A stretch of 64,000 bases of DNA from Lachnospiraceae bacterium (lineage in GTDB: Bacteria > Bacillota > Clostridia > Lachnospirales > Lachnospiraceae): the NCBI GenBank assembly GCA_009780115.1, contig WRAQ01000005.1:35752-99751 (forward strand), read 5' to 3'. The notes beneath the pieces are model-generated. The model was not told where the DNA came from and made no database searches. It saw nothing but the letters and a program-made list of their open reading frames with translations. The position numbers and the translations under genes are program-made. The first letter of the stretch is position 1. Every line of letters begins with the position of its first letter. Positions 1 to 64,000 of this stretch are shown piece after piece.

Positions 1-286
1 CCATAGAACTTCGCTGCCGATAAGCATTTACACGGAAACGCGAAAGCCCTTTAATTGAGACGGTGAAATCATCATCCCCGGTCTCAAGAAACCGCTCCAT
101 GCCCCTTTTCCCTGTTTCAAATAGTTGCGTAACGATTTCAGTCGATTTTTCAAGATTTAGGATATCATCATCTTGGGGAATGATTACGCCATCTATTTTG
201 AAAATAATACGGCGGCCGGCACCGATAAAAATATCGGATGCCCCTTTCTCAACTGCTGATCTTAATAATTCATCCATTGTCATCAT
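1..286 (-). CDS. pilT: Type IV pilus retraction ATPase PilT, N-terminal part (runs off the window)
   Basis: Translating the minus strand from an ATG at 286 gives a protein opening MMTMDELLRSAVEKGASDIF and containing the segment SRFRVNAYRQR. Both match the N-terminal domain of PilT/PilB-type hexameric ATPases. PilT powers retraction of type IV pili. A purine-rich AGAAGAAAGAAGG lies just upstream as ribosome binding site. Only the first ~95 residues are present; the Walker A and B motifs lie outside the window. It is the last gene of a minus-strand pilus operon that begins with pilC. PilT rather than the extension ATPase PilB is inferred from the short N-terminus without the extra PilB N-domain. 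Confidence 0.82.
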   Translation of the reverse strand, partial: MMTMDELLRSAVEKGASDIFIGAGRRIIFKIDGVIIPQDDDILNLEKSTEIVTQLFETGKRGMERFLETGDDDFTVSIKGLSRFRVNAYRQRSSM

Positions 287-336
287 AGGCAAACCTTCTT
301 TCTTCTAACATTATGAAAAATATTTCTTTAATATTT

Positions 337-750
337 CTAAAAACCAGGCCACAAATCAAAACCTTCATCAAATACGACCCAATCGCCGGTATCCCTAATC
401 TTCCACTCAAGAGCCTCATAAAAATCATCTGATACAGCTATTCTGACGTGCAGTTCTTTTTGTTCAGATACAGGTAGAGAAAAGCTGAAAACTTCCCCGA
501 AAGCTTCCACTTCAATATTCACCCCATTTATAAAATATGGTATGTCATCCTGCGCTAGGATTTCTGAAACAATGCTTTCCGCAAGAGTATCAGCTTCATA
601 ATAAGCAATCACAGCTTGTTTCCAGACGTCTGTCATTTTTTTATCAGTCATAGCAGTCTGTAGTGTGATGACAGAAAATATCGTCAGGCTTAATACGGCA
701 AAAACCAATAATATCGATGCGCTGCCTACGCCTATCCCACCTTTATTCAT
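337..750 (-). CDS. Small membrane-anchored pilin-operon protein
   Basis: This 137-residue protein has one hydrophobic N-terminal helix (about residues 7-30, after MNKGGIGVGS), a polar helix with DKKMTDVWKQA, and a beta-rich C-terminal part. That layout resembles minor pilins or PilX-type assembly proteins, but no standard GFTLxE prepilin cleavage motif is visible. It overlaps the upstream gene (747-1193) by 4 nt in an ATGA arrangement and has a GAGGGG ribosome binding site. It sits between other small one-helix proteins and pilT. A minor pilus component is inferred from position; no family is recognised with certainty. Confidence 0.6.
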   Translation of the reverse strand: MNKGGIGVGSASILLVFAVLSLTIFSVITLQTAMTDKKMTDVWKQAVIAYYEADTLAESIVSEILAQDDIPYFINGVNIEVEAFGEVFSFSLPVSEQKELHVRIAVSDDFYEALEWKIRDTGDWVVFDEGFDLWPGF

Positions 751-1193
751 TCTTGCCCCTCTACTTTTCTCGTACTCGTTGTAAAAGACAATAATTCTTC
801 TCCGGTTTTCTTTGTAACGGATATATCACCTATTCGGAGCGCAATGAAATCAGAGGAGATATAGCTGGATATTGACATTATGTAAACCGCTTTTTCTTCC
901 TGGCAAACTCGCCACTCTTCATCATAATATACTTGAATCAAGGCATTTTCTTTAGTCCCGGTATAAATTCCCTCCAAAGTTGCGGCAATTTTTGCAGCAT
1001 CGCCGGAGAATGCCTTAAAACATTCGGCCCCGCTTTCAGCGGTAATAATCGAGTTTTTTGTTTCATAATTACGGGTAGTGATGATATGCGCTTCGGAAAT
1101 TATTTTCACACAGACGGCCGCACAAAAAGCAAACACAAGTATTACTATCATTTGCTCCATTAGGAATAAAATTGAACGTGAATGATTTTCCAA
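747..1193 (-). CDS. Pilin-like membrane-anchored protein of the type IV pilus operon
   Basis: This 148-residue protein has a hydrophobic helix near the N-terminus (about residues 13-33), a helical stretch with TRNYETKNSIITAESGAECF, and beta-rich sequence after it, the usual minor pilin shape. The reading frame opens with a TTG at 1193, one base after the previous stop; an in-frame ATG at residue 12 is an alternative start. AAAGGA about 11 nt upstream supports the TTG. The gene is translationally coupled to the one after it. It lies in the pilC-to-pilT operon, so a role in a type IV pilus or competence-type machine is inferred. Confidence 0.6.
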   Translation of the reverse strand: MENHSRSILFLMEQMIVILVFAFCAAVCVKIISEAHIITTRNYETKNSIITAESGAECFKAFSGDAAKIAATLEGIYTGTKENALIQVYYDEEWRVCQEEKAVYIMSISSYISSDFIALRIGDISVTKKTGEELLSFTTSTRKVEGQE

Positions 1194-1194
1194 G

Positions 1195-1668
1195 CTATAA
1201 GATTCCTTTCTTGCCGCGAGGCGAAATCAGGAGACTCTCGTTATTTACCGATATCCGTAAAAGCCCCTGTTCCAATTGTTCCAAGCGGTAAGTTTCGGCT
1301 TTCATAATTGGAAAACCGTCGCCTAATGACAATGGATACCCTTTTTCAAAAAACATTTCCCGTATCCAGCCATCGTAATGATAAATCATGGTAAAAAAAG
1401 TAATTCCGTCAAATTCCGATTCAATACAAAGAGCCGGAAAATCATGAAAATCAGTAAGATAGACTTTGTTTATTTCGTCACCGTTTTTGACCTTTGTCCA
1501 GATAAAAGAAAGCGCAATCTGCTCATCGGCTTTTTTTTGGGTCAGGTTTATAATGTTTTTGTAGCCGGTGCCGCTAAGACTCAAGACAATTAGTACCGAA
1601 AAAATGAACATACAAAAAATAAACAACACAAAGATAACATCAGTTTTCCGCTTACGGCCAAAATTCAT
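1195..1668 (-). CDS. DUF4860-like pilus-operon protein
   Basis: This 157-residue protein has one N-terminal transmembrane helix (about residues 10-32) followed by an extracytoplasmic beta-rich domain. The architecture and context resemble the DUF4860 family found in clostridial type II/IV pilin clusters. That family name comes from memory and was not searched. The positively charged start MNFGRKRKTD before the helix predicts an N-in, C-out orientation. It sits 34 nt after the preceding pilin-like gene and is followed one base later by the next, so it is probably co-transcribed. Function unknown; likely a pseudopilus or assembly accessory protein. Confidence 0.55.
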   Translation of the reverse strand: MNFGRKRKTDVIFVLFIFCMFIFSVLIVLSLSGTGYKNIINLTQKKADEQIALSFIWTKVKNGDEINKVYLTDFHDFPALCIESEFDGITFFTMIYHYDGWIREMFFEKGYPLSLGDGFPIMKAETYRLEQLEQGLLRISVNNESLLISPRGKKGIL

Positions 1669-1702
1669 TCCAAAATTCCTAACCCTTTCACCACCGTACT
1701 TT

Positions 1703-2023
1703 TTATTTCAGTGGGATTATCTCTATATCCGGCATGATATTACTGGCAAAAATATTATAACGAACTTCATATTTCGTTCTGTCAATGCGTACCCCATAAT
1801 TTTCTTCAATATAAGTAATGTCACCCGGATAACTACCTTCAAGTGCGTAACATGTAATTACGGCACGTTCAATGCTTTCCCGGAGAACGCGGATACCTTC
1901 GCTCCGGCTTGCGCGGTCTGTTACGGAAAGCCCATACATGACCATCAAAATCATACCTAATGTAAAAGCAATCGGTAGAAAATAAGATAGAAATATCGGT
2001 TTTTTGAAGACATTTTTGTTCAT
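1703..2023 (-). CDS. Pseudopilin-like protein
   Basis: This 106-residue protein has a hydrophobic helix at about residues 12-32, then a charged helix containing SRSEGIRVLRESIERAVITC and the segment YALEGSYPGDITYIEENYGV. A helix followed by a Tyr/Pro-rich turn typical of ordering along an N-terminal alpha-1 helix is characteristic of type IV pilin and pseudopilin N-domains. There is no clear G|FTLIE processing site, so it may be anchored without prepilin peptidase cleavage. It begins 6 nt after the pilC stop, consistent with one operon. Confidence 0.6.
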   Translation of the reverse strand: MNKNVFKKPIFLSYFLPIAFTLGMILMVMYGLSVTDRASRSEGIRVLRESIERAVITCYALEGSYPGDITYIEENYGVRIDRTKYEVRYNIFASNIMPDIEIIPLK

Positions 2024-2028
2024 ATTCT

Positions 2029-3075
2029 TTAACCAATCGAAGTCATAATACTCATTAGCGGCAACATTACAGATAAAAGGACAATCCCAATTAGTATTGA
2101 TGAAATAATAACCAGTGTCGGCTCCAGCCGGGAGATAATTTTGTCAATTTTGTCCTGCAAGCGGCGTTCTTTTCGTTCAACTATTTGTTCCATTACAGCA
2201 TCTGCCATCCCGCCGCGGGCACCCAACATCAACATCTTATTGTCACGCGATGAAATAAGCCCCGTCCGGTAAATTGATTCAAACAAAGTATTGCCTTCAT
2301 TCAAAAGCTTTTGGCATTCTTTGTGTTTTGTGTCCACGTTTTTGGACCCGCCGCTGACTGCCGCCGCCATTAGCACCGCATCTTCAGTATCAAGCCCGCT
2401 TGCGGTAGTAAGTGCCAGAGCTGACATAAATCTGACCGTTGAGATATCGCCCATAAGCCCGCGATGGCCGAAACTTTTTCTGATTGCGCCAACAAAAGCA
2501 TTTCTTATTGATGGCATTATCCAAAGAATGAGTGCAAAACCAACAATCGTTCCAAGCACGATTATTAAAACCAGCGAGATTCCGTTTAACCACGAACCAA
2601 ATCTCATAAATCCGGCGGCGAGTGCATTCATTTGCACCCCCATCCGGTTAAAAGTCTCATTAAACATCGGCAATACCCGGATAATCAGAATGAGCATGAT
2701 TGATACCATCATGATTAAGACAATTAATGGGTAAAAAACGGCATTTTTGACTGATACTTCGATGCGGTCCTGCCGGTCATAAAAATCAGCAAGTGCTTTA
2801 AATGTCGAAGTCATATGCCCGGTTTTTTCACCAAGGGCAATCATATTCACCATATAAGCCGGGAAACAGCCCGTCTGATGTAAAGACTCAGACATCATTG
2901 AGCCGGCATCCAGAGCGGTAAGGATGCTGGCCATCAACGCTTTCCCATCTTCGGATGCTTCGTATTCACCTAGCATCATGACACTCTCGGCCGGCGCTGC
3001 CCCTGCTTCAATCAGCATGTACATTTCACGGCAAAACATTGCAATATAAGAATTTTCCAGCGCTTTTTTTTTCAT
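2029..3075 (-). CDS. pilC: Type II secretion/type IV pilus inner-membrane platform protein (PilC/GspF family)
   Basis: This 348-residue protein has the duplicated T2SSF domain: a first cytoplasmic helical half (EMYMLIEAGAAPAESVMMLG, then ALGEKTGHMTSTFKALADFY), two transmembrane segments near residues 115-190, a second cytoplasmic half (SALALTTASGLDTEDAVLMA and MLGARGGMADAVMEQIVERK) and a C-terminal membrane helix (about residues 315-340). It forms the membrane platform on which PilB/PilT ATPases act. At 348 residues it is shorter than the ~400 usual for PilC, mainly at the N-terminus. An AAAGGG ribosome binding site precedes the ATG at 3075. It lies 40 nt after the transglutaminase gene. Confidence 0.88.
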   Translation of the reverse strand: MKKKALENSYIAMFCREMYMLIEAGAAPAESVMMLGEYEASEDGKALMASILTALDAGSMMSESLHQTGCFPAYMVNMIALGEKTGHMTSTFKALADFYDRQDRIEVSVKNAVFYPLIVLIMMVSIMLILIIRVLPMFNETFNRMGVQMNALAAGFMRFGSWLNGISLVLIIVLGTIVGFALILWIMPSIRNAFVGAIRKSFGHRGLMGDISTVRFMSALALTTASGLDTEDAVLMAAAVSGGSKNVDTKHKECQKLLNEGNTLFESIYRTGLISSRDNKMLMLGARGGMADAVMEQIVERKERRLQDKIDKIISRLEPTLVIISSILIGIVLLSVMLPLMSIMTSIG

Positions 3076-3114
3076 GACACACCCTTTTCACAATAATAAA
3101 TAGCCTAATTTCAG

Positions 3115-4155
3115 CTAAAATAAAAACTTCACATCATAATTACTTCCATCCCCGATAAACTGCTCAAGGGAATTGGTGTCATCAAGCAAGCTTGATGCGA
3201 AAGTCGGATCCATCAATATCCATTTTGAGCCGTCAAAGAAAATCACGCCGTCTACCCAGCCTGATTCCTTTGTATAAACATTAATCCATGCGTGATAAAC
3301 AGTTCCGACATATCCGAAAACCAGCTTCGTAGGAATCCCTTGGCTGCGAAGCATTGCCGCCATCAGCACGGCATAATCAAAACAAATACCGGTACCGTTT
3401 TTCATGACACTGTCAATATCGGGAACATAACCCGCTTTGACACTTTTTGCAAATTCCATGTCATACGTAATATTTTCAGTGACATACTTGTATACCGCAG
3501 CGATTTTTTCCAACTCTTCCGGCTTACCTTTGGTTAAATCCCAAGCATGCTTAATTGCGGCATTATTTTCGTTATAATTGACATAATAATTTGGCCGGAT
3601 AAACGGCGTGAACTCATCGACTAGTTCAACTTTAATTGATTCAGTTAAAACAGTAGTATACGCACCGTTTCCGGCTCCCTGGAAAACCTCAATCATATAA
3701 TCGCCGCTGCCTTCGGAGAGCGGATAAATACCAAAATCACCATCTGCCCTTTGGACATATAAGTGGTTTCCACCGGCAGGGAACGTTAACCTCACGCGCA
3801 AATCCCGGTTTGTTTCTTCCAAAAATTTGATCATAATATATCCATCACTGCTATTGGAAAAATCAAGCAGAACTTTATCATTTTCAGAGATATTTGTTCC
3901 GGAAGCGTTTGCTTCAGGTATCTCAAATCTAACCGGTTCACGCTCCGGTTCCGGTTCCGGTACAATAATAGTTCCCGGCGCAGTAGGGACATCTTCAGCC
4001 TCAAGGGGAGGGGAAGGAGTAGTTTCGCTGATTGCAACATCAACCGGTGCAGGAGTTTCAACTGATGTATCCCGGGGAATTTCCTGCGGACTATCTGAGC
4101 AACCGGACAGCACTATAATAAGTATAAAAAGAATAATTGAAAAAAACTTTTTCAT
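3115..4155 (-). CDS. Transglutaminase-like domain lipoprotein
   Basis: This 346-residue protein has a lipoprotein signal peptide (lipobox LSGC at about residues 16-19), a Pro/Glu-rich linker, a beta-sandwich-like region (about residues 75-185) and a C-terminal transglutaminase-like (cysteine protease fold) domain. The catalytic triad is visible: Cys258 in GTGICFDYA, His288 in VYHAWINV and Asp316 in MDPTF. Such secreted domains usually act as proteases or amide-bond enzymes on the cell surface. The gene is first in line with the pilC operon on the minus strand, but whether it works with pili is not shown. Substrate unknown. Confidence 0.85.
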   Translation of the reverse strand: MKKFFSIILFILIIVLSGCSDSPQEIPRDTSVETPAPVDVAISETTPSPPLEAEDVPTAPGTIIVPEPEPEREPVRFEIPEANASGTNISENDKVLLDFSNSSDGYIMIKFLEETNRDLRVRLTFPAGGNHLYVQRADGDFGIYPLSEGSGDYMIEVFQGAGNGAYTTVLTESIKVELVDEFTPFIRPNYYVNYNENNAAIKHAWDLTKGKPEELEKIAAVYKYVTENITYDMEFAKSVKAGYVPDIDSVMKNGTGICFDYAVLMAAMLRSQGIPTKLVFGYVGTVYHAWINVYTKESGWVDGVIFFDGSKWILMDPTFASSLLDDTNSLEQFIGDGSNYDVKFLF

Positions 4156-4313
4156 AGTAAAAATTATATCATATATTATGGGGAAATGGAAGCTTTTCGG
4201 CGAGAAAAGTCCGGAAATATACTTGTTTTTTCATTCATTTCATGATAAACTAGCAAATAAATTGAACAGTGTCGTTGTTTTTCGTATATTAAATTTCCCG
4301 GAAGGAGAAAATT

Positions 4314-4937
4314 GTGAGAAAAAAATGGACTATTGCACTAATATTATCTGTCTGCCTAGTGCTTATACTTACGTCATGTGGTAAAAACGAACCCGAAGTA
4401 ATAGAAAATCCGCCTCAGGAGCAGATCGAAGCACCAGTTGTTGTTGACCCGGAACCCGACCCGGAGCCCACGCCGGAGCCGGAACCCGTTTCTACTTTTG
4501 ATATTGAAACAGACAGACATGATGCAATTTATAATCATAACTTGATTAAAGCAATTTATTTGGGAATGACTAGAACAGAGCTTGAAAATTCATTCGCTCC
4601 TTTAGATGAAAGCCAGCATGGCTACATACCCTACGATGACCACAATTTTTTTATTGAGTACTGGGGTAATGATACCGTAAAAGTGATTATCATATATGAA
4701 AGAGATATCTGGGAAACCTTTAACGGCATTACTTATGGCTCGGCGGCGGCCCAAATTATTGCTTCTTATGGCGAACCGCTTGCTATTGAAGATGGTTTAT
4801 ATTCTTATTATACTTATAAAAATGAGATTTTGAGCGAAGCGCCTTCGCTGGCTGAAGTCGATGTCAATTATCTATATTCGATTGGTTTCATTATTGCAGA
4901 TGATATCGTCCAAGGTATTACGCTAAACCGTTTTTAA
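4314..4937 (+). CDS. Putative lipoprotein of unknown function
   Basis: This 207-residue protein opens with GTG at 4314, preceded by a strong GGAAGGAG. The signal peptide ends in lipobox LTSC, followed by a Pro/Glu-rich spacer (PEPDPEPTPEPEPVSTF) that would hold the folded part away from the membrane. The C-terminal domain (about residues 75-207) has patterns such as IYLGMTRTELENSF and YGSAAAQIIASYGEP, reminiscent of small SmpA/OmlA- or PepSY-like folds used for protein interaction. No family is assigned. It converges on the sortase gene with a 2-nt gap. Confidence 0.7.
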   Translation: MRKKWTIALILSVCLVLILTSCGKNEPEVIENPPQEQIEAPVVVDPEPDPEPTPEPEPVSTFDIETDRHDAIYNHNLIKAIYLGMTRTELENSFAPLDESQHGYIPYDDHNFFIEYWGNDTVKVIIIYERDIWETFNGITYGSAAAQIIASYGEPLAIEDGLYSYYTYKNEILSEAPSLAEVDVNYLYSIGFIIADDIVQGITLNRF

Positions 4938-4939
4938 TT

Positions 4940-5839
4940 TTATTCATAAATTTGTTTGGCAAATATCACAAAGCGGCTGTTTGAAGTACTATTTTCACAT
5001 GTCGCCAGAATTAGATATTGATCATTAATATCAAAATCAATTTTTGTATCATATAATGCCCGCTTCAAAATCTGTTCTTTATATATTTTAAAGTTGTGTT
5101 CCGTATTGTCAAAGCCCTTTGCAGTAGAAAAATGGGTATAGCGGTGAAACTGGAAATCATCTTTCTTTATATTGCGGGCATCATATTTGATTGCTGCGAA
5201 GATTTGATAGATGCCATTGTCATACAAGGTATCATAATTAATAATTTGATTTTTTTCCCAGAAATCTTGATCTTCATACAATGTCAAATCGTGAAAAATC
5301 AAACCTCTTCTTCTTATGTTATGCCCGAAAATAATTTGAATTTGGTTTTTCGGTGCTATTTCACAGCGGCTATCAAGATAAGGAAGGCCGATTTCATCCC
5401 TAACATCATCAAAATTAACCCGGTCATAATATAAAGGATCTTCCTTGTTTTGCATAACAGGATAGTTAATCCGCGTATTGGCAATACTGACCCAACCAAC
5501 GAGATCATTATTTTTGCTGTGCAAATAACGGAATCGCGCGGCAATTTCAAAAACCCGCGGAGTAGTTTCCGCTTCACGCTTAACTTCTGCATCCATACCC
5601 GGTTCGGGTTCGGCCGTCCATATTGTCACGCTTCCGTCTGCCTCATTTAATCCGTCCGGTGCGGAATAATTCAGGGGCTGGTGCCCATCCGGTTCTGCAA
5701 GCTCTCTTCTAAGTTCGGCAATTTTGGCTTCTGCTTTACTTGCATCATAATAATAAATCGCCAAAGATATCACCGAATAAAGAAAACCTAATGAAAATAA
5801 AACAAGAAAAAAAACTTTGGCCATTTTTAAGTGTTTCAT
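4940..5839 (-). CDS. srtB: Class B sortase
   Basis: This 299-residue type II membrane protein has one N-terminal transmembrane helix (about residues 8-28), a helical stalk, and a sortase domain from about residue 95. Catalytic residues are present: His173 in IIFGHN, Cys281 in ILATCENS and Arg289 in SNSRFVI. The helix-rich N-terminal part of the domain and the spacing fit class B. Sortases attach secreted proteins to peptidoglycan or polymerise pilins by cutting a C-terminal sorting signal. I saw no protein in this window with an NPQTN/LPXTG-like motif, hydrophobic stretch and positive tail, so its substrate is elsewhere. Confidence 0.92.
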   Translation of the reverse strand: MKHLKMAKVFFLVLFSLGFLYSVISLAIYYYDASKAEAKIAELRRELAEPDGHQPLNYSAPDGLNEADGSVTIWTAEPEPGMDAEVKREAETTPRVFEIAARFRYLHSKNNDLVGWVSIANTRINYPVMQNKEDPLYYDRVNFDDVRDEIGLPYLDSRCEIAPKNQIQIIFGHNIRRRGLIFHDLTLYEDQDFWEKNQIINYDTLYDNGIYQIFAAIKYDARNIKKDDFQFHRYTHFSTAKGFDNTEHNFKIYKEQILKRALYDTKIDFDINDQYLILATCENSTSNSRFVIFAKQIYE

Positions 5840-5872
5840 ACAACCAATATAGCGGATTTACTTAAAAAATAC

Positions 5873-5901
5873 TAGTCATTATTAATGTTTAGTGATATAA
5901 T
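5873..5901 (+). promoter_or_regulatory. Putative sigma-A promoter of the exopolysaccharide operon
   Basis: A perfect -10 box TATAAT (5896-5901) lies 17 nt after TAGTCA (5873-5878), which matches four of six positions of TTGACA. It is about 50 nt upstream of the first gene of the operon, which has an AAAAAGGAGA ribosome binding site. Confidence 0.5.
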
Positions 5902-5949
5902 CAAATAGGCCGCAGTTGTGGGAATTTTGTGTAAAAAGGAGACCAAAGC

Positions 5950-6372
5950 GTGAATATTACTCAAATATTCAGCATTATCGTTAGTGCCGTTATTTTTGTT
6001 ACGGTCATCCGCGCCCTTACAAAACAAAAACTAAATGAAGCCAATTCCGTTTTATGGCTGATAATCGCAGTCTTGACTTTTATTGTCGGTATATTTCCCA
6101 AAATAATTGACCGGATTGCTTTTGCGTTATATATTTATTATCCGCCGACTCTTTTATTTATCGGCGTATCGGTCATGCTTTTATTGATTACCTTTAAAAG
6201 CTCGATGGATATTTCCCGCTTGGATGCGAGAGTTACAGAGCTGGCGATATCATATTCAATCACGAATGAAGAAAATCGTCAGCTTAAGCAAAAGCTTAAA
6301 GAATTCGAACAAATTGGACAGGAAAAATCGGGACAAACTTCCGAGAATACTGAGAATGGAGTTTTCGTATGA
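5950..6372 (+). CDS. DUF2304 membrane protein of the exopolysaccharide operon
   Basis: This 140-residue protein has three hydrophobic segments (about residues 5-22, 33-55 and 62-84) followed by a predicted coiled coil rich in Glu/Lys/Gln (about residues 90-128). This is the DUF2304 pattern, typically encoded beside GT2 dolichol-phosphate-mannose-synthase-like glycosyltransferases, and such a GT2 is encoded five genes downstream. The start is GTG at 5950. Its stop overlaps the next start (ATGA). A role as membrane partner of the GT2 or of the Pel machinery is inferred. Confidence 0.75.
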   Translation: MNITQIFSIIVSAVIFVTVIRALTKQKLNEANSVLWLIIAVLTFIVGIFPKIIDRIAFALYIYYPPTLLFIGVSVMLLLITFKSSMDISRLDARVTELAISYSITNEENRQLKQKLKEFEQIGQEKSGQTSENTENGVFV

Positions 6373-8627
6373 GAATATTGATTACCGGTTCAGGTGCTTT
6401 CCGGGAAGCTTTAATTGACCGCTTGAAAAGAGAAAAAAACGAAATTTATACGATTGGCACTCAAGCTGCCGGCAGCAAAACATACCATTACGATTTCAAA
6501 TATTCTGATCGAAAAATCAAGCACATCATCGCTGGGATAATGCCGGAAGTCATCGTTTTCCTCGGTGCCCAGGATGAAGAGTTTGCTGTCGATTGGAGCC
6601 AGGAACAGGCGATGGATTATTTGGCCGGTTTGTCAAATGTCTTAATCTCGGCACAGCAGTTGGGTATTGGCCGCTTTGTATATATTTCATCAACACAGAT
6701 TTATGGAATGGGCTGGTGTTCGCGCCTTTCCGAACAAAGTGAAAAGAAACCCCAGGATACCCGGAGCTTAGTGCTTAGCGAGGGTGAGTCGCTCTGCTTA
6801 AATTATACGGCAATGAGCAAAATGGAGAGTGTCGTTTTGCGGATGACCGAGATTTATGGTTTAGCTTCCCCTTTTGATTTTAGCAGCCGGTTATTTCTTG
6901 AAGCAACGATAGCGGAAAATCTGGAAAACTTCCATCCGCCCGTTGATATGATTTTTAACCCTTTATATTTATCTGATGCGGTTGATGCTGTTTTTAAAGC
7001 CCTGGCACCAGGTAAAGCAGGCGGAGTTTTTAATGTCTGCGGCGGCCAGGTAATGCTTTCTGAATTTTACCGGGTTATTTCAACGCTGGTTAAAGAAAAA
7101 TCCCTGGATGAAGAAGCGCTGGAAAAATTAGAGGGCACTGAACTAATTGTGCCAAAAGACAGCGGTGAGATTGAAGAAATATCAATTGCCGATTTATTAA
7201 AACCGGACGAAAGTGCGGGTTCGCATAGTAGCAATATCATTGTTGAGCGGACTTATGACGGCACCGAATTTTCGGAAGCTTATGGTTACCGCTCAATTAT
7301 TGATGTAAATGTTGGTTTAAAGCGGACTTATGGCAATATGAAAAGGCGGCTTGAAAAAGTTGTTAAAACAAAAACCGGAAAAAAGAAAAAACTGGCTTTC
7401 CTTGCACCGTTATTTCCATACTTAGAAACATTATTTGCCTTTACGGTATTCGCCCTTTTACATTATTATGTTCCGGATAATATCCCGCCGCTGGCAAATT
7501 TTGATTTCCTAACGCTAATGATAGTTTTAATCGGAATTACCTTAGGGGGTATCCAGCCGGTGCTTGCGGTGATGTTATGCGGTATTTTTTTATTCGTCTT
7601 GCGGATGCAGGATGGGCGGGCTTTTCTCGATGCAATTCTCGATATGCGGATTATCATCAAGATTTTGAACTTGCTTATTATCGCCACTATCTGTGGTTAT
7701 GCCCGCGATTATATGCGTTCGGTGATGTATGAAAAAAATCTGGAAGTTGATGACCTAAATAATGAATTAGTGACAATATACAAAATAAACGCCGCTAATA
7801 CCGAAATTAAGCAAAAGCTGGATGAGCGGCTTGCCGGTTATGATGACAGTCTTGCGAAGATGTTTTTAATTACCGACCGTCTCAATGCTTTAAGCCCGGA
7901 AAAGGTCTTCTTTGAAGCGGTTGATACCGTTTCGGATTTGATGCAATGTTATGATGTCAGTATTTATGCGGTTACAGGAACCGACTTCAAGATGTGCCGC
8001 TTGCTTGCCCGGACACCAAGCAGTGACCGGACGTACAAAATCAGTGTCTCCCTGGATGAATTAGGTGAGTTGAAAGATGTTGTCAGCCGTGATGAGGTAT
8101 TTGTCAATCGTGGTATGCAAACGGATTTGCCGATGCTGGCAGCACCGGTATTTTTTGATCATGAGCTGGTTTCGGTTATTATGTTGTGGGATTTGCCGTT
8201 TGAGAATCTGTCTCTTTATCATGTCAACCGCTTTATGACCCTGAGCCGTTTGATTGCTTCAAGCCTCGGGCGGGCTTATGCCTATACCAAGGATATCCGG
8301 GAACTTGCTTATGTACCGGGAACCGAAATCCTATTATTTGATGCTTTTATGGAAAAATTGCGGATTTATAAAGAAGCGTTAGTGAAAGAAGCGATGCAAT
8401 TTAAAACCATCGTTGTTTCACCGGCAAAATCCCGGCGTAATATTAGCAATGCTGAATTGTCTGCGAAATTGCGGCCTTTACTCCGGGCGAATGATTATAT
8501 CGGTGAAAACCGGGATGACCAGGATTCATTATATGTTTTGCTTTCTAATACAGACAAAGATAATATCGGCATAGTTATCGACCGTTTAGGCGGGGTTGGC
8601 CTGACCGGCCGGGAGATTATCTTATGA
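6369..8627 (+). CDS. pelD: SDR-PelD fusion: NAD-epimerase-like domain, four membrane helices, GAF and degenerate GGDEF (c-di-GMP receptor)
   Basis: This 752-residue protein has three parts. Residues 1-~330 form a short-chain dehydrogenase/epimerase-like Rossmann domain (ILITGSG near the start, YISSTQIYG at 105-113). The usual YxxxK pair is disturbed: Tyr146 is five residues before Lys151 and Thr147 occupies the catalytic Tyr position. About residues 342-460 hold four membrane helices, as in PelD. Residues ~490-650 resemble a GAF domain, followed by a degenerate GGDEF domain in which RAND (706-709) sits just before a non-catalytic NRDDQDS. That matches PelD, which binds c-di-GMP through an RxxD site without cyclase activity. 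It overlaps both neighbours by 4 nt. The PelD assignment rests on layout and on PelE, PelF and PelG in the same operon. Confidence 0.82.
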   Translation: MRILITGSGAFREALIDRLKREKNEIYTIGTQAAGSKTYHYDFKYSDRKIKHIIAGIMPEVIVFLGAQDEEFAVDWSQEQAMDYLAGLSNVLISAQQLGIGRFVYISSTQIYGMGWCSRLSEQSEKKPQDTRSLVLSEGESLCLNYTAMSKMESVVLRMTEIYGLASPFDFSSRLFLEATIAENLENFHPPVDMIFNPLYLSDAVDAVFKALAPGKAGGVFNVCGGQVMLSEFYRVISTLVKEKSLDEEALEKLEGTELIVPKDSGEIEEISIADLLKPDESAGSHSSNIIVERTYDGTEFSEAYGYRSIIDVNVGLKRTYGNMKRRLEKVVKTKTGKKKKLAFLAPLFPYLETLFAFTVFALLHYYVPDNIPPLANFDFLTLMIVLIGITLGGIQPVLAVMLCGIFLFVLRMQDGRAFLDAILDMRIIIKILNLLIIATICGYARDYMRSVMYEKNLEVDDLNNELVTIYKINAANTEIKQKLDERLAGYDDSLAKMFLITDRLNALSPEKVFFEAVDTVSDLMQCYDVSIYAVTGTDFKMCRLLARTPSSDRTYKISVSLDELGELKDVVSRDEVFVNRGMQTDLPMLAAPVFFDHELVSVIMLWDLPFENLSLYHVNRFMTLSRLIASSLGRAYAYTKDIRELAYVPGTEILLFDAFMEKLRIYKEALVKEAMQFKTIVVSPAKSRRNISNAELSAKLRPLLRANDYIGENRDDQDSLYVLLSNTDKDNIGIVIDRLGGVGLTGREIIL

Positions 8628-9520
8628 CCGCAGTAATCATTATTTTGAGTATTAATACAAATATTGCCCTCTTTTTCTTAATTAAGGGGTTTGTAACTTC
8701 GTCCCCGGATTTAAAAATTATGGGGATAGTGATGTTCCTTACCCCGCCGGTGGGGGTGGTTTGTTATATCGGGCAGTATTTTATCCGTCGTTTTTCCCGG
8801 AAGCCAAAGGAAATAGCCCTTGACGAGGTAGGTTTTGACAAAACCCGCCGTGAACGGGTTAGTGAGCCTGATATTGAAGCGGAAATGCAAGCGGTCCCAT
8901 TAGAAGAATTGTTTCTGATTTCCGCTGATGCAGATAAACGAAAAGGGATTTTGACCGAATTGAAAAAAGAATCGGCGATTAATTACGGGGCTGTATCCAA
9001 AGCACTTGACAATGATGACCCGGAATCATCCCATTATGCGGCGGCGGCTTTGGCAAACGCCAAAGCGGAATTTGAAAATGAATTACGTGATTATGATAAC
9101 CGTTATACCCATGAACGGGACAATGAAACCCTTTGCCGCGAGTATGCAGGCCGGGTCCGTGATTTCCTTGCCAGCGGGATTTTAACCGGGGTTGAGCTTA
9201 CGCGTTATCATTATCTGAATATGAATTTGCTGATGTCAATTAAGCAGTTTAATAAACCGCTTTTTCCGGAAGATTATGATTATATTGTGAAATCAGCATT
9301 TTATAACCGGGAATACGGCATCGCCGAAACGTGGGCGCTGGAAGGGCATCAGCTTAAATCTATGGAAGCAAGTTACTTGAATTTACTTAAAGTGTATTAT
9401 GATACCGGCCGTTTTTCAGACTTTTTTGCTATTATGGATAGTCTTAAAAAGTCTGATGTAGAGTTGAGTGAGGAAGGGTTGAATATGGTGCGGTTTTTTG
9501 TCCGTCCTAAGGGTATATAA
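8624..9520 (+). CDS. pelE: PelE-like membrane protein with helical repeat domain
   Basis: This 298-residue protein has two N-terminal membrane helices (about residues 3-23 and 32-54) followed by a long soluble alpha-helical region with TPR-like spacing (for example NREYGIAETWALEGHQLKSM and NLLKVYYDTGRFSDFFAIMD). Two membrane helices plus a TPR domain directly after PelD is the PelE layout; PelE connects PelD to the synthase in Pel systems. ATGA overlap with the PelD gene and a 1-nt overlap with the next gene show tight translational coupling. Sequence conservation in PelE is low, so the call depends on position and architecture. Confidence 0.72.
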   Translation: MTAVIIILSINTNIALFFLIKGFVTSSPDLKIMGIVMFLTPPVGVVCYIGQYFIRRFSRKPKEIALDEVGFDKTRRERVSEPDIEAEMQAVPLEELFLISADADKRKGILTELKKESAINYGAVSKALDNDDPESSHYAAAALANAKAEFENELRDYDNRYTHERDNETLCREYAGRVRDFLASGILTGVELTRYHYLNMNLLMSIKQFNKPLFPEDYDYIVKSAFYNREYGIAETWALEGHQLKSMEASYLNLLKVYYDTGRFSDFFAIMDSLKKSDVELSEEGLNMVRFFVRPKGI

Positions 9521-11826
9521 TGCAAACTAGTGTTTTTCTTTTTAACTTACCGATGTATTTATTGATTTGCACAGCGTATTTTTTAGTATTTGTTGCAGTC
9601 CCCTTCTGGTTGCGCGGATATCGGTTTCGCGAAAGCAATACGGCCCCCAAAATTTTAAGCACCTTACTTTTTTCCAATATAACGGTAATTTTTACGGTTT
9701 ATATTTTGTCCGCTTTGGGTATATATTATCGTTTCACTTTGATTCTTACCCTTTTACTTATTTGCTTTGCTTATCGTTATGTCCATAATCCCAGCAGCCG
9801 CGGGGCTTTAATCACTAGTTTTCTTTATCATCTCAAAAATATCGCCGACAGTGTAGAACTTCCCCGCGTAATGCTGAAAAACTTTTTTGTTTCATTACGC
9901 ACTGGAATTATTTTAATAATCAAGAAAATAAAAAATCCGCCGGCATTTATAATAACATGCGTTATTTTCGGTTACAGGATTTATCTGACTAGTTATCATT
10001 CGCTTAATAATTTGTTTTTCGGTACTTCGGATATGTATGTCCACACCGAGTGGATTAAATATATGCAAAGAAATGACCCGTTTCACGGCGGGGTTTACCC
10101 GCTTGGTTTCCATTCAATCGTTATTAGCTTAGCTGATATATTTGGTTTTAATCCGGTTACGGTGGTCAGGATGCTTGGGGCGATTATCGGGTTTTTGATA
10201 TTTTATTCGCTTTACTTTTTGCTCCGGCGGACGATGCGTTCATATTTTGCGGTCAATTTGGTATTATTTTTGTTTGTTGTTGTTGAGATATTCCCCAATT
10301 GGGCGACCGAGCGGCATTTCCTCGGTTTACCCCAGGAGTATGCCACCATCTTTTTGTATCCGGCCGCTTTTTATTTATGGTCTTATTTGCGGGAAGTCCG
10401 GACTTTATCAAAACAGGGGGCGATTACTAATGCTTCAATTTTCTTTGAATCCTACGATTTGGTTGATATTGATGGGATAAAGAAAAAGCATCGTTGGTTT
10501 GTAATGGCCTATGGCTCACCTAAGTGGTATCTGGTTCATTTTGTGGTTGCGGTCAGCCTTACCTTGCTGATTCATCCTTTTGTTACGATTATTGCTTTGC
10601 TGTTTAGCGCAGCAATTTTCATAAGCCATCTTGCCTACCTTAATTGGGCGGCCTTTATCCGGCTGGCAGCGGCCGTGGTGATTGGTTCGGTGATAGCGCT
10701 TCTTCCAATGGGGATAGGGCTTTTGCAAGGGATTCCGCTGCATGGTTCATTTGCCTGGGCGACCCAGGTGATGGCCGGTTCTATGGGGGCTAACTATATG
10801 GCCGCAGTAAATGAAGCGGCGGCAGCGGCAGAAGAGTTCACCCCGGTGACGGGCTTTTTTGAATATATTTATTGGAATCTGCGTTGGAGCGGCCAATTTG
10901 AGAAATTTGGCGACTTGGATTTGTTATGGTTGATTCCGGCATTGCTGATAATGATTCTGGGGATAGCTTTTGCCTTTATTCCTTACAAGAAACGGCCGCA
11001 CAGTGAGTATTTTGCCGCTTTTTCGTTAAATTCGCTATTACTTCTCATTTTATATATACTGGCTTATTTACGGATTTTTTCATTAATTGAGGACAGCCGT
11101 TTATATAGCTTTTTTATTTATTCATTACCCTTAGCGCTGGCGGTTCTTCCGGAATTAATTCATACACTTTTTTATGATGATAATGGGGGGAAATTCATCA
11201 AACTTAAGAAAGCTGTTTATTTATGTATAGTTGTTTTAGTTTTTGCCGGCGGCGGAAGTCTGATTTTCAAAGAATATGGCTTTAACCGTTTGCAACGGGT
11301 CGCAATGATGCAATATAACAGCTCGGTTAAAATTTATTATCAAATAAATAGTGAGTTCCCCCGCGATTCATGGGTTATTGTATCCTCGTTTGTTGAATAT
11401 CCGCAAACATTATTTGAGGGATATCATTATGGGATGTCTGACTTTATCTTTGACCTTGAAGACCCTTTAGCTGACGAACCCTTGAAGTTTGATGCCGAAA
11501 ATCTATTTATTTTTATAGTGAAAAGGGCTAACCTATATGGTTCCCGCAGCAGTCTCGTGCGTTTGGGCGAAGATGTTGACCTTCCGGTCTTTGACCCGGT
11601 TTGGGCGGCGGTTGACCTTGCGGTAGAAGCGGAGGGGCATAATAATTATTCAATTTATTCAAATTTGTATTTAAACGGCGTTCTACAGGCAAAAGCTTAT
11701 GCTTGGGTGCAAGCTTACCAAAAAATATTTCCGGTTGAGATGACGAAATATTATGAAGATGATTTCTTGCTGGTTTATCGTTTGCACCAAAATATATATG
11801 CTTTAAATGACTTACGGCTTTATTAA
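9520..11826 (+). CDS. Large polytopic membrane protein, GT-C glycosyltransferase-like
   Basis: This 768-residue protein has roughly 12-14 transmembrane helices and a C-terminal extracytoplasmic domain (about residues 590-768). The first long extracytoplasmic loop carries SDMYVHTEWIKYMQRNDPFH followed by GGVYPLGFHSI. Acidic and His residues in that loop are the hallmark of GT-C enzymes that use lipid-linked sugar donors. It is not part of the canonical pelABCDEFG set. Situated between the PelE-like and GT2 genes, it may transfer a sugar from a lipid carrier (possibly made by the GT2) onto the Pel-like polymer. Its first codon overlaps the PelE-like stop. Exact family not recognised. Confidence 0.68.
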   Translation: MQTSVFLFNLPMYLLICTAYFLVFVAVPFWLRGYRFRESNTAPKILSTLLFSNITVIFTVYILSALGIYYRFTLILTLLLICFAYRYVHNPSSRGALITSFLYHLKNIADSVELPRVMLKNFFVSLRTGIILIIKKIKNPPAFIITCVIFGYRIYLTSYHSLNNLFFGTSDMYVHTEWIKYMQRNDPFHGGVYPLGFHSIVISLADIFGFNPVTVVRMLGAIIGFLIFYSLYFLLRRTMRSYFAVNLVLFLFVVVEIFPNWATERHFLGLPQEYATIFLYPAAFYLWSYLREVRTLSKQGAITNASIFFESYDLVDIDGIKKKHRWFVMAYGSPKWYLVHFVVAVSLTLLIHPFVTIIALLFSAAIFISHLAYLNWAAFIRLAAAVVIGSVIALLPMGIGLLQGIPLHGSFAWATQVMAGSMGANYMAAVNEAAAAAEEFTPVTGFFEYIYWNLRWSGQFEKFGDLDLLWLIPALLIMILGIAFAFIPYKKRPHSEYFAAFSLNSLLLLILYILAYLRIFSLIEDSRLYSFFIYSLPLALAVLPELIHTLFYDDNGGKFIKLKKAVYLCIVVLVFAGGGSLIFKEYGFNRLQRVAMMQYNSSVKIYYQINSEFPRDSWVIVSSFVEYPQTLFEGYHYGMSDFIFDLEDPLADEPLKFDAENLFIFIVKRANLYGSRSSLVRLGEDVDLPVFDPVWAAVDLAVEAEGHNNYSIYSNLYLNGVLQAKAYAWVQAYQKIFPVEMTKYYEDDFLLVYRLHQNIYALNDLRLY

Positions 11827-11880
11827 AGTATAATGAGTTTGTCTAAGATGCCTTAAAAGTTTGCGGGCATGGAGGCTGGT

Positions 11881-12681
11881 ATGCCAACAAGAAGATTTAA
11901 ATCAGCGGCCTACTTAGAGGCTGAACCGGAGGCTAAGATTTTAGTTTGTATTCCGGCTTATAATGAATCGGCGACGATAATGGATATTATTTGCGGAGTT
12001 GAAGCCATAATCCCGGCGAATTTTGACCTATTGATAATTGATGATGGCTCTGATGATATGACCGGGGCGATTTGCCGGATGAAAGGTGTAAAAGTTATCG
12101 GGCACCCTTTTAATATGGGTTATGGTGCCGCTCTAAAAACAGCATATAAATATGCGGTAATAAATAATTATGATTTTGTGATTCAACTTGATGCTGACGG
12201 ACAGCATGATGTTTCCAATATTATACCATTGTATGAGCGGCTGAATGCTGATGATGTTCCGGATATAGTGATTGGCTCACGCTTTCTTCCCGGGGCGGGA
12301 AGTTTTGAGATACCGGTATATAAAAAGGTGGTTATCAATTTTTTCCGCCTGTTAATCCGGATGGTTTGCAAAATAAAGATTACTGACCCGACGTCGGGGC
12401 TTCAGGGTATCAGGCTCAATGCTTTTTCTCATTATGCCTGTTTCAACAAATTTGCGATTGATTATCCGGATGCTAATATGATTGTCCAAATGGCGATGAA
12501 AGGTTATGTTATCTGTGAAATACCGGCAGTTATGCATTCGCGCAATTTTGGTGAAAGTATGCATTCCGGTTTTGTTGAACCGGCGATGTATATTATCAAG
12601 ATGATACTTTCGGTCTTTATTGTGAGTTTTAGGGAAATTAAACGGAAACCAAAGATATACTACCGCCGGCCCAAAAAATAA
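11881..12681 (+). CDS. GT2 family glycosyltransferase (dolichyl-phosphate-mannose synthase-like)
   Basis: This 266-residue enzyme has the GT-A fold signature: VCIPAYNESATIMDII near the N-terminus, LLIIDDGSDD, QLDADGQHD (the DxD metal and nucleotide-sugar motif) and GSRFLPGAGSFEIP. The C-terminal part is amphipathic with no clear membrane helix pair. I chose ATG 11881 because GGAGG at 11871-11875 is correctly spaced; an in-frame ATG at 11869 has none. It probably moves a sugar from a nucleotide donor to a lipid phosphate or the growing polymer. Together with DUF2304 and the GT-C-like protein it could form a lipid-linked decoration branch inside the Pel-type operon (inference). Confidence 0.85.
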   Translation: MPTRRFKSAAYLEAEPEAKILVCIPAYNESATIMDIICGVEAIIPANFDLLIIDDGSDDMTGAICRMKGVKVIGHPFNMGYGAALKTAYKYAVINNYDFVIQLDADGQHDVSNIIPLYERLNADDVPDIVIGSRFLPGAGSFEIPVYKKVVINFFRLLIRMVCKIKITDPTSGLQGIRLNAFSHYACFNKFAIDYPDANMIVQMAMKGYVICEIPAVMHSRNFGESMHSGFVEPAMYIIKMILSVFIVSFREIKRKPKIYYRRPKK

Positions 12682-12691
12682 GGAGTACAGT

Positions 12692-12743
12692 ATGAAAGAT
12701 AAATCTTTCATAATCTTGATTTATATGCCTGCTTGGGCAGGCA
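12692..12743 (+). repeat. Two tandem perfect hairpins between the GT2 and DUF2194 genes
   Basis: Positions 12692-12711 form a perfect palindrome (ATGAAAGAT, AA loop, ATCTTTCAT). Positions 12726-12743 form TGCCTGC, TTGG loop, GCAGGCA. Neither is followed by a T-run, so they look like RNA processing or stability hairpins rather than terminators. Confidence 0.6.
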
Positions 12744-12755
12744 GATGGGAGTTAA

Positions 12756-14408
12756 ATGCTTAAAATACGCGATTTTATTGTCATCTTTGCTTTGTGTATG
12801 ACCTTGCTTTTATTTTTCCTTGCTTTTACGCCCTATACGTATAGCAGTTATTTTAGTATGAGTGAAAGGGAGATCATCACAAAAATTGAAAAGCAAGACC
12901 TTGGCATAAGCAACCGTTCGATTGCGATTATTAACAGTTCTAATGAGGATATTAGAAATGTTATCACTAGTACCCTTGGATGGATGCAAATAAATCATGT
13001 GGTTTATGATACAATCGCCGAGATGGATAACGAGGAAACGTTGGTAATTACTAGCTCTATAATCAATGCTGATGATATTTCAATGATTAAAGATTTTCTT
13101 AGTACCGGCGGAAACGTTATCTTTGCCGCGAAACTTGATTTCGTTTTGGGACTTGATTTTGCAAATGATGAGTTGTTTGAGCTGCTTGGAATTAAAACAC
13201 AGACACCGGATTATGAGGTTGCCGGTTTTACGATTTATGATGGGATAATCTTAAGCGGCCTTACTCATGTCCCTGAATATAGTTTTGTTAGTAATGGATT
13301 AGAATTGCATGGCCATGCCAAGATTTTTGCCAATGGTTATAGCCCGGCTCTTGCCGCTGAAATAGAGGAAGACCCTGTCCGGGCTGAATATCCGGATATA
13401 ACCCCCTTGATATGGCGTACTATTTATGAAAACGGGCAGGTATTTGCAATTAATGCCCCGTTCCTTTCCGAAACCTCCGGTGCGGGAGTCCTTGCGGGAG
13501 TCCTTGCGTTATGTTATGATGATTTGCTTTATCCCGTCGTTGGAACAAAGACGGTTGCCCTGGAGAACTTTCCTTATATCCGTGACATTTATTATCCGGT
13601 TAATGCCCGGACGACTTTTGCTTATACCCGTGATATCATTTGGCCGGGTCTGTTATCAACGGCGAAAAATATGGATCTGACATATACATGTTATACGAAC
13701 GGTGATTTTTATCAAAGTACAGAAGCCGAGATTTCGCTCCAGTTTATTTTGGAAGAACTTAGTCATTTGAACTATGGAGAATTAGCTTATGGATCAGCGG
13801 GACTGGGCAGGTACGAGGCAGATATGCAGTATCTGAATGAACACTTTTATGGTATCAAGATTAATAGTTTGATAAACCCAACCGGTATTTATGGCACCAA
13901 TATCACTGCGGTTAGTAATACGGATAAATTCGAAGGATTCACCTGGCAAAATGACAAAGCTGTCACTTTGCCGGTTACCGGAAGCGGTAATGATGTGAAT
14001 GAAAGCACTTTTGCATTTGAGAGTTATATCACCGCTTTTGGTTTTGCCATGCATCACATTGATATGGAGCCGGTTTTTCTTGAAGAAAATACAGCGAATC
14101 TTTATATGCGTGATGTCAGTGCAAAATTGTATGATTTGTTTCAGCGGCGTGATTATCTTGAAGCTGCCTCGGCTCTTATTGCATCACAGCGGGTCAAAGA
14201 TTATTTGAATTTGAATATGGCTGTCACTTATCAGGAGAATGGAATTGATGCGGTACTGAACGGACATCGTGATGCGGTCAAATTTATCCTGCGGACAACA
14301 AAGGATATTAACGAACGCAGAAGTTCCGGGATAACGATTCAAAAGATTTATGAAGGCGTTTATCTGCTTACGGTTGAAAGTGAGAGTTTTTCGATAGTTT
14401 TAGAATGA
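12756..14408 (+). CDS. DUF2194 secreted protein, probable PelA-like polysaccharide-modifying component
   Basis: This 550-residue protein has one N-terminal membrane anchor (about residues 7-27). An alpha/beta domain (about residues 45-130) includes SIAIINSSNEDIRNVI and LSTGGNVIFAAK and resembles a Rossmann or amidotransferase-like fold. A long middle region (about 180-460) contains PVNARTTFAYTRDIIW and FAMHHIDMEP, and a beta-rich C-terminus follows. The order upstream of pelF is where Gram-positive pel clusters carry the PelA deacetylase gene, and DUF2194 is the family I associate with this position. Deacetylase activity is inferred; I cannot identify a full set of metal ligands. A GGGAG ribosome binding site precedes the ATG. 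Confidence 0.68.
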   Translation: MLKIRDFIVIFALCMTLLLFFLAFTPYTYSSYFSMSEREIITKIEKQDLGISNRSIAIINSSNEDIRNVITSTLGWMQINHVVYDTIAEMDNEETLVITSSIINADDISMIKDFLSTGGNVIFAAKLDFVLGLDFANDELFELLGIKTQTPDYEVAGFTIYDGIILSGLTHVPEYSFVSNGLELHGHAKIFANGYSPALAAEIEEDPVRAEYPDITPLIWRTIYENGQVFAINAPFLSETSGAGVLAGVLALCYDDLLYPVVGTKTVALENFPYIRDIYYPVNARTTFAYTRDIIWPGLLSTAKNMDLTYTCYTNGDFYQSTEAEISLQFILEELSHLNYGELAYGSAGLGRYEADMQYLNEHFYGIKINSLINPTGIYGTNITAVSNTDKFEGFTWQNDKAVTLPVTGSGNDVNESTFAFESYITAFGFAMHHIDMEPVFLEENTANLYMRDVSAKLYDLFQRRDYLEAASALIASQRVKDYLNLNMAVTYQENGIDAVLNGHRDAVKFILRTTKDINERRSSGITIQKIYEGVYLLTVESESFSIVLE

Positions 14409-14453
14409 AGAAATAAAAGCCATTCTTTAAGATTTATTAAGCATGGAGGTAGC

Positions 14454-15878
14454 ATGAAAATATGTATGATGATTGAAGGTGCATACCCATATTTGCGCGG
14501 GGGTGTTTCCAGTTGGGTAAATGATATCATTACCAAGATGCCGGAGCATGAGTTTGTTATTCAAACGATTGGTGCTTTTACTGCTGATGCCGGAAAATTT
14601 CTTTGTTCGATTCCGGATAATGTGGTTGAAATATCGGAAGCTTTCCTTGACGGCGGTGATACCGACAGCAAAAAAGGGCGTAAGCGCTTAAGTAAAAAGG
14701 AATATGAGGCTGTCCGTTCGCTTTTATTTGGCGCTGATGACCGGTGGGAAGATATTTTTGATATGTTCCAAAAGAACCCGATTTCTTTGCATAACTTGCT
14801 GATGGGGCCGGATTTTTTTAAAGCGGCAAGGGAATATTATGATGCAAATTATAGCCGGGTCGCTTTTTCCGATTTTCTTTGGACCTGCCGTTCAATGTAC
14901 CTCCCGATTTTTACAGTCCTCAAATGCAAATTTCCGGAAGCAGATGTTTATCATGCAATCGCGACCGGTTATGCCGGGGTGACGGCAACCTGTGCCGGAT
15001 ATATTTATAACAAACCGGTTATCTTAACCGAACATGGTATTTATACGCGGGAACGGGAAGAAGAGATAATCCGGGCGAAATGGACAAAAGGAATTTATAA
15101 AGACCTTTGGATTGACCATTTTTACCGTCTTTCTACTTGTATTTACAATCGTGCCGATTATATTTATTCACTTTTTAAACGGGCGCGGGATACGCAAATC
15201 GAGCTTGGTTGTAGTGAAGAAAATACCGAAGTTATTCATAATGGCATTCGTTATGAAGGAATGCAGAATATCCCGGTAAAAGATGAAAAAGATACTAATA
15301 TCAATATTGGCGCCGTGGTACGTGTCGTCCCGATTAAAGATATAAAAACAATGATTAGTGCTTTCCATCATGCCCGTGAAACGGTAGATAATATTCGTCT
15401 ATATATCATGGGCGGAACCAATGAAGATGAAGAATATTATCAGGAGTGCCTTGATTTAGTTGAAATGCTGGGGACCGAAGGTGTTACCTTTACCGGTCAC
15501 ATCAATGTAAAGGATCATATCGGCAAAATGGATATTATCCTGCTTACCAGTATCAGCGAAGGGCAGCCGCTTAGTATTCTGGAGGGGATGGCCGCCGGCA
15601 AAGCTTGTATTTCTACACGTGTTGGCGACTGCTTTGATATGTTATATGCTGATGATCCGGATAAAAGCGCCGGAATCGTCGTGCCGGTTATGTCAGTGGG
15701 CAAATTAGCTGAAGCTATGGTGACTTTGGCTGTTGATGACAAACTACGCAAAAAGATGGGTGAAAATGGACAGGCAATTGTCCTTGAATCCTATCAGGAT
15801 ACGATGATGATTGATAAATACCGCAAGGTATATCAGCAGGCAAAAAGTTGTGTGAAGAAAGCAAAAGCATATCGATAA
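14454..15878 (+). CDS. pelF: Pel polysaccharide glycosyltransferase PelF (GT4)
   Basis: This 474-residue protein begins MKICMMIEGAYPYLRGGVSS, characteristic of PelF, and contains DVYHAIATGYAGVTATCAGY and VILTEHGIYTREREEEI. The GT-B C-terminal half carries VVRVVPIKDIKTMISAFHHA and TSISEGQPLSILEGMAAGKA, the last being the E-x7-E-type nucleotide-sugar site of GT4 enzymes. PelF is the cytosolic, UDP-sugar-dependent synthase subunit that works with PelG. A GGAGG ribosome binding site lies 6 nt before the ATG, and pelG follows 14 nt later. Length is normal for the family. Its UDP-sugar supply could come from the galE and pyrophosphorylase genes at 48-50 kb, though these are not linked to the operon. 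Confidence 0.95.
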   Translation: MKICMMIEGAYPYLRGGVSSWVNDIITKMPEHEFVIQTIGAFTADAGKFLCSIPDNVVEISEAFLDGGDTDSKKGRKRLSKKEYEAVRSLLFGADDRWEDIFDMFQKNPISLHNLLMGPDFFKAAREYYDANYSRVAFSDFLWTCRSMYLPIFTVLKCKFPEADVYHAIATGYAGVTATCAGYIYNKPVILTEHGIYTREREEEIIRAKWTKGIYKDLWIDHFYRLSTCIYNRADYIYSLFKRARDTQIELGCSEENTEVIHNGIRYEGMQNIPVKDEKDTNINIGAVVRVVPIKDIKTMISAFHHARETVDNIRLYIMGGTNEDEEYYQECLDLVEMLGTEGVTFTGHINVKDHIGKMDIILLTSISEGQPLSILEGMAAGKACISTRVGDCFDMLYADDPDKSAGIVVPVMSVGKLAEAMVTLAVDDKLRKKMGENGQAIVLESYQDTMMIDKYRKVYQQAKSCVKKAKAYR

Positions 15879-15892
15879 TAAGGAGCAAAAAA

Positions 15893-17302
15893 ATGGCAGG
15901 AATAGGTTTTGAACTGAAAAAAATATTCAAGGAGCGCAGTATCGTCAGTATGTTTCGCGGTGCTATTTATTCTACTTTCGTGACAATTGGCCCGATGCTG
16001 ATTATAATGGTTTTTTATCTGGCTCTGTTATTGCTGATGGGTTATCGTAATGTCAGCTTTGAAGAAAGGGATTTGCTGGTTTCGATTATCCTTTATACCT
16101 TTATTTTCTCATTGATTTTAACCAGCCCTTTGGGAGCGGCGGTTTCCCGTTTTATCGCCGACAAGATATTCGAGGAACGGTTTGATGATATACTGGCTGG
16201 TTTTTATGCCGGCCTGCTCACAAATGTGATTATTGCCGGTTCGGTCTCAATTCCTTTTATCGTGATTACGATTAGCCGGGGAAATGTTGACCCGCTTTTA
16301 ATGGTACTAGCCGGTGCTTTATTTATGGCTCTGGTATTTGTCTTCTACGAAATGACCTTTATATCGGCACTCAAAGATTATCATTCAATTACGATGGCTT
16401 ATCTGATTGGAATGGGGATAACCTTGATTGTTGCAACCGTTTTATTCTATGTCTTTCATGTGGAATTTCTCATTTCAGTCCTCGGGGGGATGGCCTTAGG
16501 GTTTACGTTAATTGCAATGAATCTTTTTGCGCAAATTCTACGGTACTTTACCACCAATAGCCATAACTACCGTGCTTTCCTGCAAATTTTATGGAAATAC
16601 CGGCTTTTATTTATTGGAAATTTATTTTATGTCTTTGGTTTATATATCCACAACTTTGTTTTTTGGTTTAACCCATCTCTACGGATTGTCGTCGCCGATA
16701 CTTTCCGCTCGGCGCCGGTTTATGATACCGCAACCTTTCTAGCAATGCTGACTAATATTTCGGTGACGGTTATTTTTACCGTGCGGGTCGAGATAAAATT
16801 CCATGAAAAATACCAAATCTTCTGTCAGCAAATATTAGGCGGGATTGGTGAAGATATTGAAATGGCAAAGAAAAATATGTTTATGGTACTTCGCAATGAA
16901 ATCGTTTTTCTGGTGCAAATTCAAACGATTATTTCAGCGATTTTCTTTATGCTTTTATCATTATTTGCCCCTTTCCTTGGCTTCGGGGGTATGGTAATGG
17001 TAATTTATCCGGCGGTGGCAGCAGGCTTTTTCGTACTATTTATGATGTATTGTACGATGGTTTTCTTGTTTTATTACGACGACCAAACCGGAGCCTTGAT
17101 TACTTCGGTGATATTTTTCAGTGTTACACTAACCGCCGCATTGCTGCTTAGCAATTCGTCGCCAAATTATTATGGTTTAGCCTTATTTGCCGGGGGAATG
17201 GTAAGTTTATTCTTTGCGCTTTTCCGCTTAAGATATGTCGAGCGGACGATTGACCGGCGAATCTTTTGCCGGGGTAAGCTGTTGAATGTATCAGGGGAGT
17301 AA
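15893..17302 (+). CDS. pelG: Pel polysaccharide membrane transporter PelG
   Basis: This 469-residue membrane protein starts MAGIGFELKKIFKERS, the conserved PelG opening, and has about twelve transmembrane helices in the MATE/MOP-like arrangement. I chose ATG 15893, preceded by AAGGAGC. A longer reading frame begins at 15848 inside pelF, but its 15 extra residues do not belong to the family. PelG with PelD, PelE and PelF forms the inner-membrane synthase that polymerises and exports the polymer. It is the last gene of the operon. A family B structured repeat follows directly after its stop codon. Confidence 0.95.
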   Translation: MAGIGFELKKIFKERSIVSMFRGAIYSTFVTIGPMLIIMVFYLALLLLMGYRNVSFEERDLLVSIILYTFIFSLILTSPLGAAVSRFIADKIFEERFDDILAGFYAGLLTNVIIAGSVSIPFIVITISRGNVDPLLMVLAGALFMALVFVFYEMTFISALKDYHSITMAYLIGMGITLIVATVLFYVFHVEFLISVLGGMALGFTLIAMNLFAQILRYFTTNSHNYRAFLQILWKYRLLFIGNLFYVFGLYIHNFVFWFNPSLRIVVADTFRSAPVYDTATFLAMLTNISVTVIFTVRVEIKFHEKYQIFCQQILGGIGEDIEMAKKNMFMVLRNEIVFLVQIQTIISAIFFMLLSLFAPFLGFGGMVMVIYPAVAAGFFVLFMMYCTMVFLFYYDDQTGALITSVIFFSVTLTAALLLSNSSPNYYGLALFAGGMVSLFFALFRLRYVERTIDRRIFCRGKLLNVSGE

Positions 17303-17396
17303 AGCGAAGAGTTTATCTAAATTTGTGTCAATAAGAACGCAAACAAAGAAAATCTAAAGCTTCATACGGGAAGAATGATATTATATATTATTCTTC
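17303..17396 (+). repeat. Family B structured intergenic element, copy 1
   Basis: It begins at the pelG stop. Segments shared with the copies at 35.5, 39.9 and 53.3 kb include ATCTAAATTTGTGTC, AAAGAAAATCTAAAGC and TTCATACGG. The inner helix TTTGTG/CGCAAA pairs with one G-T wobble. A 3' hairpin GAAGAAT/ATTCTTC closes the element, as in the 35.5 kb copy. Confidence 0.7.
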
Positions 17397-17906
17397 TGTG
17401 TATTGCATTACATCAGCGGCGATATAATAGTAGGTCTGCCCGGATTCAAGATAACTGCTGTAGATACCGGTGATTTCAATTTCGGTCATGTCCGGCGGAA
17501 AATCCCCGGGGAAAATATAATCATCACCGAGGATGAACTCAAGCCCTTGCTGGCAGCAGGAATCAGCATCTTCAATTAAAACGAAATGATAATAGTCATC
17601 AGTTACATCATAATAAGCGGCAAAGTAACTTCCTTTTAAGCGAATCGACTTTCCGAGGTAGGATTCGGGATTGCTGGTGATATTATTGACTTCAGCAAAA
17701 ATCATTGTTCTGCTCATAATTGATAAGTCAATATCAACTTCGCGTGCTGATTTTGAGTTATTACCAGTTGTGGAATCAAACACTTCTTTAGCTTCTTCGT
17801 TACGATTCTCATTATGGTTATCGTTACCGCAGCCAGTGATTGGCTGAACCGCAAATGGTATGATTACCAGACATAATATTAAGAATTTTAAAATCGTTTT
17901 TTTCAT
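17388..17906 (-). CDS. Putative lipoprotein encoded beside the zinc transporter
   Basis: This 172-residue protein has a signal peptide ending near QPITGCG (Cys about residue 26) and a low-complexity linker rich in Asn/Glu. The C-terminal domain has VNNITSNPESYLGKSIRLKG, DSCCQQGLEFIL and EIEITGIYSSYLESGQTYYY. That domain resembles small OB-fold-like modules found beside metal transporters (for example the C-terminal part of YcgQ-type proteins). The adjacent Cys pair could bind metal, but this is only a guess. It follows znuABC on the same strand after a terminator-like region. Its stop codon lies inside the 3' hairpin of the family B element. Confidence 0.65.
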   Translation of the reverse strand: MKKTILKFLILCLVIIPFAVQPITGCGNDNHNENRNEEAKEVFDSTTGNNSKSAREVDIDLSIMSRTMIFAEVNNITSNPESYLGKSIRLKGSYFAAYYDVTDDYYHFVLIEDADSCCQQGLEFILGDDYIFPGDFPPDMTEIEITGIYSSYLESGQTYYYIAADVMQYTEE

Positions 17907-17950
17907 ATGAATTTCTTTCCTATATTTGCGAATTAAGTATATCCTTTAAG

Positions 17951-17993
17951 GAGAAAACTATGTTTTCTCTCAAAATGGCCGCCGCCGGGCGGC
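17951..17993. terminator. Double hairpin between znuB and the lipoprotein gene
   Basis: GAGAAAAC (17951-17958) pairs with GTTTTCTC (17962-17969), and GCCGCC (17978-17983) pairs with GGCGGC (17988-17993). The first hairpin met by minus-strand transcription is the GC-rich one, followed by CCATTTTG. The T-run is short, so full termination is uncertain. Confidence 0.45.
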
Positions 17994-17999
17994 TATTTC

Positions 18000-18848
18000 T
18001 TATCCTCTACTTATTATTTTTCCAACAAGACTAAACAATAAAAATCCGGCAATATCAACAGCAACAATTGTTGAGCCAACCGGTGTACCGGCCAGAATCG
18101 AAATCAGAATCCCTAAGGCCGCACAAATAACCGAAACAAATACCGAGCAAATCGTAACGGCGCGGAAGCTTTTAAAGACCCGCATTGCCGAAAGGGCGGG
18201 AAAGATAACTAATGCTGAAATCAACAGGGCACCAACTAAATTCATTGCAACAACAATAACGATCGCGATAGTCGTCGCCAGAATTAGATTATAAGCTTTA
18301 GATTTTACACCGGTAGCAGTCATAAAATCCTCATCAAAGGTAATTGCGAAGATTTTGTGATAAAAAACTAAAAATACGACCACAACTAAAGCAGACAAAA
18401 TCCCGCTTAACCAAACATCAGTCATTGACAAAGTAAGAATTGATGTTGAGCCAAATAAAGTCGTGCAAACATCCCCGGCTAGATTGGAAGAACTTGAAAA
18501 TACATTTAAAATAAGATAACCAATCGCCAGCGTTCCAACTGACAGCATTGCCAAGGCGGCATCCCCTTTAATTTTGCTATTTTGGCCGGAACAAAGCAAG
18601 ATAATCGCGCAAATGATAGTTACCGGCAAGACAAGAAAAAGATTATTAGTCAGGTTCATCGCCGTCGCAATAGCGATAGCGCCAAAAGCAACATGGGATA
18701 AACCATCACCGATAAACGAAAACCGCTTAAGTACCAAGGTAACACCAAGAAGCGACGAGCATAGGGCAATTAAGGTGCCGGTAATCATCGCGTAACGGAC
18801 GAAAGGGAATTGAAAGTAAAGAACTAATTTGTCGATTATTTCGTGCAT
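18000..18848 (-). CDS. znuB: Zinc ABC transporter permease
   Basis: This 282-residue protein is an ABC-3 family metal permease with about eight membrane helices. Recognisable segments are SSLLGVTLVLKRFSFIGDGL, followed by SHVAFGA, and VGALLISALVIFPALSAM. It moves zinc (or manganese) delivered by the solute-binding protein. It lies one base after znuC and is third in the znuA-znuC-znuB order. Zinc as the substrate is suggested by the His-rich loop of the binding protein encoded upstream. Confidence 0.92.
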   Translation of the reverse strand: MHEIIDKLVLYFQFPFVRYAMITGTLIALCSSLLGVTLVLKRFSFIGDGLSHVAFGAIAIATAMNLTNNLFLVLPVTIICAIILLCSGQNSKIKGDAALAMLSVGTLAIGYLILNVFSSSSNLAGDVCTTLFGSTSILTLSMTDVWLSGILSALVVVVFLVFYHKIFAITFDEDFMTATGVKSKAYNLILATTIAIVIVVAMNLVGALLISALVIFPALSAMRVFKSFRAVTICSVFVSVICAALGILISILAGTPVGSTIVAVDIAGFLLFSLVGKIISRG

Positions 18849-18849
18849 A

Positions 18850-19551
18850 TTATTCCTTATTTTGCTTCATGATATCTGTGGATTGTTGCGCGCCAATATC
18901 TAGTACATTGCTGGCAAAGCTCACCGAATTATCAATATCATGAGAAATCATAATAATCGTGATGCCCTCATCGTTAAGGGTTTTGATTATGGTATACAAC
19001 TCTAATGTCGCCTGCGGGTCAAGCCCGGCGACGGGCTCATCTAAAAGCAGAATCTTGCGGGTCGCACATAACGCCCTTGCTAAAAGGGCCCGTTGTTGCT
19101 GTCCGCCGGAAAGCTCACGATAACAACGTCCGGCTAAGCTACCGATTCCGAGTTTCCTCATATTTTTTTCGGCAATTGCTTTTTCAGCGATAGTATAAAA
19201 AGGTCTTAGGCCGGTACGGTTAATTAAGCCGGAATAAACTACTTCCCTGACAGTGGCTGGAAAATCTTTTTGAATTTGCGTTTGCTGGGGAAGATAACCT
19301 ATTTCGGTAGCTTTAATTCCATTACCCCAGATAATCTGACCGGACATCGGTGTCTTTAAACCTAATAAAGTTTTCATCAAGGTACTTTTTCCCGAGCCAT
19401 TTTGGCCGGTAATACAAAGATAATCCCCATGATTAACAATAAAGGAAAGATCGTTTATAACGATTTTTCCTTCATAACCAAGCGTAAGATTCTGACAAGA
19501 AATAAGCGCTTCGGTATTTAGGGTTTCTTGTATGGTTTCCGGCATTAACAT
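18850..19551 (-). CDS. znuC: Zinc ABC transporter ATP-binding protein
   Basis: This 233-residue ABC ATPase has Walker A GQNGSGKST, Q-loop YLPQQTQIQKDF, signature LSGGQQQRALLARAL, Walker B ILLLDEPVAGLD and a switch His in MISHDID. It powers the permease encoded downstream. The start ATG at 19551 follows the znuA stop directly; a second ATG two codons later is an alternative. The ~13 residues before the ABC core are a short extension common in ZnuC. Confidence 0.93.
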   Translation of the reverse strand: MLMPETIQETLNTEALISCQNLTLGYEGKIVINDLSFIVNHGDYLCITGQNGSGKSTLMKTLLGLKTPMSGQIIWGNGIKATEIGYLPQQTQIQKDFPATVREVVYSGLINRTGLRPFYTIAEKAIAEKNMRKLGIGSLAGRCYRELSGGQQQRALLARALCATRKILLLDEPVAGLDPQATLELYTIIKTLNDEGITIIMISHDIDNSVSFASNVLDIGAQQSTDIMKQNKE

Positions 19552-20673
19552 TTACCTCAAAACAGCCTCTAAAACTTTTAAATTGCTTTCCATAATCTGC
19601 AGATACGTAGTCTGGACAGCTTCAATTGCCGAAATTGATTGCATTGAGTTTAAAACGTGGATTGTTTGATTTTTATCAGCGGTATTACTAATAATAGTTC
19701 TTGCGATTGATTGATCGGAACTCTCGGTAACAACAAGGGAATTAAGTTTAAGTTCATCAATTTTTCCGGCAAGGAAAATAATTGTCTCAAAACTTGCTTC
19801 AGTTTCAGCGGAACAGCCGGGGAAAGCAGCATAATAAGTTATACAATAGTCTTCAGCCAGATACCGGAACGGGAAACGGTCGCCGCATAAAATAACAAGG
19901 TTTGACGAATTATTGATTACTTCGTTATATTGGTCTTTTAAAACAGATATTTTATTAAGATAAGCGTTTTTGTTTGCTTCATATATTTCGCGGTTAGCCG
20001 GGTCAAGTGATATAATTGCTTCAGTAATTGAACCGGTCAAAAAGGCAGCATTATAAAGTGAAAGCCAAACATGCTCGTCCGCTTCATCATCATGATGGTG
20101 GTCATCATCGTCGTGGTGATGATGGCCGTGATGGTCGTGATGATGGCCATGATGGTGGTCATCGCAACTGTCTTGTTCATTCCTTGCGCCGCTTGCTTCA
20201 ATAAATTCTTCGAACTCATCTGAATCAAGCAAATACATTAAATCAATTGATATCATATCCGGATTAAGGGAATTAGCTAAAACGCCGTCAACCCAACGGT
20301 CAGATTCACCACCAATATAGATGAATAAGTCAGAGATTGAGATGGTTACGATATCGTCCACGGATGGTTGATAATTGTGTAAGTCAACCCGGTTGCCCAG
20401 CAAGACTAAATCAAAATCAGATATCTTTTCACCTAATATCTGCCTGACCCAATCATATTGTGGGAATATCGTGCAGACAATCGTTAATTTCTCAGGTTCA
20501 GGTTCTTCGGGTAATTCAATAACCGGAGCCGCTTCCGGCTCAGGGCTTTCAGAGGGTACGCTTTCAGTTTCCTGCTGGCTGACTTGAGCTTCAATAACAG
20601 GTTGGTTTGACTGGCCGCAGGCAGAAAACAGGAGAGCTGCTATTATGATTAGTAAAGTTAGTTTATTCTTCAT
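19552..20673 (-). CDS. znuA: Zinc ABC transporter solute-binding lipoprotein with His-rich loop
   Basis: This 373-residue protein has lipobox FSACG, a Pro/Glu-rich linker and a cluster A-I metal-binding fold. Recognisable are TIVCTIFPQYDWVRQILGEK, LHNYQPSVDDIV (first His ligand) and a very His/Asp-rich loop (roughly residues 169-203) ending in DEHVWLSLYNA. Such loops are typical of zinc rather than manganese binding proteins. No obvious Shine-Dalgarno precedes the ATG, and no convincing Zur palindrome was found by eye in the ~185 nt before the divergent gene, though Zur control is usual for this operon. Confidence 0.93.
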   Translation of the reverse strand: MKNKLTLLIIIAALLFSACGQSNQPVIEAQVSQQETESVPSESPEPEAAPVIELPEEPEPEKLTIVCTIFPQYDWVRQILGEKISDFDLVLLGNRVDLHNYQPSVDDIVTISISDLFIYIGGESDRWVDGVLANSLNPDMISIDLMYLLDSDEFEEFIEASGARNEQDSCDDHHHGHHHDHHGHHHHDDDDHHHDDEADEHVWLSLYNAAFLTGSITEAIISLDPANREIYEANKNAYLNKISVLKDQYNEVINNSSNLVILCGDRFPFRYLAEDYCITYYAAFPGCSAETEASFETIIFLAGKIDELKLNSLVVTESSDQSIARTIISNTADKNQTIHVLNSMQSISAIEAVQTTYLQIMESNLKVLEAVLR

Positions 20674-20780
20674 TCTTATAAGTTAGCATGATGTTTTAAA
20701 CTTGTCAATACAAAATGCAGGAATTAATCTGAAATTATTTTAACATATTGGTGTATGCACCATTGTTTTAAGCAACTGGA

Positions 20781-20809
20781 TTGACCGTTACCCTGCTATA
20801 GCGTATAAT
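20781..20809 (+). promoter_or_regulatory. Sigma-A promoter of the ATP-grasp gene
   Basis: TTGACC (20781-20786), a 17-nt spacer and TATAAT (20804-20809) make a near-consensus promoter. Initiation near 20816 would leave a leader of about 44 nt before the ATG at 20860, which has an AAAGGAAAG ribosome binding site. This is one of the strongest promoters visible in the window. Confidence 0.75.
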
Positions 20810-20859
20810 GCTAATCATAGACTAACTCAAAAAGGCAAACAAAAAGGAAAGCACAATAA

Positions 20860-22194
20860 ATGAAATACGAAATGGAAATTCTTGAAATAATAGAAAAAAA
20901 CCTGGATCAAGGAGCGGCTGATTTTGCTCATATTAATAAATTGATTAAGGAAAATGATTTATCTTACAAAAATATTTGTGTCCGGACATTAGCGGTTCCA
21001 AAGATTTTGTCAACGGCAAGGTATGCAGAAATTTGTGATTTCATCACTAAGTTATACAAAATATTTGATAAAATTATTAATCATTATTTCGCCGATGCCG
21101 GTTATCGCGGGCTATTTGGTTTTGAACCGGGGCTGGAAGAGCTGATTCTCGCTTCGAGCCGCCGCAATTGCTGGATTCCAATGGCACGAATTGATTTTTT
21201 CCTCAATGAAGAAACTGGTACGATTAAGATGTGTGAAATAAATACCGATGGTACAAGTGCGATGAATGAAGACCGGTTATTGGGAGAATTTCTTAGTGAA
21301 AATTCCGCTTTCCAGACTTTTATGCAAGGTAAAACCTATCGGCGCTTTGAGCTGTTTGATTCTTGGGTAAAAGAATTTTTGGAGGTTTATCAGGCATATT
21401 GTACTGGTTCATATAAGAACCCGCGGGTAGCAATCGTTGATTTTTTGGATGTTGGATATGTGACAGAATTTGAAAAGTTCAAAGCGACTTTCATCGAACA
21501 TGGTATTGAAACCGAAATTTGCGATATCTGTGACTTAAGTTATGACGGCACAGTACTTCGGACCGGGAGCGGGATGGTTGTCGATGCGATATACCGCCGG
21601 GCAGTCACTAGTGATATCATGAATAACTTAGACAAGGTAGGGGACTTTATTAAAGCGGTGAAAGATGGGGCAGTTTGCCTTGTTGGCGATTTCGTTACAC
21701 AGGTTGTTCACAATAAACGCTTGTTTTTTATCTTATTTCATGAGGCAACAAAGAATATTTTAACCGGCGAAGAGTTTGAATTTATCACCGGACACTTTCC
21801 GGAAACATTTTCTTTGACGAGCGAAAATTTGACGGCTAATAAAGTATATGAAAACAGGGAAAAATGGATAATAAAGCCTTGTGATTCATATGGGGCAAAA
21901 GGTTTTTTTGCCGGGCGGAATCTAAGTAAGGAAAAGTGGGAGCAGGCTTGTGAAGAACACCTTAAAGAAGACTATATCCTGCAAGAATTTAACGCCCCTT
22001 ATAAAACTCTTAATATTGATTTTACAAACGAAAATCGTAATGTCCGTGAATATAGCAATTTAACCGGCATATTCTGTTATAATGGTAAACCATATGGCGC
22101 ATACTCACGGATGGCGGATGGTGAGATTATATCAACCCAATATGATGAGAAAACAATAGCAACGCTGCTACTCACAGCTAACGGCGGCTCATAG
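20860..22194 (+). CDS. Glutathionylspermidine synthase-like ATP-grasp enzyme
   Basis: This 444-residue protein resembles the circularly permuted ATP-grasp family of glutathionylspermidine synthase C-terminal domains. Seen are MCEINTDGTSAMNEDRLLGE (about residues 125-145), with acidic and Asn residues that would bind metal and ATP, and KWIIKPCDSYGAKGFFAG further on, the Lys-containing ATP-binding strand. These enzymes make amide bonds with ATP and often act on peptides or polyamines. It has its own near-consensus promoter. Substrate unknown. A family C repeat lies between this gene and the SCP2 gene downstream. Confidence 0.78.
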   Translation: MKYEMEILEIIEKNLDQGAADFAHINKLIKENDLSYKNICVRTLAVPKILSTARYAEICDFITKLYKIFDKIINHYFADAGYRGLFGFEPGLEELILASSRRNCWIPMARIDFFLNEETGTIKMCEINTDGTSAMNEDRLLGEFLSENSAFQTFMQGKTYRRFELFDSWVKEFLEVYQAYCTGSYKNPRVAIVDFLDVGYVTEFEKFKATFIEHGIETEICDICDLSYDGTVLRTGSGMVVDAIYRRAVTSDIMNNLDKVGDFIKAVKDGAVCLVGDFVTQVVHNKRLFFILFHEATKNILTGEEFEFITGHFPETFSLTSENLTANKVYENREKWIIKPCDSYGAKGFFAGRNLSKEKWEQACEEHLKEDYILQEFNAPYKTLNIDFTNENRNVREYSNLTGIFCYNGKPYGAYSRMADGEIISTQYDEKTIATLLLTANGGS

Positions 22195-22203
22195 CAATGA
22201 TGA

Positions 22204-22285
22204 TGCACACAAATCGCAAATATGCGGTTTAGTGCTTTCGCAACTCGGGATTTTGCGCAAAAAGCACGCAAAACACCTCGCGGAA
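22204..22285 (-). repeat. Family C interspersed repeat, copy 1
   Basis: Read on the minus strand it contains TCCGCGAGGTGTTTTGCG, TTGCGCAAAATCCCGAGT, TGCGAA and GCGATTTGTG, in the same order as the copy at 47.2 kb. GTGCTTT pairs with AAAGCAC across the middle of this copy. It fills the gap between the ATP-grasp and SCP2 genes. Confidence 0.75.
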
Positions 22286-22343
22286 TAGTTACTCATAAAC
22301 TGCAACATCGCAACTATATTAGTTGAATGAAGGAGGTAATGAA

Positions 22344-22670
22344 ATGACATTAGAAAATGTAGTAAAGGAAGTAAAGGAAAAGGCAGCATCGTTTAAAGAA
22401 GGAAGCTATGAAGGGTTTCTTGCGGTGCAAATAACGCTTACTGATTTAGAACAGGCGTTTTATGTGGAAGTAAAAGATGGTAAGCTTACAGTCGCGCCAT
22501 ATGAGTATCATGACCGTCAAGCGAATTTGAAGATTACTTCTGCGAATTTCATCAAAATGATTAACGGAAAACTTAATTCTGTCCTTGCGTTCACGACCGG
22601 CAAACTGAAAATTGACGGTGATATCGGGAAAGCGACCGAGATGGCGAACTTGCTAAAAGGAACGGAGTAG
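22344..22670 (+). CDS. SCP2 sterol-binding domain-containing small protein
   Basis: This 108-residue protein shows the SCP2-like fold pattern: an N-terminal helix, LAVQITLTDLEQAFYVEVKD, then ANLKITSANFIKMINGKLNS and a final AFTTGKLKIDGDIGKATEMA. Bacterial proteins of this size probably bind lipids or hydrophobic ligands; the ligand is unknown. I chose ATG 22344 because AAGGAGGTAA ends just before it; the open frame extends 7 codons upstream without family similarity. Confidence 0.85.
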   Translation: MTLENVVKEVKEKAASFKEGSYEGFLAVQITLTDLEQAFYVEVKDGKLTVAPYEYHDRQANLKITSANFIKMINGKLNSVLAFTTGKLKIDGDIGKATEMANLLKGTE

Positions 22671-22682
22671 AAGTATTTTAAA

Positions 22683-22804
22683 CTCTTTAAAGCAGACAAT
22701 AAACTCTCTTCGTCGCTGTGACCTATTGAACTTACATTTACGCTTTCTTTCGGGAAGAAGGCGGTCTAATGCTTCTGCGAGATGTTTTTGTCTGCTTTAC
22801 GGAG
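22683..22804 (-). repeat. Family A structured intergenic element, copy 1
   Basis: This 122-nt imperfect palindrome begins right after the pncB stop and reads in pncB's direction. The outer helix is TAAAGCAGACAA (22688-22699) with TTGTCTGCTTTA (22788-22799), 12 perfect pairs. The minus-strand core TTAGACCGCCTTCTTCCCG is shared with three other copies. The inner pair here is GACC/GGTC instead of GGCC/GGCC, a compensatory change. Confidence 0.85.
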
Positions 22805-22805
22805 C

Positions 22806-24257
22806 TTAAGGATTTGTCTCCCTGAGTAGCTTCATTTTCGTGTCATAAAGTTCCTGCGACAAATCCACATAAACCACATGGGGATTGACAAAACGCCTGG
22901 TTTCGTCCCACAAAGTCGCAAGTTCATTTTGACAATAATCACGGATTGTCATAACCGGCGGTGAATCATAAACACATTCACCATCTTTAAATATCGGTAT
23001 CATTAATTCGCGCAGCCTGAAACTTCCGCCGTCAAGTACGGTTTTTTTCCATGGCTCATTGGGGTCAAAGAGTTTGAGCGGCTCTTTTTCATGATATTGT
23101 TCGTCAACTAAGCAAATCAAATCGGCTTTAATTTTGCCGCTTTCTTTATCATAAATGCGGAGTACTTTTTTATTACCCGGATTTGTTACCTTATCTGAGT
23201 TCTCCGAAAATTTTATCTTAGGTACAAATTTGCCGTCAGCCCCCATAATTGCTGCTAGTTTGTAGACTCCGCCAAAAGCCGGGTCGTCTTTGGATGTGAT
23301 CAAGTGTGTCCCAACCCCCCAAGTGGTAATCATCGCCCCTTGAGCTTTCAGGCTTTCAATCAAATACTCATCAAGATCATTGGAGGCAGAAATAATGGCA
23401 TTAGTAAATCCGGCGGCATCCAGCATTCGCCGGGCTTTTTTGGAAAGATAAGCCAAATCTCCGCTATCTAAACGGATGCCATAATTTTTCAATGGGGAGC
23501 CGGCCGCCCGCATTTCTTCAAAAACCCGGATTGCATTAGGGATACCTATTTTGAGCGTATCATAAGTATCTACCAGTAAAAAACAAGCATTGGGGTACAT
23601 CTCGGCATAAGTTTTAAAAGCCGTATACTCATCGGGAAAACTCATCACCCAACTGTGGGCATGAGTGCCGCGGACAGGTACATCGAAAAGCTGTCCGCAA
23701 AGAACATTCGAGGTGCCGACACACCCGCCAATCATCGCCGCCCTTGCCCCATAAATCCCGGCATCAGGCCCCTGTGCCCGGCGTAAACCAAACTCTAAAA
23801 TGCTGTCACCCTTTGCGGCATAACAAACGCGGGAGGCCTTAGTTGCAATTAAGCTTTGGTGGTTAACAATATTCAAAATTGCGGTTTCGATTAACTGCGC
23901 TTCCATAATCGGGGCAACAACTTTAATAAGTGGTTCACGGGGAAAGACCACCGTACCTTCGGGAATCGCATAGATGTCGCCGGAAAAATGAAAACTCTGT
24001 AAATATGCTAGAAAATCTTCATCAAATATTTTAAGGCTGCGCAGATACTTAATATCTGCTGCCGAAAAGTGCAGTTCCTTAATAAAGCGGATTAGTTGCT
24101 CAAGGCCGGCAACAACCGCATATCCGCCATTACAGGGATTTGACCGGTAGAACATATCAAAAATGACAGTCTCATTGCGGTCTTTGTGACGGAAATATCC
24201 TTGCATCATTGTAAGCTCATATAAATCGGTCAATAAAGTGAGATTTTGTTTGTCCAT
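22806..24257 (-). CDS. pncB: Nicotinate phosphoribosyltransferase
   Basis: This 483-residue enzyme joins nicotinate and PRPP to nicotinate mononucleotide in NAD salvage. Characteristic segments are LLTDLYELTMMQGYFRHKDR at the N-terminus, EFGLRRAQGPDAG (phosphoribosyl site), VRGTHAHSWVMSFPDEYTAF with the catalytic His, and YGIRLDSGDLAYLSKKAR. Length and order match the Gram-positive PncB type. It diverges from the GH26 gene; the 84-nt gap holds a TATAAT at 24275-24280 for the plus direction. A family A element follows its stop. Confidence 0.95.
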   Translation of the reverse strand: MDKQNLTLLTDLYELTMMQGYFRHKDRNETVIFDMFYRSNPCNGGYAVVAGLEQLIRFIKELHFSAADIKYLRSLKIFDEDFLAYLQSFHFSGDIYAIPEGTVVFPREPLIKVVAPIMEAQLIETAILNIVNHQSLIATKASRVCYAAKGDSILEFGLRRAQGPDAGIYGARAAMIGGCVGTSNVLCGQLFDVPVRGTHAHSWVMSFPDEYTAFKTYAEMYPNACFLLVDTYDTLKIGIPNAIRVFEEMRAAGSPLKNYGIRLDSGDLAYLSKKARRMLDAAGFTNAIISASNDLDEYLIESLKAQGAMITTWGVGTHLITSKDDPAFGGVYKLAAIMGADGKFVPKIKFSENSDKVTNPGNKKVLRIYDKESGKIKADLICLVDEQYHEKEPLKLFDPNEPWKKTVLDGGSFRLRELMIPIFKDGECVYDSPPVMTIRDYCQNELATLWDETRRFVNPHVVYVDLSQELYDTKMKLLRETNP

Positions 24258-24341
24258 GGGGATAGTATATATGATATAATTAGATGAGGCAAATTAAATA
24301 ACGAGTGTTATTTCACTCATCATACTGAAAGGGGTTTGTAA

Positions 24342-25955
24342 ATGATTAAAAAAATTAGTTTACTAATAATTGGAGGGTTAATGTTGATGACTTTATTAGG
24401 ATGTGCAACAACGGAAAATGATGAAATTGTCATGGAAGCGGAGCAAATCTTACCGCCGTTGGAGACTGCCGCTACGGCACCGCCGGAGCGGCCAAACCGC
24501 CCGCCGGTGCCGGAACGCGAACGTTTACCCCGGCCGGCTCGCGTGGTTAACCTGGGCCAGACAAGTGATTTGCCCCCTCTTGCTCCGGTTAATTATTTGG
24601 CAAGTGATGCGAATATATATGGAAGTTTAACGGTGATGAATGATGGTGTGGTTGGGCGTTTTGAGCAAAAGGACCGGGACGACCGGCTAGAGTTTGTGAT
24701 TGATATTGAACGTGAAGGTTTTTACCGCTTGGAGTTTTTAGTAATAACTTATGGTGGCTATAAAGAAAATTACTTATTTATAAATGATATGCCGGAAGGG
24801 AAATTTTCCGCTGAGAACGAAAATGAATTTGCAGTATCTTCGGTTAGGAATGTTTATTTCGAAGCAGGCACACATACGGTAGCAATAACCGCCGAGTGGG
24901 GCTGGATAGCAATACAGTCGCTGACCGTAACCGAAGAAGGCGGAATCGACAGTTCGATTTATGAAGTGCCGATTACCCTCGTTAACCCTAATGCTGATGA
25001 TAATGCCCTTGCCTTAATGAGTTTCCTGGCAATGAATTACGGTTTGTATTCGCTGGCCGGTCAGCAAAGCCAGGGAGATTGGCGGAACGACCATGGTTTA
25101 TTCGGCGGTGAAGCCGGTTTTATCTATGAACAAACTGGTAAACGCCCGGCGGTCATAGGCTTGGATATGATTGATTATTCTTTGTCACGGGTTGCCCGCG
25201 GGACAACTTCCCGAGAAGTAGAAGCGGCAATAGAAGCTTGGGAAAACAATGCAATTGTCACTTTTTGCTGGCATTGGAACGCACCAACACCTTATATTGA
25301 CGGGACATGGTGGTCGGCATTTTATACTGACCATTCAAAAAAAGACTTTTTCAAAAAAATTATGGACGGCAACGACCCTGAAGGTTATCAGCTTCTATTG
25401 GATGATATTGATGAAATCGCCAAACAGTTGGGGCGGTTAAATGATGCCGGGGTGCCAATTCTGTGGCGTCCTCTGCACGAAGCAAGCGGCGGCTGGTTTT
25501 GGTGGGGGACCGATAGGGACTCTTATTTGAAATTGTGGAAGTTGATGTTTGAGCGGCTGAACGATCATCACGGTTTGACCAATTTGATTTGGGTTTGGAA
25601 TGGCCAGCATAAAGACTGGTATCCCGGTGATGAATATGTTGATATTATTGGTGAAGATATTTATCCCGGTGAACGGGTTTATGCTTCACAAGTGAATAAA
25701 TTCCTTGAAGCAAAGGCTTATACCGAAGCTCCGAAAATGGTAGCGATGACCGAAAACGGTTGTTTATTTGATCCGGAATTAGCCAAACGCGATGGCGCGA
25801 TGTGGAGTTTTTGGTGTATTTGGAATGGTGATTTTGCGACAACCGAGCAGTTTAATGAATTTGATATGCTAAGGCAGGTTTACAATAGCGACTTGGTTTT
25901 GACCTGGGAGGATTTGCCGGATTTGAAGAGTTATCCGATTTATTTCGAATATTAA
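24342..25955 (+). CDS. Lipoprotein beta-mannanase (GH26) with N-terminal carbohydrate-binding module
   Basis: This 537-residue protein has lipobox LLGC, a Pro/Arg-rich linker and a CBM35-like beta-sandwich (about residues 85-200, with FVIDIEREGFYRLEFLVITY and YFEAGTHTVAITAEWGW). The GH26 TIM barrel runs from about residue 210. The acid/base is probably Glu380 in WRPLHEASGGWFWWG and the nucleophile Glu471 in VAMTENGC. GH26 enzymes mostly cut beta-1,4-mannan. Anchored on the cell surface, it could release manno-oligosaccharides for the transporter operon at 28.6-45.6 kb, which ends in a GH130 phosphorylase. A terminator follows. Confidence 0.92.
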   Translation: MIKKISLLIIGGLMLMTLLGCATTENDEIVMEAEQILPPLETAATAPPERPNRPPVPERERLPRPARVVNLGQTSDLPPLAPVNYLASDANIYGSLTVMNDGVVGRFEQKDRDDRLEFVIDIEREGFYRLEFLVITYGGYKENYLFINDMPEGKFSAENENEFAVSSVRNVYFEAGTHTVAITAEWGWIAIQSLTVTEEGGIDSSIYEVPITLVNPNADDNALALMSFLAMNYGLYSLAGQQSQGDWRNDHGLFGGEAGFIYEQTGKRPAVIGLDMIDYSLSRVARGTTSREVEAAIEAWENNAIVTFCWHWNAPTPYIDGTWWSAFYTDHSKKDFFKKIMDGNDPEGYQLLLDDIDEIAKQLGRLNDAGVPILWRPLHEASGGWFWWGTDRDSYLKLWKLMFERLNDHHGLTNLIWVWNGQHKDWYPGDEYVDIIGEDIYPGERVYASQVNKFLEAKAYTEAPKMVAMTENGCLFDPELAKRDGAMWSFWCIWNGDFATTEQFNEFDMLRQVYNSDLVLTWEDLPDLKSYPIYFEY

Positions 25956-25975
25956 ATGAATAATCTTTTTAATTA

Positions 25976-26020
25976 AGGATATAAGCGAAATAACTATGAT
26001 TTTGCTTATATCCTAATTTT
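25976..26020 (+). terminator. Rho-independent terminator after GH26
   Basis: AGGATATAAGC (25976-25986) pairs perfectly with GCTTATATCCT (26004-26014), followed by AATTTTATTG. The stem extends inward by further A-T pairs. Confidence 0.75.
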
Positions 26021-26059
26021 ATTGTTCTGAAATCCATTAAACTGTATTTAATACTTTTT

Positions 26060-26320
26060 TCAGAAAAAAGGCGCCCGGAAGAACTGGAAAATTACTTTTA
26101 TACCTTTGATTATACCAAAGAAGTTTTGGTTTATCAAAACGGCGACCAGATTGAGGCAGAAGTTTATCTGGAGGAAAACACTGATGCCTATAAAAATCAA
26201 ATGGAACAGGATTTGAAAATAATAAATAATCAATTGCCGGTCTATAAAAATATTACGAAAATTAAATTCAGAGAAACAGAATTTCCCAAGACTCCAACAA
26301 AAAAAATAAAAAGAGGGTAA
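26060..26320 (+). pseudogene. C-terminal remnant of an AMP-binding (adenylating) ligase
   Basis: The reading frame ending at 26320 encodes EKRRPEELENYFYTFDYTKE, then VLVYQNGDQIEAEVYLEENT and a final KFRETEFPKTPTKKIKR. This is the small C-terminal domain of acyl/aminoacyl-adenylate ligases, with the catalytic Lys near the KTPTKKIKR end. The ~400-residue N-terminal ATP-binding domain is missing. Upstream, the frame runs through non-coding sequence into the GH26 terminator, so a deletion joined the two regions near 26.02-26.06 kb. The only start-like codon is a TTG at 26126. It is followed by a carrier protein gene 5 nt later, the natural partner of such a ligase. Confidence 0.75.
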
Positions 26321-26324
26321 TTTC

Positions 26325-26564
26325 ATGGAAATAATATTAAATAAATTAAGGGAGATTATATCACCATACTTGGAGGGGCCATGTGAAATTGAAATGGAAA
26401 CACATCTTATCCAGGATCTAATGATTAATTCTTTTGATTATACAAATATCATAGTTGATATTGAGGAAGTGTTTAATATCGAAATTGATATTTTGGGTTT
26501 ACATAGAACAAAAGACATTGTACAATATATATATGAAGCAAGTGGCATTATAAAGGAGGAATAA
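26325..26564 (+). CDS. Acyl carrier protein
   Basis: This 79-residue protein has the four-helix carrier pattern. The phosphopantetheine attachment site is probably Ser36 in LIQDLMINSFDYTNIIVDIE, where the usual DSL is changed to NSF. Helix II and III segments (EEVFNIEIDILGLHRTKDIV) are typical. It lies between an adenylating-ligase remnant and a BtrH-like protein, suggesting a dedicated carrier for a tailoring or peptide pathway rather than fatty acid synthesis. The stretch is more AT-rich than its neighbours. Confidence 0.85.
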   Translation: MEIILNKLREIISPYLEGPCEIEMETHLIQDLMINSFDYTNIIVDIEEVFNIEIDILGLHRTKDIVQYIYEASGIIKEE

Positions 26565-26567
26565 TTA

Positions 26568-28025
26568 ATGAAAAAGGTTTTAGACATTGTATTACCATCA
26601 TTAAGCGGTTATATGGAAGATGCCTATCCTTTATCTCTTTTAGAAACAAAAAGAAAAACATGCGAATGGATTTACAGCGGTTATGTACAGTTAGTATTTC
26701 AAACTCCGGAATTATGCAGTTATCAGCCGCTAAAATTTTTCAAAATATCACCTTCCGGCAAATCATGGGATCCAATGATTTCCTGGTTTAATACATATAG
26801 CATAACCAAAAAAATGGCAAAATCGCTAAATTTAAAAATCATTGACCTCATGCGTAACTCTATCGATATGGGATACTATGTTAACATTCATTTGGACGAA
26901 TATTATCTTCCTCATGCAAATCCTTATAAATCGTTCCATTATACCCACATTACCTTAATTTTTGGTTATGATGATGAAAAAATGATATTCTATGCACTTT
27001 CTTATAATTTTAAAGGGGACTTTAATAATGTTGAGATAAATTATTATGATCTTGAAATATCGTATGAAGGCGAAGGGGATACAAATCAACAAGCACTTAT
27101 TGAACTATGGGAATGGAGAGAACATTATGGATATAATTTTAGTGTCAAGCGGTTATTATCCCAATGCAATGCTTATTTGACAGGTGATAATAATTATATC
27201 GATATTAAGGATTTTTATAACCAAAAAAATAATAATGTTTATGGGTTGGATATATATGAAAAATTGAAAGGTTACAGTAAAATTTCTAATAATGTTATCC
27301 CTTTTCAAATTATCCGTGAACATAAACAATTAATGTATCAAAGAATAAATTTTATGATTGAGAATGAATATATTAATAAAGATGATTATTTCTTGATAGA
27401 AGGCAATGAAATAGTTGATAAAGCAATAATTCTTAAAAATCTTTTTATGAAGAGTGTCGTCAGCGAAAACAAAAAAATATTAGGAAAGATTGATGAAGCA
27501 ATTGATTGGTTATATAATCATGAAAAAATATATTTTGCAAAATTAATCAAGGCCCTTGAAAATTATGATAGAAAAGAATTTATTTTTTCTGAAGTAGGGG
27601 AATGGAATGAGATTAAACATAAACTCAACCATTATCCTGATACAAAAAATGGGTTAAAGGTTGGATTTGATATTACTTTTATAAATAATCATTCAATTGG
27701 ATATATAGGGATAGGAAACCAGAAGAATTTTGCGAATTATGAACTTCCATTGTCATTTAACATTGACACTATAGCTAATACTTTTATTGGTAATAGAGAT
27801 TCTGTACCATTTGAGATACCATTTAATATTACTAAAGGAAAAGTTTTCTCGTTTTCTATAATTTTTGATTTTGAGAAACAAAAATGTAATTTAAAGATTA
27901 TTGCCGATAATGAATATAAAAAAGAGAATATTAATATGGTGGTAAATTTTGACTATAGCGGCGAAATATTTGTGTATTTTATACATGAAAATGGTTATCG
28001 GTTTAAAGTGAGATTGCATACGTGA
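26568..28025 (+). CDS. BtrH/C39-like protein of a carrier-protein-dependent pathway
   Basis: This 485-residue protein is recognised mainly by YYVNIHLDEYYLPHANPYKS, followed by FHYTHITLIFGYDDEKMIFY (about residues 104-144), a pattern of BtrH N-terminal and related papain-like domains found beside carrier proteins. In butirosin synthesis BtrH transfers an acyl group from a carrier protein. No clear catalytic Cys is present in the first 100 residues near a CG/CxxC context, so activity is uncertain. The C-terminal third (about residues 350-485) looks beta-rich. AAGGAGG precedes the start, 4 nt after the carrier stop. Very AT-rich codons suggest recent transfer. Confidence 0.55.
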   Translation: MKKVLDIVLPSLSGYMEDAYPLSLLETKRKTCEWIYSGYVQLVFQTPELCSYQPLKFFKISPSGKSWDPMISWFNTYSITKKMAKSLNLKIIDLMRNSIDMGYYVNIHLDEYYLPHANPYKSFHYTHITLIFGYDDEKMIFYALSYNFKGDFNNVEINYYDLEISYEGEGDTNQQALIELWEWREHYGYNFSVKRLLSQCNAYLTGDNNYIDIKDFYNQKNNNVYGLDIYEKLKGYSKISNNVIPFQIIREHKQLMYQRINFMIENEYINKDDYFLIEGNEIVDKAIILKNLFMKSVVSENKKILGKIDEAIDWLYNHEKIYFAKLIKALENYDRKEFIFSEVGEWNEIKHKLNHYPDTKNGLKVGFDITFINNHSIGYIGIGNQKNFANYELPLSFNIDTIANTFIGNRDSVPFEIPFNITKGKVFSFSIIFDFEKQKCNLKIIADNEYKKENINMVVNFDYSGEIFVYFIHENGYRFKVRLHT

Positions 28026-28076
28026 CTTATTATCGTTCAAAAAATTTGAACTGACTTAACGTCCTTACACTAAAGC

Positions 28077-28105
28077 GCATAATCCCCACCCCCTCATCAT
28101 AGAAT
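28077..28105 (+). promoter_or_regulatory. Possible sigma-E promoter of spoIIID
   Basis: GCATAAT (28077-28083) and CATAGAAT (28098-28105), 14 nt apart, resemble the sporulation sigma-E consensus (-35 KMATATT, -10 CATACAMT). In Bacillus, spoIIID is transcribed by sigma-E. Position relative to the TTG start at 28133 fits. Consensus matching was by eye. Confidence 0.4.
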
Positions 28106-28126
28106 GTAAAAAACGTATGACGAGGG
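28091..28126 (+). promoter_or_regulatory. Hairpin covering the spoIIID ribosome binding site
   Basis: CCCTC and TCAT (28091-28100) pair with ATGA and GAGGG (28117-28126), with one A-C mismatch. The 3' arm is the GAGGGA that would serve as ribosome binding site, and ACTTTTTTG follows up to the TTG start. It could act as an attenuator or terminator, or limit translation. Confidence 0.45.
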
Positions 28127-28132
28127 ACTTTT

Positions 28133-28399
28133 TTGAAGGATTATATTGAAGAGCGAGCTATCAATATCGCTAATTATATTATTGATCACAATGCTACTGT
28201 CCGTCAGACCGCGAAGCAATTTGGCATAAGTAAAAGCACCGTACATAAAGACGTAACTGACCGCCTTACCCAAATCAATCCTCCCCTGGCGAAAGAAGCG
28301 AGAAAAGTACTGGATATTAATAAATCTGAGCGTCATATCCGTGGCGGCCTCGCAACCAAAGAAAAATATTTGCAGAAGCAAGATGCGAAAATTGCATAA
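28133..28399 (+). CDS. spoIIID: Sporulation transcription factor SpoIIID
   Basis: This 88-residue DNA-binding protein aligns along its whole length with SpoIIID: a start equivalent to MxDYIxER, then NATVRQTAKQFGISKSTVHK (helix-turn-helix) and KSERHIRGGLATKEKY, with the basic C-terminal tail of the family. SpoIIID controls mother-cell genes during endospore formation. The start is TTG (28133), which places the first residues exactly as in homologues. It is monocistronic with a strong terminator, and is direct evidence that the host is a spore-former or derives from one. Confidence 0.93.
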   Translation: MKDYIEERAINIANYIIDHNATVRQTAKQFGISKSTVHKDVTDRLTQINPPLAKEARKVLDINKSERHIRGGLATKEKYLQKQDAKIA

Positions 28400-28427
28400 C
28401 TAAAGAACAAAAGAAAGACCTAATAAT

Positions 28428-28471
28428 CCCCGCCTTTCCTCAATTTGGTAAAGGCGGGGATTTGTCTTTTT
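28428..28471 (+). terminator. Rho-independent terminator of spoIIID
   Basis: CCCCGCCTTT (28428-28437) pairs perfectly with AAAGGCGGGG (28450-28459), followed by ATTTGTCTTTTT. The remaining ~190 nt up to the next gene are strongly AT-rich and probably hold the promoter of the glycan-uptake operon, which I could not place with confidence. Confidence 0.9.
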
Positions 28472-28658
28472 GCCCAAAAATTTTTGTAATCATTAATAAT
28501 TACTATAAAATACCTACAAAAATTATTATATATTTATATTGCAATATTATAAAAAATACCGCATAATAGAATTAATTATGTATAAATTATTAATAAGAAA
28601 TGAATAATACTGGATTTAATGCTGTACAGAATTACTAAATCTTCCGGGAGATTGATTC

Positions 28659-31634
28659 ATGAAGTGTTACCATACTTTTAAACGGCTGATTGCCACAATA
28701 TTAGCTGTTTCGATAGTCTTAACTTCATTTACCAGTAATATGATTAGCTCTGAAGCCGCTGAAATGTCTATGGACGAACTATCGGAAATCGTCAGTACAT
28801 ATAATATCGACAACTCTATCCCTTCTTACAAAAATTACCAGTTGAAACATGCAAATGCCATTTTTCCCGTTGGGATTGTTGAAATCCCGGCCAGTGATTT
28901 TATCCGTTATGAAGAAAGCGGCCTTCCTGCGGTCCCCGAACTTTGGGAAAACTATGAAGGTGTCCCCGGTGTCAGTGTTTTAACTAGTGAAGATTCTCTG
29001 ATTGAATTTAAATTTACGGTTTCTGAAAGTGGTTTATACAATGTTTCGGTAGTTTATTACCCCGTTGAAGGCAAGAACTCAAATATTGAACGCAGCTTCT
29101 TTATTAATGGCGAGCTGCCGTTTAAGGAATTGAATCAAGCCAATTTTACCCGCGTTTGGAAGAGCAACGTCGCAGAAACCAGGGTGAATGAGCATGGAAT
29201 TACTGAATTGATTTGGGAAAAAGACAATCAGGGTAATGATATTAAACCAAGCAGTATTGAAATTCCGGAATGGCAAAGCCGTTTTATTTATGACAGCAAG
29301 GGTTATATCACCTCACCTTTACATATTTATTTCGAAGCCGGTGAAAATACGATTTCAATGTTGTCGCGCCGCGAGCCGATGTTGATTAACAAATTGGTTC
29401 TTAGCAATGAAGGGGCTTTGAAAAATTATGATGAGGTAAAGGCTGAATGGGAAGCGCAGGGTGCAAAAGAAACCTCCGGCCATCATATTTTTATTGAGGG
29501 TGAGTACGCATCCAAAACCTCTTCGCAAATGTTGGTGCCGCAGCAGGTTCAAACTTCGCCTTCAATTAGTGATGTCAGTGCGAGATATTTGCTCAATAAT
29601 GTTATCGGCGGTATTTCCTGGGGCCATGTCGGCCAATGGATTGAATGGGAATTTGAAGTTCCGGAATCCGGTTATTACAATATCTCAATGTACAATTGTC
29701 AAAATTTCGTTCGTGGTATCCATGTTTCGCGGCGTATCTATATTAATGATGAAATTCCTTTTGCCGAACTATCCGAATATGCTTTTAATTACAAACAAAA
29801 TTTTCGTGAAGATGTTTTGAGTGATAATGAAGGTGAGCCTTATTTATTTTATTTTGATAAAGGCCGCCATACTCTCAAAATGGAAGTAGTACTCGGCGAA
29901 TTTTCCGAAATTGTCGGCCTTGTTGATGAATCGGTACTGAAACTTAATGCGATTTATCGTCAGGTTATCCGGATTATCGGAACGACTCCCGATACTTTCC
30001 GCGATTATCAGATTGCCCGGGTATTACCGAATTTGAACGGAGAATTAGTTGAAGTCCGTGATATCTTGAATGAAGCAATTTCCCGCCTTGAAGTTGTCGC
30101 CGGGCGCAATACGGACAAAAAAGCAACTCTTTTAACCATGCGTGATATGGTTAACGATCTGATTCGGGATGAGGAGCGTTTCGTGCGTGTTGTTAAGGAA
30201 TATCGCACTAACGTCCGCGCCTGTGGTAACTGGATTGCCACGATTATCAATCAACCGCTGCAAGTTGACCGGATTAATATCTATTCCCCTGATATTGAAA
30301 TAAAATATGAAAAAACTTCGATTTTTTCTAAGATATGGTTTGAGATAAAACGTCTATTTTATTCCTTTATTATTGATTATAACCGGATTGGTTCGATTGT
30401 TGAGGGTGACGGAAAAAGGGCAATTACGATTTGGATTGGTACCGGCCGTGACCAGGCGAATATTATTAAGTCAATGATTGATGAAAGTTTTACTCCTACG
30501 ACTGGAATAGGCGTAAATGTTCAGTTGGTTGATATGGCAACCTTACTCCGGGCATCGCTGGTCGGGGAGGGCCCTGACGTTGCGCTGCAGGTAGCGAGCA
30601 CCAATGCGGTTGCCGGTACGGTAATTGCCGGAAATGATACCCCGGTTAATTACGGTATCCGTAATGCAGTACTTGATTTGGCACAATTTGACGATATTGA
30701 TGAAGTTCTTGAGCGTTTCCCTTTTGCCGCATATGAGCAGTTTAGCTTTGGCGGGGCGGTTTATGCTTTGCCGGAGACCCTGACTTTCCCGGTCATGTTC
30801 TATCGCAAGGATATCCTTTCGGAAATCGGCCTTGCTGTCCCTAGTACTTGGGATGAGGTCAAAGTTGCGATGTCAGTCCTGGCAAAGAATCAGATGGAAT
30901 TTGGAATGCTTCCGAATGAACAGGCTTTTGCTTCGTTATTATACCAAAATGGCGGTGCTTATTATACTGAAGATGCCCGGGCATCAGCTTTGGATTCTGA
31001 TATTGCGATTAGGGTTTTCCGCGAGTTTTGTGAGTTTTATACCGATTATAAACTGGATAAAGACATCAGCGTTGAAGAACGTTTCCGGACCGGTGAATGC
31101 CCGCTGATGATTTCTTGTTACACCACTTATAATAATTTTGCGGTTTCGGCACCGGATATTGCCGGCTTGTGGAGTTTTGTCCCCTTCCCCGGTACAGTAC
31201 AGGAAGATGGAAGTGTTGATTTTTCCGTTGCAAGCACGGGACTTGCGGCAATGATTATGGCTGATACCAAAGAACCGGATGCGAGTTGGGAGTTCCTTAA
31301 ATGGTGGACCAGCAAAGAAACGCAGGTTAAATATGGCCGGGAAATGGAAAGCCTGATGGGGGCTGCTGCCCGTGTCCCAACGGCGAATTACGAAGCTTTC
31401 CTCAATATGCCATGGCCGGTTGATGACTTTAAAGCCCTGCAAAAATCAAAAGAGTGGGTCCGGGGCATCCCGCAGGTCCCCGGTGGTTATTATAGCTGGC
31501 GTAATGCCTTTAACGCTTATTTTATCGTCTTTGACAAACCGGATACCAAACTGCCACGGGAAGAACTGATGGAGAAAGTAATTTATATCAACGCGGAAAT
31601 AGCGCATAAACGCGCCGAGCTTGGGCTGGATTAG
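28659..31634 (+). CDS. Large secreted ABC solute-binding protein with two N-terminal lectin-like domains
   Basis: This 991-residue protein has a signal peptide (about residues 1-34, without a lipobox Cys). Two similar beta-sandwich, CBM-like domains lie at about 60-255 and 275-440; both contain an EFxFxVxESGxYN motif and a closing YFEAGENT/YFDKGRHT strand. A helical linker (450-530) and a family 1 sugar-binding domain (about 580-985) follow, including KRAITIWIGTGRDQANIIKS, then GEGPDVALQVAS and ALPETLTFPVMFYRKDIL. Normal solute-binding proteins are ~430 residues, so this is more than double. The lectin domains may hold polysaccharide at the cell surface. First gene of the glycan-uptake operon. 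Confidence 0.88.
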   Translation: MKCYHTFKRLIATILAVSIVLTSFTSNMISSEAAEMSMDELSEIVSTYNIDNSIPSYKNYQLKHANAIFPVGIVEIPASDFIRYEESGLPAVPELWENYEGVPGVSVLTSEDSLIEFKFTVSESGLYNVSVVYYPVEGKNSNIERSFFINGELPFKELNQANFTRVWKSNVAETRVNEHGITELIWEKDNQGNDIKPSSIEIPEWQSRFIYDSKGYITSPLHIYFEAGENTISMLSRREPMLINKLVLSNEGALKNYDEVKAEWEAQGAKETSGHHIFIEGEYASKTSSQMLVPQQVQTSPSISDVSARYLLNNVIGGISWGHVGQWIEWEFEVPESGYYNISMYNCQNFVRGIHVSRRIYINDEIPFAELSEYAFNYKQNFREDVLSDNEGEPYLFYFDKGRHTLKMEVVLGEFSEIVGLVDESVLKLNAIYRQVIRIIGTTPDTFRDYQIARVLPNLNGELVEVRDILNEAISRLEVVAGRNTDKKATLLTMRDMVNDLIRDEERFVRVVKEYRTNVRACGNWIATIINQPLQVDRINIYSPDIEIKYEKTSIFSKIWFEIKRLFYSFIIDYNRIGSIVEGDGKRAITIWIGTGRDQANIIKSMIDESFTPTTGIGVNVQLVDMATLLRASLVGEGPDVALQVASTNAVAGTVIAGNDTPVNYGIRNAVLDLAQFDDIDEVLERFPFAAYEQFSFGGAVYALPETLTFPVMFYRKDILSEIGLAVPSTWDEVKVAMSVLAKNQMEFGMLPNEQAFASLLYQNGGAYYTEDARASALDSDIAIRVFREFCEFYTDYKLDKDISVEERFRTGECPLMISCYTTYNNFAVSAPDIAGLWSFVPFPGTVQEDGSVDFSVASTGLAAMIMADTKEPDASWEFLKWWTSKETQVKYGREMESLMGAAARVPTANYEAFLNMPWPVDDFKALQKSKEWVRGIPQVPGGYYSWRNAFNAYFIVFDKPDTKLPREELMEKVIYINAEIAHKRAELGLD

Positions 31635-31652
31635 GGTTATGTATGTTATTGA

Positions 31653-31780
31653 GTAAGGAAGATAAAGTTATCTCAAAACCAAACCGAAGATGGAACCTTA
31701 GGCCGCCTTCTTCCCGAAAGAAAAAATTTATTTTGCACCAATTAAGCCGTAGAGACAGAGATATACTTTATCTGACTTAC
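31653..31780 (+). repeat. Family A structured intergenic element, copy 2
   Basis: Outer helices are GTAAG/CTTAC (31653/31776), AGATAAAG/CTTTATCT (31660/31766) and TATCTC/GAGATA (31669/31758), different in sequence from copy 1 but fully paired. The core TTAGGCCGCCTTCTTCCCG and AATTAAGCCGTAGAGAC are conserved. It lies between the solute-binding protein and permease genes. Confidence 0.85.
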
Positions 31781-31820
31781 GGAGCAGAATGTCACTCGAT
31801 AAAATATAAAGGATAAACAA

Positions 31821-32762
31821 ATGGAACAAGTAAAAGCAAAAGCGGATGCACTGGCAATTGCGAAAAAACAAGCAACTCTCCGCTACCAGATTAAGAAAAA
31901 TAAGGCCTCGTATATGATGCTTGCGCCTTACTTTACCTTGTTTTTCTTTTTCACAGTTCTGCCGGTTGTGATGTCGGTAGGACTAAGCTTTACTTTTTAT
32001 AATATGCTTGAAATGCCCCAGTTTATCGGCTGGAGAAACTATATCAAACTTTTCCTTGAGGACGATATTTTCCTTAAGTCCTTAAAAAATACTTTAATTC
32101 TTGCCCTTGTCACCGGTCCGGTTAGTTATTTCATGTGTCTGTTATTTGCCTGGATTATTAATGAGTTTAAAGGCTGGCTCCGGGCTTTTCTGACTTTGAT
32201 TTTTTATGCGCCTTCAATTTCCGGCAATGCTTACATCGTTTGGCGGCTGATTCTTTCGGCTGACCGTTATGGATATTTGAATGGCTTCTTGATTGAATGG
32301 GATATTATTGCCGAGCCGATTCAATGGCTTGTGACCCCGACCTGGATTATGCCCGCTTTGATTGTTGTTCAATTATGGCTTAGCCTTGGAACTGGTTTTC
32401 TTGCCTTTATCGCCGGTCTGCAAACGGTTGACAAAACATTGTATGAAGCCGCCGCGATTGACGGAATCAAAAACCGCTGGCAGGAATTATGGTATGTCAC
32501 CTTACCCTCAATGAAACCACAGTTGATGTTCGGAGCGATTATGCAGATTACCAATGCTTTTGCTATTGCCGACGTTTCGATACAATTGATGGGGAACCCT
32601 TCGGTAAACTACGAAGGTTCAACCGTTGTTACCCACTTGCTTGATTATGGCACCGTCCGCTTTGAAATGGGTTACGCCTCGGCAATCGCAACCGTTTTGT
32701 TCTTTCTGATGCTAGGCACCAACCTGATAGTCCAAAAAATGCTCCGCCGGGTCGGTACTTAG
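31821..32762 (+). CDS. Sugar ABC transporter permease (MalF type), first pair
   Basis: This 313-residue protein has six membrane helices and the MalF-like permease fold, with a cytoplasmic N-terminal segment of ~30 charged residues. The ATPase-coupling EAA loop is YEAAAIDGIKNRWQELWYVT. An AAAGGAT ribosome binding site precedes the ATG. It pairs with the MalG-type permease encoded 254 nt downstream; the long gap holds a family A element and a half copy. Substrate inferred as mannan-derived oligosaccharide from the GH130 gene in the operon. Confidence 0.92.
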   Translation: MEQVKAKADALAIAKKQATLRYQIKKNKASYMMLAPYFTLFFFFTVLPVVMSVGLSFTFYNMLEMPQFIGWRNYIKLFLEDDIFLKSLKNTLILALVTGPVSYFMCLLFAWIINEFKGWLRAFLTLIFYAPSISGNAYIVWRLILSADRYGYLNGFLIEWDIIAEPIQWLVTPTWIMPALIVVQLWLSLGTGFLAFIAGLQTVDKTLYEAAAIDGIKNRWQELWYVTLPSMKPQLMFGAIMQITNAFAIADVSIQLMGNPSVNYEGSTVVTHLLDYGTVRFEMGYASAIATVLFFLMLGTNLIVQKMLRRVGT

Positions 32763-32813
32763 GATTGAATTTGATAATTTAAAGGTAGCTTACTGGGTAA
32801 ATACTTAGATTGA

Positions 32814-32927
32814 GTAAAGAAGGCAAAAACAATTCGAAGTTGCATTAGGCCGCCTTCTTCCCCATATGAAATTTGTAATTTACACCAATTAGGCCTAGCA
32901 ACGGAGAATGTTTATTGCCTTCCTTAC
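32814..32927 (+). repeat. Family A structured intergenic element, copy 3
   Basis: GTAAAGAAGGCAA (32814-32826) pairs with TTGCCTTCCTTAC (32915-32927) with a single A-C mismatch. The core TTAGGCCGCCTTCTTCCC and CACCAATTAGGCC are conserved. It lies between the two permease genes of the first pair. Confidence 0.85.
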
Positions 32928-32941
32928 AAAATAGATATATA

Positions 32942-32996
32942 TTTTACGCCAATTAGGCCGCAGAGTCGGAGAGAGCTTATTGCCCGACTTACGGAG
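32942..32996 (+). repeat. Half copy of the family A element (3' half only)
   Basis: TTTTACGCCAATTAGGCCG followed by CAGAGTCGGAGAG and TTGCCCGACTTACGGAG repeats the 3' half of the preceding element without a 5' half. It looks like a partial tandem duplication. Its arm TTGCC could compete for pairing with GGCAA of copy 3. Confidence 0.75.
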
Positions 32997-33016
32997 TTGA
33001 GATATAGGTACATATT

Positions 33017-33910
33017 ATGAAAGAAATCACCTTCAAAAAACTAAAAAAACGCCTTTTCAAACCAAAAGAAAAACAATTAAACCGCTCGATGGCCGGTAAT
33101 ACATTGCTTTTTACCCTGATGGTTTTTTGCGGCATAGCTATGATTATGCCCTTAGTAATGGTGGTTAATAATAGCTTAAAGCCCCTTGACGAACTTTTTC
33201 AATTCCCGCCGAAGATTTTCGTCAAAAACCCGACCCTGGAAAACTTCTCCGATTTGTTTGTGGTTATGAGTGATTCGTGGGTACCGTTTTCCCGTTATAT
33301 CCTCAATACGATTATCCTCACCGGCGGCGGAATGGTTGGCCATGTTATTGTTGCCTCTTTAGCAGCTTATCCCTTAGCAAAAAACAAATTTCCTGGCCAA
33401 AAAGTATTATTCCATATGGTTATCTTATCAATGATGTTTTCCTGGACGGTTACGCAGACACCACAATTTATGATTATCACTTGGCTTGGAATAAATAATA
33501 CATACTGGGCATTGATTCTTCCGGCTTTTTCGTTTGGCATGGGTTTGTTCCTAATGAAGCAGTTTATGGAGCAACTCCCTGATTCATTGATTGAGTCGGC
33601 ACGGTTAGACGGTGCCAACGAATGGCAGACATTCTGGAAAATAATTATGCCGAATGTCAAACCGGCATGGCTCACTTTAGCGATTTTCCAGTTTCAGCAG
33701 ATGTGGGCGAATACCGGCGGGACTTTCCTACGTGACGAACAGCTTAGGCCGATGCAGCATGCCCTTTTCCAGGTTGAAGCCGGGGGTGTTGCCCGGGCCG
33801 GTGCGGCTGCGGCGGTGACATTAATTATTGCTGCCGTCCCGATTACCTTTTTCTTGATTTGCCAGCGTAATATATTGGAAACGATGACTTCATCGGGGAT
33901 AAAAGAATGA
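33017..33910 (+). CDS. Sugar ABC transporter permease (MalG type), first pair
   Basis: This 297-residue protein has six membrane helices and the MalG-type EAA loop IESARLDGANEWQTFWKIIM. The basic N-terminus (KKLKKRLFKPKEKQL) sits in the cytoplasm. With the preceding permease it forms the heterodimeric channel for the large lectin-fused binding protein encoded upstream. The operon contains no ATPase gene, so a shared MsmK/MalK-type ATPase must be encoded elsewhere. Confidence 0.92.
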   Translation: MKEITFKKLKKRLFKPKEKQLNRSMAGNTLLFTLMVFCGIAMIMPLVMVVNNSLKPLDELFQFPPKIFVKNPTLENFSDLFVVMSDSWVPFSRYILNTIILTGGGMVGHVIVASLAAYPLAKNKFPGQKVLFHMVILSMMFSWTVTQTPQFMIITWLGINNTYWALILPAFSFGMGLFLMKQFMEQLPDSLIESARLDGANEWQTFWKIIMPNVKPAWLTLAIFQFQQMWANTGGTFLRDEQLRPMQHALFQVEAGGVARAGAAAAVTLIIAAVPITFFLICQRNILETMTSSGIKE

Positions 33911-33929
33911 AAATCAAGATGTTCATTCG

Positions 33930-33960
33930 GCAAATTTACGCCTAACGGCTCAAAATTTGC
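33930..33960 (+). repeat. Intergenic hairpin between the permease and NHL genes
   Basis: GCAAATTT (33930-33937) pairs with AAATTTGC (33953-33960), with an inner GCC/GGC pair. No T-run follows, so it is not a standard terminator. Confidence 0.6.
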
Positions 33961-33986
33961 AGGTTATGAAAGGCATAGACTATATA

Positions 33987-35501
33987 ATGAGAAAACGTCT
34001 TACTTCCATCATCATGGCGGTCTTTATCACCGCCGCAACAATCGCTGTTTCCACCTTGCCGGTTTATGCCACTCCTAGCGGGCTTCCTTATGATACTTAT
34101 AATTATGACCTATGGGAACAAATCAAACTTTCCCCGGCGGCTTATATTCCCGATAAGATTGTCCGGGCGGAGAATTTTACATATAACGGTGAGTCAATCG
34201 GCCGGTTTGCCAGCCCCCAGGATATCAGCCGTTCACCCTATGGCGACCTTTATGTTGCCGATACGGGTAATAACCGCATTGTCGTAATTGATAGCACGAT
34301 GTCAAACTGTATCAAAATTATTTCTTCATTTGATAATAACGGTGTCACCGATACCTTTAACCAGCCTACCGGTGTTTGTGTTTCCGGAAAAAATCAGATT
34401 TATGTTGCCGATTCACAAAACCGCCGGATTGTCGTCCTTGAGCAGGATGGGACGTTGGTAAAAATAGTTGCTAACCCGCGTTCCGAGAGCCTTGATGAGA
34501 ATTTTATTTTTACCCCCTTAAAGGTCGCGGTTGATTATGCCGACCGGATTTACTGTACCGCTCAGTTTATGTTTGAAGGGATTATGGTTTTTGAAGCTAA
34601 TGGTGATTTTTCCAGCTTTTTTGGCACGATTAGTGTTATCATAACCCCGTGGGAGCAAATTTGGAAACGGCTTGCGACGAGAGAACAGCGGGCGAACCAG
34701 CAGCTATTTATCCCCACTGAATTTACGGGAATTGATATCGACCAGGGTGGTTTTGTTTATGCTTCAAGTATTGATAATGAAGGGGTTCAGGGCGTACGGC
34801 GTTTGAATCCTAAAGGTGAGGACGTGATTAAAAAAGGCGGAAATGAAAATATCGGCGGCGACTTGATGATTTTCGGCCCGACGGATTTTGCCGGCCCGTC
34901 TCAGTTTATTGACGTTGTTTACCGGGGTAATGGGCTTTATTCCGCCCTTGACCGCCGGCGCGGACGGATTTTCACTTATGACCACGAAGGGAACCTTCTT
35001 TATATTTTTGGTGCCCTTGGTACTCAAGAGGGGACATTTAACCTTCCGGTATCAATTGAGGATATGAATGACAGGCTTTTAGTCCTTGATGCCGGGCGGT
35101 CGGAGATTGTTACTTTTAGAGCGACGGAGTACGGACGTTTGATAAATGAAGCGGTTTCCCTGCGTTTTGACGGTGATGAAGCCCTTGCGGTCGATTTATG
35201 GAAACGAGTACTTGAAATTAATGAAAATAATGAACTTGCCAATACCGGCCTGGGTAAAGCTTACCTGACCGCCGGTGATAATGCGTTGGCAATGAGATAT
35301 TTACGCCTTGGAATGAACCGTGAGTATTATTCGATTGCTTTCCGGCGTTACCGCAATAGTATCTTGATTGAACATGCCAATGCCGGCCTTACCGCAATGG
35401 CGGTATTAGTTGCCGGAAGTATGATTTTTAAGCGAATCCGCAAAACTAGAAAGAAAAAAGGTGATACCGATGATACTGGGGCAGGTTTTACATATGAATA
35501 A
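33987..35501 (+). CDS. Secreted NHL-repeat beta-propeller protein with TPR and C-terminal membrane helix
   Basis: This ~504-residue protein has a signal peptide (MRKRLTSIIMAVFITAA, cleavage near VYA). A six-bladed NHL-type propeller (about residues 45-385) has repeated blades such as PYGDLYVADTGNNRIVVIDS and KNQIYVADSQNRRIVVLEQD. TPR-like helices (NELANTGLGKAYLTAGDNAL) follow, then a membrane helix near residue 465 and a short basic tail. The start is uncertain: ATG 33987 gives the best signal peptide, while ATG 33966 and a TTG at 33957 are upstream in frame. It may recognise glycans or scaffold the transporter. The set NHL-YIP1-DUF5696 seems conserved next to such transporters. Confidence 0.8.
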   Translation: MRKRLTSIIMAVFITAATIAVSTLPVYATPSGLPYDTYNYDLWEQIKLSPAAYIPDKIVRAENFTYNGESIGRFASPQDISRSPYGDLYVADTGNNRIVVIDSTMSNCIKIISSFDNNGVTDTFNQPTGVCVSGKNQIYVADSQNRRIVVLEQDGTLVKIVANPRSESLDENFIFTPLKVAVDYADRIYCTAQFMFEGIMVFEANGDFSSFFGTISVIITPWEQIWKRLATREQRANQQLFIPTEFTGIDIDQGGFVYASSIDNEGVQGVRRLNPKGEDVIKKGGNENIGGDLMIFGPTDFAGPSQFIDVVYRGNGLYSALDRRRGRIFTYDHEGNLLYIFGALGTQEGTFNLPVSIEDMNDRLLVLDAGRSEIVTFRATEYGRLINEAVSLRFDGDEALAVDLWKRVLEINENNELANTGLGKAYLTAGDNALAMRYLRLGMNREYYSIAFRRYRNSILIEHANAGLTAMAVLVAGSMIFKRIRKTRKKKGDTDDTGAGFTYE

Positions 35502-35502
35502 T

Positions 35503-35585
35503 GTGAAGAATTAATCTAAGGCATCGGAAAAGGTCCGGCACCAAAGATTAACTAAAGCTTTACATGGAAGAATGTTCCATTCTTC
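35503..35585 (+). repeat. Family B structured intergenic element, copy 4 (divergent)
   Basis: GTGAAG/CTTTAC (35503/35558) and TTAATCT/AGATTAA (35511/35545) keep the helix positions of the other copies with different bases. The 3' hairpin GAAGAATG/CATTCTTC (35567/35578) is shared with copy 1. Unpaired CTAAAGC is also conserved. Confidence 0.65.
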
Positions 35586-35603
35586 TGGATTATGGAGAGT
35601 AGT

Positions 35604-36230
35604 ATGGAGAATTTCAGAGATAAATTGAAATATATGTGGTATACTGTCGGGCACCCGATGGACGGTTATTATTGGATTCGCCACCGCGAGCGGGGCAGTG
35701 TTTTGCTTGCAATTGTGATGATCATATTATTTTCCTTTAGTTTTACGGCTAACCGGCTGCTTGCCAGTTTTGTTGTTAACGATATTAACCCTCGTGGGAT
35801 TGACAGTTTTTATGAATTAATCGCAGTCCTTTCTTTCTTTTTACTTTTATCAGTAAGTAACTGGTCAGTTACCTGCCTGATGGGGGGCGAGGGGCGGATG
35901 AAAGATATTGTAATTGCTTTTGGGTATGGTACCGTCCCGATTACTGTAATGGTAGTTGCTGCAACGATTGTCAGCCAGGCAGTTGCCGACAATGAAATGG
36001 CTTTTTATTATATCATGCTGATTGCCGGAATTGGTTATGGCGTGATTATGATGCTAATCGGGGTTATGCAGGTTCATAATTATACGATGGGTAAAACTCT
36101 TTTCACCTTGTTTTTGACCTTTATATCACTCCTAATTATTATTTTCTTGATTTTACTTATAGCAAACATGCTGAGTATGGTGTATTTATTTTTTAGCAGT
36201 ATATATACGGAGATTTTCTTCCGTCTCTAA
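35604..36230 (+). CDS. YIP1 family membrane protein
   Basis: This 208-residue protein has five predicted membrane helices and a short N-terminal segment with MWYTVGHPMDGYYWIRHRER, typical of bacterial Yip1 domain proteins; the second helix region includes NWSVTCLMGGEGRMKDIVIA. I chose ATG 35604 because GGAGAG precedes it at proper spacing; an ATG four codons upstream lacks one. Function unknown. Fixed position between the NHL and DUF5696 genes suggests it is a membrane part of the uptake machinery or its assembly. Confidence 0.82.
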   Translation: MENFRDKLKYMWYTVGHPMDGYYWIRHRERGSVLLAIVMIILFSFSFTANRLLASFVVNDINPRGIDSFYELIAVLSFFLLLSVSNWSVTCLMGGEGRMKDIVIAFGYGTVPITVMVVAATIVSQAVADNEMAFYYIMLIAGIGYGVIMMLIGVMQVHNYTMGKTLFTLFLTFISLLIIIFLILLIANMLSMVYLFFSSIYTEIFFRL

Positions 36231-36243
36231 AATGTGGATTGGA

Positions 36244-36365
36244 TACGCAAGGAAGGTAAAAATTACTCGCGGGAACCTTAGGCCGCCTTCTACCCGCACG
36301 AAAACTTATATTTTACATTCAATTAGGCCGTAGTGACGGAGAGTATTTTTTACCTTCCTTGCGTA
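36244..36365 (+). repeat. Family A structured intergenic element, copy 4
   Basis: TACGCAAGGAAGGTAAAAA (from 36244) pairs almost perfectly with TTTTTTACCTTCCTTGCGTA (ending 36365). The core CCTTAGGCCGCCTTCTACCC and TTCAATTAGGCCGTAGTGAC are conserved. The 122-nt element occupies nearly the whole gap between the YIP1 and DUF5696 genes. Confidence 0.88.
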
Positions 36366-36391
36366 AATTAAACATGACACAGGAGAATTTA

Positions 36392-39028
36392 ATGAAAGAC
36401 AAAGCAGTAAAGAAAACTAAAACTAAAAAACCATGGTCTTTATTTAAAAAGATTATGCTGGCAATTCTCGGGATTGCTTTACTTGGTGCGGTGATATATT
36501 TTACCTATTATCTTTTTAATTATCTCCTATACAATCGTTACCGTGATTTCCTGACTACTTATACTGTAGAAGAAGGCCGGCCGTATCAACCATTGACCAA
36601 TTCAGTCAATAAAGTGCCTGGATTTGAGCTTGTTGCTGAAAATGAATATCTCAAGCTTTATACTGACCCGGCAAGTACCGGTGTTGCTGTTTATGACAAA
36701 CGAAACGGCGAGGTTTATTTCACTAACCCTCCTGATGCTGATCAGGATACGGTTGCCAACAAAGTTAATATTGACAATATGAAATCCCAATTTATCCTGG
36801 TCTACTTTAACCGCCAGGTCCGGGTCGGGACTTATGATTCTTATAGTATGTCGGTTGAAAAAGGCCAATTTACCATCGAAGCGATTGATAATGGCGTTCG
36901 TTACCGTTATCGAATCGGCGAGTTACCGAAGATTAATACCGGTACCGTCCCGCTTTATCTTCATGAAGACCAAATTGCTGAACTTGCGGCCAAGATGGAT
37001 GAAAGAAACGGTTTAACTTTTACCCGTATCTATGTCACAAGCAATGTCGGGCCGGGAATGAGGCAGATAAATAATACAACTCTCAATAATTCGGTAACTC
37101 TTGGCAACATGCAAACATGGCTTGATGAAATTGGCTGGACGGAAGAAGATTTTCTAAAAGCGATGGAAAAAGGCGGGGATGCTGCAATCGAAAATATCCC
37201 GATTTCTTTTGATATTGCTTTGGAATACCGGCTGGAAGGTGATTCATTAAAGGTCTCGGTCCCGGCTTCAGAAATCAAATCTTATGGCGGCGGTTCGGTT
37301 TTTCAAATCCAGTTGCTCCGGATGATGGGTGCGGCCGGTTCTTTAGAGGATGGTTATTTCGTTGTGCCTAATGGTTCGGGTGCTTTAATTGATTTTAATA
37401 ATGGAAAGCAATTTTATCCTATTTATCAGCAAAGTATTTATGGAATTGAGCCCCTCGCGGCTGTACCGATAAGAAGCGAAAATACTGATAATGTTAAGCT
37501 GCCGTTCTATGGTATTTGCCGTGAAAACAGTTCGATTTTGGTTGAGGTAGAAGAGGGAAAAACTCTTGCAAGTATATCGGCGGTGGTTTCCGGTACGTTT
37601 AATAACTACAATTATGCTTACCCGACTTTTTGGATAAGCGGTGCCGACAATTTGATTAATTTCGGCAGTTCCAATATTGATGTTTTTGTTAGGGAGCCGG
37701 ATATTTATGATGTTAATCTTACTGTCCGTTATAGTTTCCTGACGGATGAATACAAAGGTTATGCCGGCCTTGCGAATTATTATCGCGAGAAATTGCTCCG
37801 CGAAGGGAAACTAACACAACTTGCGGATATAGCAACGGCGGCGAAACCGCTTGATATCCCTTTCTATTACGATGTAATTGGCGGAATCAAAGAAACTAAT
37901 CATTTCCTGGGAGTTCAGCATCTTAGGATTTTCCCGATGACTACTTTTGCAAACGCAAAAGTGATGGCATTTGAGTTAGAAAAAGAAGGGATAAATAAGC
38001 AGGTAATGAATTTCCAAGGCTGGTTCAATGGCGGATTTTATCATAATACGCCGCATAAGATTTCCCTTGTCCGCAAACTGGGGAGCAAAGCAGAGTTTGA
38101 AGGCCTTAGCGCTCAAATTGAAGATAACGGCGGCCGTTTTTATGCTGATGTAGCTTTTCAGTATATTCCTTATACTGACCGTTTTGCGAATTGGCAGGCT
38201 CTTTCCAGCCGCTATTACGGACTTGGTTTTGTTGCCGCCGAAGGCCAGGTTTGCCCTTGCTGTCTTTGGGCGATTACTTCTTTAGGTTATGGTGAAACCT
38301 TCCAATTATTAATGTCACCAAAGTTTTTACCCCGTTATGTTGAAAAATTCACCAGTCGGATTGACCGTTATGATATCGGCGGGATTTCCTTACGTGAGCT
38401 TACCAGTTGGCTTCATGCCGACAAAAGGCGGACTAATATCATTAATCGTGAGGAATCGCTTAACGTGGTATTGGCACAGCTAAAGCTGCTTGAATCAAGC
38501 GGAAAAAATTTGATGGGCAGCGGTTCCTATGATTATAGTTTTCCTTATTTGACTGACATAATCAATGCCCCAACCAAAGCGAACCGTTTCTTTATTATTG
38601 ACCATGAAATTCCATTATATGAAATGATTATCCACGGTAGTATTAATTTTGCCGGCCCTTTGCTCAATTTTAATTACGAAGAGGATAAATCAGGGGTGGT
38701 GCTAAATCATATTGAATATGGTGCATCACCGCACTACGCTTTTACTTGGGAAGAAGCAAACAAAATGAAAAATACCGGAATGAACCGGTATGTTAATACC
38801 ACTTTTGCAATCTGGAAAAATGAAGCGGTTAATATTTATCATCAGATTAATGAAGCATTAAGATATGTTTCCGGTGCCTTTATGGTTAATCATCAAATTC
38901 TTGATGATAATGTCCGGGCCGTATCATATAGTAACGGAATTACGATATATTTAAATTATAATAATGAGAGTGTTTTCGTTAACGGCTCCGAGATTCTTCC
39001 GCGAAGCTATTGGATAATGGAGAATTAA
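36392..39028 (+). CDS. Membrane-anchored DUF5696 protein, possible glycoside hydrolase-like
   Basis: This 878-residue protein has a basic N-terminus, one membrane helix (about residues 20-42) and a large extracytoplasmic part. A beta-rich domain (about 70-470) is followed by an alpha/beta region with LDIPFYYDVIGGIKETNHFL, NFQGWFNGGFYHN, then DRYDIGGISLRELTSWLHAD and a C-terminal beta-sandwich ending in RSYWIMEN. The order beta-sandwich, TIM-barrel-like region, beta-sandwich is typical of large glycosidases, but I cannot name catalytic residues. The DUF5696 name is from memory. I chose ATG 36392 because CAGGAG precedes it; a frame from TTG 36359 runs through the repeat. It is followed 1 nt later by the next permease gene. 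Confidence 0.75.
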   Translation: MKDKAVKKTKTKKPWSLFKKIMLAILGIALLGAVIYFTYYLFNYLLYNRYRDFLTTYTVEEGRPYQPLTNSVNKVPGFELVAENEYLKLYTDPASTGVAVYDKRNGEVYFTNPPDADQDTVANKVNIDNMKSQFILVYFNRQVRVGTYDSYSMSVEKGQFTIEAIDNGVRYRYRIGELPKINTGTVPLYLHEDQIAELAAKMDERNGLTFTRIYVTSNVGPGMRQINNTTLNNSVTLGNMQTWLDEIGWTEEDFLKAMEKGGDAAIENIPISFDIALEYRLEGDSLKVSVPASEIKSYGGGSVFQIQLLRMMGAAGSLEDGYFVVPNGSGALIDFNNGKQFYPIYQQSIYGIEPLAAVPIRSENTDNVKLPFYGICRENSSILVEVEEGKTLASISAVVSGTFNNYNYAYPTFWISGADNLINFGSSNIDVFVREPDIYDVNLTVRYSFLTDEYKGYAGLANYYREKLLREGKLTQLADIATAAKPLDIPFYYDVIGGIKETNHFLGVQHLRIFPMTTFANAKVMAFELEKEGINKQVMNFQGWFNGGFYHNTPHKISLVRKLGSKAEFEGLSAQIEDNGGRFYADVAFQYIPYTDRFANWQALSSRYYGLGFVAAEGQVCPCCLWAITSLGYGETFQLLMSPKFLPRYVEKFTSRIDRYDIGGISLRELTSWLHADKRRTNIINREESLNVVLAQLKLLESSGKNLMGSGSYDYSFPYLTDIINAPTKANRFFIIDHEIPLYEMIIHGSINFAGPLLNFNYEEDKSGVVLNHIEYGASPHYAFTWEEANKMKNTGMNRYVNTTFAIWKNEAVNIYHQINEALRYVSGAFMVNHQILDDNVRAVSYSNGITIYLNYNNESVFVNGSEILPRSYWIMEN

Positions 39029-39029
39029 A

Positions 39030-39944
39030 ATGAAAAAGCGCATGACTTTAAATCAAAAACGGATGATGATGGGGTATGTTTTTATTCTGCCCTGGCTGAT
39101 TGGTTTTGTATATTTTTACGTTCGCTCAATTATCATGACCGTCCAGTTTTCTTTTTCCGAATTAACGATGGATATGATTAACGGCGGTTACAAATTAATT
39201 AATGTCGGTTTTGAAAACTACCGTTATGCTTTTCAGGTCCATGGCACTTTTTCCCAGAATTTGACCTCATCTATCTTTGGAATCATTCTGGATGTCCCTT
39301 TAATTATCTTTTTCAGCCTTTTTATGGCAATGATGCTTAACAAAAAATTCCCCGGGCGGGCGGTTATCCGAGTTATATTTTTCCTGCCGATTATCATGGC
39401 TTCGGAAGCAATCATGGATTCCCTGCAACTTTCAGAGATGATGATGAACGGTGGTATCAGCCCAATGTCTTCCGAAGCATCGATTACATCAAGTGACAGC
39501 GGGGTAAATGTCCGGTATTTGATTGGTGTTTTTCTGGATTTGGGCCTGCCGATTTCACTTTTGGAATATCTGATTACGGCGGTTAGCCGGATAAATGCGA
39601 TTATTACCGCATCGGGGGTGCAAATTATCATCTTCCTCGCTGCCCTGCAAGCGATTCCCGGCTCGCTATATGAGGTGGCGGATATCGAGGGGGCGACCGG
39701 TTATGAGACTTTTTGGAAAATCACTTTCCCGATGGTTATGCCTCATATCATCACCAATATTGTATATACGATTGTTGACAGTTTTACGAAAAGCTATGTC
39801 GTTGAAATGGCTTATAACACCGCATTCGGGCAATTTAATTATGGTTTGAGTTCGGTTTTTAGTATCATTAGTACGGTTATTACCCTGGCGATTTTATTCT
39901 TTGTTGTTGGAATGATTCAAAAGCGGACGTTCTATTATACCTAG
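39030..39944 (+). CDS. Sugar ABC transporter permease (MalF type), second pair
   Basis: This 304-residue protein has six membrane helices. A long periplasmic-type insert (MMMNGGISPMSSEASITSSD, about residues 136-155) and the EAA-type loop YEVADIEGATGYETFWKITF are visible. It lies one base after the DUF5696 stop, so the two are translationally coupled. Together with the next gene it makes a second permease pair in the same operon. Confidence 0.9.
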   Translation: MKKRMTLNQKRMMMGYVFILPWLIGFVYFYVRSIIMTVQFSFSELTMDMINGGYKLINVGFENYRYAFQVHGTFSQNLTSSIFGIILDVPLIIFFSLFMAMMLNKKFPGRAVIRVIFFLPIIMASEAIMDSLQLSEMMMNGGISPMSSEASITSSDSGVNVRYLIGVFLDLGLPISLLEYLITAVSRINAIITASGVQIIIFLAALQAIPGSLYEVADIEGATGYETFWKITFPMVMPHIITNIVYTIVDSFTKSYVVEMAYNTAFGQFNYGLSSVFSIISTVITLAILFFVVGMIQKRTFYYT

Positions 39945-40008
39945 TATGAAGAGATTTTCTAAATTTGCACCCATTGGAAAGCAAACAAAGAAAATCTAAG
40001 TCTTCATA
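39945..40008 (+). repeat. Family B structured intergenic element, copy 2
   Basis: Helices are TATGAAGA/TCTTCATA (39945/40001), GATTTTCT/AGAAAATC (39953/39989) and TTTGC/GCAAA (39964/39981), all perfect. It directly follows the permease stop codon and forms a three-tier hairpin. Confidence 0.85.
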
Positions 40009-40075
40009 CGGAAACTTTGAGCTTGCAGCCAAAGATTGCAGACTACGGAGATATTTAGATTTAATGGGAGATAAG

Positions 40076-41050
40076 ATGAGTAAAATTATCACGATAATTA
40101 AAGATACAATGAGCGACCATGACAAAATACATAGCCTTGGCCTTGATGTGAAAAAATTCGCCCTTGCGATTGGGCGGATCGCGGTTCTTATTGGCGTAAG
40201 TTATGTAATTCTTGCCCCGCTTATCGGTATATTTGTCAATTCAATTTCATCGAACGCCGATGCTTATGACCCGATGGTTTATGTTCTGCCGAAGAATCCA
40301 ACATGGGAAAAGTATACCTTGGTTTTAGAGCGGATGGATTATTTCAGTACGATGGGCAGTAATCTTATTTATGTCATTACTCTATTAATCATTCAATTGC
40401 TGGTTTGCTCAATGGTTGGTTACGGTTTTGCCCGGTTTGATTTTCCGTTTAAGAAATTATTATTTGCTTGTGTTGTTGTTATGATTATTATCCCGGCGAA
40501 TACAATAATGTTGCCGGTTTATCTGACTTTCCGCGAATTTGACCCTTTTGGGCTGATGACTTTGATTAATGGTGCCCCGGTTAATCTGATGGGAACAACA
40601 GTGCCGATGTATATCATGACTTTCCTTGGAACCGGTGTCCGTTCGGGGTTGTATATTTACATTTTTACCCAGTTTTTCCGGGGATTACCTAAAGAAATTG
40701 AAGAAGCGGCCTTTGTTGACGGCGCCGGAGTGTGGTATACTTATTTTAGAATTATGTTAGTAAATGCGATGCCGGCTGTTATCACCGTGACGATTTTTTC
40801 ATTGGTGTGGCAGTTTAATGATACTTTTTATGCGAAACTATTTCTGATTAGCGATGAGACGGTGATTAGTAAAAAGATAGCATCCCTGCAGGCGACTATT
40901 ACCAATCAAGACCAGATTCTTGAAGTAGTAATTCAAGAACTGTATCTTAATGCCGGGATTGTCTTAGTCTTATTACCCATCGTAATTATTTATATCGTAT
41001 TGCAGAAGTATTTTATTGAGGGTGTGGAGCGTAGCGGCATCGTAGGTTAA
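40076..41050 (+). CDS. Sugar ABC transporter permease (MalG type), second pair
   Basis: This 324-residue protein has six membrane helices and the EAA loop IEEAAFVDGAGVWYTYFRIM. I chose ATG 40076, preceded by GGGAG. The open frame extends 37 codons upstream through the family B element, but that extension is highly charged, unlike permease N-termini, and begins inside the hairpin. It works with the preceding permease; the solute-binding lipoprotein encoded at 42.9 kb is its likely partner. Confidence 0.9.
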   Translation: MSKIITIIKDTMSDHDKIHSLGLDVKKFALAIGRIAVLIGVSYVILAPLIGIFVNSISSNADAYDPMVYVLPKNPTWEKYTLVLERMDYFSTMGSNLIYVITLLIIQLLVCSMVGYGFARFDFPFKKLLFACVVVMIIIPANTIMLPVYLTFREFDPFGLMTLINGAPVNLMGTTVPMYIMTFLGTGVRSGLYIYIFTQFFRGLPKEIEEAAFVDGAGVWYTYFRIMLVNAMPAVITVTIFSLVWQFNDTFYAKLFLISDETVISKKIASLQATITNQDQILEVVIQELYLNAGIVLVLLPIVIIYIVLQKYFIEGVERSGIVG

Positions 41051-41102
41051 GTCCCCATCCCAAGGAGCTAACAATTTTCTATTAAAAAAGGAGGAGAAAA
41101 AG

Positions 41103-42908
41103 TTGAAAGCAAAAAAATTAGTAGCACTGTTACTAGCAGGAGTTTTAACTCTTTCGCTGACCGCATGCGGTAGTGAAGAGCAGGAAACTATAGCTCCTGC
41201 CCCGGTAGTCGAAGAATCTGCCCCGATACCGGCCCCGGAAGTTGTTCCGGAAGAACCAAGAGAAGTGAGCATTGATTTTGCGGACGGTAATTATGGCTTT
41301 ATCGCTATGTATACAGGTCCGGTTAATGCTGACAATTCTGAACTGTCAGTAGTTGACTGGAATGGCTCTAAAGCTCTCCAAGTCAAAAATGTCGATGGTC
41401 AAAAGTCTTATATCGCGATTGATATCGGCAGCGTATTGGGGAATGATATCGCGAATCTGGCCGGTATTGATATGACAATCGGAACAAGCCATGATGGCGG
41501 TTTCAGCGCTATCTCGGGAAAATATCAAGCTTGGGTCGGTAATCAATTGTACAGTAATACGGAAGCTTTTTCGGTTTATCTGGCAAATAGGAATCCGAAT
41601 CGGGGTGTTGTTTCTAATGAAATTACAGACTTGTTCACCGCCGGAACAGAAAATTTATTAATCATGTATCTTGATACAGATACGGGCCCTGAGCAAGGAA
41701 ATGGTTTCGTGACTTTTTATATCGGTGATATACGTTTCTTAGACAGTGCCGGAAATACCCTAAAGGGTGATTCTACGGTTGCCTTTAACGGCCCGGATGC
41801 ATTTTATGATGAAGGCGGGCTTGACCGTAACATGTATTATTTAGCTAATGCCGTAGAAGTAGACGGTTTTGCCGGAACCGGCGGCGGTGGTTGGTCACAG
41901 GTTTATGTAGCGCTTAGTGATGATGAAAAAGCAATGCTTGTCCCCGGTTCGATGATTGAAATTAATTATAATTCTGCGGGGCCGGCTTGGGTTGGCTATA
42001 ATGGTGATGATTGGATTAGGGTGAACTGGGATCATGAATCAATCCTTACCGGCGACGGAATCGTCCAATTTTCTTTTGAACAGATGGAAGCGGCTTTTGG
42101 CGAAGGTTTTGCCGGTAATGATTTTGAACTTTTCGTTGAAGCAAGTGAAGATTTTGAAGTGCTCAACTTAAGAATCGGGACGGCGGTACCTATTTACGCC
42201 CTGGGCAAGCAGCATGATATCGCCGGCTTTGCCGGAACCGGCGGCGGCGGTTGGTCGCAGGTTTATGTTCCGCTTACCGATGAAGAGAAAGCTATGCTTG
42301 TTCCCGGTTCGGTAATTGAAATTGCCTATGCATCTGCCGGCCCGGCTTGGGTTGGTTACAATGGCGATGATTGGATTCGGGTGAATTGGGATCATGAATC
42401 AATTTTGACTGGTGACGGTATTGTCCAATTTAGCTTTGAAGAGATGGAGGCAGCTTTTGGTGAAGGTTTTGCCGGTAATGATTTTGAACTTTTCGTTGAA
42501 TCAAGCGAAGATTTTGAAATATTCCATGTAAAAATCGGGCTGCCGATTCTTAAATCAAAAGTCGTCGAAACAGAAATCACCGGTTTTGCCGGAACTGGCG
42601 GCGGTGGTTGGTCGCAGGTTTATGTTCCGCTTACCGATGATGAAAAAGCCTTACTTGTCCCCGGTGCTATTATCACTTTCGCTTTCGATTCAATCGGAAC
42701 GGCATGGATTGGATATAACGGTGCCGATTGGATTCGGGTAAACTGGGATGCGGATGCAGTTAATTCCGGCGGTGGACTCGCCCAGTCTACTTTTGAAGAG
42801 ATGGAAGCGGCTTTTGGCGAAGGTTTTGCCGATACTGATTTTGAGCTTTTTGTTGAAGCAAGTGAAGATTTTGAAGTGTTTTACTTAAAAATCGGCAATA
42901 GAAACTAA
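41103..42908 (+). CDS. Lipoprotein with three tandem Gly/Trp-rich repeats, putative glycan-binding
   Basis: This 601-residue protein starts with TTG after AAAGGAGGAG. It has lipobox LTACG, an acidic Pro-rich linker, a beta-rich domain (about residues 55-240) and three repeats of ~119 residues. Each repeat opens GFAGTGGGGWSQVYV and contains AWVGYNGDDWIRVNWD and MEAAFGEGFAGNDFELFVE. Repeats 1 and 2 are nearly identical; repeat 3 diverges (AWIGYNGADWIRVNWDADAV). Exposed Trp/Tyr and Asp/Asn suit sugar binding, so a surface glycan-capture role is likely, but the family is not recognised. It sits between the second permease pair and its solute-binding protein. Confidence 0.78.
   Translation: MKAKKLVALLLAGVLTLSLTACGSEEQETIAPAPVVEESAPIPAPEVVPEEPREVSIDFADGNYGFIAMYTGPVNADNSELSVVDWNGSKALQVKNVDGQKSYIAIDIGSVLGNDIANLAGIDMTIGTSHDGGFSAISGKYQAWVGNQLYSNTEAFSVYLANRNPNRGVVSNEITDLFTAGTENLLIMYLDTDTGPEQGNGFVTFYIGDIRFLDSAGNTLKGDSTVAFNGPDAFYDEGGLDRNMYYLANAVEVDGFAGTGGGGWSQVYVALSDDEKAMLVPGSMIEINYNSAGPAWVGYNGDDWIRVNWDHESILTGDGIVQFSFEQMEAAFGEGFAGNDFELFVEASEDFEVLNLRIGTAVPIYALGKQHDIAGFAGTGGGGWSQVYVPLTDEEKAMLVPGSVIEIAYASAGPAWVGYNGDDWIRVNWDHESILTGDGIVQFSFEEMEAAFGEGFAGNDFELFVESSEDFEIFHVKIGLPILKSKVVETEITGFAGTGGGGWSQVYVPLTDDEKALLVPGAIITFAFDSIGTAWIGYNGADWIRVNWDADAVNSGGGLAQSTFEEMEAAFGEGFADTDFELFVEASEDFEVFYLKIGNRN
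41865..42905 (+). repeat. Three in-frame tandem repeats (about 357-360 nt each)
   Basis: Units begin at 41865, 42225 and 42582. Units 1 and 2 share long identical stretches, which suggests recent duplication or gene conversion; unit 3 is older. The repeats encode protein domains; they are not a CRISPR array. Confidence 0.9.
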
Positions 42909-42926
42909 TAGGGAGGAAAAAAATAA

Positions 42927-44375
42927 ATGAATAGAATAAAGAAATTATTAGCTTTAGGCCTTGCTGCTATTTTGTCCCTTTCTATTATGGCATGTGGCGG
43001 CAACGCAGAACAAACCAGTGGAAGTACTACAGCTACGGGCGAAGCCGGTGCTGTTGAAAGCACAGCTTTATCTACCGGGCCGAGGGATATCAACATCGGG
43101 ACATGGTGGCTGCCTTTTTATGATAGCTCCCACACTTCGGTTGAAGATGACCCGACTTATTCCGGTTTGGATGTTGCGCACCGGAGATTTGACCGGGTCC
43201 AGGAAATAAATGATATTCACAATGCCCGGATTTTCTTTCATAACTTGACCTATGACGGAGTTATCGAATCACTTAATACTTCAGTCCTTGCCGGTGCGCC
43301 GGATATGGACATCTATCTTGTCAACATCAACTTCGGTGTCCCGGCAGTAATGAACGGCCTTGTGGTTGACTTAAAGTCAATATTACCGGCTGACCATGAT
43401 ATTTTGACGAATCAGATTAATGCCCGTTTTTTGAATTTAGGCGATGGCAAGGCCTCTATATTCGGCAAATCCGGCGGCGAAGCGCAGATAGAAAATACTT
43501 ATGTATTGGGCTTTAATAAACAAATGCTTGAAGCAAACAATCTGGAAAGCCCGGTTGATTTGTGGGAACGCGGTGAATGGACCTGGGACAAATTTATTGA
43601 ATACTGTGTTGCCCTGACCCAGGATACGACCGGTGACGGCCAGATTAACCAATGGGGTTACTGCGGTTACTTCCAGGAAACATTTACCGAGCTATTGATG
43701 AGTAACGGTACCTATGTAGCCAAAGATGGCACCGAAAATCTATCTTCCAAAGAAGTCGGCGAAGTTCTGCAGTTAATGTATGACATGTACAATGTCCTCA
43801 ATGTTGCTTATCCGTATGATCTCGATGAAAGCGCAGCTTCCAGTTCAATGCGCGGCCAGTATCGTGAAGGTAATATTGGCTTCTTTCCGATTACCCAATG
43901 GATTGCCAATAACGGCGATTATGATGCATTAAGCGATAATGCTCTCAATTTTGACACCGTTTATGTCCGCTGGCCGGTTGGCCCGAGCGGCGACAAAGCG
44001 ACCAACGCCGGTAAAAGAGTAGTTGATGGTGAGTGGTATGTCATTCCCGCCGGTATCGAAGAACCGTTGCGAGTTTTTAATATCATTTATGATTTTTGGA
44101 ATTGGTATGATATGGATGTCACTGTCCGTGATGACAGAGAAGTTTTGAACTGGTGGTATACTACAACTGCATATGATGTTGAATTACAGGAACAAAATTT
44201 CAGTGTTACATTTGATGCAAGCTCAATCGGTTCTTTTGACCTTTGGAGTAATTTGTCGATAGAAGGTTTGGCCGGTAGCTTTAATGAGCTGTTTACCGGG
44301 GCTATGACTCCCGGCCAGCTTCAGGAAACACACCGCAATCAATATCAAGATGCTTTGAATGCACTTTTTAGGTAA
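42927..44375 (+). CDS. Sugar ABC transporter solute-binding lipoprotein
   Basis: This 482-residue protein has lipobox SIMACGG, a short Ser/Thr/Ala linker and a family 1 binding fold: INIGTWWLPFYDSSH, then IESLNTSVLAGAPDMDIYLV and VDLWERGEWTWDKFIEYC, the last typical of oligosaccharide-binding members. Trp residues in the hinge region suit stacking with sugars. AGGGAGGAAAA precedes the ATG. It is the ordinary-length partner for the second permease pair, in contrast to the 991-residue lectin-fused one at the start of the operon. Confidence 0.92.
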   Translation: MNRIKKLLALGLAAILSLSIMACGGNAEQTSGSTTATGEAGAVESTALSTGPRDINIGTWWLPFYDSSHTSVEDDPTYSGLDVAHRRFDRVQEINDIHNARIFFHNLTYDGVIESLNTSVLAGAPDMDIYLVNINFGVPAVMNGLVVDLKSILPADHDILTNQINARFLNLGDGKASIFGKSGGEAQIENTYVLGFNKQMLEANNLESPVDLWERGEWTWDKFIEYCVALTQDTTGDGQINQWGYCGYFQETFTELLMSNGTYVAKDGTENLSSKEVGEVLQLMYDMYNVLNVAYPYDLDESAASSSMRGQYREGNIGFFPITQWIANNGDYDALSDNALNFDTVYVRWPVGPSGDKATNAGKRVVDGEWYVIPAGIEEPLRVFNIIYDFWNWYDMDVTVRDDREVLNWWYTTTAYDVELQEQNFSVTFDASSIGSFDLWSNLSIEGLAGSFNELFTGAMTPGQLQETHRNQYQDALNALFR

Positions 44376-44397
44376 GGTTTCAAACTAGGTTCGTATG

Positions 44398-44528
44398 TGA
44401 GTATTCTCTGCACTTCGCCGCAAGGCACGCTTTCGCTCAATGTAAAACGTAACGGTACTAAGGCGGCAAATAAGCCGCCAAAGTGCCGACGTTTTCCAAC
44501 GGCTTGCTTGCGAAGTCAGAAATACTCA
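44398..44528 (+). repeat. Element D: 131-nt nested hairpin between the solute-binding protein and GH130 genes
   Basis: Six nested helices are visible: TGAGTATT/AATACTCA (44398/44521), ACTTCGC/GCGAAGT (44412/44510), GCAAG/CTTGC (44420/44503), AAAACGT/ACGTTTT (44444/44489), CGGTAC/GTGCCG (44453/44483, one G-T) and GGCGGC/GCCGCC (44462/44474). No T-run follows. It is a single copy in this window. Confidence 0.82.
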
Positions 44529-44558
44529 CTCACGGCCTAATTTAGAAAGGAAATCGAT

Positions 44559-45578
44559 ATGAGTATTAAAATGATTGCTCCGCCGGTGCCAAATGTACCA
44601 TGGCAAGAAAAACCGGAAGGAATTAAAAATGCCCCAATTTGGCGCTATACGAAAAATCCGGTTATTGGCCGGAACCCGGTTGAAAATGTAGCCCGGATAT
44701 TTAATAGTGCGGTAATGCCTTATGGTGAAGGTTTCATTGGCGTTTTCCGTGGCGAGCAGACGAACGGCGTACCCCACATATACTTAGGGCGCTCCAAGGA
44801 TGCGATTCACTGGGAATTTGATAAAGAAAAGATTCCTTTTGTTGATGAGGAAGGTAATCCGGCAATGCCTCATTATGCTTATGACCCTCGTTTGGTAAAA
44901 GTTGAAGATACATATTATATTATTTGGTGCCAGGATTTTTATGGTGCTTCGATTGGCCTTGCTGAAACAAAAGACTTTAAGAATTTTACGCGGCTGGAAA
45001 GCCCTTTTATCCCTTATAACCGTAATGCAGTTTTGTTTCCGCGGAAAATAAACGGGAATTTCGTAATGATGTCACGCCCTTCTGATTCAGGCCATACGCC
45101 TTTTGGCGACATATTCATCAGCGAAAGCCCCGATATGGTATATTGGGGTAAACACCGCCATGTGATGGGGCGCGGCCATGCCTGGTGGGAGTCAGTGAAA
45201 ATCGGCGGCGGGGCTGCCCCGATTGAAACAAGTGAAGGCTGGCTTGTCTTTTATCATGGTGTCAGTGGTACTTGCAATGGGTTTGTTTATTCGATTGGCG
45301 GGGCAATCCTTGACCTTGAGAACCCGTCGAAAGTATTATATCGTTGTGAAAACTTTATCCTGACCCCGGAAGAGTGGTATGAAGAACGCGGGTTTGTACC
45401 CAACGTAATCTTCCCCTGCGCGACGATTCATGACCCTGACAGCGGCAAAATCGCGGTTTATTACGGTGCGGCTGATAGTTACGTTGGCCTTGCTTTCTGC
45501 CAGTTTGAAGAAATTGTTGATTACATTAAGAAGTTTAGCAAGGTGACGGAGATGGATACGGAGCTGGGGAAACGGTAG
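44559..45578 (+). CDS. GH130 beta-mannoside phosphorylase
   Basis: This 339-residue five-bladed propeller enzyme has family segments FNSAVMPYGEGFIGVFRGEQ, HYAYDPRLVKVEDTYYIIWC (Asp at the catalytic acid position), WWESVKIGGGAAPIETSEGW and YYGAADSYVGLAFCQFEEI. GH130 enzymes phosphorolyse beta-1,4-mannosides to mannose-1-phosphate; the exact substrate (mannosyl-glucose or manno-oligosaccharide) cannot be fixed from sequence alone. It is cytosolic, with no signal peptide, and is the last gene of the uptake operon. With the GH26 at 24.3 kb it supports a mannan or glucomannan pathway. Confidence 0.92.
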   Translation: MSIKMIAPPVPNVPWQEKPEGIKNAPIWRYTKNPVIGRNPVENVARIFNSAVMPYGEGFIGVFRGEQTNGVPHIYLGRSKDAIHWEFDKEKIPFVDEEGNPAMPHYAYDPRLVKVEDTYYIIWCQDFYGASIGLAETKDFKNFTRLESPFIPYNRNAVLFPRKINGNFVMMSRPSDSGHTPFGDIFISESPDMVYWGKHRHVMGRGHAWWESVKIGGGAAPIETSEGWLVFYHGVSGTCNGFVYSIGGAILDLENPSKVLYRCENFILTPEEWYEERGFVPNVIFPCATIHDPDSGKIAVYYGAADSYVGLAFCQFEEIVDYIKKFSKVTEMDTELGKR

Positions 45579-45643
45579 GACATTTTGTTTATGCGAAGAT
45601 GGTTCTCAGGTTTATGCTGATGGATATCGTGAATTATACTATA

Positions 45644-47023
45644 CTAAGAAGATAGCAATGCCTCAATATCCTCATGGTTTAATGATTCACGGTTTAATAG
45701 TTCGGCAGCGATTTTCTTAAGGTCGGTTATATTATTGGAAATTAATTCCCTAGTTTCATGATAAAGAAGTTTAATGCGGTCACGGCATAAGTCAACAAGT
45801 CTTGCTTCACTAGTCCCGGCGCTGAAACTATTGCCATTTGCAAGGACATTCATATTAAAGATGCCGAAATCTTCGTCCATCCCATAAGTAGAAATAAAAT
45901 TCACCATCTGCGTTGACACCTTTTCAATATCATTGGAAGCGCCGGTGGTGATTTTTTCTTCGCCGAAAATAATTTCCTCACCGGCCCGCCCGGCTAAGAG
46001 GATTTTGATATTAGCTAAAAGCTTCTCCTTAGTCATATAAAGAGTATCTTTTGGAATGCTTAAGCTAAATCCGCCGGCCCCGCGGGTGCTTGGGATAATC
46101 GTTACTTTGGAAATATAAGAATCAGGTAATAACAATCTGGTTGCAAGGGCATGGGCTGCTTCATGAAAGGCCGTGATTTTGCGGTCTTCTTCAGTGATAA
46201 AACTAGTGTCAGTTTTTTCCGCCCCGGCAATAACTGTAAAAAATGCTTTATCAATATGTGTCTGATTAATAAAAACTTTAGTTCCGTTATTTTCATTTGC
46301 AGCGAAAATAGCCGCTTCATTTAAAAGATTTTCCAGCATTGCCCCGCTAAAAGATACGGTTGATTTCGCTAATGCTGTTAAATCAACGCTTTCATCAAGC
46401 GGTTTATCAGAAGCATGAAGAGTCAGGATTTTTTGCCTTGCATTAACGTCGGGCAGGCTGATTTCAATTAAACGGTCGAAGCGCCCCGGTCTGGTTAAAG
46501 CATCATCCAGGGTATCTAAACGGTTGGTTGCGGCAATTACCACTACGCCGTCACGGTCATGGAAGCCGGACATTTCAGCTAAAAGGGCATTCAAAGTCTG
46601 GTCGCGTTCATCATGGCTTGCCCCGGGCCCACGCCCGCGTTTTTTGCCAATCGCATCAATTTCATCTATAAAGATAACCGCTTTTTCGGCTTTTTTGGCG
46701 GTTTTAAAAAGTTCACGGATTCGGCTTGCCCCGACTCCGACATAAGTTTGCATAAAATCAGAACCGCTGCAAGCATAAAAAGGCACACCTGCTTCGCCGG
46801 CGATTGCTTTCGCCATCAGGGTTTTTCCCGTTCCCGGCGGCCCGTAGAAAAGGATACCCCGGGGCATTCTTGCGCCGACATCAGCGTATTTATCCGGATT
46901 TTTGATAAACGATATCATATCCTTAAGCATCGCTTTTGCTTCGGCATTTCCGGCAACATCTTCAAGTAAGAGGGATAAATTCCGGGCTTCTTTGAACATC
47001 CTGGAGTTTCGTTTCCAAGGCAT
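45644..47023 (-). CDS. FtsH-like AAA/M41 protease lacking the transmembrane region
   Basis: This 459-residue protein has Walker A GPPGTGKT (61-68), Walker B VIFIDEID (116-123), the pore motif region MQTYVGVGAS, arginine-finger region TRPGRFDR and a zinc site HEAAH (287-291), with the third ligand expected later. FtsH normally has ~100-150 N-terminal residues with two membrane helices; here only ~20 polar residues precede the AAA domain. It is probably soluble or recruited by a partner. I chose ATG 47023 because AAAGGAAGG precedes it; the frame extends 18 codons upstream without a ribosome binding site. It converges on the GH130 gene. Confidence 0.88.
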   Translation of the reverse strand: MPWKRNSRMFKEARNLSLLLEDVAGNAEAKAMLKDMISFIKNPDKYADVGARMPRGILFYGPPGTGKTLMAKAIAGEAGVPFYACSGSDFMQTYVGVGASRIRELFKTAKKAEKAVIFIDEIDAIGKKRGRGPGASHDERDQTLNALLAEMSGFHDRDGVVVIAATNRLDTLDDALTRPGRFDRLIEISLPDVNARQKILTLHASDKPLDESVDLTALAKSTVSFSGAMLENLLNEAAIFAANENNGTKVFINQTHIDKAFFTVIAGAEKTDTSFITEEDRKITAFHEAAHALATRLLLPDSYISKVTIIPSTRGAGGFSLSIPKDTLYMTKEKLLANIKILLAGRAGEEIIFGEEKITTGASNDIEKVSTQMVNFISTYGMDEDFGIFNMNVLANGNSFSAGTSEARLVDLCRDRIKLLYHETRELISNNITDLKKIAAELLNRESLNHEDIEALLSS

Positions 47024-47149
47024 ATTGTACCTTCCTTTATTTGATGTTTGGTTTTCTCTTCGTTTTAATCTTAGCATTTATCATCGGTGAAAACCATGTA
47101 AAGATTTTTCCAGTTCAGCCATACCCATTTATATTTTGCAAAAAAACAT

Positions 47150-47179
47150 TTGTAATTAATGGCAAAGTCATGTTATGAT
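47150..47179 (+). promoter_or_regulatory. Putative sigma-A promoter of purC
   Basis: TTGTAA (47150-47155), an 18-nt spacer and TATGAT (47174-47179). Initiation near 47186 would make a ~195-nt leader that contains the whole family C element. Confidence 0.5.
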
Positions 47180-47201
47180 GTAAACGATAAAAAAGAGATA
47201 G

Positions 47202-47335
47202 TTACAGTTCAAGGCATCATTGTTCCGCGAGGTGTTTTGCGTTTTGCGCAAAATCCCGAGTTGCGAAGCGCCAAATCGCATTTTTTAACGCGATTTGTGC
47301 ATTCGTTGCGGTTTGCGGTTTGTCGTGAACAGTAA
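47202..47335 (+). repeat. Family C interspersed repeat, copy 2, in the purC leader
   Basis: The core (47223-47302) contains TTCCGCGAGGTGTTTTGCG, TTTTGCGCAAAATCCCGAGT and GCGATTTGTGCAT, matching the inverted copy at 22.2 kb. AAATCGC/GCGATTT forms an internal hairpin. The outer arms TTAC-GTTCA and TGAAC-GTAA (47202/47326) pair around one A-A mismatch. It lies between the promoter and the ribosome binding site. Confidence 0.78.
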
Positions 47336-47382
47336 TAAGCAGCCGTCAGATAGTGGTGACGAGAAAAGGAGCGGTAAATTTT

Positions 47383-48060
47383 ATGAATTTAGTTTACAAA
47401 GGTAAGACAAAAGACGTTTATGAATTGGCAAATGGAAATTATTGTTTGAAGTTTAAAGATGATGTCACCGGAGCAGATGGTGTTTTTGATCCCGGCGCCA
47501 ACAAAGTTGGTTTAACAATCGATGGAATGGGACAAGCCGGCATTAGATTAACAAAATATTTTTTCAATTTATTAAAAGAAAACGGCATTAAAACCCACTA
47601 TATTGATGCTGATATTGAAAATAGCACGATGGAAGTACTTCCAATGACCCCATTTGGCAAAGGTATTGAAGTAATCTGCCGTTATAAAGCAGTTGGCAGC
47701 TTCTTACGCCGTTATGGCCTTTATGCTACCGAAGGTCAAGTACTTGATTCACTGGTTGAAGTTACCTTAAAAGATGATGACCGTGACGATCCGCTTATTA
47801 CCAAAGATGCCCTTGCAATGCTCGGAATTTTAACGAATGAAGAATATAATTCATTAAAAGAGCAAACCAAGAATATTTGCAAAATACTCAAAGATGATAT
47901 GGCAAAAAAAGGTTTAGAGCTAATTGACATTAAACTTGAGTTTGGCAGCAATAACGGCCAGGTTATCCTCGTAGACGAAATTTCCGGCGGAAATATGCGC
48001 GTTTACAAAGATGGCAAAGGTGTTGACCCGCTTGATTTAGTGAAGATTTTGTTGGGATAA
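47383..48060 (+). CDS. purC: Phosphoribosylaminoimidazole-succinocarboxamide synthase (SAICAR synthetase)
   Basis: This 225-residue enzyme joins aspartate to CAIR in purine synthesis. Typical segments are VYKGKTKDVYELANGNYCLK (substrate loop), EVICRYKAVGSFLRRYG and LIDIKLEFGSNNGQVILVDE. I chose ATG 47383 because AAAAGGAGCGG precedes it; an in-frame GTG at 47353 lacks one. No other pur gene is adjacent, so it is transcribed alone from its own promoter through a structured repeat leader. Confidence 0.93.
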   Translation: MNLVYKGKTKDVYELANGNYCLKFKDDVTGADGVFDPGANKVGLTIDGMGQAGIRLTKYFFNLLKENGIKTHYIDADIENSTMEVLPMTPFGKGIEVICRYKAVGSFLRRYGLYATEGQVLDSLVEVTLKDDDRDDPLITKDALAMLGILTNEEYNSLKEQTKNICKILKDDMAKKGLELIDIKLEFGSNNGQVILVDEISGGNMRVYKDGKGVDPLDLVKILLG

Positions 48061-48089
48061 AAAAATGACAGGCAAGGATGCCTTAAGAG

Positions 48090-48117
48090 AATGCGGCACT
48101 TAGTTAGGTGCCGCATT
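48090..48117 (+). terminator. Terminator between purC and galE
   Basis: AATGCGGCAC (48090-48099) pairs perfectly with GTGCCGCATT (48108-48117), followed by TGCTATTT. A smaller AGGCA/TGCCT hairpin precedes it. The two genes converge, so it may act in both directions. Confidence 0.7.
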
Positions 48118-48123
48118 TGCTAT

Positions 48124-49137
48124 TTACTGATACCCCTCCGGATTCTTACTCTGCCAGTTCCAGGCGTCAGCACACATTTCGCTAATGCCGTATTTTGCTT
48201 TCCAGCCAAGCTCGGTTTTTGCTTTGTCGGCATTTGCATAACATGAAGCGATATCACCGGAACGGCGCGGTTTGATAGTATAAGGAATCTTAATTCCGGT
48301 TACTTTTTCAAAATTACTGATAATATCAAGAACGCTATAACCGGTGCCGGTTCCAAGATTATAGATTTCAAGGCCGCATTTTTCATCAATTTTCTTCAGA
48401 GCTTTAACATGGCCGTCAGCCAAATCAACAACATGAATATAATCGCGGACACCGGTTCCGTCGGGAGTATCATAATCATTGCCGAAAATCCCTAATTCCG
48501 GTAATTTGCCAACGGCAACTTGGGTGATAAAAGGCATGAGATTATTCGGGAGGCCATTCGGGTCTTCCCCGATAGTACCGCTTTTATGAGCGCCAATCGG
48601 GTTAAAATAACGCAGTAAAATAATATTCCATTCCGGGTCAGCGGTTTGGATATCGGTCAGAATTTGTTCAAGCATAGATTTCGTCCAGCCGTAAGGATTA
48701 GTGCAAATACCTTTCGGACATGATTCGGTAATCGGGATAAAAGCGGGGTCGCCATAAACAGTTGCCGACGACGAAAAAATTAAATTCTTTATTCCATTTT
48801 TGCGCATCTCATCAACCAGTACCAATGTACCGGCGATATTGTTTTGGTAATATTCCCAAGGTTTATTCACCGATTCCCCAACAGCCTTAAGGCCGGCAAA
48901 ATGGATACAAGCGGTGATTTTTTCGGTTTTGAAGATTTTTTGCAAAGCCGCCCGGTCATTAATGTCATTTTCATAAAATGTAATCACTTTTCCAGTAATT
49001 GTTTCCACCCGTTCAAGGCTTTTTTTGCTGGAATTTGAGAGATTATCAAGGACAACTGCTTCATAACCGGCATTTTGTAATTCAACTACGGTATGGCTGC
49101 CGATAAAACCGGCTCCGCCGGTAACTAAAATTGACAT
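48124..49137 (-). CDS. galE: UDP-glucose 4-epimerase
   Basis: This 337-residue extended SDR enzyme has the NAD site [16 protein letters not shown], the Ser-Tyr-Lys triad in FSSSATVYG and [11 protein letters not shown], and family segments [18 protein letters not shown] and [16 protein letters not shown]. It interconverts UDP-glucose and UDP-galactose, and related enzymes also act on UDP-GlcNAc/GalNAc. It follows the UDP-sugar pyrophosphorylase gene on the same strand, so together they could feed the PelF/GT2 glycosyltransferases. An AAAGGAG precedes the start. Confidence 0.93.
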
Positions 49138-49152
49138 ATTTTCTACTCCTTT

Positions 49153-49181
49153 AAAAAAGAATTGCTACCGCCGGGCGTAGC
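49153..49181 (-). terminator. Terminator-like hairpin between the pyrophosphorylase and galE genes
   Basis: On the minus strand GCTACGCC and GGTAGC form a GC-rich hairpin (49181-49164) starting 3 nt after the stop codon, followed by AATTCTTTTTT. It may reduce read-through into galE. Confidence 0.55.
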
Positions 49182-49183
49182 TT

Positions 49184-50410
49184 TTATAGTTCAATCCCAT
49201 TTTTCAAACACAATTCCCGTGCGCTTTCAACTGAATCCACCCCCGTCAAATTTTTAATCGGGGCAAACTCATATTCCCTGACCACCTCATAAGGCAGGCA
49301 GCTATCTAACTGATGAATCATATCAAGCGCAAGCATTTCATATTTGTACCCATTAGGTTCAGTGGGGTTGACCGGCTTACTTTCATCATTGAGATAAGGG
49401 ATTTTCTTTTCAACTAAATGGATTTCCAGCTTTTTTTCCAGGATTTCATCAAGACTTTTCACCTTAAAAAGATAATTCATAATCACCCCGAAACCATAAG
49501 CGGGATTGCCATTTTCATCCTTTGCATCCATCAGTTCATCGGTCATATCATAGTATTCAACAATCGAAGGGCGGCCGTCTTCCAAGCAAATTGCCCCGAC
49601 TTTTTCATCACGGGTATTTTTGTGGACGACTTTGGCACCAACCACACAAGCGGCATCTATCGTTGCACCAACGAAACAGGGGTCGGCGATTCGCTGCAAG
49701 GGGTTATCAACATTAAAGATATTAAGCCACTCAACTCCCCTCGCTTTTGCCGCTTTTGCAACCCCATTTTTGTCCATTGAGGCATACCAGCCGCCATTGC
49801 CATTCGGCGAGGAAGCAATCAAGCCCTTTTCTTCAAGAAAGACCTTGCCGTTGTAATCAGAAGCGGGAGCCATTTCCTGCTTGAAAAAGGTAACATTATT
49901 TTTATCATAGCCAAAATAGTTATGTTCTTTCATAAAGGCTATGGTTTCGTCATTGTTTTTGTCACTGGTCATAATATATAAAGGCACAATAGTACCGGTT
50001 TGCTCTACTACATCGAGTAAGTTTTCAATCAGGCGTTGAAAAATATATACCGGCTTATTCAGGCCGATATTATAAAGACCTTTGGGTTTGTCTGAACCTA
50101 AACGTGTCCCCATTCCACCGGCTAGGATAACCGCCCCGACTTTTCCGGCTCTAATTGCTTCAATTCCAAGTGCAGTAAATTCGGCTTTCCGGGGTTCAAT
50201 ATCCTTGATTTCCAAAGCTTTTAATGGAGTAATCTTACCTCTAGTACAAGGGGCACCGGAATTTTTGATTGCCGAAAGGACCGAAAAATCAGTTTCTTCG
50301 ATTTGGGAAAGCAATTTTTCCTGACTTGCTGTTGTTAGTTCCTCATAATATTTTAATAGATGGGTTTGTCCGTATTTTTCTAGTTTTTGATAAGCTTCTT
50401 GATAATTCAT
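49184..50410 (-). CDS. UDP-sugar pyrophosphorylase (UDPGP family)
   Basis: This 408-residue protein belongs to the eukaryotic-like UDPGP/UAP1 family. The nucleotide loop is GAVILAGGMGTRLGSDKPKG, followed by LNKPVYIFQRLIENLL, and the sugar-binding region includes NGNGGWYASMDKNGVAKAAK and EWLNIFNVDNPLQRIADPCF. It makes UDP-glucose or UDP-GlcNAc from the sugar-1-phosphate and UTP; which one cannot be decided by eye. I chose ATG 50410 because AGAAAGG precedes it; the frame extends 29 codons upstream without similarity. It is encoded upstream of galE on the same strand. Confidence 0.88.
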   Translation of the reverse strand: MNYQEAYQKLEKYGQTHLLKYYEELTTASQEKLLSQIEETDFSVLSAIKNSGAPCTRGKITPLKALEIKDIEPRKAEFTALGIEAIRAGKVGAVILAGGMGTRLGSDKPKGLYNIGLNKPVYIFQRLIENLLDVVEQTGTIVPLYIMTSDKNNDETIAFMKEHNYFGYDKNNVTFFKQEMAPASDYNGKVFLEEKGLIASSPNGNGGWYASMDKNGVAKAAKARGVEWLNIFNVDNPLQRIADPCFVGATIDAACVVGAKVVHKNTRDEKVGAICLEDGRPSIVEYYDMTDELMDAKDENGNPAYGFGVIMNYLFKVKSLDEILEKKLEIHLVEKKIPYLNDESKPVNPTEPNGYKYEMLALDMIHQLDSCLPYEVVREYEFAPIKNLTGVDSVESARELCLKNGIEL

Positions 50411-50509
50411 TTTTGTAGCCTTTCTGGAATCGTTATTGGTAAAGTATAACATATTTTCTTGGGGTTGGATAGTATTTCCCAACACCGTTGACTGCAATAG
50501 TCAATAAAG

Positions 50510-51541
50510 TTAAGGCAGATAATTAATAATAAAATTCCGCAAATTTCGCCCGATAATACCAATTACTTCATCTTCCGGCATTCCCCGTTCAAGAAGGGCT
50601 GCGGTAAGTAATGGCGCATCGCGGTGATTTTCAAAACAATCAAAAAGCTCCGGTTCGGAATTTAGGCGCGGTTCAGCAAGGGCGTATGAATTACACAAAT
50701 CAAAACCATAACATAAATGTTGACTGCCAACTAATTTGGTAATGTGCATTATATGTTGAACAAGTTTATCCAGATGATTGCCGTTTTCGTAAGAACCGGT
50801 AATGAGGCTGCAAGCGTTTATTCCGATTAAGCCGCCCCGCCGGCATAGAGAGACGATCTGTTCATCGGTGAGATTACGATAGCTGTCATAAACAGCGCGC
50901 GCGTTTGAATGAGTGGCTATAAAGGGTTTACTAACAGTGTTTAATATATCGGCAAAACCGTCGTCATTTAGGTGACTGACATCGATAAAGCAGGAGAGCT
51001 GGCTAAGCTTATTAAGGGCGGCAAAACCATACTCGGACAAGCCGCCGGTGATAGCTTTTTTTTCGATAGCCCGGCAGCAGCCACTGGCAAGCATATTACG
51101 GCGGCTCCAAGTGAGAGAGGCACCGCGTACACCTAAATCATAGAAGATATCAAGCAGGGACAAATCAATACCAATGAAATCAAGCCCCTCGATATAAAGA
51201 ATGATGGCGATTTTATCCTGGCATCTGGCTATTTCTAAATCTTCTCGGGTTTTCACCAGTATAACATCATTAACAACAGAAGTTAAATCATGATTTAATG
51301 CAGCGGCTTGTAAAAGGGCATTTTTTAACCCGGCTTCTGGCAGGGCGGCATCATCTACATAGATGGTAGACATGATGAGGTTAAGCCCGGCGGTACGGAA
51401 GTTATCAAGATAATATCTTTGAATAATATTCGTTTCACCGGCTTGATGGCGCAGCAGAATTTCACCGGCGAGGTCGAGATGGGCATCAGCGACGTAGTTT
51501 TCAAGGTGTAATTTTTGAGCGTAGTTGATAAAATTATTCAT
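50510..51541 (-). CDS. Membrane dipeptidase family (M19) protein
   Basis: This 343-residue protein has the zinc ligands of renal-dipeptidase relatives: DAHLD near residue 19, Glu in ILYIEGLDFIG, His in ISHLN-like CFIDVSHLND and ATHSNARAVYDSYRNLTDEQ. The C-terminal part includes LCYGFDLCNSYA. It cleaves dipeptides, possibly including D-amino acid ones, in the cytosol, as no signal peptide is present. It is not tightly coupled to its neighbours. Confidence 0.9.
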   Translation of the reverse strand: MNNFINYAQKLHLENYVADAHLDLAGEILLRHQAGETNIIQRYYLDNFRTAGLNLIMSTIYVDDAALPEAGLKNALLQAAALNHDLTSVVNDVILVKTREDLEIARCQDKIAIILYIEGLDFIGIDLSLLDIFYDLGVRGASLTWSRRNMLASGCCRAIEKKAITGGLSEYGFAALNKLSQLSCFIDVSHLNDDGFADILNTVSKPFIATHSNARAVYDSYRNLTDEQIVSLCRRGGLIGINACSLITGSYENGNHLDKLVQHIMHITKLVGSQHLCYGFDLCNSYALAEPRLNSEPELFDCFENHRDAPLLTAALLERGMPEDEVIGIIGRNLRNFIINYLP

Positions 51542-51596
51542 GGCTTACCATCTTTAACTAGCTAAAAGTTTTTTTATTATATGCAATGTACTTTTT

Positions 51597-51624
51597 TTGT
51601 TACCATGATATACTAGTGTATGAT
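51597..51624 (+). promoter_or_regulatory. Putative promoter of the EamA transporter gene
   Basis: TTGTTA (51597-51602), a 16-nt spacer and TATGAT (51619-51624), 33 nt upstream of the ATG. Confidence 0.45.
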
Positions 51625-51657
51625 TTTAATTAATTACTAGTAGATGGAGCTTCTCAT

Positions 51658-52611
51658 ATGAAATCCGCAAGATTAAAATACATATCCGCGATGTTGATAT
51701 TCGGCAGTGTTGGGCTTTTCGTCCGCTATATCCCCCTGCCTTCAGCACAAATCGCCTTAGGCCGGGGTATCATTGGCTGCCTTGTTTTATTGATGACAAT
51801 GATTTTATTACGCAAAAAAATGTCTTGGGAACGAATTCGGGCCGATATGTGGATTCTTATTTTTTCCGGTATTGCTATTGGCGTAAACTGGATTTTTTTG
51901 TTCCAGTCATACCGCTATACCACTATTGCTAACGCCACTATTTGTTACTACTTTGCCCCGGTTATAGTCATTTTTCTTTCACCTTTTATTTTAAAAGAAA
52001 AGCTGACTCTGGTCAAGGCCGGTTGCATTTTGGCGGCCGTTGCAGGGATTTGGCTGATTACTGGATTTGGCGGGGCGGGAAATGGCCAGACTGGTCAAAG
52101 CCAGGCGGGTTACACCTTGTGGGGGGATGATTTAATTGGAATAATGTACGGGTTAGGGGCGGCGGCTTTTTATGCAACGGTGATTATCCTGAACAAATTT
52201 TTCCGCAAAGTCACTGATTTGGAACGTACGGTTATCCAGGTCGGTTTTGCAGCGCTTTCACTTTTGCCTTATGTTTTATTGACTATGCCTGAAAATACGG
52301 AAACGATAACAATAACAGGTGTTATTTTATTATTGGCAATGGGTATTTTTCATACCGGATTTGCTTATTATCTTTATTTTTCCGGCCTTCATGCGCTAAA
52401 AGGGCAGACGGCGGCTTTGCTTAGCTATATTGACCCCTTAACGGCGATTTTGCTTTCGGCGTTGATTCTTAGTGAAAGGATGGGATGGTTGCAAATTCTG
52501 GGTGGTATTTTGATACTGGGCGGCACGATGCTGAATGAGGTTAAGGGGCTATCAAGCAATAAAGAAAAACATAAATACAAAGTGACAAAAACTTCCCCCC
52601 ATCACGAATAG
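51658..52611 (+). CDS. DMT superfamily transporter (EamA domains)
   Basis: This 317-residue protein has ten membrane helices and two EamA repeats. Segments such as SVGLFVRYIPLPSAQIALGR and FYATVIILNKFFRKVTDLER, with the repeat-2 SYIDPLTAILLSALILSERM, are typical. Members export or import small metabolites and amino acids; the substrate is unknown. Its last 60 nt overlap the 3' end of the convergent hemolysin III gene, so both proteins use the same DNA for their C-termini. Confidence 0.88.
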   Translation: MKSARLKYISAMLIFGSVGLFVRYIPLPSAQIALGRGIIGCLVLLMTMILLRKKMSWERIRADMWILIFSGIAIGVNWIFLFQSYRYTTIANATICYYFAPVIVIFLSPFILKEKLTLVKAGCILAAVAGIWLITGFGGAGNGQTGQSQAGYTLWGDDLIGIMYGLGAAAFYATVIILNKFFRKVTDLERTVIQVGFAALSLLPYVLLTMPENTETITITGVILLLAMGIFHTGFAYYLYFSGLHALKGQTAALLSYIDPLTAILLSALILSERMGWLQILGGILILGGTMLNEVKGLSSNKEKHKYKVTKTSPHHE

Positions 52612-53202
52612 ATGGAATATCTCATGGGAACCAAAATTAATGTGCCGGGAATTAAATAACGGCAGTTTCAAGGCATAAATTACCCCGCCAATGGTATAAA
52701 TCACTCCGCCGGCAGCGAGCCAAAAAAGTGCTGCCGCCGGTAAAGTATTAATAAGCGGGCCGATAAAGCCTATACATACCCAACCCATCGCAATATAAAT
52801 GGATGATGAAAACCATTTCGGGCAGGTTATCCAAAAAACTTTGACCACCATTCCGATAAAAGCTAATGACCAGATGACAATCAGCAGGGTATTGCCAACC
52901 GGACCTTCAAGGACAGTCAGGCATACCGGGGTATAAGAGCCGGCAATCAGAGCGAAAATCATCATATGGTCAATTCGTTTAAAAAATTTGATGGTTTTTT
53001 CAGAAAGTGAAACAGCATGATAGGCGGTACTTGCACCATATAAAAGCATCATCGTCAGGATGAAAACAGAAAGGGCCAGCGGTGCAAGGGCATGAGCCGC
53101 ATTGGCAGCCTTAGTCAGTAAAGGTATAGCAGCAAGCATTACGAGAATCATCCCGATAAAATGAGTGATGGCACTGCCAGGTTCACGAATAGTAATTTGC
53201 AT
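52552..53202 (-). CDS. Hemolysin III/PAQR family membrane protein
   Basis: This 216-residue protein has seven membrane helices. The conserved polar residues are in YGASTAYHAVSLS, LIAGSYTPVCLTV and the final HEIFHLFVMGGSFCHF, whose His residues form the expected metal site. I chose ATG 53202, directly preceded by GGAGGTCAAT; the longer frame starts inside that ribosome binding site. The biochemical role of bacterial family members is not settled. Its 3' end overlaps the EamA gene by 60 nt. Confidence 0.88.
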   Translation of the reverse strand: MQITIREPGSAITHFIGMILVMLAAIPLLTKAANAAHALAPLALSVFILTMMLLYGASTAYHAVSLSEKTIKFFKRIDHMMIFALIAGSYTPVCLTVLEGPVGNTLLIVIWSLAFIGMVVKVFWITCPKWFSSSIYIAMGWVCIGFIGPLINTLPAAALFWLAAGGVIYTIGGVIYALKLPLFNSRHINFGSHEIFHLFVMGGSFCHFVFMFFFIA

Positions 53203-53300
53203 ATTGACCTCCAAAATGCGAGATGTAGTATTGAAAACTACGTCACGTATAGTAACATACTATGACATAACATTTCCTTTGTCAATAACAAATTTACCAA

Positions 53301-53360
53301 ACGAAGCTTTAAATTTTCTTTGGTTGTGTTCCAATGGACACAAACTTAGAAAATCTCTTG
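53301..53360 (-). repeat. Family B structured intergenic element, copy 3
   Basis: On the minus strand GAGATTTTCTAAGTTTGTGT, then CCATTGGAACACAACC and AAAGAAAATTTAAAGCTTCG. The helix AGATTTTCT/AGAAAATTT has one G-T wobble where copy 2 has a G-C, and the inner helix GTGT/ACAC is perfect. It follows the stop of the small gene at 53366 in the same direction. Confidence 0.82.
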
Positions 53361-53365
53361 TTTTT

Positions 53366-53629
53366 TTATTCCTCAATTACCTGAATTTCCAAGAAATCAA
53401 AATCTATTTTCTCAATAAAATTATCTTGACTAAACCGCACTTTGCTATGTCGCTTAAAGTCGCGGATATTAGCATCAAGCCAAACCGGTTTACCTAAATC
53501 AAATTCATAACAAGCGTTGTCTAATGCGTTTAGAATTTTGCGTGTGCGGGTATCATTTTCTTCGTTGCAGATAACAACATCCTTAACTAAACGATTTTCC
53601 GCAAATATTTTTGCCCATAAACGAAACAT
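53366..53629 (-). CDS. Conserved hypothetical protein
   Basis: This 87-residue protein begins MFRLWAKIFAENRLVKDVVI and contains ACYEFDLGKPVWLDANIRDF and RFSQDNFIEKIDFDFLEIQV. I recall closely similar small proteins in many Lachnospiraceae-type genomes, always unnamed. It is soluble with mixed alpha/beta character and no known motif. No good ribosome binding site is seen before the ATG at 53629. It stands alone, with a family B element after its stop. Confidence 0.7.
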   Translation of the reverse strand: MFRLWAKIFAENRLVKDVVICNEENDTRTRKILNALDNACYEFDLGKPVWLDANIRDFKRHSKVRFSQDNFIEKIDFDFLEIQVIEE

Positions 53630-53761
53630 ATGTAGCCCTCACATTTCTTTCATTTATGATGTTAGCATACTTTTCCGGCTTTATGAAGAATATTATTGAA
53701 AATCCCTGCAACATAGTATAAAATAAGTACTAGGAAATATTGAAACCGGAATGGCTATATA

Positions 53762-53816
53762 AGTTGAAAATCAAAGATTTTCAACTGGGAGATTTGCCTA
53801 CGCGCAAAGTCTCCAG
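53762..53816 (+). repeat. Two adjacent hairpins upstream of a small membrane protein gene
   Basis: AGTTGAAAATC (53762-53772) pairs perfectly with GATTTTCAACT (53776-53786). CTGGGAGATTTGC (53785-53797) pairs with GCAAAGTCTCCAG (53804-53816) with one bulge on each side. They share a few bases, so only one may form fully at a time. Confidence 0.75.
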
Positions 53817-53841
53817 ATTTTGGAAGGAATATGGTTATAAA

Positions 53842-53970
53842 ATGAAAATAATGCTAATTATAGGGGCTGTGATAGCAATAATTGTACTAGTCGTAGTTAT
53901 TTTTAGTACTGTAGCAAATGGGATGATGGATCCTACAAAAGAGGACAATAAAAGCGACATTGACAACTAG
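53842..53970 (+). CDS. Small single-helix membrane protein
   Basis: This 42-residue protein (MKIMLIIGAVIAIIVLVVVI then an acidic tail) has one membrane helix with a polar C-terminus. I chose ATG 53842, with GGAAGGAAT upstream. The frame stays open to a TTG at 53740, but that extension is a translation of two perfect hairpins and is probably not coding. It is 9 nt upstream of the C39-like gene and possibly its membrane partner. Function unknown. Confidence 0.5.
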   Translation: MKIMLIIGAVIAIIVLVVVIFSTVANGMMDPTKEDNKSDIDN

Positions 53971-53979
53971 GAGCGGTTT

Positions 53980-54654
53980 ATGCGTTATTTATTCAATGGA
54001 AAAATTGAAAAGCAAAATGATGTTTATCAGATTAAACTACCCTTTAACGTCTGGGAAGTCTGCAAGAAGCGTGATATAATTGATGCAACTATTAATCTTG
54101 CAAATCAAAGTACCGAGTGTAAATTACTGCCGGTTAATAAAAACGGCAGATACAAAATTAATCTTGGCGAAAATGATATTCTGCACATTGATACCGGTCA
54201 GGAACACGAGATTTTACTGCATATCAGAGAAAGCCTTATAAAGCTTGAGAAAGATTCACCTTATAGCTTTACTAATCCAATCCGCAATATCGGCAGTATG
54301 GAAGTAATTATCCAGCCGGTGGATGGTTTGTGCAGTCAAACCTGCATTGCAATGCTGGCCGGGGTAACGATTGCAGAAGTTGTAAATGTGATGGGACTCC
54401 GCGAATGGCAAGCCAAGATGGGGGAGATGATTTCAGCCCTCAATTATTATGGGATTGAACATAGTGATACAGTTATATATACTGAAGGGCGTGAAGTTAC
54501 ACTGCCTAAGTGCTGTATTATGATGGAAAAAATGGGGCTTTATTGCCATTATCTGGTTTATTATGATGGTAAATTTTATGACCCCAATCTGCCTGTTTTT
54601 GAAGAATATGATATGGGTAAATTAGAAGGATATCTTGAGGTAAAATGCTTATAA
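53980..54654 (+). CDS. DUF1905-like plus C39-type papain-like protein
   Basis: This 224-residue protein has an N-terminal beta-rich domain (about 1-95, with GKIEKQNDVYQIKLPFNVWE) resembling DUF1905. The C-terminal cysteine-peptidase-like domain has Cys122 in GLCSQTCIAMLAG, His190 in GLYCHYLVYYDG and Asp201 in FYDPNLP, in C39-like order and spacing. It may cut peptides or act as an immunity-type binding protein; it has no signal peptide. An AGGAGCGG ribosome binding site precedes the ATG. Its stop overlaps the 3' end of the convergent Crp/Fnr gene by 6 nt. Domain names rest on pattern reading only. Confidence 0.65.
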   Translation: MRYLFNGKIEKQNDVYQIKLPFNVWEVCKKRDIIDATINLANQSTECKLLPVNKNGRYKINLGENDILHIDTGQEHEILLHIRESLIKLEKDSPYSFTNPIRNIGSMEVIIQPVDGLCSQTCIAMLAGVTIAEVVNVMGLREWQAKMGEMISALNYYGIEHSDTVIYTEGREVTLPKCCIMMEKMGLYCHYLVYYDGKFYDPNLPVFEEYDMGKLEGYLEVKCL

Positions 54655-55302
54655 AATCTCAAACTTATTTTTTTTGAACTTTAACATTCCCTCATCACGC
54701 ATTTTACATAATTCATTTGACATTGCACTGCGGTCAACACATAGATATTGCGCCATCTCTTCACGGTTAAAAGGGATGGCGAATTTTTTTGTACCATTAC
54801 TATATAAATCGAAAAAACACAATATTTTTTCCCTTGTTGTCCGTTTGGACAGCACCTCAATTTTGCGGTTAAGCGCAAAATTCTTCTTTGCAACCAGCTT
54901 AAGTATATTATTAAGAAGTTTTTTGTGGGACGGGCAAGCATTATCGCACAGTGAAATAATTTTCTGACCATTAATTTTCAAGATTTCCGTATTCTCAGCA
55001 GCGAAAATCATAACCGGGCTGTGAGTAATTCCGGCACAAACAAGAATATCGCCGAAAATTTCAGCTTCCGGCAATTCGGTGAACATCGAGACATTACCCC
55101 GTTCATCTTCCTTGATAATTTTCACGCAACCCGAGATAATTACGCCGGCAAAAGTTACCCTGTCCCCTTCGCTTATGATTATCTCATTTTTCTTATAATA
55201 AGAAGTCCGGGCGGATAAACAGGTTAAGAGTGGTGCAAACTCATCATATGTAATTTCAAGGAATAGCGGGTTATTTTTTACCGCCTCAAAAATATTTTGC
55301 AT
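54649..55302 (-). CDS. Crp/Fnr family transcriptional regulator
   Basis: This 217-residue protein has an N-terminal cyclic-nucleotide-binding-like beta-barrel (about 20-120, with ISEGDRVTFAGVIISGCVKI), a dimerisation helix, and a winged helix at the C-terminus with FNREEMAQYLCVDRSAMSNE. Cysteines at CLSART and CDNACPS could bind a metal or cluster, but there is no clear Fnr-type Cys set. It is divergent from the ECF S-component gene, with 82 nt between the two starts, and two palindromes there may be its operators. Confidence 0.88.
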   Translation of the reverse strand: MQNIFEAVKNNPLFLEITYDEFAPLLTCLSARTSYYKKNEIIISEGDRVTFAGVIISGCVKIIKEDERGNVSMFTELPEAEIFGDILVCAGITHSPVMIFAAENTEILKINGQKIISLCDNACPSHKKLLNNILKLVAKKNFALNRKIEVLSKRTTREKILCFFDLYSNGTKKFAIPFNREEMAQYLCVDRSAMSNELCKMRDEGMLKFKKNKFEIL

Positions 55303-55314
55303 AAAAATCGATTC

Positions 55315-55356
55315 GTTGTTTTTACAACAGACTTATTTAATTTATTGTAATACAAT
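55315..55356 (+). promoter_or_regulatory. Two palindromes in the Crp/Fnr-ECF divergent region (candidate operators)
   Basis: GTTGT-TTTT-ACAAC (55315-55328) and ATTGTA-A-TACAAT (55344-55356) share the half-site TTGT/ACAA. A TATAAT at 55360-55365 serves the plus-strand gene with a poor -35 box, which suits activation by a bound regulator. Confidence 0.5.
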
Positions 55357-55384
55357 GTTTATAATACGTCAAGGAGGAAATAGA

Positions 55385-55927
55385 ATGAATAAACATACAC
55401 TTTTTATAACCCAAACAGCAGTTATGATTGCTTTACTAGTAGGGGCGCAGTTCGTTACCCGCCCGTTAGGCCAGTTCGTAACCGGCTCGTTGGTAAATCT
55501 GATTCTTTTAATCAGCCTTTTTATTATCGGGACCGGCAGCGGGATTACGGTAGGCTTGCTCTCACCGTTTATGGCTCTTCTTGCTGGAATCGGGCCTGCT
55601 TTCCCGCAAATAGTACCTTTTATGGCAACAGGTAACATAATTTTAGTACTTGTTGCAAGCCTTGTCAAAAAACATATGGCAAAAAGCAATAAAAAAGATA
55701 TCCTCATTGCTTCGGCCGGACTTATTGCAGCAAGTGCAGCGAAATTTTTATTCTTATGGATTGCCCTTGTAGTTGTTGCCCTTCCCCTGATACCTGGCAT
55801 CAAAGAGCAGCAAATCGCAGTAATTAGCGTTGCTTTTACATGGCCGCAGTTAGTAACTGCATTAATCGGAAGTACGCTTGCAATGATAATTGTGCCTTTA
55901 CTTAAGCGGGCAAGGATAAAAAGCTGA
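55385..55927 (+). CDS. ECF transporter S-component family protein
   Basis: This 180-residue protein has about five to six membrane helices, with segments FITQTAVMIALLVGAQFVTR, GTGSGITVGLLSPFMALLAG and IVPFMATGNIILVLVASLVK typical of vitamin-type substrate-binding subunits. The EcfT/A energising module is not encoded nearby, as in group II ECF systems. I chose ATG 55385 preceded by AAGGAGGA; the frame extends 23 codons upstream through the operators. Probably regulated by the divergent Crp/Fnr protein. Substrate unknown. Confidence 0.82.
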   Translation: MNKHTLFITQTAVMIALLVGAQFVTRPLGQFVTGSLVNLILLISLFIIGTGSGITVGLLSPFMALLAGIGPAFPQIVPFMATGNIILVLVASLVKKHMAKSNKKDILIASAGLIAASAAKFLFLWIALVVVALPLIPGIKEQQIAVISVAFTWPQLVTALIGSTLAMIIVPLLKRARIKS

Positions 55928-55943
55928 TGCCCGGCGGCATCAG
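55924..55943 (+). terminator. Hairpin at the 3' end of the ECF S-component gene
   Basis: CTGATGCC (55924-55931) pairs perfectly with GGCATCAG (55936-55943) and overlaps the stop codon; TTCTAAG follows. A second hairpin GAGAATGC/GCGTTCTC lies at 55950-55968. The rest of the gap up to cas3 is AT-rich promoter DNA. Confidence 0.5.
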
Positions 55944-56087
55944 TTCTAAGAGAATGCGGAGCGTTCTCGCTATAATGATTTACTTGGTTCGCGCTTTTTA
56001 AATATTCGGTTTGCTCTTAACTTAAAATATTGCCATCTAATATCATAATCGGTTAAATTTTCATGTTGAAAATATTTGGAAATATTC

Positions 56088-56116
56088 TTGTGTAATGTTG
56101 AGAAATATGTTATATT
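56088..56116 (+). promoter_or_regulatory. Putative promoter of the cas operon
   Basis: TTGTGT (56088-56093), a 17-nt spacer and TATATT (56111-56116). Transcription would start near 56123, giving a leader of about 36 nt before the cas3 ATG. Confidence 0.5.
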
Positions 56117-56158
56117 AAATTCAGTTGACGTATACAGGAAGTATATTAAAATACAAAC

Positions 56159-58327
56159 ATGAAATATTTTGCTCACACTAAAGACGGAAAAACATTTGTT
56201 AATGAGAACGAATGTCAAAAACTGGTTGAACATCTAAACAACACTGCCTTTTATGCAATGAAAAGAGCAGAGTTTTTTGAAGCAAGTGAAGCGGCTTATG
56301 TGATTGGATTACTGCATGATATCGGAAAATACAGCGACGGTTTCCAAGCTAAAATTAAAGGAAAGGTAAATATATCTGTACCCCATGCAATGGCCGGGGC
56401 ATTCATACTCAACAATAACTACGATTTATTGTCGAAATATTATGGTATAGCCATAGCTTCTCATCATACAGGGCTTAGTGATTACGGTACCCTTGTTGAC
56501 AAAGATAATAATACATACTGTGGTAAGTTAAATAATCATAAACCGCTAAACTTAATCTATGAAAATGAGGTATTGCTTCCTGCAAAAATAAGCCATAAGC
56601 GGCTAAAACTTTCTATCGGCTATGAAGCCTTTCAATTTTCCATGTATCTGCGAATGCTTTTTTCCGTTTTAGTTGATTCTGATTTTACCGACACAGAAGA
56701 ATTTTGTACTGATACTAAACGTAATACAAATTATACGTGTATTGAAGAACTCTATAATAATCTAATGGATAATATGCCGCAAAATACCGGCGGTAAAGTA
56801 AATACAGTTCGTGCGGAAATCTTAAATGATTGCCTTGCGAAAGCAGAAAATCCACAAGGGTTATTTTCATTATGTGTACCAACAGGCGGCGGGAAGACAC
56901 TTTCATCTCTTGCTTTTGCGCTTAAACATGCTCAAAAACATGGTTTAAGGCGAGTTATCTATGTTATTCCATATACAAGTATCATTGAGCAAAATGCTGA
57001 AGTTTTCAGGGAAAAAGTGGGTGCGGAAAATGTGCTTGAGCATCATAGCGGTTTTGAAATTGACAGTGAGGATTTCAAAGCTCGCTGGGCAAGCGAAAAC
57101 TGGGATATTCCGATTATTGTAACAACGAACGTGCAGTTCTTCGAATCGTTATTTGCTGCTAAAACCACTAAATCCCGCAAAATTCATAATATTACTAAAA
57201 GCGTGGTTATATTTGATGAAGCCCAAATGCTTCCGGGCGACTATCTTTCTCCATGTATGGCAATAATCAGTGAGTTAATCACCAATTATGGGGTAACTGC
57301 GGTTTTGTGTAGTGCTACTCAACCGCTTGTGCATAAATATATGTACAAAAACATTAAGCAAACAGAAATAATCTCGAACCATACCGATTTAGCCAGTAAA
57401 TTAAAACGAGTGAATTTTAATTTTGCCGGAAAAAAATCTGATGATGAGATAATCTTAGAAATAGCTAATCAACATTCAGTATTATTAATAGTAAATTCAC
57501 GCAAACACGCATTTTCTCTCTATGAAAAAACAAAAAGCTTCATATCTCAAAACGGCTTATTTTATTTAAGTACGCTCCTTACCCCGGCTGACAGAACAGC
57601 GAAAATAAATGAAATTAAACGCCGTTTAGCTACCGGCGAACCGGTAGTAGTCATTTCGACACAGTTGCTTGAGGCGGGCGTCGACGTTGATTTCCCGGTT
57701 GTATATCGTAGTCTGGCAGGAATAGATAGTATTATCCAAGCAGGCGGGCGTGCTAACCGCGAGGGTAAATTAGCTGATTTAGGAAAGGTTATTATCTTTG
57801 AACCTACTGAAAGCCCAATTCCGCGTTCTTTGCAACTTTATGCCTCCTGCGGTAAAGAGGTAATTGAATGTCTTAATCAAGATGCTTTTGAACTCGCCGG
57901 AATAACTAAATATTTCGAACTATTAAATCATGCACTCGAGCGAGACGGTATTAGAGATATGAAAGGCATCTTAAATGAGTTTGAAATAAATCGCTGTGGT
58001 GAAATTGTGAAGATGAATTTCGCAACCGCCGCCAAAAATTTTAATCTAATTGATAATAATACCCATAACATAGTTATTCCATGTAATAAAAATTTAGGAT
58101 TGATTAAGAAGTTACGTAATGAAGGAAGTTCGCGTAAATTATTGCGCAAATTGCAAAAGTATAGCATCAATATCTATGATAATGAGTTCATACAACTCCA
58201 AACTGATAACGCACTTGAAAAAATTGATGGTATTAATTTGCTGATTATACCGAAGTATTATTCGCCTGAATCAGGTTTAAATATATTTACAAAAGATAAT
58301 AAAAATGCAGAATGTGCGTTTATATAG
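56159..58327 (+). CDS. cas3: Type I-C CRISPR nuclease-helicase Cas3 (HD plus SF2 helicase)
   Basis: This 722-residue protein has an N-terminal HD nuclease domain (His53-Asp54 in GLLHDIGKYSDGF and the His pair in ASHHTGLSD), then an SF2 helicase with Walker A VPTGGGKT (near residue 245), DEAQ box IFDEAQ (about 353-356), SAT-type motif LCSATQPL and motif VI QAGGRANREG. It unwinds and degrades DNA selected by Cascade. The ribosome binding site is weak (AGGAAG lies far from the ATG). It is the first gene of a tightly packed operon with cas5c only 19 nt after its stop. Confidence 0.97.
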   Translation: MKYFAHTKDGKTFVNENECQKLVEHLNNTAFYAMKRAEFFEASEAAYVIGLLHDIGKYSDGFQAKIKGKVNISVPHAMAGAFILNNNYDLLSKYYGIAIASHHTGLSDYGTLVDKDNNTYCGKLNNHKPLNLIYENEVLLPAKISHKRLKLSIGYEAFQFSMYLRMLFSVLVDSDFTDTEEFCTDTKRNTNYTCIEELYNNLMDNMPQNTGGKVNTVRAEILNDCLAKAENPQGLFSLCVPTGGGKTLSSLAFALKHAQKHGLRRVIYVIPYTSIIEQNAEVFREKVGAENVLEHHSGFEIDSEDFKARWASENWDIPIIVTTNVQFFESLFAAKTTKSRKIHNITKSVVIFDEAQMLPGDYLSPCMAIISELITNYGVTAVLCSATQPLVHKYMYKNIKQTEIISNHTDLASKLKRVNFNFAGKKSDDEIILEIANQHSVLLIVNSRKHAFSLYEKTKSFISQNGLFYLSTLLTPADRTAKINEIKRRLATGEPVVVISTQLLEAGVDVDFPVVYRSLAGIDSIIQAGGRANREGKLADLGKVIIFEPTESPIPRSLQLYASCGKEVIECLNQDAFELAGITKYFELLNHALERDGIRDMKGILNEFEINRCGEIVKMNFATAAKNFNLIDNNTHNIVIPCNKNLGLIKKLRNEGSSRKLLRKLQKYSINIYDNEFIQLQTDNALEKIDGINLLIIPKYYSPESGLNIFTKDNKNAECAFI

Positions 58328-58346
58328 AGATAGGAGGTCAGTGAAA

Positions 58347-59012
58347 ATGGCATATGGAGTTAAATTTAGAGTTTGGGGCGATTATGCTTGTTTTTCCCGT
58401 CCGGAATTAAAAGTCGAACGAGTCAGTTATGATATTATTACCCCATCGGCGGCACGAGGGATCCTTGACAGCATTTATTGGAAACCGGCTATTTTTTGGA
58501 AAATAGACAAGCTTCACGTTATCAACTCAATTGAATTTACAAATATTAGGCGTAATGAGGTTGCGGATACAGCATCATTGTCTAAAGTGAAAAAAATTAT
58601 GAAAAATCCGGAGCCATACCACATTATATCTACTGATGTACGGCATCAACGGGCGGCATTGGTTTTGCGGAATGTTGAATATGTAATTGAAGCGCATTTT
58701 GACTTAACCGATAAGGCAGGTGAGTTAGATACAGTTGAAAAACATTACAACATTGTTTTGCGGCGATTACGTAAAGGTCAGTTTTTTTCGAAACCCTTTC
58801 TGGGAACGCGCGAATTTCCCTGCGATTTTGAGATTATTGAAAATAATGATATTCCGAAATCACAACTTATAGGTGAACGTGATTTAGGTTATATGCTTTA
58901 CGATATGGGTTATCATATTGATAATCAAAAACAATGGGTTGAACCGGCATTTTTCCGGGCAGTATTAAATAATGGTACTCTTGATTTGACGAGCGTGGAG
59001 GTGGTGCAATGA
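58347..59012 (+). CDS. cas5c: Type I-C Cascade subunit and crRNA-processing endonuclease Cas5c
   Basis: This 221-residue RAMP protein begins MAYGVKFRVWGDYACFSRPE and contains ERVSYDIITPSAARGILDSI, both diagnostic of Cas5c (Cas5d), which in type I-C replaces Cas6 and cuts pre-crRNA in the repeat stem. I chose ATG 58347; GTG 58341 is a close alternative with better spacing to GGAGG. Its stop overlaps the cas8c start by 4 nt. Confidence 0.96.
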   Translation: MAYGVKFRVWGDYACFSRPELKVERVSYDIITPSAARGILDSIYWKPAIFWKIDKLHVINSIEFTNIRRNEVADTASLSKVKKIMKNPEPYHIISTDVRHQRAALVLRNVEYVIEAHFDLTDKAGELDTVEKHYNIVLRRLRKGQFFSKPFLGTREFPCDFEIIENNDIPKSQLIGERDLGYMLYDMGYHIDNQKQWVEPAFFRAVLNNGTLDLTSVEVVQ

Positions 59013-60742
59013 TTATTAACGCTTTGAGCGAACATTATGATGTACTCAAAAAAGATGACAAATCGGGGATAAGTAGTCCCGGTTTTCAAAAAACCTATTT
59101 CAATTATACTGCCGTTTTATCCGAACAAGGGGAGTTGTTTGAAGTGATTTCCCATGTCGTTGACAAGAAAAAGCCGCAAAGTGCAATTATGCCGGAAACG
59201 ATGAAAAGTTCCGCGGTTGGTTCATCTCCGGTTTGTGATAATATGTCATATATTTTTGGAGTTGATGATGGCAAGGGAAAAGGCATTCAAAAATTCAATG
59301 TGGCAAAAGAGCTGCATTTAAAACTATTTGAGAGTGCTGTTTCAAAAGAGGGTATTGCAGTCAGATTATTTTTTGAGAATTGGAAACCGGAAACAGTTTC
59401 AGAACGGGAAGAAATTACAAAGCATTTCCTTAAGGGAATATCACCGCCCGGAAATGTAGTATTTAAACTCGTGGGTGAAACCAAGCATTTTCATGAAAGT
59501 GATGAGGTAAAAGAGATATGGCTTAACGAAAATTCAAAGAAGTCTGCCGAAAATGAAGAATGTATCGCCCAATGTGCTATTACCGGTGATATTACAAGTA
59601 TTGCAACATTACATACTCAATTTAAAGGGGTTAAAGGAGCGCAACCCACAGGCGCATCGCTTATTTGTTTTAATAAGACTGCTGATGAGTCATACAATCT
59701 AAAACAATCACATAATTCTCGCGTTTCAGAAATAGCTATGTTTAAATATACAACCTCATTGCAATGGTTATTGAGTTCAGCAGAAAACAAACTCTTCATT
59801 GGTGATGATACATGTGTATTTTGGGCAAACTCCCAGAATTATAAACAATATGAAGAAACAGCGTTTTCTTTGTTGTTTGGAATAAATGATAACGATGAAC
59901 CGGAAGAGAATCAAGTTGAGCGAATTGTAGAAACGCGGGTTAAAGCAATCTTGTTGCAAGGCTCGGAGGGTATTTATACAACTTCTGATTTTAATCCTGA
60001 TACAAATTTCTATGTACTTGGGCTTGCCCCGAATGCGGGCAGAGTTTCCGTCAGGTATTTCTATTGTAATACTTTTGCCGAATTTTGTAATAAAATTAAG
60101 CGGTATTATGATGAAACGCAGGTTATCGGGAATTTAAAGAATATCAAAATAAGACGTTTGATTGATGCTACAATCAGTACTAAAAGCAAGGATAAAAAGG
60201 TTAATCCACTGCTCGGAGGTGCGGTAATGCGGGCGGTTTTATCAGGCAGCAGATACCCGCAAATTTTATTTAATCAAGTAATTTTGCGTGTAAAAACAGA
60301 GAAGCATGTAACTCAAGAAAGAGCCGCTGCAATAAAAGCGTTTCTAATAAGAAATTATAAGGAGGAGATTTTGCCTATGTTAGATGAACAATCTACTAAT
60401 TCCGCCTATGTATTAGGCAGAACTTTCGCAATACTTGAGATGATACAGAAGAACTCAGTTGAGGGAAAGTTAAATGCAACAATCAAGGATAAATATTTCG
60501 CGACAGCGTGTTCTAACCCTGCGCTTGTATTTCCGACATTGTTGAAATTAACACAACATCACTTAGCAAAATTTGACGGAGTTTTCTGGGATAAAAAACT
60601 TGGTGATTGTCTGAAATTAGTTGCGAGTTTCCCGAAAGCGCAAAACATGGAGAACCAAGGACAATTTATCTTAGGTTATTACCATCAAACACAAAAAAAC
60701 TACGAAAAAAGAACAAAGGAGGAAAACAATGTCAGTAATTAA
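59009..60742 (+). CDS. cas8c: Type I-C Cascade large subunit Cas8c (Csd1)
   Basis: This 577-residue protein has Csd1 features: NALSEHYDVLKKDDKSGISS near the start, NMSYIFGVDDGKGKG, CAITGDITSIATLHTQFKGV and LLFGINDNDEP. It recognises the PAM in the I-C effector; the small Cas11 subunit is usually made from an internal start within this gene. An in-frame ATG at 60378 preceded by AAGGAGGAG (60360-60368) is a likely Cas11c start. It overlaps the cas7 start by 14 nt. Confidence 0.95.
   Translation: MIINALSEHYDVLKKDDKSGISSPGFQKTYFNYTAVLSEQGELFEVISHVVDKKKPQSAIMPETMKSSAVGSSPVCDNMSYIFGVDDGKGKGIQKFNVAKELHLKLFESAVSKEGIAVRLFFENWKPETVSEREEITKHFLKGISPPGNVVFKLVGETKHFHESDEVKEIWLNENSKKSAENEECIAQCAITGDITSIATLHTQFKGVKGAQPTGASLICFNKTADESYNLKQSHNSRVSEIAMFKYTTSLQWLLSSAENKLFIGDDTCVFWANSQNYKQYEETAFSLLFGINDNDEPEENQVERIVETRVKAILLQGSEGIYTTSDFNPDTNFYVLGLAPNAGRVSVRYFYCNTFAEFCNKIKRYYDETQVIGNLKNIKIRRLIDATISTKSKDKKVNPLLGGAVMRAVLSGSRYPQILFNQVILRVKTEKHVTQERAAAIKAFLIRNYKEEILPMLDEQSTNSAYVLGRTFAILEMIQKNSVEGKLNATIKDKYFATACSNPALVFPTLLKLTQHHLAKFDGVFWDKKLGDCLKLVASFPKAQNMENQGQFILGYYHQTQKNYEKRTKEENNVSN
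60378..60742 (+). CDS. cas11c: Candidate internally translated Cas11c small subunit
   Basis: Inside the cas8c frame, a strong AAGGAGGAG (60360-60368) lies 9 nt before ATG 60378, which opens MLDEQSTNSAYVLGRTFAIL and runs to the shared stop, giving ~120 residues rich in helices. Type I-C systems make Cas11 from an internal start near this position in the cas8c gene. The strength of the internal ribosome binding site is the main evidence; expression is not shown. Confidence 0.7.
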
Positions 60743-61577
60743 AAACAGATATGATTTTGTAATAATTTTCGATGTGGAAAACGGAAACCCCAATGGGGAC
60801 CCTGATGCGGGCAATATGCCGCGCACCGATGCCGAAACCGGACATGGTATCGTTACCGATGTTTGTCTAAAGCGCAAAATTCGTAATTATGTTGAGCTTG
60901 TTAAAGAAGATAGCGAAAGACATAAGATTTTTATTAAGGAGATTCTTAATCCCAAACTTGAAGCGGCATATATAGCTGAGGGGATTGAGAAGAAAACGAC
61001 AAAATCCGAAGAAATAAAACAAGCGCAATTGTGGATGTGTAAAAACTATTATGATGTAAGGACATTTGGTGCAGTTATGAGTACCGGCGACTGCCCTTGT
61101 GGTATTGTTCGCGGGCCGGTACAGATTAATTTTGCGAAAAGTATTGACCCTGTTATCCCCCAGGAAATAACAATTACCCGTCAAGCTGTCACGAATATCA
61201 AAGATGCGGGTAAAGAAACTGAAATGGGTAAAAAAGCATACATTCCTTATGGACTGTACAAAGCAGAGGGTTTTATTTCGGCTATGTTGGCAGAAAAGAC
61301 TGAATTTTCCGATGATGATATAGGTTTATTATGGGAAGCAATAATCAATATGTTCGAACATGACCGTTCGGCGGCGCGGGGTAAGATGATTGTCCGCAAG
61401 TTAATTGTGTTTAAACACGATAAGCCGATTGGCAATGCTCCCTCGCATACTCTGCTTGAGCGGGTAAAAATAATCCGAAAAGAAAGTGAAGCACCGGCAA
61501 GAGCTTATACTGATTATGATGTATCGGTTAATCATGATAATTTACCGGAGGGTATAAGTATTATTGAAAAACTATGA
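60729..61577 (+). CDS. cas7: Type I-C Cascade backbone subunit Cas7 (Csd2)
   Basis: This 282-residue protein starts MSVIKNRYDFVIIFDVENGN, followed by PNGDPDAGNMPRTDAETGHG, the signature of Csd2/Cas7 proteins. Several copies coat the crRNA. Further family segments are WMCKNYYDVRTFGAVMSTGD and NMFEHDRSAARGKMIVRKL. AAAGGAGG precedes the ATG inside the 3' end of cas8c. It overlaps cas4 by 14 nt. Confidence 0.97.
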   Translation: MSVIKNRYDFVIIFDVENGNPNGDPDAGNMPRTDAETGHGIVTDVCLKRKIRNYVELVKEDSERHKIFIKEILNPKLEAAYIAEGIEKKTTKSEEIKQAQLWMCKNYYDVRTFGAVMSTGDCPCGIVRGPVQINFAKSIDPVIPQEITITRQAVTNIKDAGKETEMGKKAYIPYGLYKAEGFISAMLAEKTEFSDDDIGLLWEAIINMFEHDRSAARGKMIVRKLIVFKHDKPIGNAPSHTLLERVKIIRKESEAPARAYTDYDVSVNHDNLPEGISIIEKL

Positions 61578-62229
61578 CGAATTGGAACGATTACCGATAT
61601 CAGCAATAAAGCAGTATGCTTATTGTAAACGACGATTTACACTGATGTTCGTTGACTGCGAGTGGGGAAGTAATTATAAAATTGTTGAAGGTGATATCCT
61701 GCATGAAAAAGTTAACGACCCTTTTTTTAATGAAAAGCGTGGTGGCAAACATATCAGCAGGAGTATCCCGGTTTATTCCGATACGCTGAATTTATATGGT
61801 ATTGCTGATGTTGTCGAATTTATAAAAGATGATAATGGAGTTGAAATAGGCACTAAACCAGGCTTGTGGCAAATTAATCCGGTTGAGTACAAGAATGGAA
61901 AACCTGAAAAGAGCGGGGCTGACAATTTACAATTGTGTGCACAGGCTTTATGCTTAGAAGAAATGTTTGGGGCAAAAATTGAGTCAGGTGACATTTATTA
62001 TGGTAAATTGCGTAAACGGATAACTATTCAATTTACCAATATTCTCAGAAATCAAACTATCTGTATTATTAACGAAATAAATGAGTTATTAATTAAAGCA
62101 GAAATTTCACCTAAACCGGAGGGACAAGTTTGTAGCCATTGTTCATTGATTGATATATGTATTCCGGCGATTTATGAGAATAAAAATTCAAACCGTACAC
62201 GTATAGAAAGGCTGATAAAAAATGCGTAA
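61564..62229 (+). CDS. cas4: CRISPR adaptation nuclease Cas4
   Basis: This 221-residue RecB-like nuclease has an iron-sulphur-type Cys set (Cys in QYAYCKRR and the trio in GQVCSHCSLIDIC) and nuclease residues including VEYKNGKPE. Cas4 trims prespacers and sets PAM choice together with Cas1-Cas2. The start is TTG 61564 inside the cas7 3' end, with GGAGGG 12 nt before it. It overlaps cas1 by 8 nt. Confidence 0.95.
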   Translation: MKNYDELERLPISAIKQYAYCKRRFTLMFVDCEWGSNYKIVEGDILHEKVNDPFFNEKRGGKHISRSIPVYSDTLNLYGIADVVEFIKDDNGVEIGTKPGLWQINPVEYKNGKPEKSGADNLQLCAQALCLEEMFGAKIESGDIYYGKLRKRITIQFTNILRNQTICIINEINELLIKAEISPKPEGQVCSHCSLIDICIPAIYENKNSNRTRIERLIKNA

Positions 62230-63256
62230 ATTGCTCAACACATTATATATTACAACCCCCAAATCGTATTTATCGCTGGATGGCGAAAATGTTATTGTCC
62301 GGCTAGATGATGAAGACAAATTCAGATTACCATTTATTAATGTTGAAAGTATTATCTGTTTTGGGTACATGGGGGTGAGCCCGGCTCTGATGGGTAAGTG
62401 TGTAGATAACAATATTTCGCTATGTTTCCTTAACCCCGATAATGGTAAATTTCTTGCAAGAGTAACCGGAAAAACAAAAGGTAATGTTTTTCTTAGAAAA
62501 CAGCAATATTTATTATCAGACAATGAAGAGTTTTGCCTTGATTTCGCAAAAGAAATTGTTGCCGCAAAGATTTATAATTCTAGATTTCTACTCGAGAGGA
62601 CAATTCGCGATAATAGAGAAAAAATTGATACAGCGAAACTTGTTAGAACGTCGGAAATATTGAAAGACTCTATCAATTATTGTTATGAATTTCAAAGCAA
62701 AGATAAACTTCGCGGTTACGAAGGAGTGCAGGCAAAGCAGTATTTTAAAGTATTTGATGACATGATATTACATCAAAAAGAGGATTTTTATTTTAATGAA
62801 CGCTCTAAACGTCCGCCGTTAGATAATATCAATTGTATGTTGTCATACCTATATACAATTTTGAGCTTTGATATAGTAGCGGCTCTCGAAACGGTTGGGC
62901 TTGACCCTTATGTGGGATTTTATCACGAATTGCGGTCAGGCCGGGCATCGCTTGCGGTAGATTTAATAGAGGAGCTTCGTTCATACATGGTGGATAGATT
63001 TGTCATTTCACTAATCAATTTAAAGAAAATTAATCACGCGGATTTCTTCGAAAAAGAAGGCGGTGCAATTTTGATGTCAAGCGAGGGCCGAAAGAAAATT
63101 TTAACGGCGTGGCAAGAAAGGAAGAAAGAGATTATCACGCACCCATATCTAAAGGAAAAGATTGAAGTTGGGCTTATCCCATATGCACAAGCTCAATTAC
63201 TTGCACGGTTTATTCGAGGAGATAATGACGAATATCCGCCATTTTTATGTAAGTAA
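62222..63256 (+). CDS. cas1: CRISPR integrase Cas1
   Basis: This 344-residue protein matches type I-C Cas1: RKLLNTLYITTPKSYLSLDG at the start, ESIICFGYMGVSPALMGKCV, NCMLSYLYTILSFDIVAALE (catalytic Glu in the downstream helix), GLDPYVGFYHELRSGRASLA (His) and DLIEELRSYMVDRFVI (acidic residues). It joins spacers into the array with Cas2. Full length, no sign of decay. Confidence 0.97.
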   Translation: MRKLLNTLYITTPKSYLSLDGENVIVRLDDEDKFRLPFINVESIICFGYMGVSPALMGKCVDNNISLCFLNPDNGKFLARVTGKTKGNVFLRKQQYLLSDNEEFCLDFAKEIVAAKIYNSRFLLERTIRDNREKIDTAKLVRTSEILKDSINYCYEFQSKDKLRGYEGVQAKQYFKVFDDMILHQKEDFYFNERSKRPPLDNINCMLSYLYTILSFDIVAALETVGLDPYVGFYHELRSGRASLAVDLIEELRSYMVDRFVISLINLKKINHADFFEKEGGAILMSSEGRKKILTAWQERKKEIITHPYLKEKIEVGLIPYAQAQLLARFIRGDNDEYPPFLCK

Positions 63257-63268
63257 AGGATGACAAAT

Positions 63269-63559
63269 ATGTTTGTATTAGTGGCGTATGATGTGAATAC
63301 CGAATCCGATGCCGGAAAGAAAAGATTAAGAAAAGTTGCAAAGACTTGCCAAAATTATGGACAGCGTGTACAAAATTCACTTTTTGAATGTTCAATTGAT
63401 TATGGTAGCTTCTTAAAACTAAAAAGAGAATTAGAAATGATTATTGATAAAAATAAAGATAGTTTACGTTATTATAATTTAGGAAAAAATTGGGATTCAA
63501 AAGTAGAACATATCGGAGCAAAGCCCGGCTACAATCCGGAAGGAGTAATAATAATTTAA
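63269..63559 (+). CDS. cas2: CRISPR adaptation protein Cas2
   Basis: This 96-residue ferredoxin-fold protein begins MFVLVAYDVNTESDAGKKRL and continues VAKTCQNYGQRVQNSLFECS, typical of Cas2. I chose ATG 63269 because AAAGGA sits at the right distance; ATG 63260 overlaps that site. It is the last gene before the leader and array. Confidence 0.95.
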   Translation: MFVLVAYDVNTESDAGKKRLRKVAKTCQNYGQRVQNSLFECSIDYGSFLKLKRELEMIIDKNKDSLRYYNLGKNWDSKVEHIGAKPGYNPEGVIII

Positions 63560-63703
63560 GATTTATATGTATTTTTGCGAACCATAAGCTAACATAAAAT
63601 TCATTAACAACAAGTGGCTTTGTCAGCGGTTCGGTAAAAATAAATGTCCGCCTCGAAAAGGTGTAGATTTTAATGAAATGGTGATTTCATCATATTTGTT
63701 AGG
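63560..63703 (+). promoter_or_regulatory. CRISPR leader
   Basis: This 144-nt AT-rich region lies between cas2 and the first repeat. It includes a perfect inverted repeat ATGAAAT-GGTG-ATTTCAT (63673-63690) ending 13 nt before repeat 1, a possible binding site for a protein guiding integration. Confidence 0.7.
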
Positions 63704-64000
63704 GTCGCGCCTCACGCAGGCGCGTGGATTGAAACGCATTATATATAAAAGTGTGGTAGAATATATGTAGTCGCGCCTCACGCAGGCGCGTGGATTGAAA
63801 CGCATGAATGATAAACATTAAGTTTTTGGGGCAAGTCGCGCCTCACGCAGGCGCGTGGATTGAAACCGAAAATTGATATTGCATCAATAATTCCACGATA
63901 GTCGCGCCTCACGCAGGCGCGTGGATTGAAACTTCCAAATCAGATATTAACTTGTTTATATTGTGTCGCGCCTCACGCAGGCGCGTGGATTGAAACTTCA
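63704..64000 (+). CRISPR. Type I-C CRISPR array, leader-proximal five repeats (continues past the window)
   Basis: Five identical 32-nt repeats lie at 63704-63735, 63770-63801, 63835-63866, 63901-63932 and 63965-63996. Each begins GTCGCGCC, contains the stem GCGCCT-CACGC-AGGCGC and ends GGATTGAAAC, as in type I-C arrays. Spacers between them are 34, 33, 34 and 32 nt and AT-rich; a fifth begins at 63997 and is cut by the window end. The lack of mutations suits a leader-proximal, active end. I saw no match to these spacers elsewhere in the window by eye. Confidence 0.98.

Follow-up and report, generated by a model that had tools for sequence, protein, structure and literature searches.

ERIC sequences are imperfect palindromes of 127 nt, described as intergenic, present in many copies and predicted to form one long stem-loop; their orientation matters for the effect on messages (PMC2229807, PMC2267715). 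In Yersinia operons, ERIC is reported to lower the stability of the upstream transcript (PMC2229807). The bcr1-bcr3 repeats of the Bacillus cereus group, also Firmicutes, are described as lineage-restricted, MITE-like and often located in UTRs or operons (PMC3446304), a description that the family presented here resembles. The presence of bcr3 in a transcript correlates with a longer half-life in Bacillus cereus, and the same study reports no correlation with decay rate for bcr1 and bcr2 (PMC3446304); a TTTAT motif has been tied to bcr mobility (PMC6542083). BOX, RUP and SPRITE of Streptococcus pneumoniae are interspersed hairpin repeats, BOX being made of tandem sub-units, with a predicted effect on co-transcribed genes (PMC3049150). 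REP, BIME and REPIN are palindromic repeats between genes that have been proposed to act as mRNA stabilisers (PMC3733652).

The window analysed here, a stretch of 64,000 nucleotides from a Lachnospiraceae bacterium, contains four full copies of a hairpin element of about 117 nt (117 model positions). On balance, we lean towards a family of likely mobile DNA elements, whose hairpin, once transcribed, would change the decay of the flanking message.

A preliminary description of the window reported four imperfect palindromes with a shared core, each reading in the direction of the preceding gene. All four are present, in that orientation (Table 1). An 18-nt core occurs four times in the window at ≤3 mismatches, against 0.06 expected from shuffles, and a 24-nt 3' core occurs three times at the same threshold, against 0.00 expected; one of the three (32950-32973) lies in a tandem 3' half copy. 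The replacement of GGCC/GGCC by GACC/GGTC in the copy at 22.7 kb had been read correctly. This half copy, 134 further genome matches (E≤0.001) and the conserved G.A motifs are additions to that description.

Copy 1 lies directly past the stop of a nicotinate phosphoribosyltransferase gene (22806-24257, minus strand) in a convergent gap, while copies 2, 3 and 4 occupy gaps between co-directional genes. Copy 2 is preceded by a solute-binding-protein gene (28659-31634) and followed by an ABC permease gene (31821-32762); copy 3 separates the latter from a second ABC permease gene (33017-33910), and copy 4 has a Yip1-domain gene (35592-36230) on one side and a DUF5696 gene on the other. Copy 2 has an internal loop whose 5' side is 17 letters long instead of the usual three. 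In copy 4, the inner GGCC/GGCC encloses the conserved apical loop GCCTTCTACCC.

Table 1. Copies of the hairpin element in the window and the paired segments of copy 4
Feature	Window position	Strand	Basis or pairing
Full copy 1	22686-22801	-	covariance model, 103.9 bits
Full copy 2	31652-31781	+	covariance model, 73.4 bits
Full copy 3	32813-32928	+	covariance model, 120.4 bits
Tandem 3' half copy, abutting copy 3	32929-32997	+	repeat comparison in the window
Full copy 4	36246-36363	+	covariance model, 126.7 bits
Copy 4, outer helix, 5' arm	36247-36261	+	pairs with 36348-36362; A1 columns 2-16
Copy 4, outer helix, 3' arm	36348-36362	+	pairs with 36247-36261; A1 columns 106-121
Copy 4, ACTC beside 3x3 internal loop	36265-36268	+	pairs with 36341-36344
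Copy 4, GGAAC	36272-36276	+	pairs with GTGAC at 36333-36337 via a tandem G.A step
Copy 4, inner GGCC	36281-36284	+	pairs with GGCC at 36326-36329

The window holds other repeated sequences. A further dispersed repeat, about 67-71 nt long and with copies that are 79-82% alike, is found at 17306-17372, 39948-40014 and 53289-53359 (minus strand), and a sequence resembling it is present at locus L156. Three tandem repeats of about 300 nt, 80-85% alike, span 41864-42880 within an ORF (41103-42908), and a 30-nt inverted pair, 97% complementary, is located at 22237-22266 and 47238-47267, 25 kb apart. A CRISPR array with the repeat GTCGCGCCTCACGCAGGCGCGTGGATTGAAAC at a spacing of 64-66 nt is located at 63704-63996 and runs up to the end of the window.

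The host genome (G000) comprises 3.08 Mb in 72 contigs. A blastn search with one copy returned at least 45 pieces in it (40 of 136 candidates scored). A covariance model (R1) was built from alignment A1, which holds 30 of the 33 first copies, three with insertions being left out. With 150 of 2064 candidates scored, a search of the host genome with this model, of the kind that the preliminary description had called for, gave at least 142 matches at E≤1, of which at least 138 have E≤0.001, so that further copies are indeed present. A few of these matches are partial, and the actual total could exceed 138. The 142 matches amount to 0.53% of the genome sequence. Genomic context was analysed in 114 non-redundant host copies, left from 145 matches after removal of overlapping opposite-strand ones, and structure in 110, four partial or tandem matches having been dropped. 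Gene calls around the copies follow a simple longest-ORF rule, and tandem copies that share one gap are not independent.

In the consensus, a long outer helix is followed inwards by a helix of CTC/GAG type and a 3x3 internal loop; a five-pair helix comes next, then a small internal loop, and GGCC/GGCC encloses an apical loop beginning GCCTTCTTCCC. The apical CGCCTTCTWCCC is exact in 81 of 110 copies. Of the 110 minimum-energy folds, 108 have the outer helix closed, and the mean z is -4.2 relative to dinucleotide shuffles. The covariation that had been proposed from the four copies of the window is borne out by an alignment of 30 host copies, which scores 0.248 against 0.121 when shuffled and at most 0.072 when slid. 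In this alignment both sides have changed in 18 of 28 pairs, a value reached by none of 500 shuffles, and 85.4% of pairing cells are filled by pairs (77.7% shuffled, 31-45% slid); a measure of 'further pair types' was equalled in six of 500 shuffles. An alignment of 33 copies from the two species recovers the same helices, with a score of 0.251 compared with 0.116 after shuffling and no more than 0.101 after sliding. Here 296 of 500 shuffles equalled the alignment in 'further pair types', a measure not raised above the control, whereas none of 500 did so for the other four measures. Among the 110 host copies pair types alternate, for example G-C in 56 and A-U in 48, or C-G in 57 and U-A in 45. 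A parsimony count gave 248 switches on a poorly resolved tree, and is not taken as a number of events.

Shape is retained in places where the letters vary. In the 3x3 loop, 101 of 110 copies have GCA, GAA, GGA or GTA (GNA) on the 5' side and 99 have GGA or GAA (again GNA) on the 3' side; none of the 104 copies with such a loop has two fully complementary sides. The inner pair step is a tandem G.A/A.G in 50 of 110 copies and Watson-Crick in 47. At the outer pair step the tandem G.A/A.G is found in 34 of 106 copies and Watson-Crick pairs in 32, with one mismatch in 26 more; at other adjacent steps tandem G.A was found once. One further pair is A.A in 72 of 110 copies, while the neighbouring pairs switch type. 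Tandem G.A and GNA motifs stack well in RNA. In a comparison of the two strands, G.U outnumbers A.C by 52 to 31 (p=0.028), a weak effect uncorrected for shared descent. The folding energies of sense RNA and antisense do not differ in the host, where the sense strand is the more stable one in 57 copies and the less stable one in 53 (p=0.44); the corresponding ratio for the sister species is 22:10 (p=0.034), again a weak effect.

Some copies carry additional sequence. ACCAAA-containing insertions are found at the same internal loop in four copies (L002, L026, L058:2342-2474 and window 31652-31781), and a small hairpin is possible in three of the four insertions. At L017:1615-1726 the 3' half of the element is repeated in tandem with 56-nt spacing, resembling the half copy of the window.

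The element lies almost entirely between genes, with three of the 114 host copies overlapping a predicted ORF. Co-directional gaps hold 89 of the 114, of which 85 are in the sense and four in the antisense orientation (about 95% sense); eight of the remainder are in convergent gaps, eight in divergent gaps and nine at edges or within predicted ORFs. The median start of the 85 sense copies is about 19 nt past the upstream stop, and the median end about 41 nt ahead of the next start. Co-directional gaps are neither enriched nor avoided: they hold 89 of the 105 classified copies, and make up 287 of 364 gaps on seven contigs (p=0.21). With the leading strand set by contig GC skew, 85% of the co-directional gaps (244 of 287) are leading-strand, a share that the sense share exceeds (p=0.0016). 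Third-position skew was also tried as a marker of the replication strand, and was dropped as it separated leading from lagging genes poorly. In the seven contigs, 36 of the 37 copies in co-directional gaps are in leading-strand operons and one is in a lagging one, and gene direction and replication direction cannot therefore be fully separated.

The genes flanking the copies have mixed functions. The neighbours comprised 78 upstream and 79 downstream sequences, of which 72 each were aligned and scanned, duplicates and some others being left out; no family recurred in more than two of the upstream or four of the downstream proteins among the first 25 families listed. An S10-Clostridia ribosomal leader (Rfam RF03136; L015:1233-1358) is located about 110 nt past one copy. 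No excess of T follows the hairpin, with 3.2 T per 10 nt after it and 3.4 before, and six or more T in the 10 nt after the hairpin were found in 7 of 85 copies. Thus, the element is not an intrinsic terminator, and a SPRITE-like role of this kind was rejected.

The distribution of the family is narrow. Among 40 relatives, only the sister species (G005), of the same genus, was positive, with 34 matches to R1; the two-species model R2 gave 35. The other four genomes of the genus (90, 82, 83 and 53% complete) had no match, so that the element is found in two of six. Wider searches, which covered 199 genera of the family with 200 genomes and the order with 295, scored 18 and 12 candidates per genome under stricter filters and found matches in the host alone. 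The exact core pattern had no occurrence in genome_contigs and viral_contigs, collections from which the host's own or near-identical genome records may be excluded. The nicotinate phosphoribosyltransferase protein has a 90% match on WRLH01000002.1, from Lachnospiraceae bacterium isolate Th196P3bin150; Th196 appears as the label of a gut metagenome of the termite Termes hospes (PMC7024585). The preliminary description did not recognise a described family in it, and this stands as far as Rfam 15 is concerned, since searches of the window and of six element loci gave no match for the element: the window had none at gathering score, and the six loci at E≤0.1 had only the S10 leader beside one copy. 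No paper naming this hairpin family was found among titles and abstract openings.

The copies of the sister species fall into two types. In co-directional gaps, AAAA-type copies are sense in nine cases and antisense in one, while GGCAA-type copies, which make up the rest, are sense in six and antisense in eight, and so show no sense bias. Tandem mini-hairpins such as AGTAAGTCATACTTACG come after several of the AAAA-type copies (L061-L068, L131-L133, L143), and are perhaps internal-deletion derivatives. Eight loci of this species match host element loci at ≥45%. In this sample, taken from element loci only, seven have the host copy next to the matched gene within the same gap; the flanking genes are both matched in five cases, and a single one is matched in two. 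The partner copies in these seven gaps rank 17th-88th of 110, and are thus no closer than random copies and give no sign of common descent. One such pair, L139/L130, is in opposite orientation. An unbiased count of syntenic gaps in seven contigs left too small a sample, with three informative rows (two loci), one locus scored as occupied despite a wide interval and one empty.

As regards mobility, five copies lie inside a long form of 171-179 nt with 12-nt inverted ends of GTTACTATTCAC type. The long form is flanked by 8-nt repeats with seven or eight of eight positions equal in four of the five; the fifth (L016) has five. A wider, 373-nt pair of such ends around another copy (L072) lacks a flanking repeat. 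The outer repeat occurs 30 times in the host at ≤1 mismatch, against one for a reversed control, and is absent (0) from the sister species; it may therefore be a separate, second element that carries some copies. The repeat was also seen without the hairpin core, at about 30 host sites, and a 37-nt palindrome is located at L094:3225-3261. These core-less repeats perhaps constitute a separate small mobile family. For the short form, 8-nt direct repeats numbered 64 over 113 host copies, against 43.6 (sd 11.4) in permuted pairs, at most a slight excess and with no offset clearly preferred, and the sister species has 31 against 10.8 (sd 5.9), for which adjacent tandem arrays may be the cause. An exception is a 13-nt direct repeat at one short-form copy (L015). 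At the one site examined in this way, the gap past the nicotinate phosphoribosyltransferase gene, the element is present in the window and the gap is empty in the sister species. The RAYT transposase (Y1_Tnp, PF01797) was found in none of the six genus genomes, with the control positive in 5 of 14, and identity with the REP/RAYT system was rejected on this ground.

Covarying stems, persistent mismatches and the prevalence of the sense orientation point to selection on the transcribed form of the element. Judged from such patterns, selection at the RNA level is likely, although the evidence does not fully separate it from selection at the DNA level. The hairpin might be that of a parasitic miniature transposon, a DNA substrate of some transposase that covaries because only pairable copies move, with its orientation reflecting tolerance or replication. 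This we consider unlikely, though far from negligible. It would fit the lineage-restricted distribution, the outer inverted repeats with their 8-nt flanking repeats, the confounding of gene and replication direction, the sister subfamily without sense bias and the equal stability of sense and antisense; it is opposed by a sense bias of 85:4 that lies above the strand bias and by G.A motifs that suit RNA structure. Co-directional gaps are, moreover, not avoided, unlike the convergent-gap enrichment described for the pneumococcal repeats (PMC3049150). Covariation could even arise without selection, if template switching at a quasi-palindrome copied one arm onto the other, and at the outer step the tandem G.A (34 copies) does coexist with both corrected versions (GA/TC in 12, TC/GA in 10). 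Such repair would, however, have removed the 3x3 mismatched loop, which is complementary in none of 104 copies, and the A.A pair persists while its neighbours switch; this origin appears highly improbable.

A further alternative is a cis-regulatory RNA, in which the apical loop would act as a switch for translation or transcription of the next gene. The median distance of about 41 nt to the next start and the exact apical CGCCTTCTWCCC in 81 of 110 copies agree with such a role, which we nonetheless regard as improbable: no family recurs among the downstream proteins beyond the four of 72 noted above, there is no T excess, convergent gaps also hold copies, and the apical loop has no exact complement outside elements. 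Every one of the 83 genome matches of CCGCCTTCTWCCC falls inside the 142 model matches; a few are in partial ones, and for one (C17) the model match has an E of 0.23. A trans-acting RNA that would pair exactly with the apical loop was rejected for this reason. More speculative is a transposable RNA module, spread as DNA and selected as RNA, that, inserted in sense between operon genes, would control messages segment by segment across the genome, probably through a dedicated factor reading the GNA/GNA and GCCTTCTTCCC loops. We hold this to be rather doubtful; if it were true, usefulness of the part at certain gaps would explain why these are occupied in both species.

Under the reading that we favour, that of a mobile hairpin acting on message decay, a short DNA element form would spread copies around the genome. 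Where a copy is transcribed between the genes of an operon, it would fold as one long RNA hairpin and alter the speed of decay of the adjoining message segments, in an ERIC- or bcr3-like form with the hairpin shortly past the upstream stop and before the next start. By analogy with ERIC and bcr3, an effect on message decay would be the best-supported functional idea. Against this reading count the equal stability of sense and antisense in the host, the GGCAA-type subfamily without sense bias in the sister species, the confounding of gene with replication direction, the slight direct-repeat excess that is all the short-form ends display, the absence of a transposase source from a search confined to PF01797, the absence of a recurring family among the neighbour genes and the fact that bcr1 and bcr2, unlike bcr3, did not correlate with decay rate.

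It is common to regard small repeats in bacteria as parasites that the host tolerates. With 138 matches beside unrelated genes, the genome would offer a ready experiment on how an intercistronic hairpin sets expression ratios, and the family could serve to test if mobile repeats turn into regulatory parts.

Integron attC sites and Vibrio cholerae repeats are likewise long imperfect palindromes that trail genes in the gene direction. The typical ends of attC are AGTAAGG and CTTACG, unlike those of the present element, which are RYYYAAC and GTTRRRY among the copies listed. In Escherichia coli, REP separates the malEF genes, much as copy 2 lies between the genes for a solute-binding protein and its permease. 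REP and REPIN units, however, measure 20-40 bp and are accompanied by RAYT, whereas the present element occurs without RAYT in the six genus genomes. The pneumococcal BOX, RUP and SPRITE repeats are described as enriched in convergent gaps and 61-63% leading-strand (PMC3049150), whereas here 85 of 89 copies in co-directional gaps are sense. Compared with bcr, to which the likeness is one of description, the family belongs to another host group and has a strong sense bias. The likeness to ERIC is also by description, and the family differs in its Lachnospiraceae host, in its covarying stems and in a short form without clear target duplication. Of the earlier label of an 'ERIC-like transcribed element', the size, the hairpin and the intergenic position fit; for the rest, we infer transcription of the copies, selection on the RNA in addition to the DNA palindrome, and an influence on message decay. 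The element thus seems, by a modest preponderance of the evidence, to be a new ERIC- or bcr-like mobile hairpin family whose shape is kept at the RNA level and which likely acts on the decay of operon messages.
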